Below are positions 1 to 64,000 of a DNA stretch of 64,000 nucleotides, piece by piece. The DNA is from Seiridium cupressi (lineage: Eukaryota > Ascomycota > Sordariomycetes > Amphisphaeriales > Sporocadaceae), in assembly GCA_036674765.1 (NCBI GenBank), contig JARVKI010000010.1, positions 615,014 to 679,013 on the forward strand. Direction: 5' to 3'. Numbering within the stretch: position 1 is the stretch's first letter; each line of letters opens with the position of its first letter. The translations under genes were made by a program, and so were the position numbers. The notes beneath the pieces were generated by a model. The model was not told the DNA's origin. It saw only the letters and a list, made by a program, of their open reading frames with translations, and searched no databases.

Positions 1-3000
1 GTTGACATCGCCCATGTAGGCTGCAAGAGCAGGCTGTGAAGGGTTGCGAGAGTGTGCCATCGTAGACACGTCTGATACGACCTCCTCTTCCTCCCGCACC
101 GTGGTTGGAGTGTTGGGTGACGCATTCTTGCGAGTGGCCACGAGAGAATTAGACAAGCGGCGCATGAAACGCGATGTACGGCTTTTCGACTTTTTGTCAC
201 TAAGACTAACCCTGTCAGTGTCATCCGAACTGTGGTCTGTGGCAGCAGCCGGTGACATGAGAGGGGTCGAATTATCGTGGTCTTGGCTAATGGATGAGCG
301 CCGGCTCGAAATGGAGAGGCGGCGGGATAAGCTGCTACCACTGGTCTGGTGGACAGACGGCGGCCGCGAGGGTGACTTGGCTGATGGAGCGGGTGAAAGC
401 ACAGCAAGATTATCGGTAGACTTGCTGGACACTGAAGTACGACGGTCTTTGATGAAGTCTCTAACAATACTCAAGGAAGATCGTCGCCTCCGTCCCGTGT
501 CATCTTCTGGAATAGAGGCTTTTCTGTCCCGTGATAGCCTTCTCTCTTGAATCGTCTCCTTCGGCGTCTCAATAGCGGGTAGTTTGACAGGCTCAGCTGC
601 ACGCTGCGCCATCGGCTCCGGAACTGCTTTAAGATGATCGACCACTAACGGTGATTGCTTTAGATCAGCGGCGTCGTACTCTGCTGGATCTTTGCTCGAG
701 GGCCTCTTGGGGAATGAGGTGTTTGAGTCCCGCACAATCCGAGCCGTGACTTGAATGGATTCAGGTCGGCCCCTAGGTGCCTGAGATCCAGCTTCAAACT
801 TGGACAGTCGACTAGCGACGGATCCAGATCGCTCACGGGGCTTGAGAGCACCAGATATGTCAGGCGAGCCCTCTCTCGATTCATCCGGGGGTGGGGTCTG
901 ACGGGTCATTGAGTTGGCGCGTTCTGCGAAAGACGGAACCGGCGACTTCGAGGAATCCCTCACCGTCGGCTTACGCACGCTGATGAAGCTCGATGAGGGT
1001 GTGGCTGTTCGTGGACGAGCCTCCTCGGCGCCGGGCTTGCCCGAAAGTTGCTCGAGAGCCTTGATACGCTGCGCGATGCTTCCGCCAGTAGGTTTCTTGG
1101 TGGAGAGCCCGGCAGTAGACGGCTGCCGCGTGATGTTGTGAAGGAAAGCTGCGCCTCCTGCTGATACGCTGCGAGCGGAGCTTGATGACACATCGCCAGG
1201 AACCAGGAGAGGACCGCGCATCGGGTTGGAAAACGAGCGCAACGGAGCGTCCCTAGATCCGCCAACAGTCTGGGGCCGCTTCGGGCTGGTGGAGGGGAAA
1301 ACTGGAGTAATGGGTGATTTGGACACAATCATCGGTTGTGCTTCCTCGAACGTAGCAGACTGTAGCTCGTCCATGAGGTCATCGTCGAGTAAAGGATCTT
1401 GAAGCTCTGGCTCGGGGGTATCCCTGGTAAGATCAGTGCGAATTGCCGAGACGGAGACTTTACGCTTCGCCAAAGTATCCTGCAGGGCATCACTCGGGTC
1501 GGAATGAACTGCTTCTTCAGCTGGCTCTAGGCGAAAAGCTCCGGGAGCAGCAGGTGCAACCACGGTAGGCAAAGGTGGTACAGGTTCACTCGGGTTTTTA
1601 AGATCTTGTGTTGAGAATTTTGACTTGAGGCTCGGTGTGGTGGGCGACTTGCTATCGTTGCTTGCAAACCTGGAGACTGGAAGGCCGTAGGGCGACTTTG
1701 GTGATACGGCTTCGTCGTCTCTTTCTTGTGGTAGAACAACTTCTTGACGCCGGACAGCCGACGTGCCAATTGGCTCATCGTCGACTTCAATCGACTCCTG
1801 TGCGGTTTCATCGTGTGTTGATCCTGCAGACTTCTCGGTATCTTGTGGAATGGACGCAAATTCCTGCACAACTGGTCTGTCTCTGTGCGCTGAGACATTG
1901 GCATCGTGTGTCTCATCCTCTACTACTACCGGGTCCGCTGGCAGAATCGGCGAGGCAAGCTCAATAGGCTCTGATGGCTTGGCCCCATTCGACCAGTCTA
2001 AACCCTCCCCAACTGGGTCGATATCGTTGTTACCCTCGTCGTATTTCGGCGCTTGGACGGTTTCATCTGTGGATTCGGAAAGCGAAGATGCTTTGGTAGA
2101 CTCGCCAACTTCAGACGATGCGATGGTAGGCGACGCCGGGTGCGAGTCCGTGAATGTGTCATCTGCAGCCTCTGTGTCTACAGTCATGGGTGTGGGCAAA
2201 TCAACAGCGATGGCGGAATCGGCATGTGCGAGAGGTAGCTCCTCCTCCTTCTCTTGCAATCCAGATTCATTGTCCATGCCAGACTCCTCTGGCTGCTCCT
2301 CGATTTTTGTTTCGCCGTCCAAACCTAGCCCGGGCGCGACAAATGCTGGTTCTGTGGCCATTAGACTCAATTGCTTCTTTTGCTGCCTCATTTTCATGGC
2401 TTTCATGAGTCTTGCTTTCTCGGGGGTGATTTTGGCCTCCTTGGCAGCTGTCATAGACGATATAGATTTCAAAGACGCCCCGGAACTCGTATTGGGTCGA
2501 GGTGGTAAAAGGTCGCCTCGGGATTCCTGCGGAACTTCAGGGATAGTCACCGAAACATTGAGCGGTGCCAGGTCTGATGTCTCTTGTTCAAGATCGTGCT
2601 CCTCGCTTTCCGACGTCTGGTCGTGCGAGCCTGATCTACCTTTTCTTGAGCCTTTCGAAGCCAGCTTGAATCCTGCAGGCAGAGCAGCAACTGGCCTAAA
2701 GTTTCCAGCCGTGTGTGGTTTCTTGTTCGATTCGATGGACGGCCTCGGCGCGAGCTTCACCCTTGGCTTGCCGTAGGTATAAGATGAGTAGCTGTATAGA
2801 TCGGGACGGGCGGTCTGTGAAGACAGTCTGCGATCATCTCTGGCAATGAAGTCGGATTTTGATGGGGATGAAGGGCGTACACCTTCAAAGCTTGGAGCCT
2901 CGGCGGTAGAGGCAAAGTTCGGCTCTTTCGATTCTTCAATCTGTGCCTTGTCCAGAACGACAGGCGGTTCTGGCGAAGACAGGGTGGAGCGGGTATCGTT

Positions 3001-3787
3001 CTCGCCAGAGGTGCCAGGTCTTTCTTCCTCCTGCACTACCGACTGCCTCTTTCTTTCTCTTTCCTCTTCCTCCTCCTCTTCGGTGATTTCCATCAAGCGG
3101 CGCCGACGCAATGAACTGTTTGATGACGAGAAGGACCCAGAAGCGGCATGGAGGGAGCACGCTGCCGACAATTTGGTGTCCTTGAGTTCCTTGGCTTCGG
3201 TAATCTCGAATGTGGTATTGTATGGCGTAAATCTCTCGCAGACAGCGTTGAAATGAACCGTTGCCCGAGCTTTAATTAAAGAAGCAGATCATGTTAGCGT
3301 CTCCAGTTTCTGGCACATCACTTCGGTATGCGTTGGGTAATAAAAACTCACCCTGTACGAGTCTCGAGCAGTCGTCCGGTTGGTACTTCACGATCACGTT
3401 TCGTCTTCTGTATTTGAGGAAGCCGTATAGCGGTGATGTCTCTTCATACTTGGCAATGGCATTGCGCATCTCAACGATGCCGGTCGTGCCCCGACAGTAT
3501 ACCTCGACCTCATCGCGACTCGCATACTTCAGGAGAAACCTGTAGGGCGGGTGTATAGGTTAGCGACAGCACTTCGATAGTTGTAGCGAAAAGCAAGGAC
3601 TATGAGCCCATGTCGGAGGCAACACGGCAAGAGCCCTTGTGCAGCGCGTGGGGAGGAGCTCCGATAAGGTTCGGGGAGGACTGGGTGAAGGTGTCGTTCT
3701 CTGGGCCACATACCATCCGCCTGGTTCAGCAACCGCAGCTTCGTGCGCTTCCCTGACCGTCGCATTGTCCAAACCATTCAACGACAT
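1..3787 (-). CDS. ADF-H domain actin-binding protein, very long disordered tail (C-terminus beyond window)
   Basis: Three exons are visible: 3787-3714, 3539-3352 and 3269-1, with introns of 174 and 82 bp and an ATG at 3787. The reading stays open to base 1, so at least 1177 residues are present and the C-terminus lies outside the window. Residues about 5-125 form an actin-depolymerising factor homology domain; the stretch SPLYGFLKYRRRNVIVKY is typical, and the splice joins GGW to FLLKYASRDEVEVY. The domain should bind actin, as in cofilin, coactosin and Abp1. The rest is low-complexity, rich in Ser, Pro, Glu and basic Ser clusters (RRLSISSRRSSIS), with an acidic EEEEEERERKR run and a short helical stretch near TPEKARLMKAMKMRQQKK. 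Phospho-regulated scaffolding at cortical actin is an inference. Ortholog naming is not possible from sequence alone. Confidence 0.8.
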
Positions 3788-6578
3788 ATTTTGCCCCTGA
3801 AGCTGACAGTTGAGTGGGTAGTCGGGTCGAATTGTCAGGAGGAAGGATTAGAATTATTGTTTCGCAATAGGCTCGGACCGGATTGTGACGTCTGCTGTGA
3901 CACCTAGATGTGGCGGTCTCCCGTAACTCTAAGCTGGGAATTCTGTCCGCATAAAGCCAGTAACTCCGGGGAACTTGGAAGCGAAACACTCGTCAATCAT
4001 TGAGCTGCGAATTTCGACACGGAGTCGACGGGCAGGTGAAGATGTAGCATCCGGCGGCGGTGCCGGGGCACATATGCGCTCAAGGTCTGCGTGTACAGTG
4101 GCGTCTGGAGGTCCAGAATACGAGGCCGAGCAGTCTCGTCTAGCTAAAGACAAACCGGGTTGCTGGAAAAGAGACGACAGAGTTGCAGACCACAAACCGG
4201 GAGTGCTGTAATGTCTGAGCTTCCGAAGCAGACGGTCGACGCGAAAGAGCGGGACAGCCAAATGTTTTGGCTGGGGAATATTGATAGGGGTCGAGGGGAT
4301 ATACCTAGACCAATAGGCTCTAGGGGGGCCAGATGGAGCTCCGTAGAGTAGGTTGATTAAAGATGGGGCCCGCTCGACTATGGTATTGCGCTTGCGATGG
4401 CCTTGTTTTTTTCTAGACGACAAGCCAAATGAGGTATGTAGAAGGCAAAAGCTCAAAAGGACTGCCGAAACCAACAATCGCACAATTATGCAGTAGCGAC
4501 AAGGGCTCGGGGGCGCGCAGAGGAGGCAGCGCCGGGACTGAAACGCAACGCAGCGCAGAGACCCCGACTTTGGGGACCAGGTTCTTTTCCCTGGAGATGA
4601 GGTCGTGGATGTCAAAAAAGGCGAGAGTGCGCCACTAGCAAGGCACTGGCTGCAAGACACGGCGCTACTGGCAGATTCTACACTAGGTTCTCCTTTGGGT
4701 TTGGTCTGGCGAGTCCACGAGCCACATTGGTGGTCGACGGGCCACTGCCGCGATAATTGTGCATCCCGCTGCCTTTGCTGCCAGGTGCACCTCTTTCTCG
4801 CATTTCACTAACCGCTCTGCAGTCCCCTAACCTAGGGATGGAGCGGGAATTTGCCATTCGAGAAAACGGCGCTTGCCCTCAAGCAGACAGGGGAACCCGT
4901 CAAGCATTTCCTTTTCGTCCCTTAGCACCTCGCGCTAGCTGTGATGCTGCAATGTGCCTGCTCGATTTTGCATCTGCCAGCAGCCAGCAGCCAATTTATC
5001 TCCGCGCTGTCAAGCTCATTGGCACAGCTCTGCAGGACCGCTATCCCTGCTGCATATGTCCATACATATGAAAAGGTTCTTTCGGGTTCCTCTTGCTGTC
5101 GAGTCTATGTACGGTCACCATCTCGTGGCACTGCTTGCAAACACCGATCCATTCCAATACTCGCGCGCTACTCGTATAGCATTCCGCCACGCTTTTCTGG
5201 AAGGCATCTAGCACCAGTTCCGCTGTCAATAGCTGACGCTGGCGTTATTGTAGCGTGCCGTGCCGCCCGGTGCATATTCAAGGTATCTAGGTACTTGTGT
5301 AGTCACTTGTGCTGGATTCCGTGCAGTCGAGGTTGTTTTTCGGAATCTTGCGCCGTTTGTGGTAATTAATCTGACGAATCCTACAACAGTATCCCGAAGA
5401 TGTGGCACAAAGTATACTTGATTGACTGGATAATCCAGCACACTACTCGCTACGGTATCTACCTCATTGGACGCGATCAAGAGACATATATACATGGTCA
5501 GGTTGCAATGGAGAATACCGCCGTTCACCAGGCACTGTTCCCAAACTCATTACCTATGTACACGGGGTTCTCCAAATTGCAAAACAGTTTCTAACCACAT
5601 TCTCCCATGAAATCTGCCAGACACTACAGTCTGTCTCCTCCAAAAAAAGCCCGAGCAGGGTCCTGCCTTCGCTTTTCTTGTGGTTTCTTCCCTGGAATTA
5701 GTCCGTTCCCCGCGCCATGTTCAAGCTTGGGCCAGAACGCTCGAGCTATAATCCCAGTTCCACGCTTTGACCCTGCTGACGCAGCATCTTGTACATAGTA
5801 TGCAAGGTGACAAGCACAACGGCCAGTGAGAATTGAAGGTTGCATTGCATCCTCATCCTTGTGATGCAGCAGCTTGACAACCCCGCTTGTTTGAAGACCG
5901 TTTGCTGCTTTAATAGTCCGAGTCTCTGGATACCCGGCCATGCGGAACAGAGCTCAAAGCATAGTAGACGGCATTTGATATTGCGGCGAGCGATTGACCC
6001 CTTTACTACGAGTATTCACATAGTCTTCAAATCTAGTTGCATCTGTGACCATGAACGAATATTTAATCTTTTGTACGAGACTCGGATACACCTCTTGCCC
6101 CAATCCCACGAAATAGTACGAGCAGATGGATGGATTGTAAAGATAAATAGAAAATTAGTAGATAAGGTGACAATGTAGTGATACAATTACCCAGTAGACA
6201 TCACATATCGTCATGAAAATATCTCTGTATCGTTTCCTCATAACTATCTGCCCTCCATAGAATCCCAGCAAGAGCTGACCATCTGATGCTGCTGCTTATT
6301 CACCTCAGAAACCCATGCACAACTACACATACAGCTAAGGTATAGACCCTCCATAGGCAACTGCACCAATCTGCATGCCAATAAATGCTAAAGAGGTTTT
6401 CCTCATGGATCCAGGGTCTATGTAGAAAAGGACTCCTTCGTGCCTTGACTTAACATCTCATAATGCAACCATGATCTCAATCCCACATCCCCCGCCGTCG
6501 GTAGCCTTGCTGTCTAGGAACTGCTTTTTGCAGGTGTAACAAGTCCCTTCCCGCAGATTTGGTGGCATCGATGAGGGA
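3788..6578. other. Gene-free stretch upstream of the ADF-H gene
   Basis: This 2.8 kb lies between the ADF-H start and the 3' end of ptc1, both on the minus strand, so it holds the ADF-H promoter and leader and the ptc1 3' region. A 243-codon open frame on the minus strand (4660-3929) is rich in Ser, Pro, Arg and Cys and has no recognisable domain. I treat it as chance or leader sequence. No RNA gene or repeat was seen. Confidence 0.5.
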
Positions 6579-8414
6579 CTAGGCGTCTCTCACATTGTCG
6601 GTAGTGGGAGAGAGATATGAGCCAGGATTTGGTAGAGCCTCTTTCGTGACCTCGGGTGCATCGCTATCCTCGGGCGCCTCATCAACTGGTCCTTTCAGCG
6701 CGGTCGGCTTGAAAGTTTCGCTGTCGCCGAGGGGTATAGGGTCGTGACCTCGGCCACTGTTGCTGCCTGATACTCCAACGGCCGGTATACCATCTGCAAT
6801 CTTCTGCTTGGTCAAGCTCACTATCTTTTCCGCCTCGCTGACCTTGCCGAGGCCGTCTGTGACGTCGCTATCCACTCCAATAGCCTTGTCTTTCTGGGTT
6901 TCCATAAGAGCTACCTTATCAAAGCGTACTACCATGCACGATAGATTGTCGGTGCTAAAGCGCGTGAGAGCATGGTCCACAAGCAACTTGGACGCTTGGC
7001 TTGGGTCCTCGATATTTCTGACCAAGTCCACAGCTTCCTGGTCCGAGCAGACATCCCACAGCTATGCATAGTTAGCATTTATCCGATCACATAGTTTTTA
7101 CACTGTCCGGAGAGCAGCACTTACTCCATCGCAAGCTATGATGATGAACTCGTCAATCTCTGGCTGGATGACCGTCTCGGTAGTGTATGGGTGGCCCGTC
7201 ACGAGATCTTTCATATACGTATCTCCGAGTGCACGGGTCACAGCCAAAACACCATTGACACGGTTGTTCAGGATAAGGCCACCAGCATTGGCAATACGTT
7301 TGCCTTCGTTCTCGTCACTGCCCTTGTGATCGTAAGATAACCGCAGTGCCTTTCCAGATCTACATAGAACAATTCTGGCATCTCCCACATTTGCAGTGTA
7401 GAGGACTCGTTGACGAACGGCCGAACCTTTTAACTTGGCATGAGCAGACTCAGGATTTGCAGTTTCACTGTCCTCCAACTTACTGTCCTTGGATTTTGTT
7501 CCCTCCTTCGACGCAGCCGCAGCCGCAGCTGCGGGCGCTATCGATTGAGACCCAGTAGCTGAGCTGAAACTAGGCACTCGGTCCTCCCAACGCAAGACAG
7601 CAATGGCCGCAGTGCATCCGCTATTCTTAAGCGGGAGCTTTTCCAGTTGCGCATCGGCGCTGGTGAAGGTCTGGTCCAATAACTCAGGTATCGGCACGTT
7701 GGGGTTCTTTCGGATGACTTCCTCCAGAATGATATGGATTTTCTTGCCACACCAGTCTGCGGCAAAGGTCCCAGCATGACCATCGAAGATAGCGAAATAG
7801 CCATTGTCTGTTTCAACCATATCGTGTGCAGCAAGGTCATATTGTGACTCGTAAGCTTCTCCCGATCGTTCCGATTTCGAGCTGCTGTTGTCATTGATGA
7901 GAGCAGGAGCCGGGGTGTTGAGGAAGTTGTAGAGGAATGCATGGGTGTCTTCCATGGTCCGTCTACACTTCTTGTTGCGATCTTCCCAAACGCCGACACA
8001 GAAAGTCGAGCGCGGGCCGGGAAGAGACTCGCCAGCCGAGTTGTTATGTTGGCCCTGGGGCACAACCAGCGCGGGGTCTTGCTTGCCCAACTTTTGTAGC
8101 GGTGTTTGAAGGTTGGTGAGATCGCTAGTTTGGCGACCAACCTGGGAGAAGTTCAGGGACTGCTTTGCGCTGGCTATGAGACTGCTCGCCTTGGATCCCA
8201 CAGTACTACTCCTACGCTTCTTATCTCCATTGCCAGTATCTGTTCTTCCGGGAGGGCTGCCATTGCCGCTGCGCTTTTCCCCAACGGCCTGTTCTGAAGC
8301 TTTTATCGGCACACCGTCTGCCTTTGCATCGGGTGACGGTGACTTCTTGTCGGATTTGCCTGATTCGACGGCCGAATCGGATTTAGAGGCGGAACCAGAA
8401 CCGCCGCCAAACAT
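6579..8414 (-). CDS. ptc1: Protein phosphatase 2C, Ptc1 ortholog
   Basis: Type 2C Ser/Thr phosphatase (PPM family, Mn/Mg-dependent) that in yeasts dephosphorylates MAPKs of the HOG and cell-wall pathways. Exons are 8414-7125 and 7061-6579, with a 63 bp intron, giving about 590 residues. After a Ser/Lys-rich N-terminal region of about 160 residues the PP2C motifs appear in order: [66 protein letters not shown], and IIACDG joined across the intron to [10 protein letters not shown], then [12 protein letters not shown]. These match the Ptc1 pattern closely and include the metal-binding Asp residues. The first ATG in frame with the domain is at 8414; the frame opens further upstream only with non-ATG codons, so a 5' exon could exist. 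An acidic tail of about 120 residues follows the catalytic core. Confidence 0.9.
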
Positions 8415-9958
8415 CCTATTCAGCAGACCTCCTGAAGAGGAGAGACTGCGGTGTTTGTGCCCTGCCAGATTTAATTCGTTGAGAAGAAGCGTGGCGTGGA
8501 ATATCAAGCAGCGATCCTTTCTGAGAATCTGCTACTGAAGGAATGATTCCTGAGCTTTACGGTAAAACAGAATTCGGTGTGGTGTAGCCGAGGACGGCGT
8601 GTGTCGTTGATGATGGACTGCAATGGGGGAATCCCGATCAATCCCAAGAAGATCGTTATGATGTAGGTCGGAAACAGTGGTACTATGCGAGTAGTCTGCT
8701 TTTCCGGCGTTGCGTCCGAGGGGTGGTCGGTGTTCAAATAGTATCGTCAGGCACTAGGTGGGCGGGACCCTGATGTCAGAAGCGCCAACTTTAGTTCAAC
8801 CAGTTCCCCAAGGGTCTTGCTAGGCTGGTCAGGTGGTAAAGAAATGACAGAGGGCAAATGTGCACAAAGCCATGAAATGGGGGATCTGATGGCTAACAAT
8901 GGCAGCCTCAGGCTCCAGGCGGTATGAATGAAAACAATCGAATAGACACACAGCTCGCTGGGATTGCCCGACGTGAACGGGCGCAAATGACCAACACAGC
9001 GAGCAAGCAGCCAGTGATGAGTTGGTATGACGCAGGGACCACGCAAACGTACTGACCTTGAACTCCCAAAACAATGCCAAGTAAGGTTCCTCGGATACGC
9101 GTACGTCCAAAAGAGTCAAATAGAGTTTCAGTGGATCACCCGCGGCACGCAACAATGGAAGCCACCGTCAAGTGGGTTGCTTGGGTGTCGAGGGCGTGTT
9201 TTGTGATGCAATTGAGATCCCTCAGCTACCGTGAAGTGACAGAATGCGATGGGAGGCTGAGAGAGCGTGGGGTCTGGTGGGCAAGTCAAAGTGATTGGGA
9301 TCCGCTGGACGAGGGGGAATCGCTGACGTGGGGCCCGTGCACTCGGTAGCCCGGCGATTAACGATTTGGCAATGACGCGCCCGGAGATTACAGCGGGTTC
9401 GATGCTGGTCACCAGCCTGGGCTGCTCCCTCCATCCCTCCATATTTGAGGTTACACTCAAAACCTTATTGCCCTGTCAGACCTTGCAAAAAGGGAAACTC
9501 CTTCTGAAGTTACAACATATTGGGTCCCAAAGCTGATGCATATACCCTGATCATTTGTTGCAGGAGACTGGTCCACGAAGAGACACAGAGTTTGAGGCTG
9601 AGCATTGCATCATGGGACAACAGCAAAGGCACAATCGAGCAGGTAGAGCTGACAATTGGATGATGGTAATACTGAAGTGATGGAGTTCTCTGCTTTGTAA
9701 TACAAGGTGGGGTAAACGACGGACGCATCCCTACCTCACCTTACGCTATACTCTCTCAGTATACCTAGTGGACGGAAACCAGCTTACCTATTGTGTGGTC
9801 CATTGATGATGCATTTATATAAATCCGCGGCTTAATTCGGCCTAAGACGCGAGTGTCGTCATTACTGTGATTGGGTGTTCGCTTTCCTAAATCCATATCA
9901 ACAGCATATGTAAGAAGAGTGCACAATCGAATCCAGCAACATCGTCATCGTATTTGAG
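8415..9958. other. Divergent promoter region, ptc1 / alcohol dehydrogenase-like gene
   Basis: About 1.5 kb between two divergent genes. I see short open frames on both strands, none with a recognisable domain or credible splice continuation. A 5' exon or leader intron of ptc1 may lie in the left part. Confidence 0.4.
9814..9823 (+). promoter_or_regulatory. TATA-like element before the alcohol dehydrogenase-like gene
   Basis: The string tttatataaat begins about 145 bp before the ATG at 9959, a plausible distance for a TATA box with a short leader. No experimental support is visible. Confidence 0.35.
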
Positions 9959-11182
9959 ATGACACAAGAAACCTTACGACCAGCCTTCTCTGGCCGAGAG
10001 AAGCCACTGGTTAGTCATGGCATCGGGTTTGCTGAGGCTTTGACACAGCATGTCGATGACATATTCCACTCCTCCAGCATCTATCTCCTTGCCTCCAAGT
10101 CCCTCGCATCCAACACTTCTCATCTTCAGAATGCCAAATCCGCCCTGGGATCCAAGCTCAGTGGCATCCGTGTAGGTATGAAACCACACAGTCAATGGTC
10201 TGAAATCCTCCAGATCGTTTCGGATGCTCGGACTTGTAAGGCGGATCTCCTTGTCACACTCGGCGCCAGCAGCCTGACCGATGCCGCGAAAGTCATCAGT
10301 CTCGCACTAGCCAATGATGTAGCCTCTGCCGAAGAAATCGAGAGCCTGCATCCCGAAAGCCCGAAGCACACTGGACATATCAAACCCGCTCAGATCCCAA
10401 TTATCTGCGTCCCGACCTCCCTCTCAGGAGGCGAGTACTCTGCAACCGCAGGGGCTACGAACGATGAGACTGGCAGGAAATGGGCCTTCTCCGCTCAGGC
10501 CGGAATCAAGTGCCCAGATCTCGTGATCTTAGATCCAGAATTAAGCGCAAGCACACCCGAGCACATATGGCTGTCGACGGGTGTTAAATCAGTAGATCAT
10601 TGCGTTGAGACTCTTTGCTCGCTGGAGAGCGACCAGCAGGCAGATGAAGATGCTAGAAAAGGCTTACAAAAACTCGTGCCAGGGTTGTTGGGCAATAAGA
10701 CGGATGGACGGGACCTAGGCAAGAGGTTAGAATGCCAGTTAGGAGTGATCAATGCCATGAGCGCCTGTTCCAGAGGTGTTCCTCTTGGTGCTAGCCATGG
10801 GATCGGACATCAACTTGGCCCTGTGGGCGTAGGGCATGGCGAGACTAGTTGCCTCTTGTTGCCCGCAGTTTGCAAGTACAACTTCGAAAACGGAGCAAAC
10901 AGAGAGAGACAAAACGCTGTTATCGAAATACTGTGGCAGCTGCCAGAAGCAGCAGCAATATTTGAGGAACGAAGTTTGAAGCGGGAGGAAGTGGACTTGG
11001 GCGACCTGCTAGACGTTGTGATTCAAGAATTGGGCATGCCACGGTCCTTGAGTGAATTCAAGATTGGCGAGGACCAGATGGACAATATTGCTGAGCATAG
11101 CCTTCAAGACAGATGGGTTCAGTCCAATCCTGCTCCCCTGGATAAAAAAGGCGTCCTTGACATCTTGAAAATGATAGCGTAG
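9959..11182 (+). CDS. Iron-containing alcohol dehydrogenase / maleylacetate reductase-like enzyme
   Basis: A single-exon gene of 407 residues with an ATG at 9959. It has the layout of group III (Fe-type) dehydrogenases: an N-terminal nucleotide-binding half with LVTLGASSLTDAAKV standing for the GGGS NAD(P)-binding loop, then IPIICVPTSLSGGEYSATAG, and a metal-binding half with the ligand series in VDHCVETLC, ASHGIGHQLG and VGHGETSCLLLP (Asp, His, His, His). Fungal relatives are usually annotated as maleylacetate reductase, the NADH-dependent step from maleylacetate to 3-oxoadipate in aromatic catabolism. The exact substrate is an inference. No other aromatic-catabolism gene is adjacent, so a general oxidoreductase role is equally possible. 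Confidence 0.85.
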   Translation: MTQETLRPAFSGREKPLVSHGIGFAEALTQHVDDIFHSSSIYLLASKSLASNTSHLQNAKSALGSKLSGIRVGMKPHSQWSEILQIVSDARTCKADLLVTLGASSLTDAAKVISLALANDVASAEEIESLHPESPKHTGHIKPAQIPIICVPTSLSGGEYSATAGATNDETGRKWAFSAQAGIKCPDLVILDPELSASTPEHIWLSTGVKSVDHCVETLCSLESDQQADEDARKGLQKLVPGLLGNKTDGRDLGKRLECQLGVINAMSACSRGVPLGASHGIGHQLGPVGVGHGETSCLLLPAVCKYNFENGANRERQNAVIEILWQLPEAAAIFEERSLKREEVDLGDLLDVVIQELGMPRSLSEFKIGEDQMDNIAEHSLQDRWVQSNPAPLDKKGVLDILKMIA

Positions 11183-11333
11183 ACTCCTAATAGTAAAGCA
11201 CATAGTATGCCAAAAGTTCAATGCTGAGCGTGAAACCATTGTCCCAAACTCCATTCAAAAAGATGCAAAAGTCCATCCGTCCCCCACCGCTTGGGACACG
11301 AAGTAAGTGTCACGGCATGCCAAGCTTCAAGTC

Positions 11334-12182
11334 TTACTTCCTCAGACTATCAAGTCTGGCCTGAAGGTCGTCATCTCCTGGGTCAGCACCACCTCCGCCT
11401 CCAATCGCCTGGGCAACTCTACCCTCGGCTACCTTGTCCGACTGCAAACCAGTAGGTGTCTCGCCGAACTAAATGCAGTGGTTAGTGGCTACAATGCATA
11501 TCTCTGGCGCCAAGAACACTTACGGCCTGGTTCAGGTCGACACCAATCTCCTCCAAGACCTGTTCAACCACTTCATCACCTTCTTCTTCAATGCCCGTAT
11601 CCATGGCATCATCAATGGCATCGTCCATCATCTCCTGTCTCTGTTCCATGATGTCATTCTCGCGCTCAAACTCCATGGCGATCCGCTGAAGAGCGGGTAA
11701 GTTCATCGTCCGGTTCATGCTGCCCAATGCCATAGTGGCGCCTTTCATAGACTGCATCATCTGCTCGTTTGTACGGTGTGTCTGTGCCTTGTCAGCATGG
11801 GGTGGCAACTCTCGCAATTGCTCTCAAACCCACCTGCATGCGCAAGGAGATCTTTTGCAGTTGGCTCCTCATGCCGTAGAACTTCTCGACATATCGCCTC
11901 GTTCGTACCAAATCCTTCGCCTGGATCTTTGCTGCGCCCATCTGTCCCTTTTGTGCGCTTTGTTTGATCTGTGTCGTGAGGGTCTTCTCCTGCTTCTCGA
12001 GCTTCACCCGCACTTGGTCCAGCTCTCGGATGGCCTTGTCGAGCATGCGCTGGTTCTTGCGAAGACGCTCAGCCGGCGTCATACGCTTACCGAAGGCCCA
12101 TTCCAGGATCTAGGAGGTACTCGTTAGCGTCACCCGCGTTGCAATGTCGATACATAGGAAGCTGGGCGCTACATACATTCAT
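11334..12182 (-). CDS. vps2: ESCRT-III subunit Vps2 (CHMP2 family)
   Basis: Core ESCRT-III protein that polymerises with Vps24 and Snf7 on endosomal membranes and recruits Vps4 for intraluminal vesicle formation. There are four exons: 12182-12177 (only Met-Asn), 12109-11834, 11781-11524 and 11468-11334, with introns of 67, 52 and 55 bp, giving 224 residues. The N-terminus ILEWAFGKRMTPAERLRKNQ is diagnostic. The basic alpha1-alpha2 hairpin (KQSAQKGQMGAAKIQAKDL, RRYVEKFYGM) is followed by the acidic autoinhibitory half (QEMMDDAIDDAMD, GDEVVEQVLEEIG). The tail ends in DDLQARLDSLRK, a MIM1 motif for Vps4. The length is normal for the family. The six-base first exon makes this gene easy to mis-annotate. 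Confidence 0.95.
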
Positions 12183-12775
12183 GGCCAGCAACGATTAGCC
12201 AGCAGGCTAAACTGTGGGGTCTATGTGGTGGTCGACAGATGCAAGATGGCGAGCTTCAAGTAAATGTCGGGGGAGTTGAATGTTCTCGAGCGCCCGTTGT
12301 GGGGATATTAGGGACGCGTAGGTGCCTGAATCGGTTCCGCGTCGGTTATTATGCGCTCCAAGAGCTTCTGGTCTCGTCCTGTTGCGTGGAGTTGGATTCG
12401 TTGCTTGGCAGCGTGAGTTCATTCAGTCGCAGGCAGTTACGTAACTGGGGAAATGCTGGAGAGGCCGGAGCTGCCAGCTGCCATAGAGACCGGCCTGACC
12501 CAGAGCGGAGCCAGCTGGCGGCGCGCTTAAGGTTGCTGCCAGTTTAATTGACTGCGTGCATGACGTGTTTTTCCGAAGCTCCACGCCGTCGCGGCGAACA
12601 GCCAATGAGCGTAACCACCCGAGATTTGCCTTCTTTGACTCTCAATGCAGGAGGAGCGAACCGGAAGCGCTGCAAAGAATTCTTGCTCTCAACCCCGACA
12701 ATCTGCAAACATCTCTATTCCTTCGATCAGCCTTTCCGTGCCACAGAGGCCAATGGATCCCGACCACATCTAGCC
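12183..12775. other. Divergent promoter region, vps2 / fzo1
   Basis: This 593 bp separates the starts of vps2 and fzo1. The fzo1 frame is open leftward to 12548 with in-frame ATGs at 12560 and 12605, so a longer fzo1 N-terminus is possible here. Nothing else is seen. Confidence 0.4.
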
Positions 12776-15598
12776 ATGAGTCAAGAGTATTTCTCACCAA
12801 AGGGCAAAGCCCCCAGCCGACGCGACGACGACAGCGAGACGAACGATCATGACGCCACAGACTCGCCCAGCTCCGGCGGAAGACCGGGCTACATGCAGGT
12901 CGGAAGTGGCTCGACATCATATCACGCCGCAAGATTGCAGTCGCTTTTAGAGAATGATTCGGGCTATGGTGGCAGCATAGCAGATGGCGACTTCAGTGCT
13001 GGCAAACTTCCCATGGGCTCTCCACGATTAGATCCGAGCTTGGGGGACAACCCCATCCTCGCAGCTTCAGTACACAACGATGCCGATCGCAGAAACCAGG
13101 ACGCTACGCTGCATCAGCTATGGTACAATCAACAACGCCTCAAGCTCGGTCGATCCATAAACAAAGTCGTCGAGCTGCTCAAAAGCTTACAGGAATTAAA
13201 TGTTACATGGCCTGCTCACTATCCATCCGTCCAGAGAGCCGAAGATGCTTCCCCGGAACGAGAAAGAGAACGACCATCTTCCTCTCAGAGACCGACCTTC
13301 CACCAGACGCACTCGATGGCCGGCGAGCCGTCCAGTTCCCGCCATCCCAATCTGCGGCGATCTATGACGAGCTTCAACGAATACGGCAGCGGTGAATCCA
13401 GTAAGGATGCCGAAACGAAAAGTGTTACCGAGCCTCGACTCGTATCACCTCAAATCGCTCAGGAGTTCTCCATCCTCAAGCTTGACCTCAAATTGGGCGC
13501 GCTGCATCAAGCGGAGCTGGTTCATTCTCTGGAGAAAGGCTCTATTGCTTCTTTGCTTGATGGGAAGATCAGCTCAAGCATTAAGCACCTGCAGTCGCTG
13601 AGGGAAAGGATAGACGACACGTCAAGCAAGGTTTTGATCACTGGAGATCTCAATGCTGGAAAGTCAACTTTCTGCAATGCATTGCTACGCCGAAAAGTGC
13701 TCCCGGAGGACCAGCAACCCTGCACAAGCATCTTCTGCGAAGTCCTGGATGCAGCAAGAGAAAATGGCGGAGTCGAGGAGGTTCATGCAGTTCACAAGGA
13801 CGCCACCTACAACCGCCACGACGAGACAACCTACGACGTCTTCTCTCTACAGGAACTCGAGAATATCGTGGTTGATAACACGAACTACATGCAGTGCAAG
13901 GTCTACGTGCGCGATGTTCGCACTATCGACGAATCCCTGCTTACCAACGGTGTGGTGGACATCGCTCTGATCGACGCACCCGGCCTAAACTCCGATACGA
14001 CGAAAACCACGGCGGTTTTCGCACGTCAAGAAGAGATCGATGTTGTTGTGTTCGTCGTCTCCGCGGCGAACCATTTCACCATGACTGCCAAAGAGTTCAT
14101 CTGGGCGGCCGCTGCCGAAAAGGCCTATCTTTTCATTGTTGTGAACGGTTTCGACACCATCAAGGCTAAGGAGAGATGTGAAAAGATGATCCTGGATCAA
14201 GTTCACGGTCTCAGCCCACGAACCTTCAAGGAGTCTTCCGAACTGGTACATTTCGTCTCAAGCAATGCCGTACCTACAGCCCCACCGCCAGGTGGTCCTG
14301 ATGGAGGTGGTAGCGGAAGTTCAAGTGGTGGCGGTGGCGATGACGACCCGAGCAACGATCCCAAGGGCAAAGGCAAGGATAAAGAGAAGATCCAGGACTT
14401 TGAAAAACTCGAACAGTCCCTACGCAGGTTCGTTTTGGAGAAGCGCGCAAGATCCAAGCTCGCTCCTGCCAAGACATATCTTACGAATATTCTCAACGAT
14501 GTTAATGTCCTTGCTACGGTCAACTCTGAAGTCGCCCAGTCTGAGCTAGACCGGGTATTACATGATCTCCGGGAGATTGAGCCCTTGCTCGATGCGTCGA
14601 GGAAAGCGAAGCTAGAAGTCAGCGAAGAGATTGACCACACCATTGAAGAGACTTGCAAGGACATCTATGACCATACAAGGGATACTCTGAACAGAGCAAT
14701 TGTCAATGCCGGCGAAAACACCCAAGGGGTGCCTTACTCTGGCATCTTCAATGCTTTTCAATACGCTGAGGATCTCAAAGAGGCTATGCTTGCAGAGATT
14801 CAGGAGTCGGTGACAGTTTGCGAAGAACACGCAAGGACAAAGACCGTCGGTGGCGTCAATGCAATTAAGCAACTAGGTCTACTCTATGTTGGTGATGAGT
14901 ATGAGGATCTTAGCTTCCGCTCCGATGTCATGTTCCGAAGACGACGCGACGTTCTTGCGAAGCAGATTGAGATACCAACTGAATTTTTGGACTTTGTTGA
15001 TTGGTCAACGCTGGTCCAGCGCCAAGAGAAAGTTGCTGGCACAGGTATGGCACTGACGGTTGCTACCGCGCTCGGAAGTCGCATGATCGGCGGTTATGGT
15101 TGGCTTGATCATACAATGAGTGCAGCGAGAGTCCTCGGCAACGACAATCTACGCCGGCTAATTGTTCCTGGCCTCATCGTAGCTGGTAGGTGAACCTTTC
15201 TAAAAACAACATTATCCAGACACTAACTTCCTACAGTTCTCGGTGCTGCCGCGTATGTTCTACAGCAAATTCCCCAATCACTTCCTCATCGACTGTCAAA
15301 CAAGATCTCCACACAGCTCGAGGCTATCGACTACATTCATGCAAACAGTGCCCGCATTTCCAGCTCTGTTCGTAAGGTTCTACGTTATCCTGCTGATAAC
15401 CTTCGTGTTGGTTTGCAGCGCTCCGTAGAACAGCTTGGCGCCCGTCGGGATGAAACCCTGAAGACCAGAGGTGAAAGCGAGGTTGCTCTCAAGTACTTTG
15501 GTAACCTCGTTCGGGAGAGTGCTGCACAGCGCCGAATGGTGGAAGAGGTTGATCTCGAAGCACATCCTCAGGGTACTCCCGGCGTGACAATTTCCTAA
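12776..15598 (+). CDS. fzo1: Mitofusin Fzo1, mitochondrial outer-membrane fusion GTPase
   Basis: Dynamin-superfamily GTPase that tethers and fuses mitochondrial outer membranes. Two exons, 12776-15185 and 15237-15598, with a 51 bp intron, give 923 residues from MSQEYFSPKG. The N-terminal third is Ser-rich and disordered and includes a long heptad-containing segment (KLGRSINKVVELLKSLQEL). The GTPase domain has the P-loop GDLNAGKST at about residue 290, the switch-I QPCTS, DAPG at about 400 and a degenerate NGFD for NKxD. A Gly/Ser-rich insert follows (about 500-530), then helical regions, the hydrophobic pair spanning the splice (LIVPGLIVAVLGAAAYVL) and a C-terminal coiled coil. I chose this ATG because it begins the family-like N-terminus; starts at 12560 or 12605 would add up to 72 residues. 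Confidence 0.92.
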
Positions 15599-16191
15599 GC
15601 TCTTTTGTCCTTTGTAGGTAGCATATGAACGGCGTTATGGATGGACACCCCTAGGTTTTGACATACCACTTTGTTCTTGCCAAGCAAAATCAACTCTTTC
15701 CTTCGTCCTTTCGCTCAAGACATCAGGAAGCGGAACAATCAAAAGCAACATAGAAGAGGCACGCTTTTTGAAGATTGGATGTTGAGATGGTTTCTAAGAG
15801 ACACCCTCTGCTCACCTTGAGTTCCTGTACACTGATTTCATGTACCTATTTAACCTGATGATGAATACCATGTTTTAATGACACGAAGATAAATCTTGGG
15901 ATCAATATGATTGCGTGCTCCTGAAAACAATCCCAACGCCAAATTGCGAAATGATAGTTGATGTAAACACGGGCTAACTATGTGTCTAAGCGGTTTCGAT
16001 GGCGAAACCCGAAAAGTCCTATACTATTGAGCATAAAAGTGATCTACAGGAGGTATCGTTGCCTGTCTCTGTGCAAATCCTACATAGGTTTAGGATAACC
16101 AGATAGCCTTGACGGTCTTCCTGCATCTTGGGTCTTTTTCCCAAAGCCATGCCACATGGAACCATCGCGGTTGACCTTTTCTAGTTTAAAT
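15599..16191. other. Convergent intergenic region fzo1 / mucin-like gene
   Basis: 592 bp between two convergent 3' ends. It holds only presumed 3' UTR sequence; no open frame or repeat of note. Confidence 0.4.
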
Positions 16192-17712
16192 TCAATAGGT
16201 CGCTTCACGAATTGGAGAGCTTCTGGGCTCTTCGTCACATCTCTGCGGCGTGCTCGACACGACAGTAGGCAGAGCGCTGACGGAACCTGAAGCGGCTGAC
16301 CGCGTCGTGCTATGCAAGGTCGAAGTCGAGATGAAGGTAGCGTTTCGTGTAGTTGATACAGTACTGAAGGAGATGCTCGTTGAGTTGCTGGCTGCCGTAG
16401 TGGGTGTGCTTGTTGTTGAGTTGATCGCTGAGATGGTCGGCAAGATTGTGGCTGGGCCTGTTGAGTTTGTGGTTGCGAAAGTAGTAGTCCAAGTCAGTGT
16501 GGATCTTAGCGTTGCAAAGGAGGTGGTTAAGGAGATGGTTGTTGAGGTTGTCGACGGGCTCGTCAAGTTTGTCGTTGCGGGAATAGTCGAGAATAATGTG
16601 GTGTTCTGCACAATAGGAGAAACTGCGAAGCTGGTAGTCTCTGATGTAGTCGGCGGTGTAGTTAATGCAGTTGACGAGGAGTTTGATAGCCCAGTTGAAG
16701 AGATGGTTGGTGAAATCGATAATGCAGATGACGAGATCGTTATCGTAGTGACAACAGCAGTAGTTGAAATAGTCGTCAAAGTGGCGGATAAAGTAGTTGT
16801 TAAGGCAATAGATGAAGAGTTTAGCGACGGGATAGACGTGGTGATATTCAGAGTAGAAGTTCCAGTTGATGACGTGGTAGGCGAAGTAGTGAGTGACGTA
16901 GTAGGCGAAGTACTGAGTGACGTGGTGGACGTAGTGGTGAGCGGCGTGGTTGATGAAGTAGTGAGCGTTGTGGTAGACAAATTGGTGGATGAGGTGGTAA
17001 GCGACAAGAAAGTAATGAGCGACGTGGAGGCTGAAGTAGTGAGCGTTGTGGTGGATGAATTAGTGGACAAAATGGCGGACGAGGTGGTGAGCGACAAGGC
17101 AGATGAAGTACTGAGCGGCGTGGTCGATGAAGTGGTACTGAGAGTTGAACTTCCAGTTGACGAGGTGCTCGTGGTCAATGTGGACGTAGCACTGCTAGAT
17201 GTGCTTGTGGACGAGGAAGCACAACCCGATGTCTGAGATGCGGTGAGGGTAAGGCTTTGACATTGAAAGTCAGGGCGAATAGCCTCAGCGATAGCAACGA
17301 GGCCGTTGCAATAGTTGAAAACATTGACAAGGGCATTGTCGCGAGCTACGCAGCCAAGGACATCGTTCGCGTCAACGGTGCAACTGACCGCGAGCTGGTC
17401 GAATTGCTCCATGGACTGCTGGCTATCAAAGAATAGGAAGCCAAAGTTCGAGCTCGAATCTAGATTGGCGATACGAGTGTTCGTGTAGTCGAGCATGACG
17501 CCCGTATCGGCGTCGATGCCGAAAACTGTAGCAAGCGTGTCATCGTCAGTGAACTCGGTCAAGTAGGAGTCGGACCCTGCGTCGGAAGCGTGGACGAAGT
17601 CGAGCTGTTGGCCGCTGGCTGTGCTGCCCTGGAGAGTAAAGCAGTCCGACGTTGCAGCACGGACAGTCACTGCTGCGGCGGAGGCCAGAACGGTATTGCG
17701 AATTGAAAACAT
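16192..17712 (-). CDS. Secreted mucin-like Ser/Thr-rich cell-surface protein
   Basis: One exon of 506 residues starting at MFSIRNTVLASAAAVTVRAA, a signal peptide with probable cleavage after an Ala near residue 19. Residues about 20-160 form a Cys-containing globular part (CFTLQGS, SCTVDANDVLGCVARD, NYCNGLVAIAEAIRPDFQC), similar in style to other fungal secreted proteins with a variable Ser/Thr stalk. The next 320 residues are almost entirely Ser and Thr with Leu/Ile/Pro spacers, in imperfect TTSPTTSL-like repeats, and so probably heavily O-mannosylated. No hydrophobic GPI-attachment tail is seen at the C-terminus. A wall-retained or shed mucin is inferred; the family is not identified. The repeats produce a long antisense open frame that is not a gene. 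Confidence 0.7.
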   Translation of the reverse strand: MFSIRNTVLASAAAVTVRAATSDCFTLQGSTASGQQLDFVHASDAGSDSYLTEFTDDDTLATVFGIDADTGVMLDYTNTRIANLDSSSNFGFLFFDSQQSMEQFDQLAVSCTVDANDVLGCVARDNALVNVFNYCNGLVAIAEAIRPDFQCQSLTLTASQTSGCASSSTSTSSSATSTLTTSTSSTGSSTLSTTSSTTPLSTSSALSLTTSSAILSTNSSTTTLTTSASTSLITFLSLTTSSTNLSTTTLTTSSTTPLTTTSTTSLSTSPTTSLTTSPTTSSTGTSTLNITTSIPSLNSSSIALTTTLSATLTTISTTAVVTTITISSSALSISPTISSTGLSNSSSTALTTPPTTSETTSFAVSPIVQNTTLFSTIPATTNLTSPSTTSTTISLTTSFATLRSTLTWTTTFATTNSTGPATILPTISAINSTTSTPTTAASNSTSISFSTVSTTRNATFISTSTLHSTTRSAASGSVSALPTVVSSTPQRCDEEPRSSPIREATY

Positions 17713-18773
17713 GGCAGGCGAAGTAGGCGAACGAGCGATGGAGAGAAAGGAAGGCCTCAACGACACTTGATAATGAGCGACTATCACAACAGCTTGGAGA
17801 AAAGGTCCATCCCGAATTACCAACAACAATATATTCTATAAATGGTTCATCCAAAGAAATGAGATGGCGCTTCTGCCGTCTCGTCGTATACTCGACTGAG
17901 ACAACCACCTCGAATAAGGATGATGCCTATACATAAGCCTATAATTGTCCGATGCATGGCTGCAGTCTGGCCAAGTTCTCAGCCTTAGCGTGTGATCGGC
18001 TGCAAGAAAAAGCAACAGTGACAGCAGCCAGCGCGCCAATTGTGGGTGGCTGTTTCTTTTCTTAATCTGCCAACGCGTTGACTAGACCTGCAAATTTCCA
18101 CAATAAACACCGTTCAGATGTAGAATGTAAGGGTTCGAGAGTACGTATTGAACTCGAAGAACTGCAAGCTCAAGTGGTGAGGAGATCTCGCCAAGTGCTG
18201 ATTGCTCGGCCAGAATTGGCACTGAGCGAATATAACATTAGCCGTGGTTCAATTTGGTCATACGTTTTGGTAGTCTCAGTGGACTCAGTCTTTTTGAATG
18301 TCTAGCGTTAGCTTGTATTTTTGGCGTGTTCTTTGGTCCCGCGTTTCAAGTGTTCCCAGACAAAAGGTAATTGTGCTTATAGAAAAGCAAACAAATTGAC
18401 GTACGAGTTATGGGCTGATTTTAACCAGTCTATTGGTCATTATCGCGGAGATAAGGACGAGGCATTCACAGAGGAAGAAAGGCAGTGTACCGGAAAATGA
18501 AGTGAACCCTTGGACAGCATTGATTCTTCTACCAAAGAAGAATAGGATACAAAGCAGGACGGTGAGAATCCGAATGTCACGGGGGCTCTCACCATCTTGC
18601 GTCCTAACATCTTGGGTCTAGCTACATTCCGTTTTGGCATTCATTGAAAGACGCACAAAACTATCATTGAGGAGTTTGTCAGGTGACAACCACCCCAAAA
18701 ATGTCCTAGAGCATGCCAGTCGCGTCTCCCTATAGCTGAAACCCTTCAAATCAGATCGCACCGAAACATAACC
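17713..18773. other. Gene-free 1 kb between two minus-strand genes
   Basis: Promoter of the mucin-like gene plus the 3' region of the tail-anchored protein gene. Small open frames are present but none looks coding. Confidence 0.4.
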
Positions 18774-19551
18774 TCAGTTGGTTGCCTTGGTCTTGCGAAG
18801 AACCATGATGGCCACGGTGAACACCATGGAGAGCAGGAAGAACATGACGAGGAGGGCGATACCAATGCACTCAGACTTCAGCAGCAGCTTAAGAACCCAG
18901 AAGTCAGTAAATTTGTTCTCAGAGGCAATGAGAAATATAGAACAATGAACTAACCTTGTTGATACGCTTGATCTCAGCCTTCAGAATCTTGATCTCACCC
19001 TTCGAGATCTCGTCGCCCTTCTTGAGCTTCTCAACAGACTCGTGAATTGCCGTGTTGAACAAACGGTTCTTGGAAGACTCTGTGCATAGGTCTTCGAGGA
19101 CGTCCATGCACATCAATTGCAAGACACCGTCGGGCGGAACCATGCCAGGGTGGGGGAAGGGACGAGGACCACCAAAGAAGTGGTCGAAGTGCGGAGCGTG
19201 GCGATGGAAGTGACCGGAACCGGGAGGGAATTGTGCACCGAATCGATGGCCACGGTTGCCAGGCATGGGCGGGACGTCGTTGTTGCCCGAAGCATGGTCA
19301 CCGGCTCCGCCAGGGTCGGCGGCACCAGTAGCAGTGTTGACACCTTCACGATGGTCGGCAGCGGAAGTAGCCTCTACACCTTCGCGGTTGACGGCAGCAG
19401 AGGTAGCGCCGACACTTTCACCAACAGGATGATCGCAATTGCCAGCGGGAGATTGGCCAATCACGGCGTCCGAAGCAGCTAGAATTTTGTCAGATGTGTA
19501 CGCCTCTCTAAGTGCACGGCGGGAGTTTGGCATACCATCTTGTTGAGACAT
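18774..19551 (-). CDS. Small C-terminally membrane-anchored protein with internal repeats and His-rich linker
   Basis: Two exons, 19551-18955 and 18887-18774, with a 67 bp intron, give 236 residues. I do not recognise a family. The N-terminal half is Ala/Gly/Asn-rich with imperfect repeats built on ATSAA..REGV. A His/Phe/Pro linker follows (HFHRHAPHFDHFFGG), then a short conserved-looking segment MCMDVLEDLCTESSKNRLF and a charged helix (KLKKGDEISKGEIKILKAE). The second exon encodes a single hydrophobic span, IALLVMFFLLSMVFTVAIMV, followed by LRKTKATN, so the protein is probably tail-anchored with its bulk in the cytosol. The intron falls just before the membrane segment; without it the protein would lack the anchor. 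Confidence 0.6.
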
Positions 19552-20199
19552 CTGCGTGAATCGAGTCAGAATCCGTCTCTTCGGGGAGAACTATTTCAGT
19601 TGCGACGATACATGAGGAAAAAACCGCCGAAAAAAATATAAATTCATAAGCTGAAAGAAAGCAGGAATCAACTTACTGTGTATTTGTTGATGGATACTAC
19701 TGTCGTCGGAAGATGTGAGTGTGTGAGACTGGAGGTGCGGGTGTTGCTTTGGACCGACGAGGTTGCTTTGGACCGACGAGGTTGGTCCCAATGGTCGTCG
19801 TTTGAAATGATGGGGTGGAGAAAATTATTTCTCGACGACAAATTGAGAAGTGATGGCCTTTTATAACAGAACAGCTTCAGAGTGATCGGCTTAAAAGTTT
19901 TATACAGACTTGGATTGTTCAGGCGTGATTGTTGTCACCCGGCGACAGCTACTGATTGCGCGTTAAACGTGCAATCAGCCTCGGCGCTTTAAAAAATACA
20001 AACGACGAATTGAATAATCACTAATGGCTGGCATTTAACAATAAGACTGGTTGGATCAGTGCTTCAAAGGGGAACGTCGGGCCAACTGGCTTGATAGAGC
20101 GCGTTTGTCAAGACAAGGTCGAATAACGACGAGGCTGGCAAGAACCCGGAGGGTTGTGGTATACATTATTTATTGTTATGATCTTTATCAAGTCATAGA
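19552..20199. other. Promoter region of the tail-anchored protein gene
   Basis: 650 bp without a gene. It contains the 19-nt tandem repeat listed separately and AT-rich leader-like sequence. Confidence 0.4.
19743..19780. repeat. Perfect 19-nt tandem duplication
   Basis: The unit gttgctttggaccgacgag occurs twice head to tail, about 190-230 bp upstream of the tail-anchored gene start. It could be a duplicated factor-binding site or simply slippage. Confidence 0.8.
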
Positions 20200-21921
20200 C
20201 TAAGAATTAGAGTACCGGCCAATGAGGAAGGCAATGCCCTCGGCGCGGTAAGTGTCTGGCTCTACGTACAACAGATCTGATGCATTGGCATCAAAAACCA
20301 GGTTCCTTGGGTCATTGAGCGTGTATACCGGCCACTCGATTTCGGTCACTAGCAAAAGATATCGTGTCAATAAGAGACTCTCTAGCAAGAATAGGCCGAC
20401 CGGGTTCTACTTACACCCAGAGTTGTTGGGTGTCCCATCCACAATGAAGCTTATCCACATCTTCGACATGACATCTGCAGCCTGGATGTAGCTTTCGGGG
20501 ACGCCCTCAAAGGGGTCATTCGCGATAGCGTTGTGGTAACCCTCACCATTGATATTGTAGAACATCCAAGCGACCCCGGCGAAATGGTGACGCCAATTTC
20601 TGGCGCAACACCAGCAGGGAAGATGTTGAAGTGGTAGCTATAGCTCGTGATATTGTTCTTCGCCCATGATTGTTACATGTAGCGTCGAGGCGCATGCTGT
20701 CGAATGTCACCAACAAGGGCAGACGTGCGTTTCCATTGCTGCCCATATTCAGAGTCCGAGGCTGGGCGGCCCTTGAGGGTCGGTGGGATGCCGATCTCAG
20801 GAATATCAGGATAAACAGCCGCGAGGATTGGTAGAGACTCATCGTCGTAACCCTGGCTGCCGTAGTATGTTAGAAAATCCTCCGCGGTATTGAGGCCCTT
20901 GACACCCCACATAGTACCTTCGTCGTGGTTTCGTCCCTGGAGGACAGGCACTTTCACAAATTGACCTGCTTCCAGTTGATTGTACCCACTGTCCTGTACG
21001 AAATCCCCATCTGTCACTACGGCCCACGTCGCTGCTGAGGTGACAGAGCTATTTAAGACTGGAGAGAGGATATCGATCGGTACCTGCCGCAGACAGGCAA
21101 GTGAGTCAGTAGTTGAGCTGCAATTAAGCGCCGCAGTGATGTTATCATAGTAAGATCCCACGATGACGCGTTCGTGACGAGCGTAGCGACAGGTGAGCCG
21201 GATTCTAAGATAGCAGCACGAAAGAGTCCATCGTCCCGGCCTCCGTACGCCAGGAGTTGCCATCCAATGCTCGAAGCTCCAGCACTCTCTCCCCACACAG
21301 TCACTTTGGATGGATCTCCTCCAAATGCTGCAATATTCTCCTGGATCCAGTGGAGCGCTAGCCGCTGGTCCTTGATACCTAGATTGGAAACGCCACTGTC
21401 CTGAACGACAGTGCCCCAGATGAAGCCAAATGCTTGCAAGCGATAGTTTATGCTCACGCCAATGAATGGCTTGCCTAGCTTGACGCTTTGGTCGACGATG
21501 AAGGACATATTGTAGCGCGGGTCTGCGCTGCCTCCCATGGTACTGCCGCCTCCATGAATCCACACGCCTACGGGCAAATCTGCGGTCTCGTTGATGCCGC
21601 TTGGTTGAATTACGTTCAAGGTCAAACAGTCCTCCGAGATGATGTTGCCCAAGATCCACGTATCACCTCCATAGCCGTAGCATTCGGGCGAGTAGGCCGT
21701 CGCGTTCAGAGGCTCATCCCAGCTGCTGTTAAGGGACGCAGGGTTGTTGAAGCGCAATTCGCCCACGGGCGGTTGAGCAAATGGTATACCCAAGAAATAA
21801 TCCTGGTTGTAGGTCTTCTGGTATAAGCCAGAATAGGAACCGTTCTTTACTTGCACTGTGGGCTGGCTAGCCGAGAAAGCAATCCCAGCGGATGCTATCA
21901 GCAGGAAGCTACAGCCAACAT
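20200..21921 (-). pseudogene. Secreted type-B carboxylesterase/lipase, broken by frameshifts and a stop
   Basis: Fungal carboxylesterase (alpha/beta-hydrolase, COesterase) fold is clear: YFLGIPFAQPPVGELRF, SEDCLTLNV, the oxyanion IHGGGS, the nucleophile elbow VWGESAGASSIGWQ and LESGSP. Reading it needs changes of frame at about 21908 (inside the signal peptide that begins with the ATG at 21921), about 21154 and about 20585. There is also an in-frame TAA at 20675-20673. A normal last intron (20414-20349) and last exon (ending GRYSNS) remain. No short GT-AG intron explains the shifts. Neighbouring genes read cleanly, so general assembly error is less likely. The active-site Ser survives, but no full-length enzyme can be produced as written. 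Confidence 0.8.
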
Positions 21922-23796
21922 TTTCGAAATAGTCAGTCAATCAAGTGAAACATAAAATTTGGGTTCCCGGACACTTAATATGGGCACAGATCAAGGGCCA
22001 GACTTGCCTATACAGAAATAGAAATGCCAATGTCATGGTTGACCCCAGATGCATCGGACCATCCATTCAAGCATGCAAGTAGATACTGTATCGATCTCAA
22101 ACGTACCTACTATACCCTAGCCAAGGACAAATGTTCGGCCAATTTAATATAAATATCACCTCATATTATCAGCGAACTTCGCAGCCTTCATTTCATCTAC
22201 AAAGGCTATCCTCGCCCGAGGAAGGTTGCAATCCGTAGTATGATGCGGGGTGGCTGACGGGGAACTTCCTCCACTACCCCGCTAGGTTATAGCAGTACAT
22301 GTAGCAAACGGTCACCATGCCTGGCCTATGAATTAGCAGCGGGAAGGTCGACAAGCTTAAAAAACAAGATTACGGTATGACAGCCTTCGCTATGAACCGA
22401 ACCTATGGATGATCATTGGTCACTAGCCTGACAGTGGTATCCGGGTTCACAGTCCCGAAAATAAATGAGCTGGGCCTTGCGCAGCACGATAAGCGTTACA
22501 CCGCAAGGTACCCCTAGAGTTACATGCCTTATCATTATGTAACAATATCATCTCAGCCGTGACAGTGTTTTACTTAAAACGTCAATGCATTGTTATCTCG
22601 TGTGACTATGCAGCATGTGGGCGCATCCACGTCGGCTGTACAACGTTTTGAGGTCAGTCCGATCCATCGTCCATTCCCAGTATAGCGGATAACAGACGGT
22701 TCCATCCAACCGAATCCGACCTCGTAAGTCCGATTAACACTTGGCTAGAAGACCGGGCACCAAAGGCTCGAATTGTTCCGACGTATTTCCTAGTACAGTC
22801 TCTCTTCTCCCGTTGAACTGATGCTGCTTGCTCGCCTTGTCGCCATTCTACGGGGACTAACAACTTAGAGTGGGACGGATGCATATCAAGTTCAGTTGCT
22901 CGTATACAGTGTCAATTCTGTACCTAATTTAGATACCAGCTTTGAGTCTTCCTTCCCCCGAACGGGCTTCAAAATAATATAGGGTCAAGTCGTGTCACCA
23001 ATTTGATATTTGCCATTTTTCAACTGGAATATAGGAAGCGCGCATCATTCCAAACTCGCAATTCCCAAAGGAAGTTAAGGCCAAGGCCGTGGCTTATCCT
23101 CCTCCAATCTGCAGTTTCACTGAATCTCACATAGGACGTTACGACCCTCCTTTCCTCTGCTGCTGCGAGATGAATTCTTACCCTGCTGGGCAAGACCCCA
23201 AAAAGTTCCCAGACTGAGAACTTCGCATAATCGGACAGCACCAGTACGCCAACTACATGATGCAACATATGACAGGCTATAGGAGACTTCGGCTCCCTTC
23301 TGCTTGTGTGCTCTTCGAACTGATTATTACCGGGACAACAAATTTGCGTTTAGTGGGTCGTTGTTTATTGTGCATGATAAATTTATTGTCAGAGTAGTTG
23401 CTTGCTTCGTGCTATTGATTCAAAGTTCTTCGACCACAGTTTTTACCGCCGCCAATGTACTTAACAAGAATTTGGGACTTAAAACGGGTAATTCAGGAAG
23501 TGAAAAAGATTGCTCAGTAGGAAGAACCAATATACGTGAACACGGTGGTCATGGAATATGTATTCATTACAAGTAGGTATGGCAAAAAGCACGCCTATCC
23601 TTCACAGTGTTGGAATGTCTCCCTTCCTGGTCTTGTGAATTGGGAATATTCTCGGTTTCCGTGAAGCATTAGCACTACAAAGTAAACCCACACCGAATTC
23701 TAGAAAATTGTATCCAACCGGTGAGGCGACTGTACTAGATCTGATCATAATAATGCAGAGAGGGTAGGACATGAAAATTTGATTAGTCATATTACC
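21922..23796. other. Gene-free 1.9 kb
   Basis: Upstream of the esterase pseudogene and downstream of the deacetylase gene. Some AT-rich patches (around 22140, ttaatataaata) could be the old esterase promoter. Open frames are short and unconvincing. Confidence 0.4.
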
Positions 23797-25092
23797 CTAG
23801 GCTGCAATGTCTTGCAATCCGCACCAAGACGCAATGAAGAGCGCTATTGTTGCCGTCACCCGTTCAATGCTGCTGATACTCACTTTCTCATCAAACCCAT
23901 GTGTGTCCTCACTAATCGGCCCGTACACCAGAGCCGGGACTTTATCATAGAGGGCGAAGACGCGTCCATCGATATAAGCTGGAAGCGTGACAGCCTTCAA
24001 GCTTTCCTGCGTTGTCTCGTGGTGAACGGCTTCTAGTAGCTTTTCGGCATCACTCCCGGGCTCTAAAACATAACCCTCGGCAAAAAAGCCGTTCCACACA
24101 ACTTTCGGCGGCGAGTTCTGGAGGAATGCGTCAGCCTGCGCGGCTTCTTGGACCGTTCTCTCGATATCTGCTGCGACTTCTTCTGCCGTCGTGCCAGGGT
24201 ACAGAGCGATACGACAGTCGATGCGACACCAAGCTGGAACAGAGCTCGCCCAATCACCACCCTCGATCATGGCGACGTTGAGATCGATCGGGTGGTCCGC
24301 GTCTTCGAAATATCTCTTGGTTGCCTTTTGACTGTTCATCTTGGCCCCAAGCTCCTGCAATGCTGTCGCGAGCTTCCACGCTGAGCTGATGGCATTAGAA
24401 CCCTCATTCATCTTGAAGACATGGACTGGCTTTCCCTTGACCTCAATCTGGAACCATAGCACACCCACGTTGGCCCTCACAAGGCTCTCGCCCGACGGCT
24501 CTGAGATGATAGCGGCATCAGCAGCATATCCGGCCAAGTGGGCTGCCATGGTGCCATTCCCGGTCGACTCCTCTTCGGGGACAGACTCTAGTATGACCCG
24601 AGATGCCGGCTGCTTTCCGATCTTTCGTAGAGCATCTAGGGCAAACATATTTGCGACGAGCCCTGCGCGCATGTCTCCACTGCCGCGGCCGTATAGCCAG
24701 TCTCCCTCAATGATGCCGGAGTACGGAGGATGAGTCCATAGATCTTCCGGCCCAATAGGCACAACGTCGATATGGCCGTTGAGGATCAAGGACTTTCCGC
24801 CCGGTGCAGTTGATTTTGCTTCGTGAACACCAATGACTACGGGGGCTTTCGAGTGTCGCTGACTGAATTTACCAGCACCGGGGTGTTTTGATAGCGTGTT
24901 CTCGTCCATGGTGAGGCGCTTTGGAGAATAGCCCCTCAGTGTATATTGATTGAAGACTTCTTCTTGGATAGCAGTTTCCTCTCCTCTCTGGCCGCCATAC
25001 TGAACCATCTTCTGGGTGAATTTTAGCTGTTCCGCTAGGTTTGCGTGGACCGCATCTTTGATGGACTTAACGAGTTCCGGATTGAGATCCAT
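23797..25092 (-). CDS. M20-family metallo-deacetylase/peptidase, ArgE/DapE-like
   Basis: An intronless gene of 431 residues. M20 zinc hydrolases of the acetylornithine deacetylase/succinyl-diaminopimelate desuccinylase group cleave amide bonds of N-acyl amino acids. The metal ligands and catalytic residues are visible in order: His in LNGHIDVVP, Asp in GRGSGDMRAG (bridging), Glu-Glu in VPEEESTGNG, an acidic ligand in ISEPSG, the dimerisation-domain segment KGKPVHVFKMNEGSNAI, and the last His in EDTHGFDEKV. The usual GxxAH in the lid domain is KPVHV. The absence of introns and the ArgE-like architecture resemble bacterial proteins, so an old transfer is possible. The true substrate is not determinable; fungal arginine synthesis normally uses a different route for deacetylation. 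Confidence 0.85.
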   Translation of the reverse strand: MDLNPELVKSIKDAVHANLAEQLKFTQKMVQYGGQRGEETAIQEEVFNQYTLRGYSPKRLTMDENTLSKHPGAGKFSQRHSKAPVVIGVHEAKSTAPGGKSLILNGHIDVVPIGPEDLWTHPPYSGIIEGDWLYGRGSGDMRAGLVANMFALDALRKIGKQPASRVILESVPEEESTGNGTMAAHLAGYAADAAIISEPSGESLVRANVGVLWFQIEVKGKPVHVFKMNEGSNAISSAWKLATALQELGAKMNSQKATKRYFEDADHPIDLNVAMIEGGDWASSVPAWCRIDCRIALYPGTTAEEVAADIERTVQEAAQADAFLQNSPPKVVWNGFFAEGYVLEPGSDAEKLLEAVHHETTQESLKAVTLPAYIDGRVFALYDKVPALVYGPISEDTHGFDEKVSISSIERVTATIALFIASWCGLQDIAA

Positions 25093-28000
25093 GATCGTGT
25101 ACTATATATAGACAGAAGTGAGGAGGAAGAAGATAGCCGAGAGCGGTTTTGCGTCTAAGGCGAACAAAATGAATGAAGAGCATCTAGGAAATGGATGCCA
25201 GTACTATAGATACAGTATATATGGTTTGAAGTTATCTATGGGATAGTCCCCGGCTCTCGGGTTCCAGGCAAAAACGCGGGGTGACACTGCAGCATCGGGA
25301 CAATACCGATCTTCCGCTAGAGAGACAAGGATCTGCTAGGCTGGAGTCAGACACCTCAAGCGAAAGATTGCACACACCTTATACCTGTACTAGTTTCGCA
25401 AGTATATAACTTGATGGTACAACAAAATCAAATTCAAATAGAAAAGTGAAAAGCAAGCCCTTTTCTGATCCCAATTACCATTACTGCTAACTTTAAGGAT
25501 GTATTTCTCATTTAAAGCGATAGGATCGCGGAAGGTCTCGACTGAATCGAATCAAGGTCGTCCGCTTGGACTTCCCTGAGTTGGATGGTATTCCAGCCAA
25601 GGATTACCTTGCTGATCCTTTTCGGATCGAGCGAGCCGCATGCAGGGTTAGTTGAGCTACGCGATCCCGTATCACTTCCCCACTAGATTGATAACGAATG
25701 TACCCACCGGAGGGGGCCCCTGTGACGGGCCTGGAAGTGATCTTATCTAAGCGTCCGGCTGTAGTCTGCATCGTCGAATTCAAGTTCGGCGGCGAAACGG
25801 CTGTGCATAGATATGACTCTGGTATATGGAGCAACAAGCTCTGCCCCATGCTGCTTGACTCCGAGGCAACACAAAATGGAACCACGACCTAACGTCGGCA
25901 TCATCTTGGGATATTGAGCCGATTGAGCGGAAATCAAAAGCACAGAGCTCTTGTCGTGGTCGTACCTAAGCCTAGTATACAACGTTTGGACCAGTCATTG
26001 CCTTTGAGCCGAGTCAGTTCAGACATTGGGATCGGCAAAACCATGTCTGCGAGAGAAGCTGTCTGACAATGCCTCCTGCATTACCGTAGTGGCATTGAGG
26101 AATAATCAATAACGGAAAACAGTAGTCCCTGGGTGGTAAGCCCAACGTAAGGAAAACTAGAAATTCTAGAGAGTAATATCAAGCTTTTGAGCCAGTGGCG
26201 AAAAAAAGAAATACCTTCTCTCGATATAGCGTATTCAGCGGCAGAAGTACGTATCAAGCATGATATTTCTACTTGAACATTCTCAAGGTAGTAAGGGTGC
26301 CCGAGAAGCCAAGATGTACTATTGAATGGCCCGTAATAAAAGTAAACGACTTACCTTGTTGCTAATGTACCTGAGTAGGACCGAGCTACTACAAGTGTTG
26401 ACTTATCGCGGCCCTGATAAGGCTATTGGAGCTCATATAGCACTAATCTACCGCGTGCTCTAGGTTGACCTGAGCGTCCCTCCGTGCTGGGTCTGACCAT
26501 GTAGGTCAACATGTGTCCCCCCGAAGGCGTTAGATCGGGTGTAGGGAAGGCAAGACGTGGAAAGTTGCTTCGGTAAGACGTATAGCGTGTGGGCAGTGAC
26601 AATGATGTAGATTATTGGCTTCCTCTTCGTGATAGAAATCACAATCCGTTTCTGGAAAACGTGCTGCCCCGAACTATCATCGAGTTCATGTAAGCACGCG
26701 GTTGAATGAATTTCGGTAGACCTATGACTAGATATGTAGAATGCCGTGCAGCATCCAGAGCGGAGGCGTCTCAGACATGGCCATGAGCTTCACAGTGAAT
26801 ATATGCTGCGTGCAACTGAAGGAAAAAAATCAATACATCTCCAGGCATTGATGTGCTACAAGTGACAAAGGGACGGTGGCAAAATCGAATCCTATCGCTA
26901 CTGGGATAGGAACGGATGTTGAACACACTACAAGGCTAAACACGGAGAGGGTCGACTTGATAAGGGGTAGTGGATCACCTTTAGATTTGTAATATCAAGT
27001 GCTTTGTGGCTGAGATGCCACTCTGGCAGACCATACTGGGTCACTAGTCAGGTCAGAGCTGGTAAGTCTCCAATCGTTCAGGGATAATATCTGTGAGCGG
27101 ATGGAGAAGGCGAGACCTAAGGGAATAGGTTTTCAAGTACGATTAGTAAACAGCGAGGCATATTCCGAAGGTGTAATCATGTACCTAGATGGATTCTCAG
27201 CCTTGGTTCACATAAGCTTGAATAGTTCAGAAAAAAGTACGCAGATCTCACACGATAGAGAGTTAGAGAACAGTGCTGATCACTGTAGCATATGGTGGCT
27301 GAGGATATGACCTCATAACAGAGAGAAACCTAGGAAAGCCATCTAGAAGATAGACGGTCTCCGGGAAATCCCAAACAAGATGGCACGCCCGGGATGATCT
27401 CCTCGAACTACTCACTTGGCTTGACAGGACTAATATTGATGGATGTCATATTAGCTCGACTAATATGCATTTCAGCTATGAATTCTCTGAACTTAGCCAT
27501 TCGAGTGAACAGTCGACATTAGGCCTTCCTAACTTATATTTCGAATTGCACAATTCCGAGAGTTTGGGAAAGACGTCAGTTAAGTATAATCCATGGCTGT
27601 TCCTAGAATTGAAATGAAGATATGAATGCTATGCGTGCTAAGCCGTTCTGAGCTACGGAAAACTTTGTCTAGTTCAACCTTAGTCTCGGGGCTGCCACGT
27701 GGGCTTTGACGTGTTCGAGGTCAATCTGGTGCGTTGCACGTCAATCCGTAGGGCCGAGACCCACTCTCTAACGACTGCTTTGCCGTAGTTTGTGGTGCTA
27801 CACTTTCCACTGAACGTTTAGGCACCGCGATATGGTGGGATCACTTTGATACAGACATCGCAGTGAATTGGCAGAATACTTGTATATGGCCTACTGGTCG
27901 GGTTCCCCACGGGAATCCCGGTAGGTTCACAATGACTGGTGCGAGTTAGCTGAACCACAAGACTGGGAACACCTTTTGTTGATCGAGGTAGACGGTAGAT

Positions 28001-29503
28001 CGACGTCACCTCGTATGATGTTGATATTTGTATGTGTTCCGTCTGTGCGAATGTTTTTCATTACCAAGCCTTTACTAACGTGTCGTATTTCTAGTACGGG
28101 TCCCGCAAGAGAAGGTTGCTTGGTTGATTTCATTCCGGAAACATGGAAAGACCTAGGGCAGAAATAGAGTTCATCCAATTAGATCTACCTTAGTGCGCCG
28201 AGAGACATCGAGTGTAGGCTAGCCTCGAATCGGATCGAATCTGAACCCTGAGATGGTGCGGCCATAAGGCTCGTCGTCAAGCCCCTGAAAATGAATGCCT
28301 GGTGTGGACCGGACTCTGGCAGCCCGGGGGCGCTTGTCGGTTTTCCGATAACACACTACGACTGGCAGCGAACTACTGAACCGGGCGTTTTGCGCTAGTG
28401 TACCAACTTGCGTGTTTTTGCTACGCTTAGACATGGTACCAGACGAGTCACTGATATATGTTATGACGAAATGTTCTCTAGTCTCGCTATGCTTTTTGCG
28501 GTTCATATGGTAATGATCATTGCGAGCTTGTTAGCTAATTTGTTTATCAGCATCGCGGTGAAGGGATATGGTAGAAGAGAAAGAATCAATCAAACAGTCC
28601 AGCACCATTCCAATTGACCAGTCAGTACTGCCAGCCGGGATCGATTCGTAGCCAGCCAGGTCTCGACTTCCTTTTGCCGGAGATTGATGGTGCTGCCGCT
28701 AGAGTCACTTAGCACCAATTAGCTGGTTTGCCGGCTACCTACTCAGCTAGCCCTATACACCCCTAGCGTGGATCATCGGCAAAATAGAAAAGCTGGGACT
28801 TGATGCCTGGAAAGAAGATGGTAGTCGTATCTTTGGTTTGACGGGTGGAACCGAGTCATATGCGCCACACATTTCTTGGTGCTCCTGACTCAACAATTAC
28901 CAATAACGGGGTGAAGGTCCAGTTCACAGTCTTGAATCGGCGAAAAGGATGTATCGTCTACTAGATCGAGCTGGAGCCCTAGACTCAGTCCTAATGCTTT
29001 AAGATTAACCATGTATCGTCGGAACTTGGGATTCAATGTCGATCATTGGTGATAAGGGATATTGCTGAGTGATCGTGATGATGTATTCCAATAATTGAGT
29101 CGAATTCAACGCGGCTCGATCTCGGTTTGCCATCTAAGCACATCATCCTGCCATGTCTTTCAGATAGTACGCAGCCTCCATACTAGAAACATCCACTTGG
29201 TCAGTCACTAAGTCATTGGGATGTGCGTGCTGGGGGCAAGTAGACTACTGTATCCCTGCAGGCAGGCTCGAGGCACTAGGGGCTGCGGATGGTTGGATTT
29301 CGAGTCAGGGTGACCCAGGTAGCATCTGAAAACTGTATATTACATTTCGAACTCCCTTCGTGTAAATGACCGTACACAGTTCGTTGTCGTTGAATCTGCT
29401 GCAACCGCACTGCAAAGCCACCAACCCCTGTCAGTCGAACAGGTCATATTCCCGTCTCCTAGTCACTCGTTTACGACGGCCTAAGGCCATCACCACAGCC
29501 AAA
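25093..29503. other. 4.4 kb without a recognisable gene
   Basis: Both strands show only short open frames of mixed composition. I found no tRNA-like structure, no terminal repeats and no transposase or reverse-transcriptase motif. The sequence is not strongly AT-biased, so it does not look like a RIP-mutated element. It may hold a non-coding transcript or a gene decayed beyond recognition. Confidence 0.4.
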
Positions 29504-30683
29504 ATGACTGGCTTTTTAGTTCCAGCATGGTACAAGTACCAAGATCCAAGCCAACTAGATATGAACATCGCATCTATAATCTGGGGCATCTCTTTGGCTA
29601 CAACTGCATTCACTGCCGCAAAGGCATGTCGACAGACATGGACAATATGGCGGCGGACGAGGGGAATCAACGGATACATTGCCGCTGTATGGATGGAGTG
29701 GGTTGCTAGTATCATCATGGGCGTCATCGTTTGGTTGTTTCTCTGGGGGGCCATCGAGCCATCGTGAGTTCGCGCATCCGCAGCCGGAAGGCTGAGAAGA
29801 CAATGTCTCTAACGAAATTATCCATCACTAGGTTCCAGTTCTTCTTTGCTGTTCTCACCTTCTGGACCTTTCAGACCCAATGCGTTATTCAGATCATCAT
29901 CAATCGAATCGCTCTCTTGATGCGCGATCAGCGAAAAGTGAAGAGATTGCAATGGGGAGTTGGCATTGGCCTGGGTCTTGTCAATTTGAGTGTTTACCTC
30001 GTCTGGATCCCGGCCCGCCTTCAAATCAGCCAAACCTACATCAGCGTCAACGAGATTTGGGATCGACTTGAGAAGGTCATATTCTGCTTCATCGACGCAG
30101 CCTTGAACCTTTACTTCATCTACCTTGTGAGGTCCAAGTTGATCTCTAACGGCCTGCAGAAGTACAACCGACTGTTTCGCTTCAACATGATCATGATTGC
30201 ATGCTCCATGTCGTTAGATGTACGTTGCCACAGCCGGAACCTATGCTCTCCTACAAGAGTACAATGAACTAATCGATATAACAGGTCATTCTTATCGGCG
30301 TCATGTCTCTTGGACAAGGATTCGTCTACGTCCAATTTCATCCACTCGTTTATATCATCAAGCTGCATATTGAACTCAACATGGCCGACCTCATCACCAA
30401 AATCGCCCTCGTCGACAGCGGTCATTCTGGCTATACCGGCTCCAAGGAGAGTCAGCGCAACAAGCCCAACTCGAAAGGCACGAGGACAGATCCTATGGGC
30501 GTAAGGATGGGAACGATAATCACTGCCGGTCATGACAACAATGGTTTCCCCAAGGGAGGTGTGGGTATACAAAAGACCGTGGAGACCCAGATTCGGCGGA
30601 CGGATGAGGAAGATAACGTTAGCCGCACAAGTTCCACGACGGAGCTGCGAAAAGATAATTTGGATTGTTATCCAGGCTCTTAG
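29504..30683 (+). CDS. Multi-pass integral membrane protein (fungal-specific, 6-7 spans)
   Basis: Three exons, 29504-29763, 29832-30219 and 30285-30683, with introns of 68 and 65 bp, give 348 residues. Hydrophobic spans include MNIASIIWGISLATTAF, WVASIIMGVIVWLFLW, FFFAVLTFWTFQTQCVIQII, GVGIGLGLVNLSVYLVWIP, VIFCFIDAALNLYFIYLV and MIMIACSMSLDVILIGVMSL (the last formed across the splice). The segments FIDAALNLYFI and YVQFHPLVYIIKLHIELNMADLI look like a fungal family of rhodopsin-like membrane proteins of unknown ligand. The C-terminus of about 90 residues is hydrophilic and cytosolic-looking. A sensor role is only inferred from topology. An ATG further left at 29366 would add 46 atypical residues, so 29504 is preferred. 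Confidence 0.75.
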
Positions 30684-33201
30684 ATCGTACCCTTACACGT
30701 GTAAAACCACGATAGACATCTGGGGTTATAGGAAGCCATGGTTTTGCGATTCCATTCTTCTTTTTGTATTATCACTATCTTCACCGTACCTAGCCGTTTG
30801 TGCTTCGGGATCACTTTATCTTGGGAGAGCATCTATTGGAAAAGTTGAAAGGATTTGTAATTTTATAATCAATAATGCATGTCCGTGTTACGGCAATGGG
30901 CCCATTCAAGAAGAGAAGAATGATTTACGTTATAGTATAATGTCAGCTCATTCAGGAATATAATGATAATACCCGGAAATTCGTAGAATGTCAGGCGGAA
31001 GATCATGAAATAACCAGAACTAACATATGTCCAATTCTAGCACAACAGCCGCGGAGGTGAATTCTTTCATCCTCTATGTAATGCGTTTAATTCTAGACTC
31101 GCATTTATAATATGTACTCGCCCCTTGCACCTCTGCACAAACACCGTAATTACCTCCCGCTCCGAAAATGTCAGGTGGAATGTGTATCCTTCGATAAATG
31201 TTTGGTGCAATAGCTGAGAACGCTGCCCCGTCTTTCCTACAATTCGTGATAGGGGTATTATGTATTAAGATTTGCTTTCCCTTCTCTCTATGATTGGCTT
31301 GATCCAACCTTTACCCTGATATTAATCTGGCTGGAAGAGTCCCAGGTGAGTACTATTGAATATACTCAATAATCTAAATAGCAGTCTGGAACATTAAAAA
31401 TTACGTAGGACTTGGGTAAAAAGAGCCTATTATTTTGCCTACATTTATTAATACTTCAATGCCACAACAACTTTAGACCATCAATGAATTGGTAGCTTTT
31501 TTTAATGCCCTTATTACTCTGCTGAACATGCAAGATCGGACTCTGTGGCTAAAAAAGTCCATATTTCAAGCTGAAGTTGAAAATTCTAACCACAATAAAG
31601 TCAGCATATAAGGAGGCTGGTATTCAACTTCAATGTAGATATCGAATTTTTCCCCTACTTATGTTGGGCTGAACAAGAGCCGCAAACATCGAATGAAGGT
31701 AGAATCGAGAATATCCCCACGGTTTGAGGCTGAGCTGTCACAGCATATGAAATTACGTCCGGAGTTTGATAAAGCAAACGTAAAACGTAAGGTGCTATCG
31801 AAATTAGACCGTTGAGAATGGTCTTGTAAAAGAATCCTTCATATCCCCAAAGCAGGTTCGTTCCACACGTCCAGCTTTCATTCGCTAAGATAAACTTCTT
31901 TTCCAACTTCCTCGGACCACACAAAACCCTACAACTGAGCATAATGGATCTTTTATTTATTCTTTTATTCATAGATCTGAGATATATGCTTATCATGAAA
32001 ATTTTACAGATCCTGGTGGTAGTAACAACTGCTGTTCCGAAAGTGGCCCGCCTTGTTGCCAAAGGCTGATAGTTGGTGTAAGGGTACTCATATGAATTGT
32101 TGTTGCGCTGAGGAGGGAATCCTCTCCAGCGCTCCAGTCTAGATACTTATATACATGGCGCACGGGCCATATGGTCCGTGCACGAACTCCTGTCACATGA
32201 CCGTGACAGTTGGGACGAACTGACATGATGGCGCAAGCCCCAACAGACTTTCTATGTAGATCGATTCAGGTATGATTTAGATCATGAGCATTTCTGTTAC
32301 TAGCCCTTCAGAGGGAGGTTGTTTCGTTTGATGAGCCAAGCTTTGACAGTCATCTGTTTCACTACCACGAGGCGGCTGTACACGAATCTTGGCTAGAAAC
32401 GAGCATTTCCATCAAGCGAAGAAGTGAGCTAGAACGCGAACAGTCAGAGTGATGAAGCAGCTGTAATACCCGTTGTAGCCCCACTTGAGATAGACGCTAC
32501 TGGACGGTGACCATACTTTTGCCGCAGTCCTCCGAACCCCAAGTCACGCGGGCGGACCGAACCTAATGTGTCAAAGAACGTGGTGCCCAGACAACAAAAC
32601 TGGGGCGTTGTTTTCTTTCATTCATCGAGACTGTTCTCTGAGGGTATCAGGGACCAGCTTTGAAATATCAATAGAATGCCCATGGTGATTGTAAGACAAT
32701 CTGCTAACTGAAATCATTTATACGAAACTGAATTTCTCCCTTTGAACCTTTTTCTTTTTTTTAATTGCCGGCAACCTTTTTAATTATAATAAACAAAGCT
32801 TAGGCCTGTTACAACTGCAGCCCGCTGCTACGATAACTAGCCACAGTTAGACAGATTAAGCAGCTCTCCGGCGAAGGAGCTGGGAATCCATGTGATGAAC
32901 CCACAGACCACGTGGGGTGGATCAGTGGGGTTCTTAGTCTTAGGCCTTCACGGCAGCAGAGGGGAGCTTCCTTCTCCCTTCATCATCATCCTAACGGAGG
33001 ACCTCAATATACGGATTTCTCCCCATATTGCCGTCCATCACCATGTCTTTACCCCCCCCCCCGTTATAACCATATCAAATATATATAATATAATTGTTTG
33101 TTCTATTCATTCTCGTCTATTCCAGCGTATTAAGAGAAAAGGCCTTCATATATCCTTAAATTATATTATAAACCTGCTCTATAATTTTAAATTAAATAAA
33201 A
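30684..33201. other. Gene-free 2.5 kb, AT-rich toward its right end
   Basis: No coding region I can support. AT-rich islands occur near 31380-31660 and 33060-33200, the latter preceded by a 13-nt poly-C run (33051-33063) just beyond the methyltransferase stop. This may mark the left border of the RiPP-type cluster. Confidence 0.4.
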
Positions 33202-34664
33202 TTAATCACCCTCCCAAATAACCTCGAGAATAGCAAGGGCAGCTCCACCAACCGAGAAACAGCGAATGGTTCCAAACCTGGGATCCGCCGCTTTGAGAAT
33301 GTCCTGCCATTCGGCCACGGTGCGCAATCGTGAATTGTTCGTTGTCAACATCAGCAGGTCAATGAAACTATACAGCAAAATGGCTCAGCGCTTGCCTACA
33401 ACCTTAGGCGGGATTTCTAACGTACTAGATGGACCGCTCCATTGTCAGCGGCAAGGATCCAGGCAGCGGACTCAGGCTCTCATTCACGAGAATTCGTGCC
33501 CCCTTGCGCAGCGCAGGCACCTGTGCTCGTAGTATCCGAATAACATGATGGTCCGGCCAGTCGTGGAACACCCAGCGGAACAGGTAGACATCTGCTGTGG
33601 TGATAGGCTGCGTTGAGAAGAAATCGTATGCCTGATATCGAACCCGGTCGGACTGCAGTACCTGCTCCGCTGCTGCCACCACATCTGGGAGGTCCTGGAC
33701 AACCATATGCAGCCGCGGATGTGCTTTGCTGAGTGCTTGGCTGACATAGCCATCTGCACCCCCAACATCTACCACCATGGCTGCACCGAGCGTATCCCAG
33801 TCGTAGCCCTCAATAAGGTATGATGCCGAATATTCCGGTACGCCAGCTGAGTACAAGCGCATCGCCTTGCTGAACTGGTCGGCCTTGGAGGGTTGCATGC
33901 ACAGGTAGTCGAACATGCTCTTGTCGGTACTGTGTGCCAATGCAAATCCCTGCTGGGCATTAGCCCATATAGCGGTGACAGGCGTTTAGTAGTCACATAC
34001 CGTATGGTTCGGCTCGCCGTCTTTGAACATATCCAACGCATCCGCAGTCTACTCACGAATCATTAGATCGGTAACTCTCATGCTGTTCGACTAGGCAGCG
34101 GAAGGACGCACTCTGGCAAAGGAGCCGTAGAATTCGTTGAATGACTGGCCGAGCCCCGCGCGCACGATCTCATCGGTAGCAAGTTTCTTTGATCCTGCAG
34201 AATGCGCCACACAACCGTCCTGAGGCTCTGCGAAGAGTCGATAGAAGGACATAGCGAAGCGTATAATACGTTTCAGGACGTTGGCGTCTAGGCCTGTAAC
34301 TTTGGCCAGCTCCGTAAACGAGATTGTGCCTTCCAAGGGTACCTTGCGGGCGATGTCATGACGCGAGCTGACTTGTAGGCTGGTAGCATTGTACTGTCGA
34401 CGTGTTAACTCCTTTCTTAGGTACCTGCTTGAGGCACACCTGAGGTAGCATGCAGCCGATAGGACCCTGCAGCAGGTCTAGTAACTCTTGAAGAGCATCA
34501 ATCGCAGTGCTGCGCGCGAGCTCTGCCTGTGGCGAGAGGTTCAGCGTTATGGGCCCATCTACGTCGAAGGAGGGCTGTGGTAGACTATTCTGCTGTAGGT
34601 AGTTGACGACGGTGCTGGTGTTGACACTGATAGTAGTCGCTAACTGGTCCATACGCGGCGCCAT
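33202..34664 (-). CDS. SAM-dependent O-methyltransferase (family 2), RiPP-cluster candidate
   Basis: Five exons: 34664-34440, 34393-34112, 34048-34001, 33949-33426 and 33367-33202, with introns of 46, 63, 51 and 58 bp, giving 414 residues. An apparent pair of in-frame stops near 34100 disappears when the 63 bp intron is removed, giving SFARTADALDMF. N-terminal half: winged-helix dimerisation domain (GTISFTELAKVTGLDANVLKRI). C-terminal half: SAM-binding VVDVGGADGYVS, QDLPDVV, and the catalytic His in FRWVFHDWPDHHV, then ILVNESL and the ending LAILEVIWEGD. All catalytic elements are intact. Fungal relatives methylate hydroxyls on secondary metabolites. It is the leftmost gene of the group with the UstYa genes, precursor, tyrosinase and P450, and could O-methylate a hydroxylated tyrosine or another alcohol of the product. 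Confidence 0.88.
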
Positions 34665-34851
34665 AGCTATATATTAGTATGATCGCAAACCACAGTCTAG
34701 ATAGATTTTATCAAGTATCTCAACTACCGACAGTCTTATCGTCGTAAGGAAAGGTGGCACTTGGATTACAAGCAGTGTATTATATACGAATAGGTGGAGG
34801 GTTAAATCTACTTTTCAGTGCATTTAATAAGCTACCTAAAATTAAGTTTCA

Positions 34852-35455
34852 TCAAGGCATAGAATCGAATATGAAACCCGACCCATTGATTACTCGCCAC
34901 TGTGTTGCCCACTCCTGGATCTCGCTGAAGTCGCGGCACTGTCTGCCCAACATGACATCGGGGTAGTGACCCGCATATAGTGGCTCGATTCCAACATCTG
35001 CATTGCAGGTCAGGCTCTGTTGCAGATAGTCAAAGCAGTGGGCAACATGGTCAGGCTCGCGCACGCCTGCCCTATTAAACTGCTGTCCGATTGCGGCCGA
35101 ATGCGCGGCGTAATATGCACGTCGCACCGTGTACTGGTTCCCGGCAGTTAGTGGATCAACTCTTCAACAATCGGGATTGGAGCTCGCGGAATCACTTACC
35201 AGACAATGCAACTGATGGAATATGCCGATCACAGATATCTCGGGGGCCAAGATGGGATGCTTGACGTAGCCGAGGCCATCTACCAATAGTTTAGTAGGAT
35301 GCTGGTCAGCAGAACGGAGACTGCTCACTAGTTCATAGACCGACACGAGTCGAATTCAGTGCCTCCATCGAGCTTCGAGTACCGCGGACTTCCGTAAAAT
35401 TGACGGAACATGGTGTTTTGGACACAATCAAGATAAGATAGCAGCGGGCAATGAT
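34852..35455 (-). pseudogene. UstYa-like (DUF3328) oxidase, copy 1, N-terminal part broken
   Basis: DUF3328 proteins such as UstYa catalyse oxidative macrocyclisation of ribosomal peptides in dikaritin pathways. The last exon (35133-34852) and the preceding one (ending 35200, 66 bp intron) join as FHQLHCL-YTVRRAYYA. Both signature HxxHC motifs are present: HQLHC, and HVAHC followed by FDYLQQSLTCNADVG. Upstream, FYGSPRYSKLDG lies in a different frame from SVYELVSSLRSADQHPTKLL, with the change near 35342. Just further 5' lies a 19-base G run (35456-35474), and no membrane anchor can be found beyond it. An intron at 35371-35310 could formally rejoin the frames but would delete the conserved segment. 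The catalytic half is intact; the N-terminus appears lost or frameshifted. A sequencing slip at the homopolymer is possible. Confidence 0.7.
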
Positions 35456-35474
35456 GGGGGGGGGGGGGGGGGGG
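35456..35474. repeat. 19-base G homopolymer
   Basis: An uninterrupted run of 19 G lies at the 5' side of UstYa copy 1 and disrupts its reading. Such runs slip in replication and in sequencing, so its exact length is uncertain. Confidence 0.9.
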
Positions 35475-36344
35475 AAGATCCACGCATGAAGGAGTAAAGG
35501 GGTTGAACGTGAACGAGAGGACAAGTAAGTCAGGCTCAGATACGTCGCTGACCAGAGTCGTGTAGGACGGGTGAGGAGTATCTCTATCGACCAGTTGGGT
35601 ATTACAAGAACAGTTTGCAATTTCACATCGTGTTTACACGTCATCGTTTGGGAGCGGTGTGCCTAACAGAACCCACAATATGTTATACTTTCTACATTTA
35701 GAAGTCAACAGCGTAAAACGTTGGGTCCTTCTGTCCTAGATACCCCCAACAACATATGTCTGTATAGGGTGGTGGCACTGCATCAGCCGTGTGGGGACCA
35801 GGACCTTCTCCTGCCGGGGACTTCGGGAAAGCTTCAAGGAACAGTACCGACTACTTCATATGTATGGGCTTGTACTTTCACCGCTGTCAAATGAAAATAA
35901 TAATCCCTTTGTTATCCGAGCGCTCCGTCATCACTATTTGCTCGTGTATTCCTTTATACGATGATAACTTCTGACAGACTCCTCAATTCCCCACTGTCTC
36001 ACGAGACAAAATGTGCTTTGAGCCCTAATTGTGTGAGATCTTCGTCTCTTTAGTTCTCAATTGTCTTAGTATCTGACAGATCTTCATAGATTACGATATG
36101 AGCACAATGAGCGCTAATACATCAGTAGTAGCAGCAGAACAACGACCCCGATGTTACATTGATACCTCTCCTATAGATATCCTCGCTATGTACTACTCCG
36201 TGCTCGCCAGTATACAGGCCACCACTACCCCTAAACTCAATCTCCCCCAACTCTCATGGCTAACCAGATAGGCAATTCCATGTTCCGTCCATCCGCGGAA
36301 CCCAGCTCATCGGCGTCCACTTTCTCCGGGTTCTTGATTCTGCG
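35475..36344. other. Intergenic region between UstYa copy 1 and the precursor gene
   Basis: About 870 bp. The right end (roughly 36240-36341) still reads in the precursor frame beyond its stop and holds a degenerate third repeat. The remainder shows nothing recognisable. Confidence 0.5.
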
Positions 36345-36455
36345 CTAATATGTATCACCAACAACGTTGAAGTCGACTTCATCCGGGCTCTTGATGCTGC
36401 GCTTATATGTATCGCCCACAATACCAAAGTCAACTTCATCCGGATTCTTGATGTT
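36240..36455 (-). repeat. 57-bp tandem repeat of the precursor gene (2 clear units plus a degenerate third)
   Basis: Unit 1 spans 36455-36399, unit 2 36398-36342 and the third begins at 36341. Units 1 and 2 differ mostly by conservative substitutions (Asn/Ser, Gly/Asn, Ile/Val). The third keeps IKNPE.VD and then diverges, and it lies beyond the stop codon at 36347-36345. Confidence 0.8.
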
Positions 36456-36610
36456 TCGTTTTTCTTTCTGGCTCACAGAGTCAAAGTTGATCGTGCCTGA
36501 TTCTGTTAACTAAGAGCTTAGTGCATCATTTTGCTGTAATTCATACGGCTTGAACTTAGCGGCGCTGCGCTGGCAAGGACACCCAGCAAGAGCATAGATA
36601 TAACACGCAT
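36345..36610 (-). CDS. Repeat-containing secreted RiPP precursor peptide, dikaritin (UstA)-like
   Basis: Two exons, 36610-36547 and 36496-36345, with a 50 bp intron carrying a CTAA branch site, give 71 residues. The N-terminus MRVISMLLLGVLASAAP is a signal peptide. A 13-residue segment ends in KEKR, then a 19-residue unit (PDEVDF..., ending VGDTY then KR) and a second unit with the same layout (PDEVDF, VVGDTY) that stops exactly after its Tyr. Lys-Arg pairs are Kex2 sites; dikaritin precursors such as those of ustiloxin, phomopsin and asperipin have just this build of signal peptide plus KR-separated repeats with a Tyr-containing core. Candidate cores are FGIVGDTY and FNVVGDTY or their C-terminal part. 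The stop replaces the Lys codon of the KR present after unit 1, and a diverged third unit follows in frame. It sits between two UstYa genes, which strongly supports the call. Confidence 0.8.
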
Positions 36611-37407
36611 GTTGAGAACTTTGTTGGCCTGTTCTGACTGTGTTCGGAAAATGAGATGCACTAATATGCAGGATATATGTTGATGAGGTCTGCGTCGGAG
36701 ATTCGATAGGATGGAAAGCTAGCTTAATATACATATTTTCCCACTACATACATACGCCCAAAGGAACAAGCTAGATGGTTGGGGGCCTGATGTGAGCCAA
36801 AGTGAGATCTCAGTGAGATGCTTGTTCCATATACCCCGTGGAACCAACGTTGCGCCAACTAGAAAGTGCATCCACCCGGCACACCCATGCATAAAAACTC
36901 TTGCATAGCGCTGATTCCTTTTATTGGAATGACGTTTCAATGGATAGCAGTGTAACGGACGTCCTACGCTGACGTGCAAGACACGTTGGTGGCAAATCCG
37001 GATGCCTTCTTTTTAGCATGACTGTTGATCATGCCAATGGGGGCAACACAGGGTCGCATCTTACATCTCCGGACTTGGTTTCGAGTCTTGGCAAAATGGG
37101 TCACTAGGCTTTCGCCCTTCCCTTGATGTCGGCTAAAAGCTTGCTGTGGTGTACGCTCGACATGGAGTCTGCAGCAGTAGACAGTTCTTGCGAATTAGAA
37201 ACATTCTCATTGCCAACACGTACGGGTTAAGTAGACGACGTTGTAGTATGATTTACCTGTCAACTCCTATTGAAGAAAATTATCATATAGGGATTATAAA
37301 AGTTTGCCCTCTGAGCTTGCATAGCAAGCCCTAGTATCAGCTCCCTACAATAATATCTATGCATCGTTGTTTTTCCGGATTATTTCGGTTTCGTCCCGCT
37401 ATTGTAA
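36611..37407. other. Precursor gene promoter region / UstYa copy 2 downstream region
   Basis: About 800 bp, no supported gene. Short open frames on both strands lack recognisable motifs. Confidence 0.4.
36723..36731 (-). promoter_or_regulatory. TATA-like element before the precursor gene
   Basis: On the minus strand the string tatattaa lies about 115 bp upstream of the precursor ATG at 36610. Its distance is suitable for a TATA box; support is positional only. Confidence 0.3.
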
Positions 37408-38285
37408 TTACATCGCGGGATTGAGGTCTAGGCTCTGTAGAATGACCGCCCCGTAGTCAATAGGTTTAACACCATCCTCGCCGTTTTCTCTACAAACCCC
37501 AAAGTGATCTCCGAGCGGAATATCCGCAACCCTATCTCGGTAACACGCCGTATTATCAGCAGCCCAAGCACGTAGCTGGTTCAAGTCTTTACATTGATGG
37601 AGCTGCCCGTCGCCGGCGGTATGGTCGCCAAACGAGTATAGCGGCGTGTTGTCTGCGTTACACTGCACGTTCTGCCGGAGGGCATCGAAGCAATGGTCGA
37701 CGTGCGATCCGGGGTGATAGGTGAATGGCTTCCCATCAACTGCTTCCCAGAATGTCAATCGCATTATGCGCTACCTGGTTAGTATTTCTTGATCATCGTT
37801 CGTGCATCTGAGACATACTATGCAGTGGAGCAGATGGTATGCTTCAAGAAGGTATACAGCCTTCGTTTTGTCGCCTGGGTAGTAGCCGCTCAGCGGCCAG
37901 CCCAGTGCCGCTGCCCATTCTCGGTCCACGCTCACGATGCCGTGCGCTGGGTTGATTTCATCCCAGAGGCTGTTGGCATCGGAGCGGTTTACGGGGCTGT
38001 ACGCTGTATTCCACCAAAAACGCTTATAGATGGTGTTGAGTTCATCAGTTTGGGCTGTTTGTCAGTTAACAATTGGGTTTTCGAAGCGAAAGGCATACCT
38101 AGTTCGGGTGGAGACCGTTCTCGTTGCATCCAGAAAGGCCAGCTCAGTGAGAGGAAGTTTGTCACCAGCAGCAGAGTTATCCCGTACGTAACCCATCGTC
38201 TTCGCAGCCGTCTATGGTTTGTGCACTGCTCTTCCCCGGAGCAAAGGTGTTCCGAGTGTTCGAATAAAGGCTGATAAGAAGCCAT
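37408..38285 (-). CDS. UstYa-like (DUF3328) oxidase, copy 2, intact
   Basis: Three exons, 38285-38099, 38054-37819 and 37770-37408, with short introns of 44 and 48 bp, give 261 residues, a normal length. After a cytosolic N-terminus with RRLRRRW there is one membrane anchor (VTYGITLLLVTNFLSLSWPF). The luminal part carries NRSDANSLWDEINPAHGIVS and the two signature motifs HLLHC (interrupted by the second intron, continuing IRIMRLTFWEAV) and HVDHC followed by FDALRQNVQCNADN. The His/Cys motifs are essential in characterised UstYa proteins, which form oxidative cross-links in ribosomal peptides such as ustiloxins, asperipin and phomopsins. It is divergent from the tyrosinase gene, sharing about 550 bp of promoter, and next to the precursor. 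Its probable job is cyclisation of the Tyr-containing core. Confidence 0.88.
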
Positions 38286-38838
38286 GGTGGAAATATTCCA
38301 AGTCGGGGAGTAACGATGAGAAATTTAGGGTTTTCAGAAGCGTCGAAAGAACAGGAACACGCTAAATGCGGGAGGTATCAGAAGTTGTATTGTCGCGCTT
38401 CTGTAAGGTACTGAGCGTGGTGGCTGATACTGTGAGATCGACTAGGGCCTGCAGCTTAACAAAAAGGGGTCCTTACGTGGACGGCGTGGGCTTATTGGTT
38501 CGTCTCTACTGACTGATAGTGTGGTTGATCATCTCCCAAAATCTTATCACTTTCCGTCATATGCTACATACTCAAACTCCAAGCTGTCCTGCATGGGCCA
38601 AAAATATTGCACTATTAATCGGAATATTGATCTGTCATACGAAGAGAGGAACGACAGGACATCCTCTCCAGACCAGACGTAATAGTTTGAGTACCCTCCG
38701 CCCCCTTACGACGTCAGAGATTTGGTACATTTCCTACAGGAAAGAGTTGTGCAGCGACGACGCTTCTCGCCTACTTCGCCTCGCAAGTACTCACTTCGTA
38801 ATTGCTATTTTTTCAGTACCTCTGACTTCGTAATTGGA
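38286..38838. promoter_or_regulatory. Shared divergent promoter, UstYa copy 2 / tyrosinase
   Basis: 553 bp between two divergently transcribed cluster genes; coordinated expression is likely by position. I could not identify a specific factor site with confidence. Confidence 0.4.
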
Positions 38839-39540
38839 ATGCCTTCGAGTAGTCATTTTCACGAGCACGATGAAACTAGCGCGAAGCCTCTTCTCGACAA
38901 AACAGAGGCGGATGACCCGTCCTCGTCGCTGCAGAAGCGCTATGTGGCAGCTGCCATTGCTGCCCTCGTGCTAATAGTGGCTTCACTTCTTCTCTGGGCT
39001 CTATCACGTAAAATTGAGAGTAGCAACAACGACGGAGTATGTAGGCAGCCCGCTGTCCGTCGCGAATGGCGGGCGCTTGGCAGTCTAGAGCGCCTTGAGT
39101 ATCTTCGCGCAGTCAAGTGCCTATCATCCATCCCCTCATCCGTCTGTAACGGAACTCTGCATGATGAATTCGCATATATTCACAGCAAAATTGGCAACTA
39201 TTGTACGTATTGGGATCTTCTCCTTCGACAGCTTTGCTAACCTGACAAAGCTCATGAAACAGCCACATTCCTGCCGTGGCATCGATACTTTATACATATC
39301 TACGAGAACACGTTGAAGCAAAGATGCCAATATGAGGGAACTCTTCCGTGAGTAGTGTTCCGCAAACTTCTGATTACGATCTAAGATGGTATTAGATACT
39401 GGGATTGGACGCGCGATTGGGCGAATTTGACCCAGGCACCAGTATGGAATGCTACGGAAGGGTTCGGGGGCAACGGCAACACAGATCTGCCCATCACTGT
39501 AGGCGATGGTTTGTGTCGGGAGGTTCGTGGGACTCTCTAA
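38839..39540 (+). pseudogene. UstQ-like tyrosinase, C-terminally truncated (CuB site missing)
   Basis: Three exons, 38839-39202, 39251-39347 and 39396-39540, with introns of 48 and 48 bp, give 201 residues against roughly twice that in the family. An N-terminal anchor (VAAAIAALVLIVASLLLWAL) is followed by REWRALGSLERLEYLRAVKCL and the CuA site: HDEFAYIH, then YSH formed by the first splice, then FLPWHRYFIHIYE. After that come YWDWTRDW and GFGGNGN. The frame stops at LCREVRGTL, before the HxxxH and distal His of the CuB site. No intron restores a CuB-containing reading downstream. Tyrosinases of this group hydroxylate or oxidise Tyr in dikaritin cores. A one-copper remnant should be inactive as an oxidase, so it is probably a pseudogene unless a partner supplies the rest. 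Confidence 0.75.
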
Positions 39541-39892
39541 AATAGGACTGCCCCAGATGTTAAACAGATTAATTAATCAATCAGTCAATCCCAATTGCCG
39601 GCATCAGTGCACGTAGCTCATACCGGATATGTAATGATTCGCTATGGAACCAATAAGTGCCAAAACCACTGAGGTCCAGGTTAAAAGAAATATTCGTGTC
39701 GGAGTTCTTGTCATATCTGTCCTTGACATCCAACATATTCGAATTGAACTTTTACAATATCGACGATAACTCAGCGCGCCGAATGATCTCTTCCACCGGA
39801 AAAGCATCAGTCGAGGATGTAATTCACAGGAAGCAACGATTAGTCCAATGCTCTCGTAGTGTGAATTGAGATTTATCTATATTTCTGTCTTG
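39541..39892. other. Convergent spacer with a minus-strand coding-like fragment
   Basis: Between the tyrosinase stop and the P450 stop. On the minus strand, about 39755-39590, a frame reads with coding-like composition and contains FNLDLSGFGTYWFHSES. This weakly resembles the GTYWYHSH copper segment of multicopper oxidases, but the His pair is not conserved. It may be a gene remnant; confidence is low. Confidence 0.2.
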
Positions 39893-41560
39893 CTATTCGG
39901 TCTGGGCTCCGGGAAGAGCGCCAGCAGAAACGTTCTGGCCCCCATGTTGATTGCCACGCCACTCGGCCTCCTTTCCCCTGTTGGTGATGACGAAATACAT
40001 ATCTGTATGGATTGTGAATCCGACACACTGCTCATTGAAAGGCTTCGCTAAGCTGTAAGGCTGGAGATTGTACTTCCAGAGTGTCTCGAAAACGCCTTTC
40101 TGGAGCTCCATCATTGCAACCCCTCGACCTAGACACCCGAATCTACCATACCCAAATGCCAGTCCTACCGTTTCCGTCATCAGAGTTATCCTATCGGCCT
40201 CTGCAGTGCTTGTATTTGCGGGTAGCCATCGTTCAGGCCTGAAGACTTCGCAGTCGTCTCCGAATATCTCAGCGCGTCTCATAAGTCCCCAGCTGTTCTG
40301 AGCAATCTGCGTGCCACTTGGAGCGAAGCACTCCCGACCATCTACCGAGATCTTGGTGCCTCCCGGTGGCACTTGTTTTGCGAGCAGACCAGTAACGGGT
40401 GGGTATACCCGTAAACCTTCTTTGATGCAAGCTTGTAAGTACGGTAGTTGACGCGCTTCTGAATCGCGAACTACAGGTCGGCTTATTCGACCGGCATTGA
40501 TTTCCCGTGCGATCTCATCCAACAGCCTAGAGAGCACCCTTGGAGTCGTGCTAATGAAATGCAAGGTCACTCTTAACGCAGAAGCGGTGCTATCGGAACC
40601 AGCAGTGATCTGCGTCAGTGTCTCCGATTCGAGCTGCTTTTGCGTCAAGCCGTGGTTGATGAACGACCCAAGCATATCCTTTCGCTCAATAGGCTTATCT
40701 CCGAATCGCTCTCTGACTCGATCGCTAGCGAAGCCCATCACGCGCCCCAGGCCACGCTTGTCTGTCGACTTGGGTAATGCTGCCTTGATCGCCGGAATAT
40801 TCATGAGCTGGGTAAGCTCTATGTAGACTCCAAAGACGATGATGGCTGGCAAGAATTGGGCCAGGTTCTCCAGATATCCGAAAGGATCATCGTCCATGCT
40901 CAAGAAGCCGAAGGCCTGGCCGAATGCGATCTGTGAAATGGTGTCAAGTGTGAAGAATGCCGTGATTCGCGACAAGTCGACAGTTCTGAACTCGTTACGC
41001 TCAGGCGACGTAAGGTACTTCTCGTCTATCAGCTTGAACATGTCTAAAAGCTTGTTGTCAATGTCATCCTCCATGTGCTGATTCTCTTTGCCGGAATATC
41101 CCGATGTCATTCGTTTCCGCAAGTCTGCGTGCTTATCTTCATCAACATGGCTGGTGATGTTGTCGACCTCGGGGTGAAGCTTAAGCGCCCCATACCAGAT
41201 GCCACGGGTAAAGTCTGAGCGGACTGCGTTCATGCGACGAAGTAAGTGCGGGTCATTCGTAATGAGCATTCTTGGACCAATGCGGGCAGTTGATCCTGTC
41301 AAGGTTGGTGTAAGTTCTGCCGAGGAGCACCGAGTCTGTGACGACTTACCATAGTCTTTGTTGAGCTGCGTGAATCGCTTGTTCATCTCCCCAGAGCCTT
41401 GCGTGTTGAGAAGCCATAGTCGAGACCAGCCCGAGGACCAATGGCCCTTGAAATCACCAAGAGCCCGATTTCTCTTGATGAGCCTTCGTGCAAGCCAGGT
41501 GAACAACACAACCCCAACTAACGCAAGTGCAGACGCTTGCGTAATCACGGGCGCACGCAT
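39893..41560 (-). CDS. Cytochrome P450 monooxygenase (RiPP-cluster candidate)
   Basis: Two exons, 41560-41350 and 41295-39893, with a 54 bp intron, give 537 residues. The N-terminal anchor is ALALVGVVLFTWLARRLIKR. Hallmarks are all present: I-helix ITAGSDSTASALR with the acid-Thr pair, the ExxR of KEGLRVYPPV, the PERW region, and the haem loop FGYGRFGCLGRG with the Cys ligand. The style (pisatin demethylase/benzoate hydroxylase-like fungal P450) is common in secondary metabolism. Ustiloxin and related clusters also contain a P450. It converges on the truncated tyrosinase. Its substrate is unknown; oxidation of the cyclic peptide is the simplest contextual reading. Confidence 0.9.
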   Translation of the reverse strand: MRAPVITQASALALVGVVLFTWLARRLIKRNRALGDFKGHWSSGWSRLWLLNTQGSGEMNKRFTQLNKDYGKSSQTRCSSAELTPTLTGSTARIGPRMLITNDPHLLRRMNAVRSDFTRGIWYGALKLHPEVDNITSHVDEDKHADLRKRMTSGYSGKENQHMEDDIDNKLLDMFKLIDEKYLTSPERNEFRTVDLSRITAFFTLDTISQIAFGQAFGFLSMDDDPFGYLENLAQFLPAIIVFGVYIELTQLMNIPAIKAALPKSTDKRGLGRVMGFASDRVRERFGDKPIERKDMLGSFINHGLTQKQLESETLTQITAGSDSTASALRVTLHFISTTPRVLSRLLDEIAREINAGRISRPVVRDSEARQLPYLQACIKEGLRVYPPVTGLLAKQVPPGGTKISVDGRECFAPSGTQIAQNSWGLMRRAEIFGDDCEVFRPERWLPANTSTAEADRITLMTETVGLAFGYGRFGCLGRGVAMMELQKGVFETLWKYNLQPYSLAKPFNEQCVGFTIHTDMYFVITNRGKEAEWRGNQHGGQNVSAGALPGAQTE

Positions 41561-42796
41561 GATGCAAGGTGAGATAGCCTTATACAGCGTGCAATGCCGA
41601 GCAGTGTCTGTATATTCTAAACGTCGTCAGAGTACATGTAGGTTGAGATGATTCGTTCAATCTGCCCATTGCGATCAACAAGACTTCATTCATTCAAGCA
41701 TCTGACGCAGTTTGACTATCTGACTGGTGACGGTGATTGGGAGTGGGGTATCGCCGTGATTGTATCCTGGTCTGCCTTGGATGGGCTTCTCTCCCCGCTT
41801 TCTAACCCCCTTCGGAGTTACAGAGGTTTTTTCATATCGATAATATCTCGCAGCAAGTGACATAAGTAGCACCGTATTATATCGAGCGAGGAAAACCCAG
41901 GAAACATGACGGCTTCCTTGAAGGCAGGCAGCCAGCACATATTAATATCTATTCGCTCCCTACGAATTGGCGTGAATCCAGTGGCTCGGCGTGGACTCAC
42001 TCCACTACATAACCTAGTGTACCGCCTGCGTAGGGTGGCACTTCATGTGCGGTACCCTCTAGCACACTGGCCAGGATGAATTAGCTACCATACTCGGTTC
42101 AAAGTTGGAAACGCTGTTTTAGTACCAGAGTTGAACAACAATAATCCGTATTCCTTCTTCTCGGAACTCTGAGGCAGGGAAACAGGAGTGACATCACGTG
42201 ACTCGGGCTGCACTACAAGGATAAGAGCCCAGCTACATTTAGGCAGAGAGGCCGCCATAGTGGAGCCTCATCCTTCCATTACTCTCGACGAAACTCGGCC
42301 ACTCAATATGAGCTAGTCAAACTGGCTATTGCTTAAATCTGCCTGATGAGGCGCCTCGTTCTCCGCACGCTAGACAGTTCAGGAGCCTTTGCCATAATCT
42401 CACTGGCTCTGTTGTCCGACGTGCATGACTTTCCAGGCGTTAGGACATGACCGCATCCTATTAGACAGTCCAAACCTGCACTTCTCGTCTCGCCGATCCT
42501 GCGAATTATGAGTCACTGATATACTCAGTTCCGGCTGCATAGTTGACGAACGAACTAGCCATGGCGATCTTTAGGGCTGATCGCCTTGACTGCCTACTGT
42601 TGCCTATTATGGATCACTGTCTCAGTAAGGTACAAATAGGAGTGATAGTTCGTACCGAAACCTCTCTCTAAAATCCTTAATCTTCATCTCTCTATTTATT
42701 CATCTACGCCATATCTCCCTTGGACGTATCTCTTGCTCGTCTTCATCCGTTCTTGATTCATTCTTTCGCCCGTTTCTTCTTCAGATTCTCACTACA
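41561..42796. other. Divergent intergenic region, P450 / AAA ATPase
   Basis: 1.2 kb without a gene. The last 130 bp before 42797 is strongly pyrimidine-rich on the plus strand (ctctctctaaaatcc..., ctctctatttattc), a common feature of actively expressed fungal promoters. Confidence 0.45.
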
Positions 42797-45628
42797 ATGG
42801 CTCGAACAAAGCAGACTCTTCGCGATGGGAGAGGTAAACTCTCTGGGCGGAACCCTAATATTGCACGTAGGAACGCTCGCCATTATGACGATGACGATGA
42901 CTACATGAAGGCGCAGAAGAAAGCAGAGCGTCGCGAGAGGATCTTGGCAGATCGGCGTCGTGTCGAGGCCAAATGGCGTCCCAAGATCCCGGAAGCCAAG
43001 AAGGTCAACTTCGAAGAATTCAAGAACCACTTCCAAGAAGTTGATAAGCCCGAATACGCCATTGAGGTCTTGATGGCGGCTCCTAATCTGCAGGCCCAGA
43101 TCAGACGAGAGCAAGGACTTCGTCGCAAGGAAGACGCCGCTCGCCTCCGGGAGAGTTGGATGCACAGTTACGGTTACACCACCCGCTACGAATCTCAGCC
43201 AAAGAAGGCAGCCGAGGAGAGGGCGAAGAGGGAGAAGAGGAGCGATGCGTCTCAAGCCTCAGGGTCACAGATCCAACGTGTCCGCATCCAGTCGCAGCCC
43301 GTCCTTGGCCATCTCACTTCATTGCTTAACGAATCCTACAAACGGTCTGCGCCGCGTACTTTCGTCCGCCCTTTCAAGGCTCTGGTCTACTTTCAGCCCA
43401 AGATGAAGGCAATCTTGTCTACCCTGGAGGAGAAGTGGGGCGACGTCGAGGACTTGGACGATGTTTCTGGCAAGGGCACTGACACACTTGAGGATGTTGA
43501 CGTCATTGAGAGGCCCGCTGGCTCTACAGGATCATTTCCAGCGGAAGAGAACGGCGAAGGAACCCAAGTCATCGAGGAAGATGACGACGATGACAATGAG
43601 TCCGTCCAATCGGTCGATTCCAATGCCGAGGACATCGATACAGTCATGGACAGCACCGAAGCACTGCGAGACATGCGCTGCTACGTCGACTTTGTAGACA
43701 AGGAGATTATGCCTCTCTATAATCAGTTTGATGGGAAGACTGCTACGAAGGTCAAGTTTGACGACCTTTGGGCCTTATTTCGCCCAGGTGACTTGCTATA
43801 CATGCCTGCGGCCGGTGAGTCCGGTGGTCGCTATCACGAAGTGTGGCGAATTTACAGGGTAGAGACTCCCGAAGTCGACATTTCGTATCCTCAGTCGGGT
43901 TGGGAGTTCTTCGCCGATGAGTTCCAGGAGACCAAAACCGAGGGCTTCAAGATCTATGCCTACTATGTTGACCATGATGGTACGGGTTTTGGTGCCGTCC
44001 GCCACACATTCGAGATTGAGTCATTCCCAGGCGAACGAGCTGTGGAAAGCCTCGAGGTTTTCCCCATCCGGTACTGGGATGACCACGAGAATGTTCTCAA
44101 AACTCTCAAAAACCAGGGGCGCAGTTTCCAAAGGTTCCTTGAAGCCAGTGATCGCCATCAGTCATATTCCGCTTGGACTTTGACGCGTAACCCGCCCTAT
44201 GATACGGACGAAGCAGACAATGAGATCCTAAGGGACGAGAACGGCGACAAGATGCGTCATCCTCAGTTCGTTGAAAGCGATGTCATTGTGGACATGACAG
44301 AGGCCTACCAGAGAAACCCTGACTGGCGGCCTGAGTTCCACACCCCATCACTGACCAAGTCCATCCTCTATAACGCGGTAGAGGACAGCATGCCCGTTCA
44401 GCAGTGGTTTGATGGCGCCCGCAGCGAACTCGCATTCTCTAGTACTGAGATTGTCCAGGTACTCGATGGAGTCGAGACCTGGCAGCGTCGCGAGAACCTC
44501 AACGCGGACCATTTCTTGCGCCAGAGGGTTCGAGGAACCCGTCGCTACGAGAAGGAGCCTAGTGCATTGGAGCTCCGTGAGGAGGATCTCGTGCTGCTGC
44601 CCAAGCGTATGTTTGGTTACGCTTTGCGCGAGCGGCGATTCGTACCTATCAATGTCAACTTCTTGCAGCCCATCCGGCGCGAGCAAGGCGTCTTTGAGAG
44701 TTTGAGCATCCTCAAAGACTATAAAGATATCGTACGCGGCCTTGTGGTCTCACACTTTCAGAAGAAGGTACTTGAGCGTCGCTATGCCGAGGTTCCGACC
44801 GAGGGACCTGGCCAGGACTTGATCCAGGGCAAGGGTCGAGGCTTGGTAGTTCTCTTACATGGAGTTCCTGGCGTAGGCAAGACGGCGACCGCTGAGGCTG
44901 TAGCCATGGAGAATCGCAAACCCCTCTTTGTCATTACCTGCGGTGACCTTGGTCTGACACCGTCCGAGGTCGAGTCTTCGTTGACCAACGTTTTCCGCCT
45001 GGCACATCTCTGGGACTGTGTGCTCTTGCTTGATGAAGCTGATGTATTCCTCACCCAAAGATCCAAGGACGACATGAACCGCAATGCCCTTGTCTCGGTA
45101 TTCCTGCGCGTGCTGGAATACTACAACGGCCTGCTATTCCTGACGACCAACCGCGTGGGCAGCATCGACGAGGCCTTCAAGTCACGCATCCACATGTCCT
45201 TGTACTACCCGCCACTCGACAAGACCCAGACGCGTGATATCTTCCGCCTCAATATCACCAAACTGCGCGAAATCGAGGCACAGCGCTGCAACATGACTGG
45301 CGACAACCCCCTCGTGATCAAGGATGATGAGATCTTGGCGTTCGCACAGAAGCACTACGAAGACAACGCCCGTCTCACGGCCTGCTGGAATGGCCGTCAG
45401 ATCCGCAACGCCTTCCAAGTCGCGTCGAGCCTGGCGCATTACAAGTATGCCGACGATGTCAAAGCGGCGCGTAGTCGAGGTAAGGCGCCCCCTGCTGCTC
45501 CCGTGCTGGATCGCACTCTATTTGAGAAGGTTCAGATGTCGACTGTGAGCTTCGACAAGCATATGCAGGAAAGCAGAGGATTCGATGTGGAGCTGCCCAT
45601 GAGGAACACTTTCGACAAGTTGCATTGA
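42797..45628 (+). CDS. AAA+ ATPase with histone H3-like N-terminus
   Basis: A single-exon gene of 943 residues. The N-terminus begins MARTKQT, identical to the mature histone H3 start ARTKQT after Met removal, then a basic and acidic disordered region (YDDDDDY, KKAERRER). The middle (about 290-600) contains LWALFRPGDLLYMP and FPIRYW, as in the uncharacterised central domain common to fungal AAA ATPases of this type. The C-terminal AAA+ module has Walker A HGVPGVGKTATAE (about 689), Walker B CVLLLDEADVFL (about 740), sensor 1 LFLTTNRV and an Arg finger in DEAFKSRIH. The family is widespread in fungi, membership in the Bcs1-like clade is probable, and substrates are unknown. It separates the RiPP-type and terpenoid gene groups and need not belong to either. 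Confidence 0.88.
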   Translation: MARTKQTLRDGRGKLSGRNPNIARRNARHYDDDDDYMKAQKKAERRERILADRRRVEAKWRPKIPEAKKVNFEEFKNHFQEVDKPEYAIEVLMAAPNLQAQIRREQGLRRKEDAARLRESWMHSYGYTTRYESQPKKAAEERAKREKRSDASQASGSQIQRVRIQSQPVLGHLTSLLNESYKRSAPRTFVRPFKALVYFQPKMKAILSTLEEKWGDVEDLDDVSGKGTDTLEDVDVIERPAGSTGSFPAEENGEGTQVIEEDDDDDNESVQSVDSNAEDIDTVMDSTEALRDMRCYVDFVDKEIMPLYNQFDGKTATKVKFDDLWALFRPGDLLYMPAAGESGGRYHEVWRIYRVETPEVDISYPQSGWEFFADEFQETKTEGFKIYAYYVDHDGTGFGAVRHTFEIESFPGERAVESLEVFPIRYWDDHENVLKTLKNQGRSFQRFLEASDRHQSYSAWTLTRNPPYDTDEADNEILRDENGDKMRHPQFVESDVIVDMTEAYQRNPDWRPEFHTPSLTKSILYNAVEDSMPVQQWFDGARSELAFSSTEIVQVLDGVETWQRRENLNADHFLRQRVRGTRRYEKEPSALELREEDLVLLPKRMFGYALRERRFVPINVNFLQPIRREQGVFESLSILKDYKDIVRGLVVSHFQKKVLERRYAEVPTEGPGQDLIQGKGRGLVVLLHGVPGVGKTATAEAVAMENRKPLFVITCGDLGLTPSEVESSLTNVFRLAHLWDCVLLLDEADVFLTQRSKDDMNRNALVSVFLRVLEYYNGLLFLTTNRVGSIDEAFKSRIHMSLYYPPLDKTQTRDIFRLNITKLREIEAQRCNMTGDNPLVIKDDEILAFAQKHYEDNARLTACWNGRQIRNAFQVASSLAHYKYADDVKAARSRGKAPPAAPVLDRTLFEKVQMSTVSFDKHMQESRGFDVELPMRNTFDKLH

Positions 45629-45992
45629 TTGCAAGCGTAGACTGTTCCCCGGTTATGCTTCAATCGTGTAGTTAGTGCATTCTATTTATAGCTAGGAGCT
45701 AATACATATTTTCAACGTAATTGAATAGCTTTTCTTATGAACTCATGTAGAATTGTAGGAAAAAAAGAAGAAGAAAAAGAAAGTTAAAAAGCTACTCGGG
45801 AATCTAGTATTATGTCATCTCTTCCTCAATATGCATGCACATTTTCCCATAGCAGGAGGCTTGTGTGTGCCCACGACTCATATGGTGAAACTAGGAAGTT
45901 TAGGAGATTTCACTTTTGAGCGGATCGTATTTGATATCAGTTATGTTCAACCTGTACGACAAAACTAACTTGATAGATCATAAGTATTCATG
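45629..45992. other. Convergent intergenic region, AAA ATPase / terpene cyclase
   Basis: 364 bp between two convergent 3' ends; A/T-rich with an A-rich run at 45760-45790. No gene. Confidence 0.45.
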
Positions 45993-47094
45993 TCAAAGAT
46001 CGCGGTATCTTGGGCAAGTGATACTCCACACGAGATTGCCAACACATGAGTAAAGCAGCGCCTCAATATAAGCCCGGAGGTCTTTAGACAATGAGAAATT
46101 GGCTATAGTGCCGTCAACTATGCGGCGATATACGTCCATCCAATTCTGGATTTCTGCCCGACAGAGTGAGATGGCCTCCTCTTCGCTGACTGATCTTTCC
46201 TTCATGATGACCCAGACTGCGTTGAACACATAGGGCTGGCCTGCTCGTTCGGCATCCCGCTGCTCCTTATCCCACGAGTACAAATCGTTGGTAAGTCCTA
46301 ACACGGCGTATGCTGGTTTGGCCAATTCTGTACACAAGTCGTACTCTTCTTCCGGAATTGTGAGAGCCATACCGAAAGTGAGCATACCGAACCAGAAACT
46401 AGCAACAGCATGAGCATTATCCCGCAAGAACATGTATGAAAGCTGGGCATAGCAGGCCATGTCATGGTTTGCAACTTACAGTTCTCCAGCATCGATGATC
46501 CGAGCTGGGACATATTCCTCTAGCGTATTCCAAGGCTGTATCCTTGTTCGCGAAGCTGATTGCACGAATGTCGCCCAAGACCTCATCATTATCGTGGCCC
46601 GGGTCGGGTCCAGGGCCATCAGCTCTGCAAGAATGTGGGCCTGGAGGCGCTTTTCTGGGCGAGTACGTGTGCTGACCTTTCGGTCTAAAGCATTATCAAA
46701 AGTCTCTAGGATGCCGGAAGTTTCTCTTCTGAATTCTTCATCGTCCAGGTTTTCCATTTCATCTATTTGCGTTTAGTCTCTCTGTTGGTGAACCACCCGG
46801 GTAGGTATTACCGTCATATAGAAACGCATATTCATTTGCGTACGAAAGGATCTCTAATCTTTCAGGTAAACACTCCGGGATTGTGGCACTTGTGAAGCTG
46901 TAAGGGTGGCTCAGTCCTCCTTTGTATCCGTCCACTGGCAGAGGTGACACATGCTTGGCCCAGTCGTCCTGGACCCGAAGTGTGCCCCTGATCTCTAGGA
47001 TTGATTGCTTGTGTACACGAAGTTCGATATCGCCTGCGAGCCCATGCGTCTCATACGTGGCTTTATCTATCACTTCTGAGTGACGGAAGTCCAT
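45993..47094 (-). CDS. Class I terpene cyclase, stand-alone homolog of chimeric di/sesterterpene synthase TC domains
   Basis: Three exons, 47094-46812, 46762-46480 and 46398-45993, with introns of 49 and 81 bp, give 323 residues. The metal-binding aspartate-rich motif DDEME is assembled across the first intron in YAFLYDDEMENLDD, and the second motif is NDLYSWDKE (NSE type). An Arg-Tyr near the end (CPRYRDL) caps the active site, preceded by SCVGNLVWSITCPRY, which is typical of the N-terminal cyclase domain of fusicoccadiene- and ophiobolin-type bifunctional synthases. Those continue into a prenyltransferase domain; here the gene ends directly after the cyclase, so it must use prenyl diphosphate made elsewhere. 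All class I motifs are intact. It is divergent from a P450 with 688 bp between starts, forming the core of a probable terpenoid cluster. Confidence 0.88.
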
Positions 47095-47782
47095 GATGCG
47101 GAATCGTCCGTCTTAGCAGCGCAAGTGGCCAGCGACAATGGGGAGCGGGAGCGGACGAACTTTAATAGATTTTGTTAAACAGAACGATAAGCGGACAATT
47201 TACTGGCAGTGAAAGCTGCAATGATTTCTCAATGGATTTAAATAATTACTAAAGCTTTTTGTCACCTTATTACAGTACTGTCTATTCATGGCACATCTTA
47301 TCCATTATGAAGTGGATACGAAGTCTTTAGCGATGCTGCAAAATTCGTGAGCAGTTCGATAGACGAGGGACGCGACAAGCTCATGTAGCCTGGCTGCATT
47401 AGCGTTAACAAGGAGTCTGATGTAATAAACGGTGTTGACAAGGGACCTGCGCTTCGGTCAGGTCCGTCGCGTATACATGCTATTGTAAGCACCGTCTTCA
47501 TTGGGTGACTAATGTGGATCGTGCAAGTATCGTTTATTGCGCGTCCGACTATTTCGTTTCTGGCCGCAGAATCCCAGCCACAGCACCGTCTGCTGGAGGG
47601 GTAATTCTATCGATGCAGTCATGGAGGATTCCGCTGGATGATTCATAGTACTATTGACCACTCTCCGCATTCTATCTAGCCAGCGTAGCGTACCTATTAT
47701 CTGGCGTTGAGTTTCGTGCACCACCACCCACAGTCACCCCTCTTCACCATTATCAGGGCACCTTAGTCTCGCAAATCATTCC
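47095..47782. promoter_or_regulatory. Shared divergent promoter, terpene cyclase / P450
   Basis: 688 bp between the starts of the cyclase (-) and the second P450 (+). The arrangement favours co-expression. No certain factor site was recognised. Confidence 0.45.
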
Positions 47783-49801
47783 ATGTCATCGTACAAGTAC
47801 CGAAAAATGTTGTTCCTTACTTCTCTTGCCTCCTACGCAGACGGTTCCTTGTCTGTCTTGATCCTCTTCGCTGGTTATACCATTGGCCTTGTGATATACC
47901 GTCTGTATTTTTCGCCATTGGCTAAGTTCCCCGGGTCTAGGCTTGCGGCTGCCACCAGTTGGTATGAGTTTTACTATGATTGGTGGCTGGATGGACGATT
48001 TGTCTTTGAAGTTGAACGTTTGCACAACAAATATGGTCAGTCGCAATATTATGAAGGTAGGACACATCGTCTAAATATCAGTTCTAGGACCTATCGTTCG
48101 GATTAACCCCAATGAGCTATCGATTCGCGACCCAAGTTTCTACAATGAGATCTATGTCAGTGAGAGTAAACGGCGATCTGAACACTATGACGCATGGGCT
48201 GGGGGTATCAACTTCGACGGTAAGAGAAAGAAAATGATATTCTATTTATTGCCAATCTTAACGTAAAATAGGGTCATTCATACTCACGAAAGGTCATGAA
48301 TTACACAAGAAAAGAAGAGAGCCATTCGACCCATTTTTCTCCAGGAAAGGCATCACATCCTTGCACCCAACTCTTGCAGAGCTGTCCATCCACTTAGAGT
48401 CTCGGCTTCGGGACCTAGCAGGCCAGAATCGAGTGATCAAGCTTGATCACGCATTCTCTTGTTTTGCTCGAGATGTCATAGGCACAATGTGCCTGGGTCG
48501 TGACGATTATCGTGATCAGCTCTTGCATAGTCCTGAGTTCTCGTCGGAATGGTACGTCCATATCTTCCTTTAATTGAAATGATGTAACGATCACCATGCT
48601 CTAGGTATGATCTTATTCACAAGGTCATACAGCAGACCCCTCTATTCACTCAATTCCCCTGGTTGATCCAGTAAGTTGCCCCGCTATCAACTTGCCCGTG
48701 ATCTAACTCCCCAATAGAATCGTTAGCCGTGTGCCCGAGAGAGTGCTCCTGTGGGTATTTCCTCGGGGACAGGCCTTTAACACCTTAACGGAGGTAACTA
48801 AATCAAAGGCATATACTCATCCCAAAAGCTGATAGCATTGCAGACTGCAAGAGAACACATCCGAAGAGCTTTGGACGGAGCATCCGAGAAAAACACCAAA
48901 AGCTCTACTTTATTTCACCAGCTTGTAAATGGCGATATGCCAACGTCAGAGAAGACGGAAAATCGGTTAACAAAGGAAGCCATGGTAATGTTCGCAGGTG
49001 GCACAGTGACAGTGGCCCGCACGCTGACCGTAGCATCGTACTATATACTTTCACGCCCCGAGCTTCGTCTCAAGCTGGCAGATGAACTGGAGTCTACCAT
49101 GGCAGAATGGCCCCAAGTTGTGCCGAGTCTGGCCGAGCTTGAGCGCTTACCATTATTGCAGGCCATCATCAAGGAAACCTTGCGGTATGAAGTCCAATGC
49201 ATTGATATGTCGCTGCTGTTGCAGCACAAAGGATCCAGTTACTGATGGCTTCCTACAGTCTCAGTTATGGGGTGATGCATCGATTGCCTCGAGTTTCTCC
49301 CGACGTCCCGATCCAGTACCGGGAATTTACGATTCCGACAGGTGTAAGTGTCCGCCATAAACCCAGGTGCTTCTCCATGGTCAACACTAACTGCTCTCAC
49401 ATAGGTGCCTGTCGGCATGTCAGCCTATTATATGCATTCCGACCCCACAGTGTATCCCTCACCTGATAGATTCATCCCAGAACGCTGGATTGGTGACATT
49501 GATCCAGCGATGCGCCGAAGCTTCGTGCCATTTTGCAAAGGCTCAAGACATTGTATAGGCAAGAAGTATGCACTCCTGATGCCCGTCAAATCCATATGTT
49601 TCGCTGGCTAATGATTTACTCTTTCTTAATTTTAGCTTGGCTCAGGCTGAAATAAGTCTTCTTCTTGCGGTACTGTTCCGGCCCGAAGGTCCAGGCTTTG
49701 AGCTCTTCGAGACCGATGAGAGCGATGTCAAGATGGCCCATGATTTCCTGATTCCACTTCCAAGACTTGATTCAGAAGGCGTTCGAGTGATAGTGCGCTA
49801 G
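47783..49801 (+). CDS. Cytochrome P450 monooxygenase, nine exons (terpenoid-cluster candidate)
   Basis: Exons: 47783-48035, 48088-48219, 48272-48551, 48605-48670, 48718-48793, 48844-49184, 49259-49343, 49405-49565 and 49636-49801, giving 519 residues. The N-terminal anchor ([20 protein letters not shown]) precedes [16 protein letters not shown]. Then [20 protein letters not shown], the ExxR of KETLRLSYG formed across a splice, the PERW of RFIPERW, and the haem loop [20 protein letters not shown] with the Cys ligand. The I-helix reads [11 protein letters not shown] where AGTDT/AGTET is usual, so the acid of the acid-Thr pair is missing, which is notable though not fatal in P450s. The overall style matches trichodiene-oxygenase-like fungal P450s. 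Its position divergent from the cyclase suggests oxidation of the terpene product. Confidence 0.88.
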
Positions 49802-50110
49802 CCTTTGTGGAAAAGGCTTGATTGCAATAGAGCCAAGGCTTCATGTTGCGTCTCTCTCTCATATAGTAATTCAACATCAGTTTTCGATAAAGAGACATGC
49901 AAACGCTGTGAGCCCCAGTTCACCGCCGAACTCCCTATAAAGCGCTAAACGGACGATGGTCCTAGCGCGTCAAATCCTCGATTAGGGCCTCTGTCTAATG
50001 CGACTCGGGGGTCCGGGGTCCGAAGCACAGGGGACGTTCACCTCACATGACTTCCGACTTTGGTCAAATCAACAACAAACAAGCTCGAAGGTTGCTCCAA
50101 GCACCAACAA
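49802..50110. other. Spacer before the Zn2Cys6 regulator
   Basis: 309 bp between the P450 stop and the regulator start on the same strand; no gene or repeat. Confidence 0.4.
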
Positions 50111-52034
50111 ATGCCTGCATCGTCCAGTGCGCGACGCATGAAGAGCCGCACGGGCTGCGTCACCTGTAAGAAGAGACGAGTATGTGCGGACGAGGGTTGC
50201 CGTACCGCTGGCGAGAGTTGACTGATGTTTTGAATAGGTCAAATGCGACGAGGAGCTGCCCAACTGCCTTCAATGCACTAGACGGGGCTTGCAGTGTCCT
50301 GGGTATCAAAAGCCACTCAATTTGAAATGGAGACCTGATTTTGCCTCTCGATTTGAGCGCCCCCGAGCTCCCAATCAGTATGCTAGGACCTCAGACGCGT
50401 CTGCGATGGTATCAGGCCGTAGAATCCATGCCATCCACCACGTCGTCCCCGAGGACGCATCAACCGCCGGAATAAGGCCGCCCAAAGGTGCGACATGTCC
50501 GAGCCCAAGCTTAGGTTATGTCTTCGATCGGCCAATGACGATGTCAGCTATACCGTCTCAGTCCCTTACAGCGACTAGGCTTTTGGGACATGCCTCGATA
50601 TCCATGCTGGAGCAACCTTGGCCTGGGGTTCTCAAGGAAGATAGTTGCCGGTACACCGTCTTACATCAGACTCTCCAGCATCAGCCAACGTGGCTCGTTT
50701 CTTATTATATCAATCACATGGCCAAAGCCTGCTCATTATTTGACTCGGATCTGAACCCCTTCAAAATGGTTGTAGTGTCGATGGGATTGGAACATGAGAC
50801 ACTGGGACTACTGATCCAAAGCGCGGCAGCCATTCACATGTCCTGGAAAGAGCTATCTCCGAGGAGATTGGCTGTTTCCATCCACACCAGCGCCATCAAC
50901 TCTTACCGAAGAGCCATTCAGGATATTGGGTACACTGGAGTATCAGACTCGCTGTTACTGAGCGCCTTACTCCTTGGCTTCACCGCACCTTGGCACGAAA
51001 TCTGTGACGTTGGCACTATCCATGTGCACGGAGCAAGGATATTGTTCAAGCACTGGCTAGCTGGGTTTCTCGATAACGGCAAGCACGAATCTGCCTTCAT
51101 TCTTAGCTGTTTCATATATTGGCAGAGCATGTTTTCCTTCATCGGCAACGATCCAGCAGAAAACCTTATTCACCACATGTCCCTGGACGGTCCGATTGAG
51201 ACCTACTATAACATGCCGTTTTCACAGAATCCTAGATACCAGACCCAAGCTATGGCAATCGACGGTATCACCTTAGACCTCTTCAATACAATAGGCAAGG
51301 CGGCTGCCCTTTGCCGAGCCCGACAGCTCGGTATTCAGCTGCCAGATTCTCAGGCTCATGCCGAGCAGATCGAGACTTGCCTTCTCAAATGGCAGCCACC
51401 AGCTTCCGCCCACTTGGTTGATCTCCAAGATCCCAACACCTCACCCAAGCACATACTACATTTGTTAGATGCCATTCGACTGGCAGCACTACTACAACTC
51501 TATTCTAGCTCTACTTCATTATTAAAGAAGCGTATGCTCAACTACGAAGGCTGTCCAGAAATATCGACCACAGCTCCCTGCTTCGACTTTGCGAACACCT
51601 TACATGAGTTGGAACAGTCGGCGGACAAACACACAATCTGCAACGGGCAACAGAGGTTCCTTCGGGCGCTTGCCATTCATATACTAGAGCTCATCTCTGG
51701 CATTCCTTCCTCCTCGGGGACTTGTACATTACAGCCAGTGCCACTGACAATGGTTGCGGCCTGGATTACACAACTTCCGGAGCCATCACCATCTCAATCC
51801 GCTTCGGAAAGAACCGCGGGTTCTAAGCACGACGAATATATCGCAGTTGAGTTCTGGCGCATGTTTATTCGGACTAGATTGCAAAACTCTGATGACTATA
51901 TGGGAACATTACTACCACTTCGACGAGTCCAGGCATTGATAGAAGAGGTCTGGAGGCGGAATGGCACTGATGGGGTCCAATGCGACTGGATCACACTAAT
52001 CACAAGTGACGAGTTCCGAACGTTTCTTGCCTAA
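50111..52034 (+). CDS. Zn2Cys6 fungal transcription factor
   Basis: Two exons, 50111-50179 and 50238-52034, with a 58 bp intron inside the zinc cluster, give 621 residues. The binuclear cluster starts at about residue 16: CVTC, then CKKRRVKC joined across the splice, CDEELPNC, CLQC and the last Cys in RRGLQC. All six Cys are present. The C-terminal part (about 190-600) has the fungal-specific regulatory fold (TF_2 type), with blocks such as MGLEHETLGLLIQSAAAIHM and EVWRRNGTDG. It lies between the P450 and the ABC transporter, so a cluster-specific activator is the natural inference; whether it also controls the RiPP-type genes is open. Confidence 0.9.
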
Positions 52035-53221
52035 AATGGGAACCACGCCAAATGGACATACAATACCAAGGCCTCGAGTCGCCGCGAAGACAAGAATTAC
52101 CCTCAGCCCCTGCAGGCAGACACGCCTTACACTCTCTTCCACTGGCTTACTAGAGGCCTCAGGTAGGCGGTCCTGCTAGGGTCTCTTATAGCATCGGTGC
52201 ACAGGTAACTTGGAGTAGCAATCCAAAGCCCAGGCGTGGGAAGACCAGAGATTCACCAGTCTGGAAAAATACTATGAGGTTAAACCCACATTTAGTGGGG
52301 AAAGGCGTACATCTCTGCTAGTCCAGATTTGGGGGTAAAAGTGCGAGAAGTTCGAGACTATTCCTAATCCAGGGGATTAAGTGCGATGACAACTGGACTG
52401 CTGTATCCCGAAGTTGGCGTCGAAAGTGCGATCCAATCAAACATATTGGACTGTTCGGAGTAATCAATCAATCGGATAGACCTCGTGCTATGGGATCCAG
52501 AAAGTATCTGTCCAAGCAATCTTTGTTTCGGCTGTCACCGTCTATTACTCGAAGCACTTTCTCGTTTGTGCCGGACCTAACTGTAATCAACGGAGCAAGA
52601 GGCTGTGCAAGCAGAGCTTCCTCGACGAAGATTATTCTATCCGAAAATCATGAATCGCCAAGCCGTACAATGGCAATTTCTGAAGTTGTAAACCTTGCGG
52701 GGCCCGAGGCGTCCGGGCCGCGGGTGCCGTTACGTCGCCACACCAGGCACGCCGCCTTGGCAGGTGAAGCACGATGAATCAGCGAGCTAGCGAAGCGGTT
52801 AGTGGCAATGCGGTGATTTCAGCCATCTAGGTAGGGCAATATGTCCAAAGACGGTGCTTTTCTTGACAGCACCTTACTCTGCTTGCAATACGTCTGTCCT
52901 AGACGGTTGTTGGGACTAATGGTACTTGCTATGCGGGAGTCATTCGAAAACACTGCTCTATCATCGTTGAATCTCGCTCGTGCCGAGGTCCCGACATACT
53001 TGGCCAAGGCCATCTGCGTCACGACAATTATGAAGCAATACCTACGCCAACCTTGAGACACTATATCACTCCCCCTGCGTCAACTCTCTCAGCACAAATC
53101 TGATTATGTTAAGGCCAGCTCAAAAACGGAACTATCATCCATCACGACTTTGTCTGATCCATCCTACAAGCAAGTTCAGACTCTTCGGTCACTGTTAAAT
53201 CAGGCCACCTCGCGCACCAAT
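52035..53221. other. Intergenic region before the ABC transporter
   Basis: 1.2 kb. A 71-codon plus-strand frame at 52841-53056 (ending YLAKAICVTTIMKQYLRQP) and a 95-codon frame at 52490-52777 have mildly coding-like composition but no recognisable family. Either may be a gene remnant. Confidence 0.35.
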
Positions 53222-56200
53222 ATGGCCTCGATATGTACGGAAAAGGAGTCAAAGAACCAATCCTCTCCTCGTACCGCCGCCGACACGCCCAATAAGCCGG
53301 AGGAGGCGCATCGAGATAATAACGGCTCCTCAGGATCTGGTGGTTCCTATCTGGCATGTTGCCCCTTTGTCTTAGCGCTTCGCTGCTCAAATCTAACATT
53401 AATTCCAGCGCACTTTCACCTATGCACAGCCCAGCGACATCGTACTAGAGGTTGTAGCATTCATCGCTGCAGCAGGCTCTGGTGTTGGCCTCGCCATTGT
53501 CAACCTCGTCCTGGGAAACTTCATCACCATTCTCAATAGATTCGTGGCTGGTCAGAGCACCACATCGGATTTCATGAGAGACGTCTCGACCTACTGTCTG
53601 TACTTGGTATACATTGGCGTAGCACGTCTGGTTCTTGTCTATACCTATACAACTTTGACCACCTATGTTGCATACAGAATCGTGCGCAATATTAGGCAGT
53701 CATTTTTGAAAGCTGCACTGGCGCAGGAGATCGCGTTCTTCGACCATGGATCTGGAGGTTCAATTTCAAGTATGGTTTTCTTTCTATATTAGTAGAGTAT
53801 CTACTGACTTTACTTTTATCTAGTGCAAGCTACTACAAACGGAAATCTGATTCATTCAGGCATTGCAGAGAAGCTCGGGCTTTGTGTACAAGCAGCAGCA
53901 ACTTTCATTGCAGCATTCATTGTTGCTTTCACGAGTCAGTGGAAGCTTACACTTATCTTAATATGGTAGGTTGCTTTTCTTGACCACTGACGGAGTTGTC
54001 ACATCATGAGTACCGCTAACAATGTCCCAAATTCGATAGGCTCGCACCGGCACTCATAGTACTGATGGGGCTTGTCGCCACGGCCGAAGCCAAGCTTGAA
54101 GCAAGGATACTTGAGATATATGCGCAAGGAGGAGCTTTCGCCGAAAGTATTCTATCAACTCCTAGAACTGTGCATGCGCTTGGCATTCGAGAGCGCTTGG
54201 TGGCTCAATATGACGAGTATCTTTGCCAAGCTAAGTCCCTAGGGGACAAGAAGAGCCCCCTGTTCGGAGCGCTGTTTAGCATCGAGTACTTTCTTATCTA
54301 TGCTGGCATGGGTCTAGCCTTTTGGCAGGGAGTCAAGATGGTGGCAAACCAAGAGGTGCCTTCTCTTGGAACAGTTTTCACGTATGTATGGACGAACCAT
54401 TCACTATATCATCTATGCTAATCCGCATTTAGTGTTCTCATGTCAGTCATCATTGCCACAATCTCGGTCACGACGATCGCCCCCTATTCCATATCATTCG
54501 GTCGTGCGGCTACTGCAGCAACCCAACTCTTCGCCCTGATCGACAGGAAATCCTCTATCGATCCGTTCGACCCGTCAGGAGAGAAACCAACCAAGACACA
54601 AGGCGTCCTTGACATCGAAGGCATTATGTTTAGTTACCCCACCAGACCTGGAGTAACCATCCTCGATGATCTTTCGCTCCATATTCCTTCGGGAAAAGTC
54701 ACAGCACTTGTGGTGAGTCTTGAAGATATTTTCTCGGTCGACATACGCTGATATACTATTAAGGGAGCAAGTGGTTCGGGTAAGAGTACTATAATTGGCT
54801 TGATTGAGCGGTGGTATCAGCCGTCCTCTGGTGTCATCAAATTGGATGGCAAGCCCATTGACAGATTAAACCTCAATTGGTTACGGACGAATATCCGCAT
54901 GGTACAGCAAGAGCCCGTGCTCTTCAATGGCACAGTCTTCGAAAATATTGCATACGGCTTGGTCGGCACCCAATGGGAGAATGAGTGCCACGACAAGCAG
55001 ATGGAGAGGGTGAGCGAGGCAGCCAAATTCGCATTTGCCCACGACTTCATTATGGACTTGCCTCAACGTTATGATACCCGGATAGGCGAGCGCGGAGGAC
55101 TCCTCTCTGGCGGGCAAAAGCAACGTGTGGCAATTGCTCGAAGCATTGTCTCGGACCCAAAGGTGCTTTTGCTCGATGAGGCGACCAGCGCCCTGGATCC
55201 ACAGGCTGAAGGAATTGTCCAGAAGGCTCTCGATAACGTCTCGAGGGATCGGACCACCATCGTTATCGCCCATAAACTTGCGACGATCAGGGACGCTGAT
55301 CATATTGTGGTGATGGCAAACGGACGTATTCTCGAACAGGGTACACACGACGGTCTTCTAGCTTCAGCCGGTGCTTACTCTAGACTCGTCGAAGCACAGA
55401 ACATCGCATCAAAGGCAAATACCGAGGGTTTCGAGGAGAGCATAGAGTCGGAAGACTATTACAGCGAAGATGACTTGGCGGCTAAGAGAAGCTTGACACG
55501 ATACTCAAAGACAAGGAGACAGGAGCTCGAGCTTCTTGGCGACAGGGATAGTTACGACAATGCGAAACACAAGGGTTTAATCTCGTCAATAGTTGGCCTC
55601 GTGCGGAGAACTCCTGAACTAAAGTGGCAATACTTGATCATTCTCGTGGCATGTCTGGTAGCCTGTACGTATCCCTATAGATTTCATAGTTCACTCTCGT
55701 TGTTTATGCTAACCCTGGAACAGCTGCCGTGTTCCCTAGCCAAGCACTTCTCCTGGCCAACGTCATGGATGTATTCCAGCTAGAAGTTGGTCCCATGCAA
55801 AGCCGCGGAAACTTTTATGCGCTGATGTTTTTAGTTCTTGGAATTGGTTGCCTGGTGTGTTACTTTGCCATGGGCTGGGCCACGAATATCATGGCGCAAA
55901 CGATGAACAAGAAGTTCCGAGAGACGATTCTCGACAGCATGCTTCGCCAAGACATACAATTCTTCGACCGACCTGACAACACGACCGGTGCTCTTGCCAG
56001 CCGATTAGACTCGAATCCTCAAGCAATTATGGAACTCATGAGCTTCAATGTGGCGTTGATTCTCATCAATATTTTCAATGTGCTTGCCTCTAGCATTCTT
56101 GCTCTCGTCATTTCGTGGAAGCTCGGTCTTGTGGGTGTTTTTGCTAGTCTCCCTCCGATGCTATTCGCAGGCTACGCCCGCATTCGGCTCGAGACAGCGA

Positions 56201-57489
56201 TGGATGCCGGCAACTCCAAGCGGTTCTCCAATAGTGCAGCTATTGCCTCCGAGTCCATCGCAGCTATCCGAACCGTGTCCAGCCTTGCCGTCGAGCATAT
56301 GATGCTCAATCGGTACAAGGATGAATTAGGACACGCCGTTCGCCAATCTGTCGGACCCCTGCTGCATATGATGTTCTGGTTTTCTTTGACACAGGCGATT
56401 GAATACTTTATTCTTGCACTCGGCTTCTGGTACGGATGCAAATTACTTTCCAAGGGCGAGATCATGTTTTATCAGTTCTTTGTCTCATTCATGGGCACTT
56501 TCTTTTCTGGCCAGGCCGCCAGTCAGATGTTTAGCTATACTAGCAGTACGTGTTCCCATTATGTTCTAACCTCGGGAGACTACCATGAAGACTGACGCTC
56601 AATAGGTATCACCAAGGGTCAAAGTGCGGCAAATTATTTGTTTTGGATTGAGTCTTTGCAGCCACTCATTCGTCCGGACATTGCCGAGAACCTCAACCAC
56701 GGGCCGGCCAATGGTGTGGGCTCGATCGAATTCGATAATGTGCAATTCTCTTATCCTCTCCGTCCTGATGCAAGAGTTCTCCGTGGTATCAATCTGGACA
56801 TCAAGCGTGGCGAGTTCGTTGCCTTTGTCGGGGCCTCGGGCTGCGGGAAGAGTACAATGATTGCCATGCTAGAGCGTTTCTACGATCCGACATCAGGCTC
56901 GATCGAGATAGACTGGGAGCAGCTGACTGCCATCAACCCCAAGCTCTATCGAAGACATATTGCTCTCGTCCAGCAGGAGCCAACACTCTATCAGGGCAGT
57001 ATACGAGAGAACATATTGCTTGGAAAGGACAGAAACGAAGACAGCAACGATGCCAGCGACGACATCGAAGTAGAGCAAGCTCTGCGTGCAGCCAATGCGT
57101 GGGACTTTGTCATGTCGCTTCCGGAGGGCACAGCGACATTGTGTGGCGTGAGCGGTTCCCAGCTTTCCGGTGGCCAGAGACAGAGAATCGCTATCGCACG
57201 ATCGCTGATCCGCAAGCCGCAGGTCCTGCTTCTAGATGAGGCCACCTCTGCTTTGGACACGGCCTCAGAGAAACTGGTTCAGGCGGCTCTAGCTGATGCA
57301 GCGACCTCGGGAGAGCGCATTACGATTGCTGTTGCTCATAGGTTGAGTACGATCAAAGACGCCGATCGCATTTGTGTCTTCTTCGGAGGCAGTATTGTCG
57401 AGTCTGGCACTCACGACGAGTTGCTTGCTCTGGGGAAGATGTACAAGAAGATGTGCCAAGCGCAGAGTTTGGACAGAGAGGCTGCTTGA
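53222..57489 (+). CDS. ABCB/MDR-type full ABC transporter
   Basis: Exons: 53222-53353, 53409-53769, 53824-53965, 54040-54381, 54433-54712, 54764-55664, 55724-56545 and 56606-57489, giving 1287 residues with (TMD-NBD)x2 layout. NBD1: Walker A GASGSGKST starts exactly at an exon boundary, then signature LSGGQKQR, Walker B VLLLDEATSALD and H-loop IVIAHKL. NBD2: Walker A GASGCGKST, LSGGQRQR, VLLLDEATSALD and IAVAHRLST. The first intron appears to use a GC donor (53354), since a GC-AG splice gives GSYLRTFTYA, which the family expects. All catalytic motifs are intact. Fungal MDR pumps export lipophilic metabolites and confer self-resistance or drug resistance. Its place next to the regulator fits export of the local terpenoid or cyclic peptide. 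Confidence 0.9.
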
Positions 57490-58364
57490 TCTGGGGATGA
57501 GTGCGTGATGTTTGGATCTTGTAGGCTTATTAGAACTGTTTGTATTAGTGAAATCACAACTCGTTTATGTTGAAAATAGTGCTAGGAAGAGGGCCATACT
57601 GTTCGGAACGGTTTGCCGAAAAGACTTATTAAGACAGAGCAACTGCCTTGTGTTTCCACTATTAAAATGGGGGTTTCATTCCCTATCTCGTTGAATAAAC
57701 TTTGCGGTCAAACCTTAATCGCCGTATAGGAAAAGATTTTACAAGCAGCCAACCTTTTTTTTTTAGTTCTAACCGCTCTGAAGAATGTCATTAGCTTAAC
57801 TACGTTGACCGGTACTTCTTATCAAAAGTCCTCATAATTGTCCTCTAAACCTGGAAAGGAGGAAGGCTGGGGACAGGGGTTGCAAACTCTGTGTTAGATA
57901 TACGCATGCGCATGGTTTCAGGGGAGCCAGCGGATTCCAATCCCTCGTTTCCCCTCTAAATCACAGTCCTAGCCACCTGTACAGCGACGTGGGGTTGTTC
58001 TCCCAGCAGCTCTCGGCGGATCTGCTCGTCTCCGCGACTACCCCACAGTGCCCCACGACAGCTTCCAGCTTGGGTACCGGATCGTCGATTTAAACTTCAA
58101 GTTGTGAAAACTTTCAACAAGAATCACCGGGTTACGCCTGGAAAGTAGTATTCGACCTCACTCGGCAAATGGACAGCTGAGACTTAGGCCCACATTTTGT
58201 TCGACTGTCAGCCTAAGGTTACCCAGTTCACTCTACAAAGCCAGACAGCCCGCCAATTCCAGCATTTCCAACTTGAATTATTCTGGAGACTTGCAAGCTT
58301 CGAGGGCACGGATTTCCAACCAATTGCTCGGACGCTATTCGACGCACCCGACCCTCGTCTAACG
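57490..58364. other. Intergenic region, ABC transporter / MYND protein
   Basis: 875 bp without a supported gene. A T-run (about 57753-57762) and an AT-rich stretch just after the transporter are presumed 3' sequence. Confidence 0.4.
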
Positions 58365-59096
58365 ATGGCTTCGTCTGTATCATCGAGTTGCGGCAGCCCC
58401 GGGTGCCAGAGTGGCTCTACAAATGGTCTCATGACTTGCTCCGCCTGCAAGAAAGTCAACTACTGCTCCAAAGACTGCCAGAAGCAAGACTGGAAAGTCC
58501 ACAAGGCCATGTGCAAGCAAGCCACCGGTGGCGAAACCAGCTCCTCCGACCTTCGCCACCCGTGACCCAAAGGCACAAGCCCTGGCCAAGGAGATCGGAC
58601 TCAACTTACCATACGATTCCCTCCAGTACGACCACCTGTCGCTCCTTACGGTGCTTTATACACTAACTGTCGCTTCAGAATGACTGTCAGACGACTTGTT
58701 GTGACTGGCAAGGACACACCAGAGAACTTTGCTCTCCTGTTTGGCCACGGAAACAAGGGTGTCGTCGAGAGCACGGCCAAGGAATGCCGCCTCGAGGTGC
58801 TCCTACGCCCTCCTCCTGGCTCGCCCATGTACGCCATGACAACAAGCTTGAAGCTAGACGAGAATTGCCCCAGTTGGACGCCTCGTCCTGCATCCCCGGA
58901 GGAGGCCAAGGAGGTTGAGGAAATAAGAAGCATGCAGGACATCATCCGAAAGCATATGGGACCCCGCGGCTTGAAGAACATCGGTACGGGTGATATGCAG
59001 CAAATTCTGGTAAAGAATTTCAGCGACCGGTGGTCGGAGGTCATTGGCGTCTATCAGAATGCAGTCAATTCCTTGGATCAGGGCGTTAGGATTTAA
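58365..59096 (+). CDS. MYND zinc-finger protein
   Basis: Three exons, 58365-58527, 58580-58625 and 58679-59096, with introns of 52 and 53 bp (the second with a CTAAC branch site), give 208 residues. The MYND finger (about 24-51) reads CSACKKVNYCSKDCQKQDW then HKAMC with all Cys/His ligands. The second exon is short and reads ALAKEIGLNLPYDSLQ, joining to MTVRRLVVTGKDTPENFALL. The C-terminal domain (LLFGHGNKGVVESTAKE to the end) is of unknown function. MYND fingers bind proline-rich peptides in partner proteins. The two introns were inferred because three frames each carry coding-like sequence; a compensating frameshift pair is the alternative. Confidence 0.75.
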
Positions 59097-60611
59097 GTGG
59101 TGGCGTTCTGCCGTTACACTAACAAATCTGGTGCAGTAAAAGAGAGAAGAGAACGTAATACTACATCTGCTGGCTGTTATATTGGACTTGAGTTTTCTCG
59201 GCCTCATTTGAAAATGTCGAATATTCCCTATTGTATTCTGTCGATACTTGCTAGCTCTTCATTGACGCTTCTCTGCTCAGCGCTTTGATGCTCATGTTAC
59301 TCAGAAGCGCGAACACTTCGAGAGCGACACCAATATTCCGTAACTAATTCCTTAATTTAAAAGATATAATGGAGCCCGATCCGTACGTTTGGACTGCTTT
59401 CCCAATCGGTGTGTATAACTTGTTTTGATTTCACCGCCGTCTGTTGTAAACTCTCCGGTTGGTTTATTAGGCAACAGACGATAGGTCTGGACCTTGTATG
59501 TTGTTTTATCAATCTTATTATATATACGAGAATGTCCAGCTAACGCGCGAGAATTGGCCTTTCCAAGGAGAGTGTTGATCTCGCACACCAACCTCCCGAT
59601 GGCGCTATCCTCAGTCCCTATACCAGTCCGGAACGCTCTAGTATCGAAACGCACGTGCACAATCCCGTACCTCATCTGCCTGCCGCGGGTCAAGAGTTTG
59701 AATATAATGACCTCCGCACTTACCTCGTGAGAAACCCAAAATTAAACAGTGGCACATAGCTTAAAAGGTTGTGTCGTGGTGACACAACCATCAGTCTTTC
59801 CGCCCCACCTCGGTGTCAGACGCGAATGTAGCAGCTGCGCTGACGCAGCGCATAGATAGCGTGAAACCACTAGTAGGGGATGAGACCCGGGCCGAAGGGA
59901 TTGATACAGTACCGAGGCAGCGCTGAGACTGCGCCGCGGATATCAAGGGGCGGCAACCCATATTGGTTGAAGGGCAGAGATCAGTCTGTATCCGACCTAT
60001 CTAGAAACTATCATCATCTTCGTGGCCTTTCACTCTGTTGCATAATCCATCTGACAATTTTCTACGTCGTGCCATGAACGACCAAAGCAGGGGCGGCCGG
60101 GTCTTCCCGGTTCTCCTAGCGACCCCAGGTGTAGGACAAGATGTTGTACCTTGGCCTTTTGACCCCTGAATACCCACAGACGCTCAACCGAGGTCATTGT
60201 GGGAATGTGGAGCAATCTCTGCGGCCAATAGTCCAACTGCATTCCACCGCCCGGCCCAGAGGTTGCTTCTCTAGGTTCAGTTAAAGACAAATTCGCAAAG
60301 CTGGGCGGGTTTTATAACTTGCCATTGTCATGAAATCGACGGACCCGTCGACCTATTGGGAGCCTGCCATAAAGAAGTGCTGACAATTGATTGGGGAAAT
60401 CCATATATATGCGTTTAAGTGAGATTTGCACGTAACTTTTTTCAAAACGGGGAATTTAGGAGAATGACATCAGTACCTAAGCTATCATTTATCTCAAAGC
60501 GGGGAAAGTTGTAATAAAATAAAGCCAAAGCCTAAAGTAGTTTTAGCACCTACAACGTACTGCTCAAGAAATATATTTCCCCAGTCGAACAATTCATTTT
60601 AATTCCTTATA
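59097..60611. other. Gene-free 1.5 kb
   Basis: Only short frames; one minus-strand frame (59672-59353, from an internal ATG) has coding-like composition (FDTRAFRTGIGTEDSAIG) but no recognisable family. Confidence 0.35.
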
Positions 60612-62404
60612 ATGTCTGAGGACCTCACCGCCCTTGTCGGCACTATTGGTACATGGATTGCTGTATTTTTGGCAGTCGTAGCTTTGGCAGGTATATTACC
60701 GACTTACGTTTATTATAAGAAGAGCAGAACCGCAAGGGCACGAGTATTACACTTGGTGGACGACCCCACACACATATATGTGAAGCGCCAATTTCGAATT
60801 CCTGGTATTGCACGATATAAAGTCTCTGCTTTACCAGATTTACGGGAGCTTCCCAACATCCACGATCTTGTCCCGGCAGCTCGCCTGAAATTGTCCGATT
60901 TGCCGACAAAAAGATCGACCACTGGTTAGATTGATTTTGCACAACTCATCACGGCAACGTTCGGCAAAATCGAGACTGCGACGGGGAGAGATGCTGTCGA
61001 GTGTGAGGATGGCGAAACTTTACTCCCAGTTCATGTAACATGGCTTATTGTCCTATGCGTCCTGCATCGATACTCCCACCGTTTGGATTTTGGCCTTCCA
61101 TTAAACTCAATTCCGGAAGCCGAACTCGATCTCCAAGACTCTGAACGATGCTTATCAGGCTTGTCTGGTCTGATGAAAATTGACCATGGCTCGAACAAGA
61201 TCGAGTTCCGTCTGCATCCGCCAACGGATATACAACGTTCACCGGTAGACGATATGACCTTACCAAATCTTATCCTGTTATACTTTGGATATATATCTCT
61301 TCCAGGTGGCAAGTTCTTCACTGCAAAAGCCCCATACCCACCATACAAATCTCATTCTGGAAAAGCAACGTATGGTTCATGGCGTGAACACCGACGTGCG
61401 AACCTCATACTAGTTAACTCACAACGAGACGACCATTATAACAAAAAACGGTTCTTGCGAGGTCTCGGCATAGAAGTTGGCGAAGTCAGTCGGTTGAGAC
61501 TCGAAGGTGAAATCTCATTCCACAATCATCTGGAGGCCATGAATTCAGGAACACAAGACTGTATCTCATTCAAACCCAAGGCCAGGGCTCAAGGTGGGCG
61601 CAAACACGAAACCACGTTCAGAATGAGAAGATCGGAAGTGCAGTGGCTCGTCAACGCCTACCTCAGATTTCCTCATAGTCCACTAGGCTTCTTGTATAAG
61701 GCTTCAGAGGACTTCATCGTGCACTATGTATTGAGGGGCGACAAGCTTGCACAGTCATTTCAAATGTTGAGGAAGTGGCTACCAGCCCTAGCCGCTTCCA
61801 ACGAAGAAATTCACAGGCTCAATGAAGCATTGGATGCTGTCACTAATGATGACACCGCCAGTCTCGATTGGAGTCGGCGTGCAATGCAGAAATTCCATGA
61901 ACTCGACCTTGCGATCACCTCCATCCCAGACTTTAATTCATGGCAGTTATAATGTCTATCAGCACTATATACGCCTACAACGACCAGTTTCGCGAAGATA
62001 TCAATACATTAGTCACTGATACAGAGCTTACAGAGACTCGAACGATCAAGCTCGATCTAATTGGAAACAAGATTATGGTGCCCAAAATTGAAAGCGCTAT
62101 GTCAGTGGCAAACCATGAGTTCGACTTTGATTTCTCTCAGATAGCGGAAGATACACAACAAGCAATGAGTATGGCTAAGAAGGAATTTTCATGCGCGCAT
62201 ACAGTATTGGCCTGTTTGAGAGGAAATATGCGTGCAGCCATGTGGAAGATGTCACTTCTTCCAACAGGGTTGGATTCCCTTTTGTCCAACACCCACGATC
62301 CTATTTATTACATTGGGAATATTCACAACGGACGACCATCATCAGATTCCTCTATGTCCGCGAGGGGTTTAAGGACCCAATCCTCCACTTCGGATACCTC
62401 ATGA
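60612..62404 (+). pseudogene. Decayed fungal membrane-anchored hypothetical protein
   Basis: The start MSEDLTALVGTIGTWIAVFLAVVALAG with one membrane span is characteristic of a common, uncharacterised fungal family whose N-terminus reads like LTALVGTIGTWIAVFLA. The frame meets a TAG at 60927-60929 and continues in the same frame (IDFAQLITATFGKIE, LLPVHVTWLIVLCVL) through 61952. A further coding-like frame runs from 61940 to 62404, shifted relative to the first (YNDQFREDINTLV). No GT-AG intron joins the pieces plausibly at 61950. One nonsense codon plus one frameshift point to a pseudogene. It borders the AT-rich block, where RIP leakage could have caused C-to-T changes. Function of the family is unknown. 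Confidence 0.6.
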
Positions 62405-62711
62405 TCGCGATCACGGGAATCAATAAGTTCCCCCGAATCGCAGACTGATGCAGGGCGGCAATTAAACATTTCTTCGTAGTCCTCGCCACTCATCCAACCC
62501 TCACTGCAACCGGGAGGACCAAATGTTACTACACGACACCAACCACCCCCACCCTCACCCAACCCACCATATCTGGGGGGACCAAATATTCCTCCACGGT
62601 ACCCACCGTCCATTCCCCCACCAGCACGTATACGAATCGGTCAAAATAGAACTTTACAGCCCCCGGCCCCCATTACAAATCAAGCTTATATCGTGGATAT
62701 CGCGGATATAC
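62405..62711. other. Short transition segment
   Basis: About 300 bp of ordinary base composition, C-rich in part, with a partly repeated aggaccaaatgtt / ggaccaaatattcctcc motif (about 62515 and 62577). No gene. Confidence 0.4.
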
Positions 62712-64000
62712 CTTTGCAACACTTAGAACCTATCCTGTTTATATTAAATTATTAGTATCGCCCACTAATTAATCGAAGCTGGAGTTACTATTAAAAGAGG
62801 TTTAATATATAAGATATATCGTTATCGTTTACTATTTATTATAATACGCTAAAAAAAGAATAAATTAAATAGAAAAATATAAAATTAATATTAATATAAA
62901 AGAATTAAAAGTAATAATATAATATATTATAATAAAAGGTTTAAAATTTTATATTTAATAAAATATACGTATTAATTAATATTTTTAATATTAATTATAA
63001 TAATTAAATAAATTAATAACTTTTTTATTTTATAAAAAAATTAAAAATTATTTTTAATATATTATTTTTAAATTTTATATTAAATATATTAAATAATAAT
63101 ATCTTTTTAATATTAAAAAAAGAAATTATATTATATTAAATTATTATAAATTAAAAATATAAAAACTTTTTATTATTATAAATATTATTATTTAATTTTA
63201 AAAATTAATTATATTTAAAATTAATATATAAATATATAAATTATAAAAAAAATATTAAAAAATTAATTATTATTATTATTATTATTATTAATAATTATAA
63301 TAATTAGTTTTTATTAAATAAATTTAATAATTTTTTTAAAGAAGTTTAAAATTAATTTTATTTTATTATATTTTATATTTTTTATTATAATTATATTAAA
63401 TTATTTTAATTATAATTATTATAAAATAATCTTTTTATTTAATTTATAACTTTATATAAAATAATAATAAATAATATTAATTTAATATATTATATAAAAG
63501 AGAAAAAAAAAGTTTTTTTTTTATATAAAACCGTAAGTTTATATTATAAATATAATTTAATTAAAACTTTAAAATAAAATAAATAATACTTTATATATAA
63601 TTAACCGTAAATAATTACGAAAAGCCGGTAAAAAAACTAATATATTAAACATTAATACGGTAAATATAAAATTAATTAAAAGACGTACTTAATAATAATT
63701 AAAAAAGTTTAATTAATTAAAATTAAATATATTTAATTATATTTAATAAAGATTTATTAAGTAAATATAAATAAAATAAAATTAATAAAAGAATAAATAA
63801 ATATATATATAATAAATATTTTTTATATAAATAATTATTACTTTAATAATTAATTTAAACATTTATTTATTTATAAATAAAGCTTATTAAACCTTAACGA
63901 TTATATTTTTAATTTATTAAAATTTAATATTCTTATTTTATATTACGTATTTTATTAATATAAATTTAATATTAATATATTATTTTAAAGTTTATTTTAA
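62712..64000. repeat. AT-rich block, RIP-like, continuing past the window
   Basis: Composition changes abruptly near 62.71-62.82 kb to nearly pure A/T, including a (ATT)n microsatellite around 63268-63291. The few remaining C residues are mostly in CpG (acgt, ccgta, gccgg) and CpT, with CpA almost absent. That is the residue expected after repeat-induced point mutation, which prefers CpA. No open frame survives. It is likely an old transposon-rich AT isochore, or a subtelomeric or centromere-proximal block. Confidence 0.8.

What the first reader, a model, noticed from the sequence alone, without database searches (positions are those of the whole stretch)
33202..41560. Candidate undescribed dikaritin-type RiPP cluster
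Seen: O-methyltransferase, two UstYa-like genes with HxxHC motifs, a tyrosinase-type gene, a P450 and a small secreted repeat peptide with KR sites, all within 8.4 kb. Known: this set matches ustiloxin, phomopsin and asperipin clusters, where UstYa proteins cyclise KR-released cores. Inference: a cyclic peptide with a VGDTY-type core, unlike YAIG (ustiloxin) or FYYTGY (asperipin) cores.
Basis: partly seen in the sequence, partly recalled or inferred. Interest (0 to 1): 0.92.

Follow-up and report, generated by a model that had tools for sequence, protein, structure and literature searches.

The report
Dikaritin-type peptide gene cluster, Seiridium
A relative of a canker fungus carries a small gene cluster that probably makes a cyclic peptide cut from a repeat precursor; it is a new member of a known kind of fungal peptide pathway, with a new precursor family and one oxidase gene that lacks its second half.

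Summary
Minus strand: a five-exon O-methyltransferase (414 aa, reads through once spliced), a UstYa-type gene with no convincing N-terminal exon, a 73-aa precursor with one 44-nt intron, a complete UstYa-type gene (261 aa; HLLHC, HVDHC) and a P450. Plus strand: a tyrosinase-type gene, truncated (only profile positions 5-90 of 214 match; no second copper site found). The genome is Seiridium-like. The precursor is real: Seiridium cupressi has an annotated protein of the same length differing at one residue, and Hypomontagnella monticulosa a 73-aa relative (54% in the alignment). The shared repeat ends FxxVGDTY (V is F once), followed by KR or the C-terminus. Best reading: a dikaritin-type RiPP cluster; Kex2 frees two 17-mers and the copper oxidase UstYa2 crosslinks their C-terminal part. 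Whether it still works without a complete tyrosinase is open; P450 membership is doubtful. Kind: new member of a known kind (22% of 7,878 fungal Kex2-repeat precursors have such an oxidase gene nearby). Its gene content (two UstYa, tyrosinase, O-methyltransferase) resembles the lichen Clan R1 clusters, in which no repeat precursor was found.

The parts
33202..34664 (-). O-methyltransferase (PF00891), 414 aa, exons 34440-34664, 34112-34393, 34001-34048, 33426-33949, 33202-33367; reads through once spliced
   Evidence: canonical introns of 46, 63, 51, 58 nt chosen among several listed by alignment to own-genome paralogues
34852..35300 (-). UstYa-type gene 1: exon with HQLHC ending at 35200, 66-nt GTAAGT...CAG intron, exon 34852-35133 with HVAHC; N-terminal part unresolved (start given is approximate)
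36345..36610 (-). Kex2-repeat precursor, 73 aa, exons 36547-36610 and 36345-36502
36405..36455 (-). repeat unit NIKNPDEVDFGIVGDTY, followed by KR
36348..36398 (-). repeat unit SIKSPDEVDFNVVGDTY, C-terminus of the precursor
36285..36341 (-). degenerate further copy of the 57-nt unit beyond the stop codon, not part of the protein
37408..38285 (-). UstYa-type gene 2, 261 aa, exons 38099-38285, 37819-38054, 37408-37770; hydrophobic N-terminal stretch, HLLHC and HVDHC; complete
38839..39540 (+). tyrosinase-type gene: membrane-anchor-like N-terminus and first copper-site region (PWHR, YWDW), then a stop; second half missing
39893..41560 (-). cytochrome P450, exons 41350-41560 and 39893-41295; reads through; cluster membership doubtful

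Best explanation
A dikaritin-type RiPP cluster. The 73-aa precursor enters the secretory pathway through its signal peptide (inferred), Kex2 cuts at the two KR sites (inferred) and frees NIKNPDEVDFGIVGDTY and SIKSPDEVDFNVVGDTY. The complete UstYa2 (two HxxHC motifs, by family a binuclear copper oxidase) crosslinks the conserved C-terminal stretch FxxVGDTY, most likely from the phenol oxygen of the last Tyr to a beta-carbon upstream, as in ustiloxin and asperipin; trimming and O-methylation by the neighbouring methyltransferase follow (inferred). Because the tyrosinase lacks its second copper site, any product more likely forms by the asperipin-like route (UstYa-type oxidase alone) than by the ustiloxin route.
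For: Precursor relatives in two further species with identical length and the same end; repeats bounded by KR or the C-terminus; precursor lies between the two UstYa genes. UstYa2 is complete; H136, H139, C140, H164, H167 and C168 are invariant in 15 aligned members; it belongs to a nine-member Xylariomycetidae clade (support 100/100). The best of five AlphaFold2 models of its closest relative puts the two motifs on neighbouring helices with pLDDT about 90, as described for the copper enzyme CctR (PMC12435403, passages). UstYa-type genes are enriched next to Kex2-repeat genes (PMC7329392, passages); the four-gene asperipin-2a cluster has one such oxidase and no tyrosinase (PMC6514808, passages). 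O-methyltransferase reads through.
Against: Tyrosinase truncated, while PMC7329392 calls a tyrosinase indispensable for cyclisation of ustiloxin and phomopsin cores. UstYa1 has no convincing N-terminus. Only two full cores, against an average of about five (PMC10512285, passages). No Seiridium name appears among the 52 UstYa2 relatives, so I could not show that S. cupressi keeps precursor and UstYa2 together; the neighbourhood of the H. monticulosa precursor was not visible either. The other four AlphaFold2 models are poorer (mean pLDDT 58.0-76.7). No transcript or mass data.
Confidence: 0.6

Rival explanations
1. A decaying, no longer productive dikaritin cluster: the tyrosinase has lost its second half and UstYa1 perhaps its N-terminus, so the pathway is off although precursor, O-methyltransferase, UstYa2 and P450 still read through.
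For: Truncated tyrosinase; unresolved N-terminus of UstYa1 beside a run of 19 G; degenerate repeat unit beyond the stop codon; no Seiridium name among 52 UstYa2 relatives.
Against: Precursor identical to S. cupressi in 72 of 73 residues; UstYa2 complete and conserved; O-methyltransferase reads through with four canonical introns. The S. cupressi and H. monticulosa precursors end after the same unit, so that stop is not a fresh break.
Confidence: 0.3
2. The precursor is a Kex2-processed linear secreted peptide (signal or pheromone-like) and the UstYa genes serve another pathway or are chance neighbours.
For: 78% of 7,878 Kex2-repeat proteins have no such gene within 15 genes (PMC7329392); UstYa genes are plentiful in this genome (42 exon-level matches). 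A DNA pattern coding DTYKR is not enriched genome-wide (21 matches against 31 for the reversed control).
Against: The precursor sits directly between two UstYa genes; a Tyr ends each full repeat; no Pfam match at E<=0.01 for P0001 or P0002, so none to mating factors; a second UstYa-linked precursor in the genome has repeats ending S[ST]DTY-KR.
Confidence: 0.08
3. The P450 belongs to a separate function and the cluster ends at the tyrosinase remnant (compatible with the best explanation, so its odds are not exclusive of it).
For: Of 448 relatives passing, 120 were listed; the named ones are mostly Dothideomycetes (classes recalled), with Anthostomella pinea and Xylariaceae sp. FL0016 the only Xylariales I recognise besides Seiridium. 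The top eight UstYa2 relatives are all Xylariomycetidae, and none of those eight species is named in the P450 list.
Against: Immediate neighbour, convergent with the tyrosinase; 328 hits were not listed, many listed ones are unnamed, and only the 7,995 candidates sharing most words were scored.
Confidence: 0.55

Closest known systems
Asperipin-2a cluster (aprA, aprY; Aspergillus flavus)
   Same: Repeat precursor and UstYa-type oxidase; core that starts with Phe and ends with Tyr (FYYTGY; here FxxVGDTY, my reading)
   Different: Four genes with a transporter and a reductase (PMC6514808, passages), no methyltransferase or tyrosinase; three Tyr in the core, one here
Ustiloxin and phomopsin clusters (dikaritins)
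   Same: Signal-like leader, KR-bounded repeats, UstYa-type genes, tyrosinase-type gene, methyltransferase
   Different: Tyrosinase truncated here; two full cores instead of 16 or 8; core not YAIG, YVIG or YVIP; PF00891 O-methyltransferase; no peptidase or transporter recognised in 33-42 kb
Lichen RiPP Clan R1 (Parmeliaceae, PMC12048977, passages)
   Same: Two UstYa-type genes, tyrosinase, O-methyltransferase; UstYa2 has relatives in Imshaugia (56% over 89%) and Usnea (61% over 69%), both Parmeliaceae (family recalled)
   Different: Clan R1 also has an FGE-sulfatase, its O-methyltransferase lies between the UstYa genes, and no repeat precursor was found there; orthology not tested
CctR (cyclochlorotine hydroxylase, DUF3328; PMC12435403, passages)
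   Same: Double HxxHC motif, membrane anchor
   Different: Acts on a non-ribosomal peptide and hydroxylates rather than crosslinks

Membership tests
Dikaritin RiPP cluster | Precursor with N-terminal leader and repeated cores bounded by Kex2 sites | tested here: met
   73 aa, two full repeats ending at KR or the C-terminus; relatives in two other species. Signal peptide judged by eye and hydropathy
Dikaritin RiPP cluster | UstYa/DUF3328 protein with HxxHC(x)nHxxHC (class-defining in the newer definition quoted in PMC12048977) | tested here: met
   UstYa2 complete
Dikaritin RiPP cluster | Multiple DUF3328 genes | tested here: inconclusive
   UstYa1 has both motifs; N-terminus unresolved
Dikaritin RiPP cluster | Tyrosinase (in the five-gene list of Ding et al. 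as quoted in PMC12048977; [quoted passage not shown]
   Gene present but truncated after the first copper-site region
Dikaritin RiPP cluster | Methyltransferase | tested here: met
   PF00891 O-methyltransferase; relation to UstM or PhomM not tested
Dikaritin RiPP cluster | Transporter or peptidase in the cluster | tested here: not met
   No such Pfam match among the ORF pieces scanned in 31.6-42 kb (shorter ORFs and every exon were not scanned); ABC transporter at 53-57 kb and M20 peptidase at 23.8-25.1 kb lie beyond other genes
Dikaritin RiPP cluster | Side-chain crosslinked peptide product | not testable with these tools
   needs LC-MS
Lichen RiPP Clan R1 | Two UstYa, tyrosinase, O-methyltransferase, FGE-sulfatase, with orthologous signature genes | tested here: inconclusive
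   Content similar, no sulfatase recognised; orthology could not be tested
Fungal mating pheromone precursor | MF_alpha-type or pheromone-type repeat, as a rule without a UstYa neighbour | tested here: not met
   No Pfam match; UstYa genes on both sides

The most novel reading that the evidence does not exclude
This precursor family is the missing substrate of an old, widely inherited UstYa + tyrosinase + O-methyltransferase pathway: the Xylariomycetidae cluster and the lichen Clan R1 clusters are the same pathway, whose short precursors with few cores (about 70 aa, one intron, ending GDTY) escape annotation, and whose product is an O-methylated, Tyr-crosslinked peptide.
Probability: 0.2. Interest if true: 0.6.

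Novelty: new member of a known kind. Interest (0 to 1): 0.42.

Why it matters
A review of December 2022 counts only five reported dikaritins (PMC10512285, passages), against 1,758 Kex2-repeat precursors with a UstYa-type gene nearby (PMC7329392). A precursor seen in two fungal families with a conserved end gives a testable core and predicted masses. If the same short precursor lies next to the UstYa genes of lichens, it would supply the missing precursor of Clan R1.

Tried and rejected
Rejected: that the O-methyltransferase is a pseudogene. Its in-frame stops first looked like decay, but each falls in a canonical GT-AG intron and the spliced protein aligns across the joins with own-genome paralogues.

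Rejected: that the stop after the second repeat is a fresh break. A degenerate unit follows it, but the S. cupressi and H. monticulosa proteins end at the same point.

Repeated at 0.9 with controls: the UstYa2 stretch is found (1.31) and three weak stretches appear upstream of the UstYa1 HQLHC exon (1.37 at 35479, overlapping the G run; 1.15; 1.04). None joins cleanly, so the N-terminus of UstYa1 is unresolved rather than shown to be lost.

Led nowhere: PDB sequence search with UstYa2 (6 hits up to E=1, best 0.063, none named as this family); Foldseek of the AlphaFold2 model against PDB (61 matches, none at E<=0.001); NCBIfam (0 families for UstYa2 and both precursors); a further copy of this precursor in the own genome (1 match, itself); a genome-wide DTYKR-coding pattern (21 matches, reversed control 31, so no enrichment; three lie together on C19); the C56 cluster (UstYa exons and an O-methyltransferase) held no KR repeat by my scan; literature for VGDTY, GDTYKR and DTYKR (5 and 1 papers, none fungal by title) and for Seiridium with RiPP or gene-cluster terms (8 of 2,720 and 3 of 3 listed, read by title and start of abstract only; none is about a Seiridium RiPP by title).

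Full report
Source. The window is the last 64 kb of contig C10 (615014-679013 of 679013) of a 45.4-Mb fungal genome in 228 contigs. It is Seiridium-like: the precursor matches a Seiridium cupressi protein at 72 of 73 residues and the P450 matches S. cardinale at 94%. Which species it is I cannot say.

Genes. On the minus strand, in the order of transcription: P450 (41560-39893, one 54-nt intron that the S. cardinale protein also skips), UstYa2 (38285-37408, three exons, 261 aa), the precursor (36610-36345), UstYa1 (about 35.3k-34852) and an O-methyltransferase (34664-33202). The tyrosinase-type gene (38839-39540) is on the plus strand, divergent from UstYa2 and convergent with the P450. The O-methyltransferase first looked broken, but its stops lie in four canonical introns; the spliced 414-aa protein aligns across the joins with paralogues.

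Precursor. MRVISMLLLGVLASAAPLSSS starts like a signal peptide (by eye; hydropathy 1.86). After a 44-nt intron come a short unlike stretch ending in KR, then NIKNPDEVDFGIVGDTY-KR and SIKSPDEVDFNVVGDTY at the C-terminus. The annotated S. cupressi protein has the same spliced length and sequence but for one residue. The H. monticulosa relative (E=2.9e-10; 50% by BLASTP, 54% in the alignment) has three units: AISPDAVDFSSFGDTY-KR, a deviant NAQSTGRVAADVAY-KR, and SIKSPEEVDFDLVGDTY. So each protein keeps two good units of three, and the four distinct good units share P[DE]xVDFxx[VF]GDTY. The database search scored 3 candidates and returned these 2 proteins. The own genome has no other copy. A scan for in-frame repeats ending at KR, RR or a stop found 1 in the window and 0 in ten random 64-kb sequences.

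UstYa2. The search found 52 relatives among 278 candidates; the top eight are Xylariomycetidae (59-81% identity), followed by lichen fungi, Aspergillus, Paecilomyces and others. In a tree of 27 of the 52 plus the window protein, it falls in a nine-member Xylariomycetidae clade (100/100), beside the other eight (that fork 91/80, below the tool's mark for strong support); this fits vertical descent. The six motif residues are invariant in 15 aligned members; in a wider alignment of 35 relatives without the window protein, H136, H139 and C140 are invariant and the other three at least 90%. The best of five AlphaFold2 models of the Annulohypoxylon relative (mean pLDDT 81.8; the others 58.0-76.7) places the motifs on helices 133-152 and 163-178. 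CctR, a DUF3328 hydroxylase, binds two copper ions per monomer, assigned to this motif pair (PMC12435403, passages).

What is damaged or unresolved. The tyrosinase matches PF00264 only at positions 5-90 of 214 and is the only C10 row among 51 exon-level matches, many of which reach positions 209-214. Two introns in it are canonical, but it ends at a stop, and three regular expressions for a second copper site found nothing in six frames of 38.5-44 kb. UstYa1 keeps both HxxHC motifs across a canonical 66-nt intron; upstream of it only weak hydrophobic stretches exist, the best one beside a run of 19 G, so its N-terminus is unresolved.

Context in the genome. PF11807 gives 42 exon-level matches. 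Of nine other UstYa loci that I read, with about 1.5-kb flanks or 10 kb (L001-L008, L032), three hold repeats ending at KR: C19 (DLAKDSIIIKSTDTY, DLEKDNIIIKSSDTY and DLAKDNIIIKSSDTY, each followed by KR, after a signal-like start), C67 (GEEEIWNSGKYVDSK twice) and, by a looser setting only, C111 (DEAIPFYP-KR twice). The C19 repeats also end in DTY-KR. This may mean that a DTY end is a preferred substrate feature, or it may be chance: a DTYKR-coding pattern is not enriched genome-wide (21 matches, 31 for the reversed control).

Mechanism. Shown: gene structures, motif conservation, precursor conservation. Established for the family: Kex2-bounded repeats, UstYa-type oxidases needed for cyclisation, ether crosslinks at Tyr, copper dependence (PMC7329392, PMC6514808, PMC12435403; passages read). 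Inferred: secretion, Kex2 cleavage, the core FxxVGDTY, the Tyr crosslink, O-methylation. Because the tyrosinase is incomplete, the asperipin-like route with a UstYa oxidase alone is the likelier one if the cluster works. I give 0.6 to a working dikaritin-type cluster and 0.3 to a decaying one.

Known or new. PMC8403587 (passages) reports an ustiloxin-like RiPP cluster in all Hypomontagnella species studied, Hypoxylon rubiginosum and H. pulicicidum; it may or may not be the one that holds P0002. PMC12048977 (passages) describes lichen Clan R1 with two UstYa genes, tyrosinase and O-methyltransferase, says that O-methyltransferases had never been reported in dikaritin clusters, and found no repeated precursor. 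UstYa2 has relatives in Imshaugia and Usnea. The resemblance in gene content is a lead; orthology was not testable here. I therefore file the locus as a new member of a known kind with a new precursor family.

Noticed in passing
G000:C19:126.6-126.9k (L005, L033): A second UstYa-linked Kex2-repeat precursor: signal-like start and three repeats ending S[ST]DTY-KR; the UstYa gene beside it has HLLHC but VLDHC in place of the second HxxHC.
   Followed up: partly
G000:C67 (L008) and G000:C111 (L001): Two more UstYa loci with repeats ending at KR: GEEEIWNSGKYVDSK twice, and DEAIPFYP-KR twice.
   Followed up: no
G000:C56:98.4-103.5k (L032): Cluster with UstYa exons of probably three genes and an O-methyltransferase (41% identical to the window's, 37%); no KR repeat found.
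   Followed up: partly
window 45993-57489: Next door: a terpene synthase C-terminal domain (PF19086), a P450 piece, a Zn2Cys6 regulator and ABC transporter exons; looks like a separate terpene-type cluster.
   Followed up: no
window 62001-64000: GC falls to 22% in the last 2 kb, which is also the contig end: an AT-rich, repeat-rich block.
   Followed up: no
window 35456-35474: A run of 19 G between UstYa1 and the precursor, where slippage or assembly error is likely.
   Followed up: no
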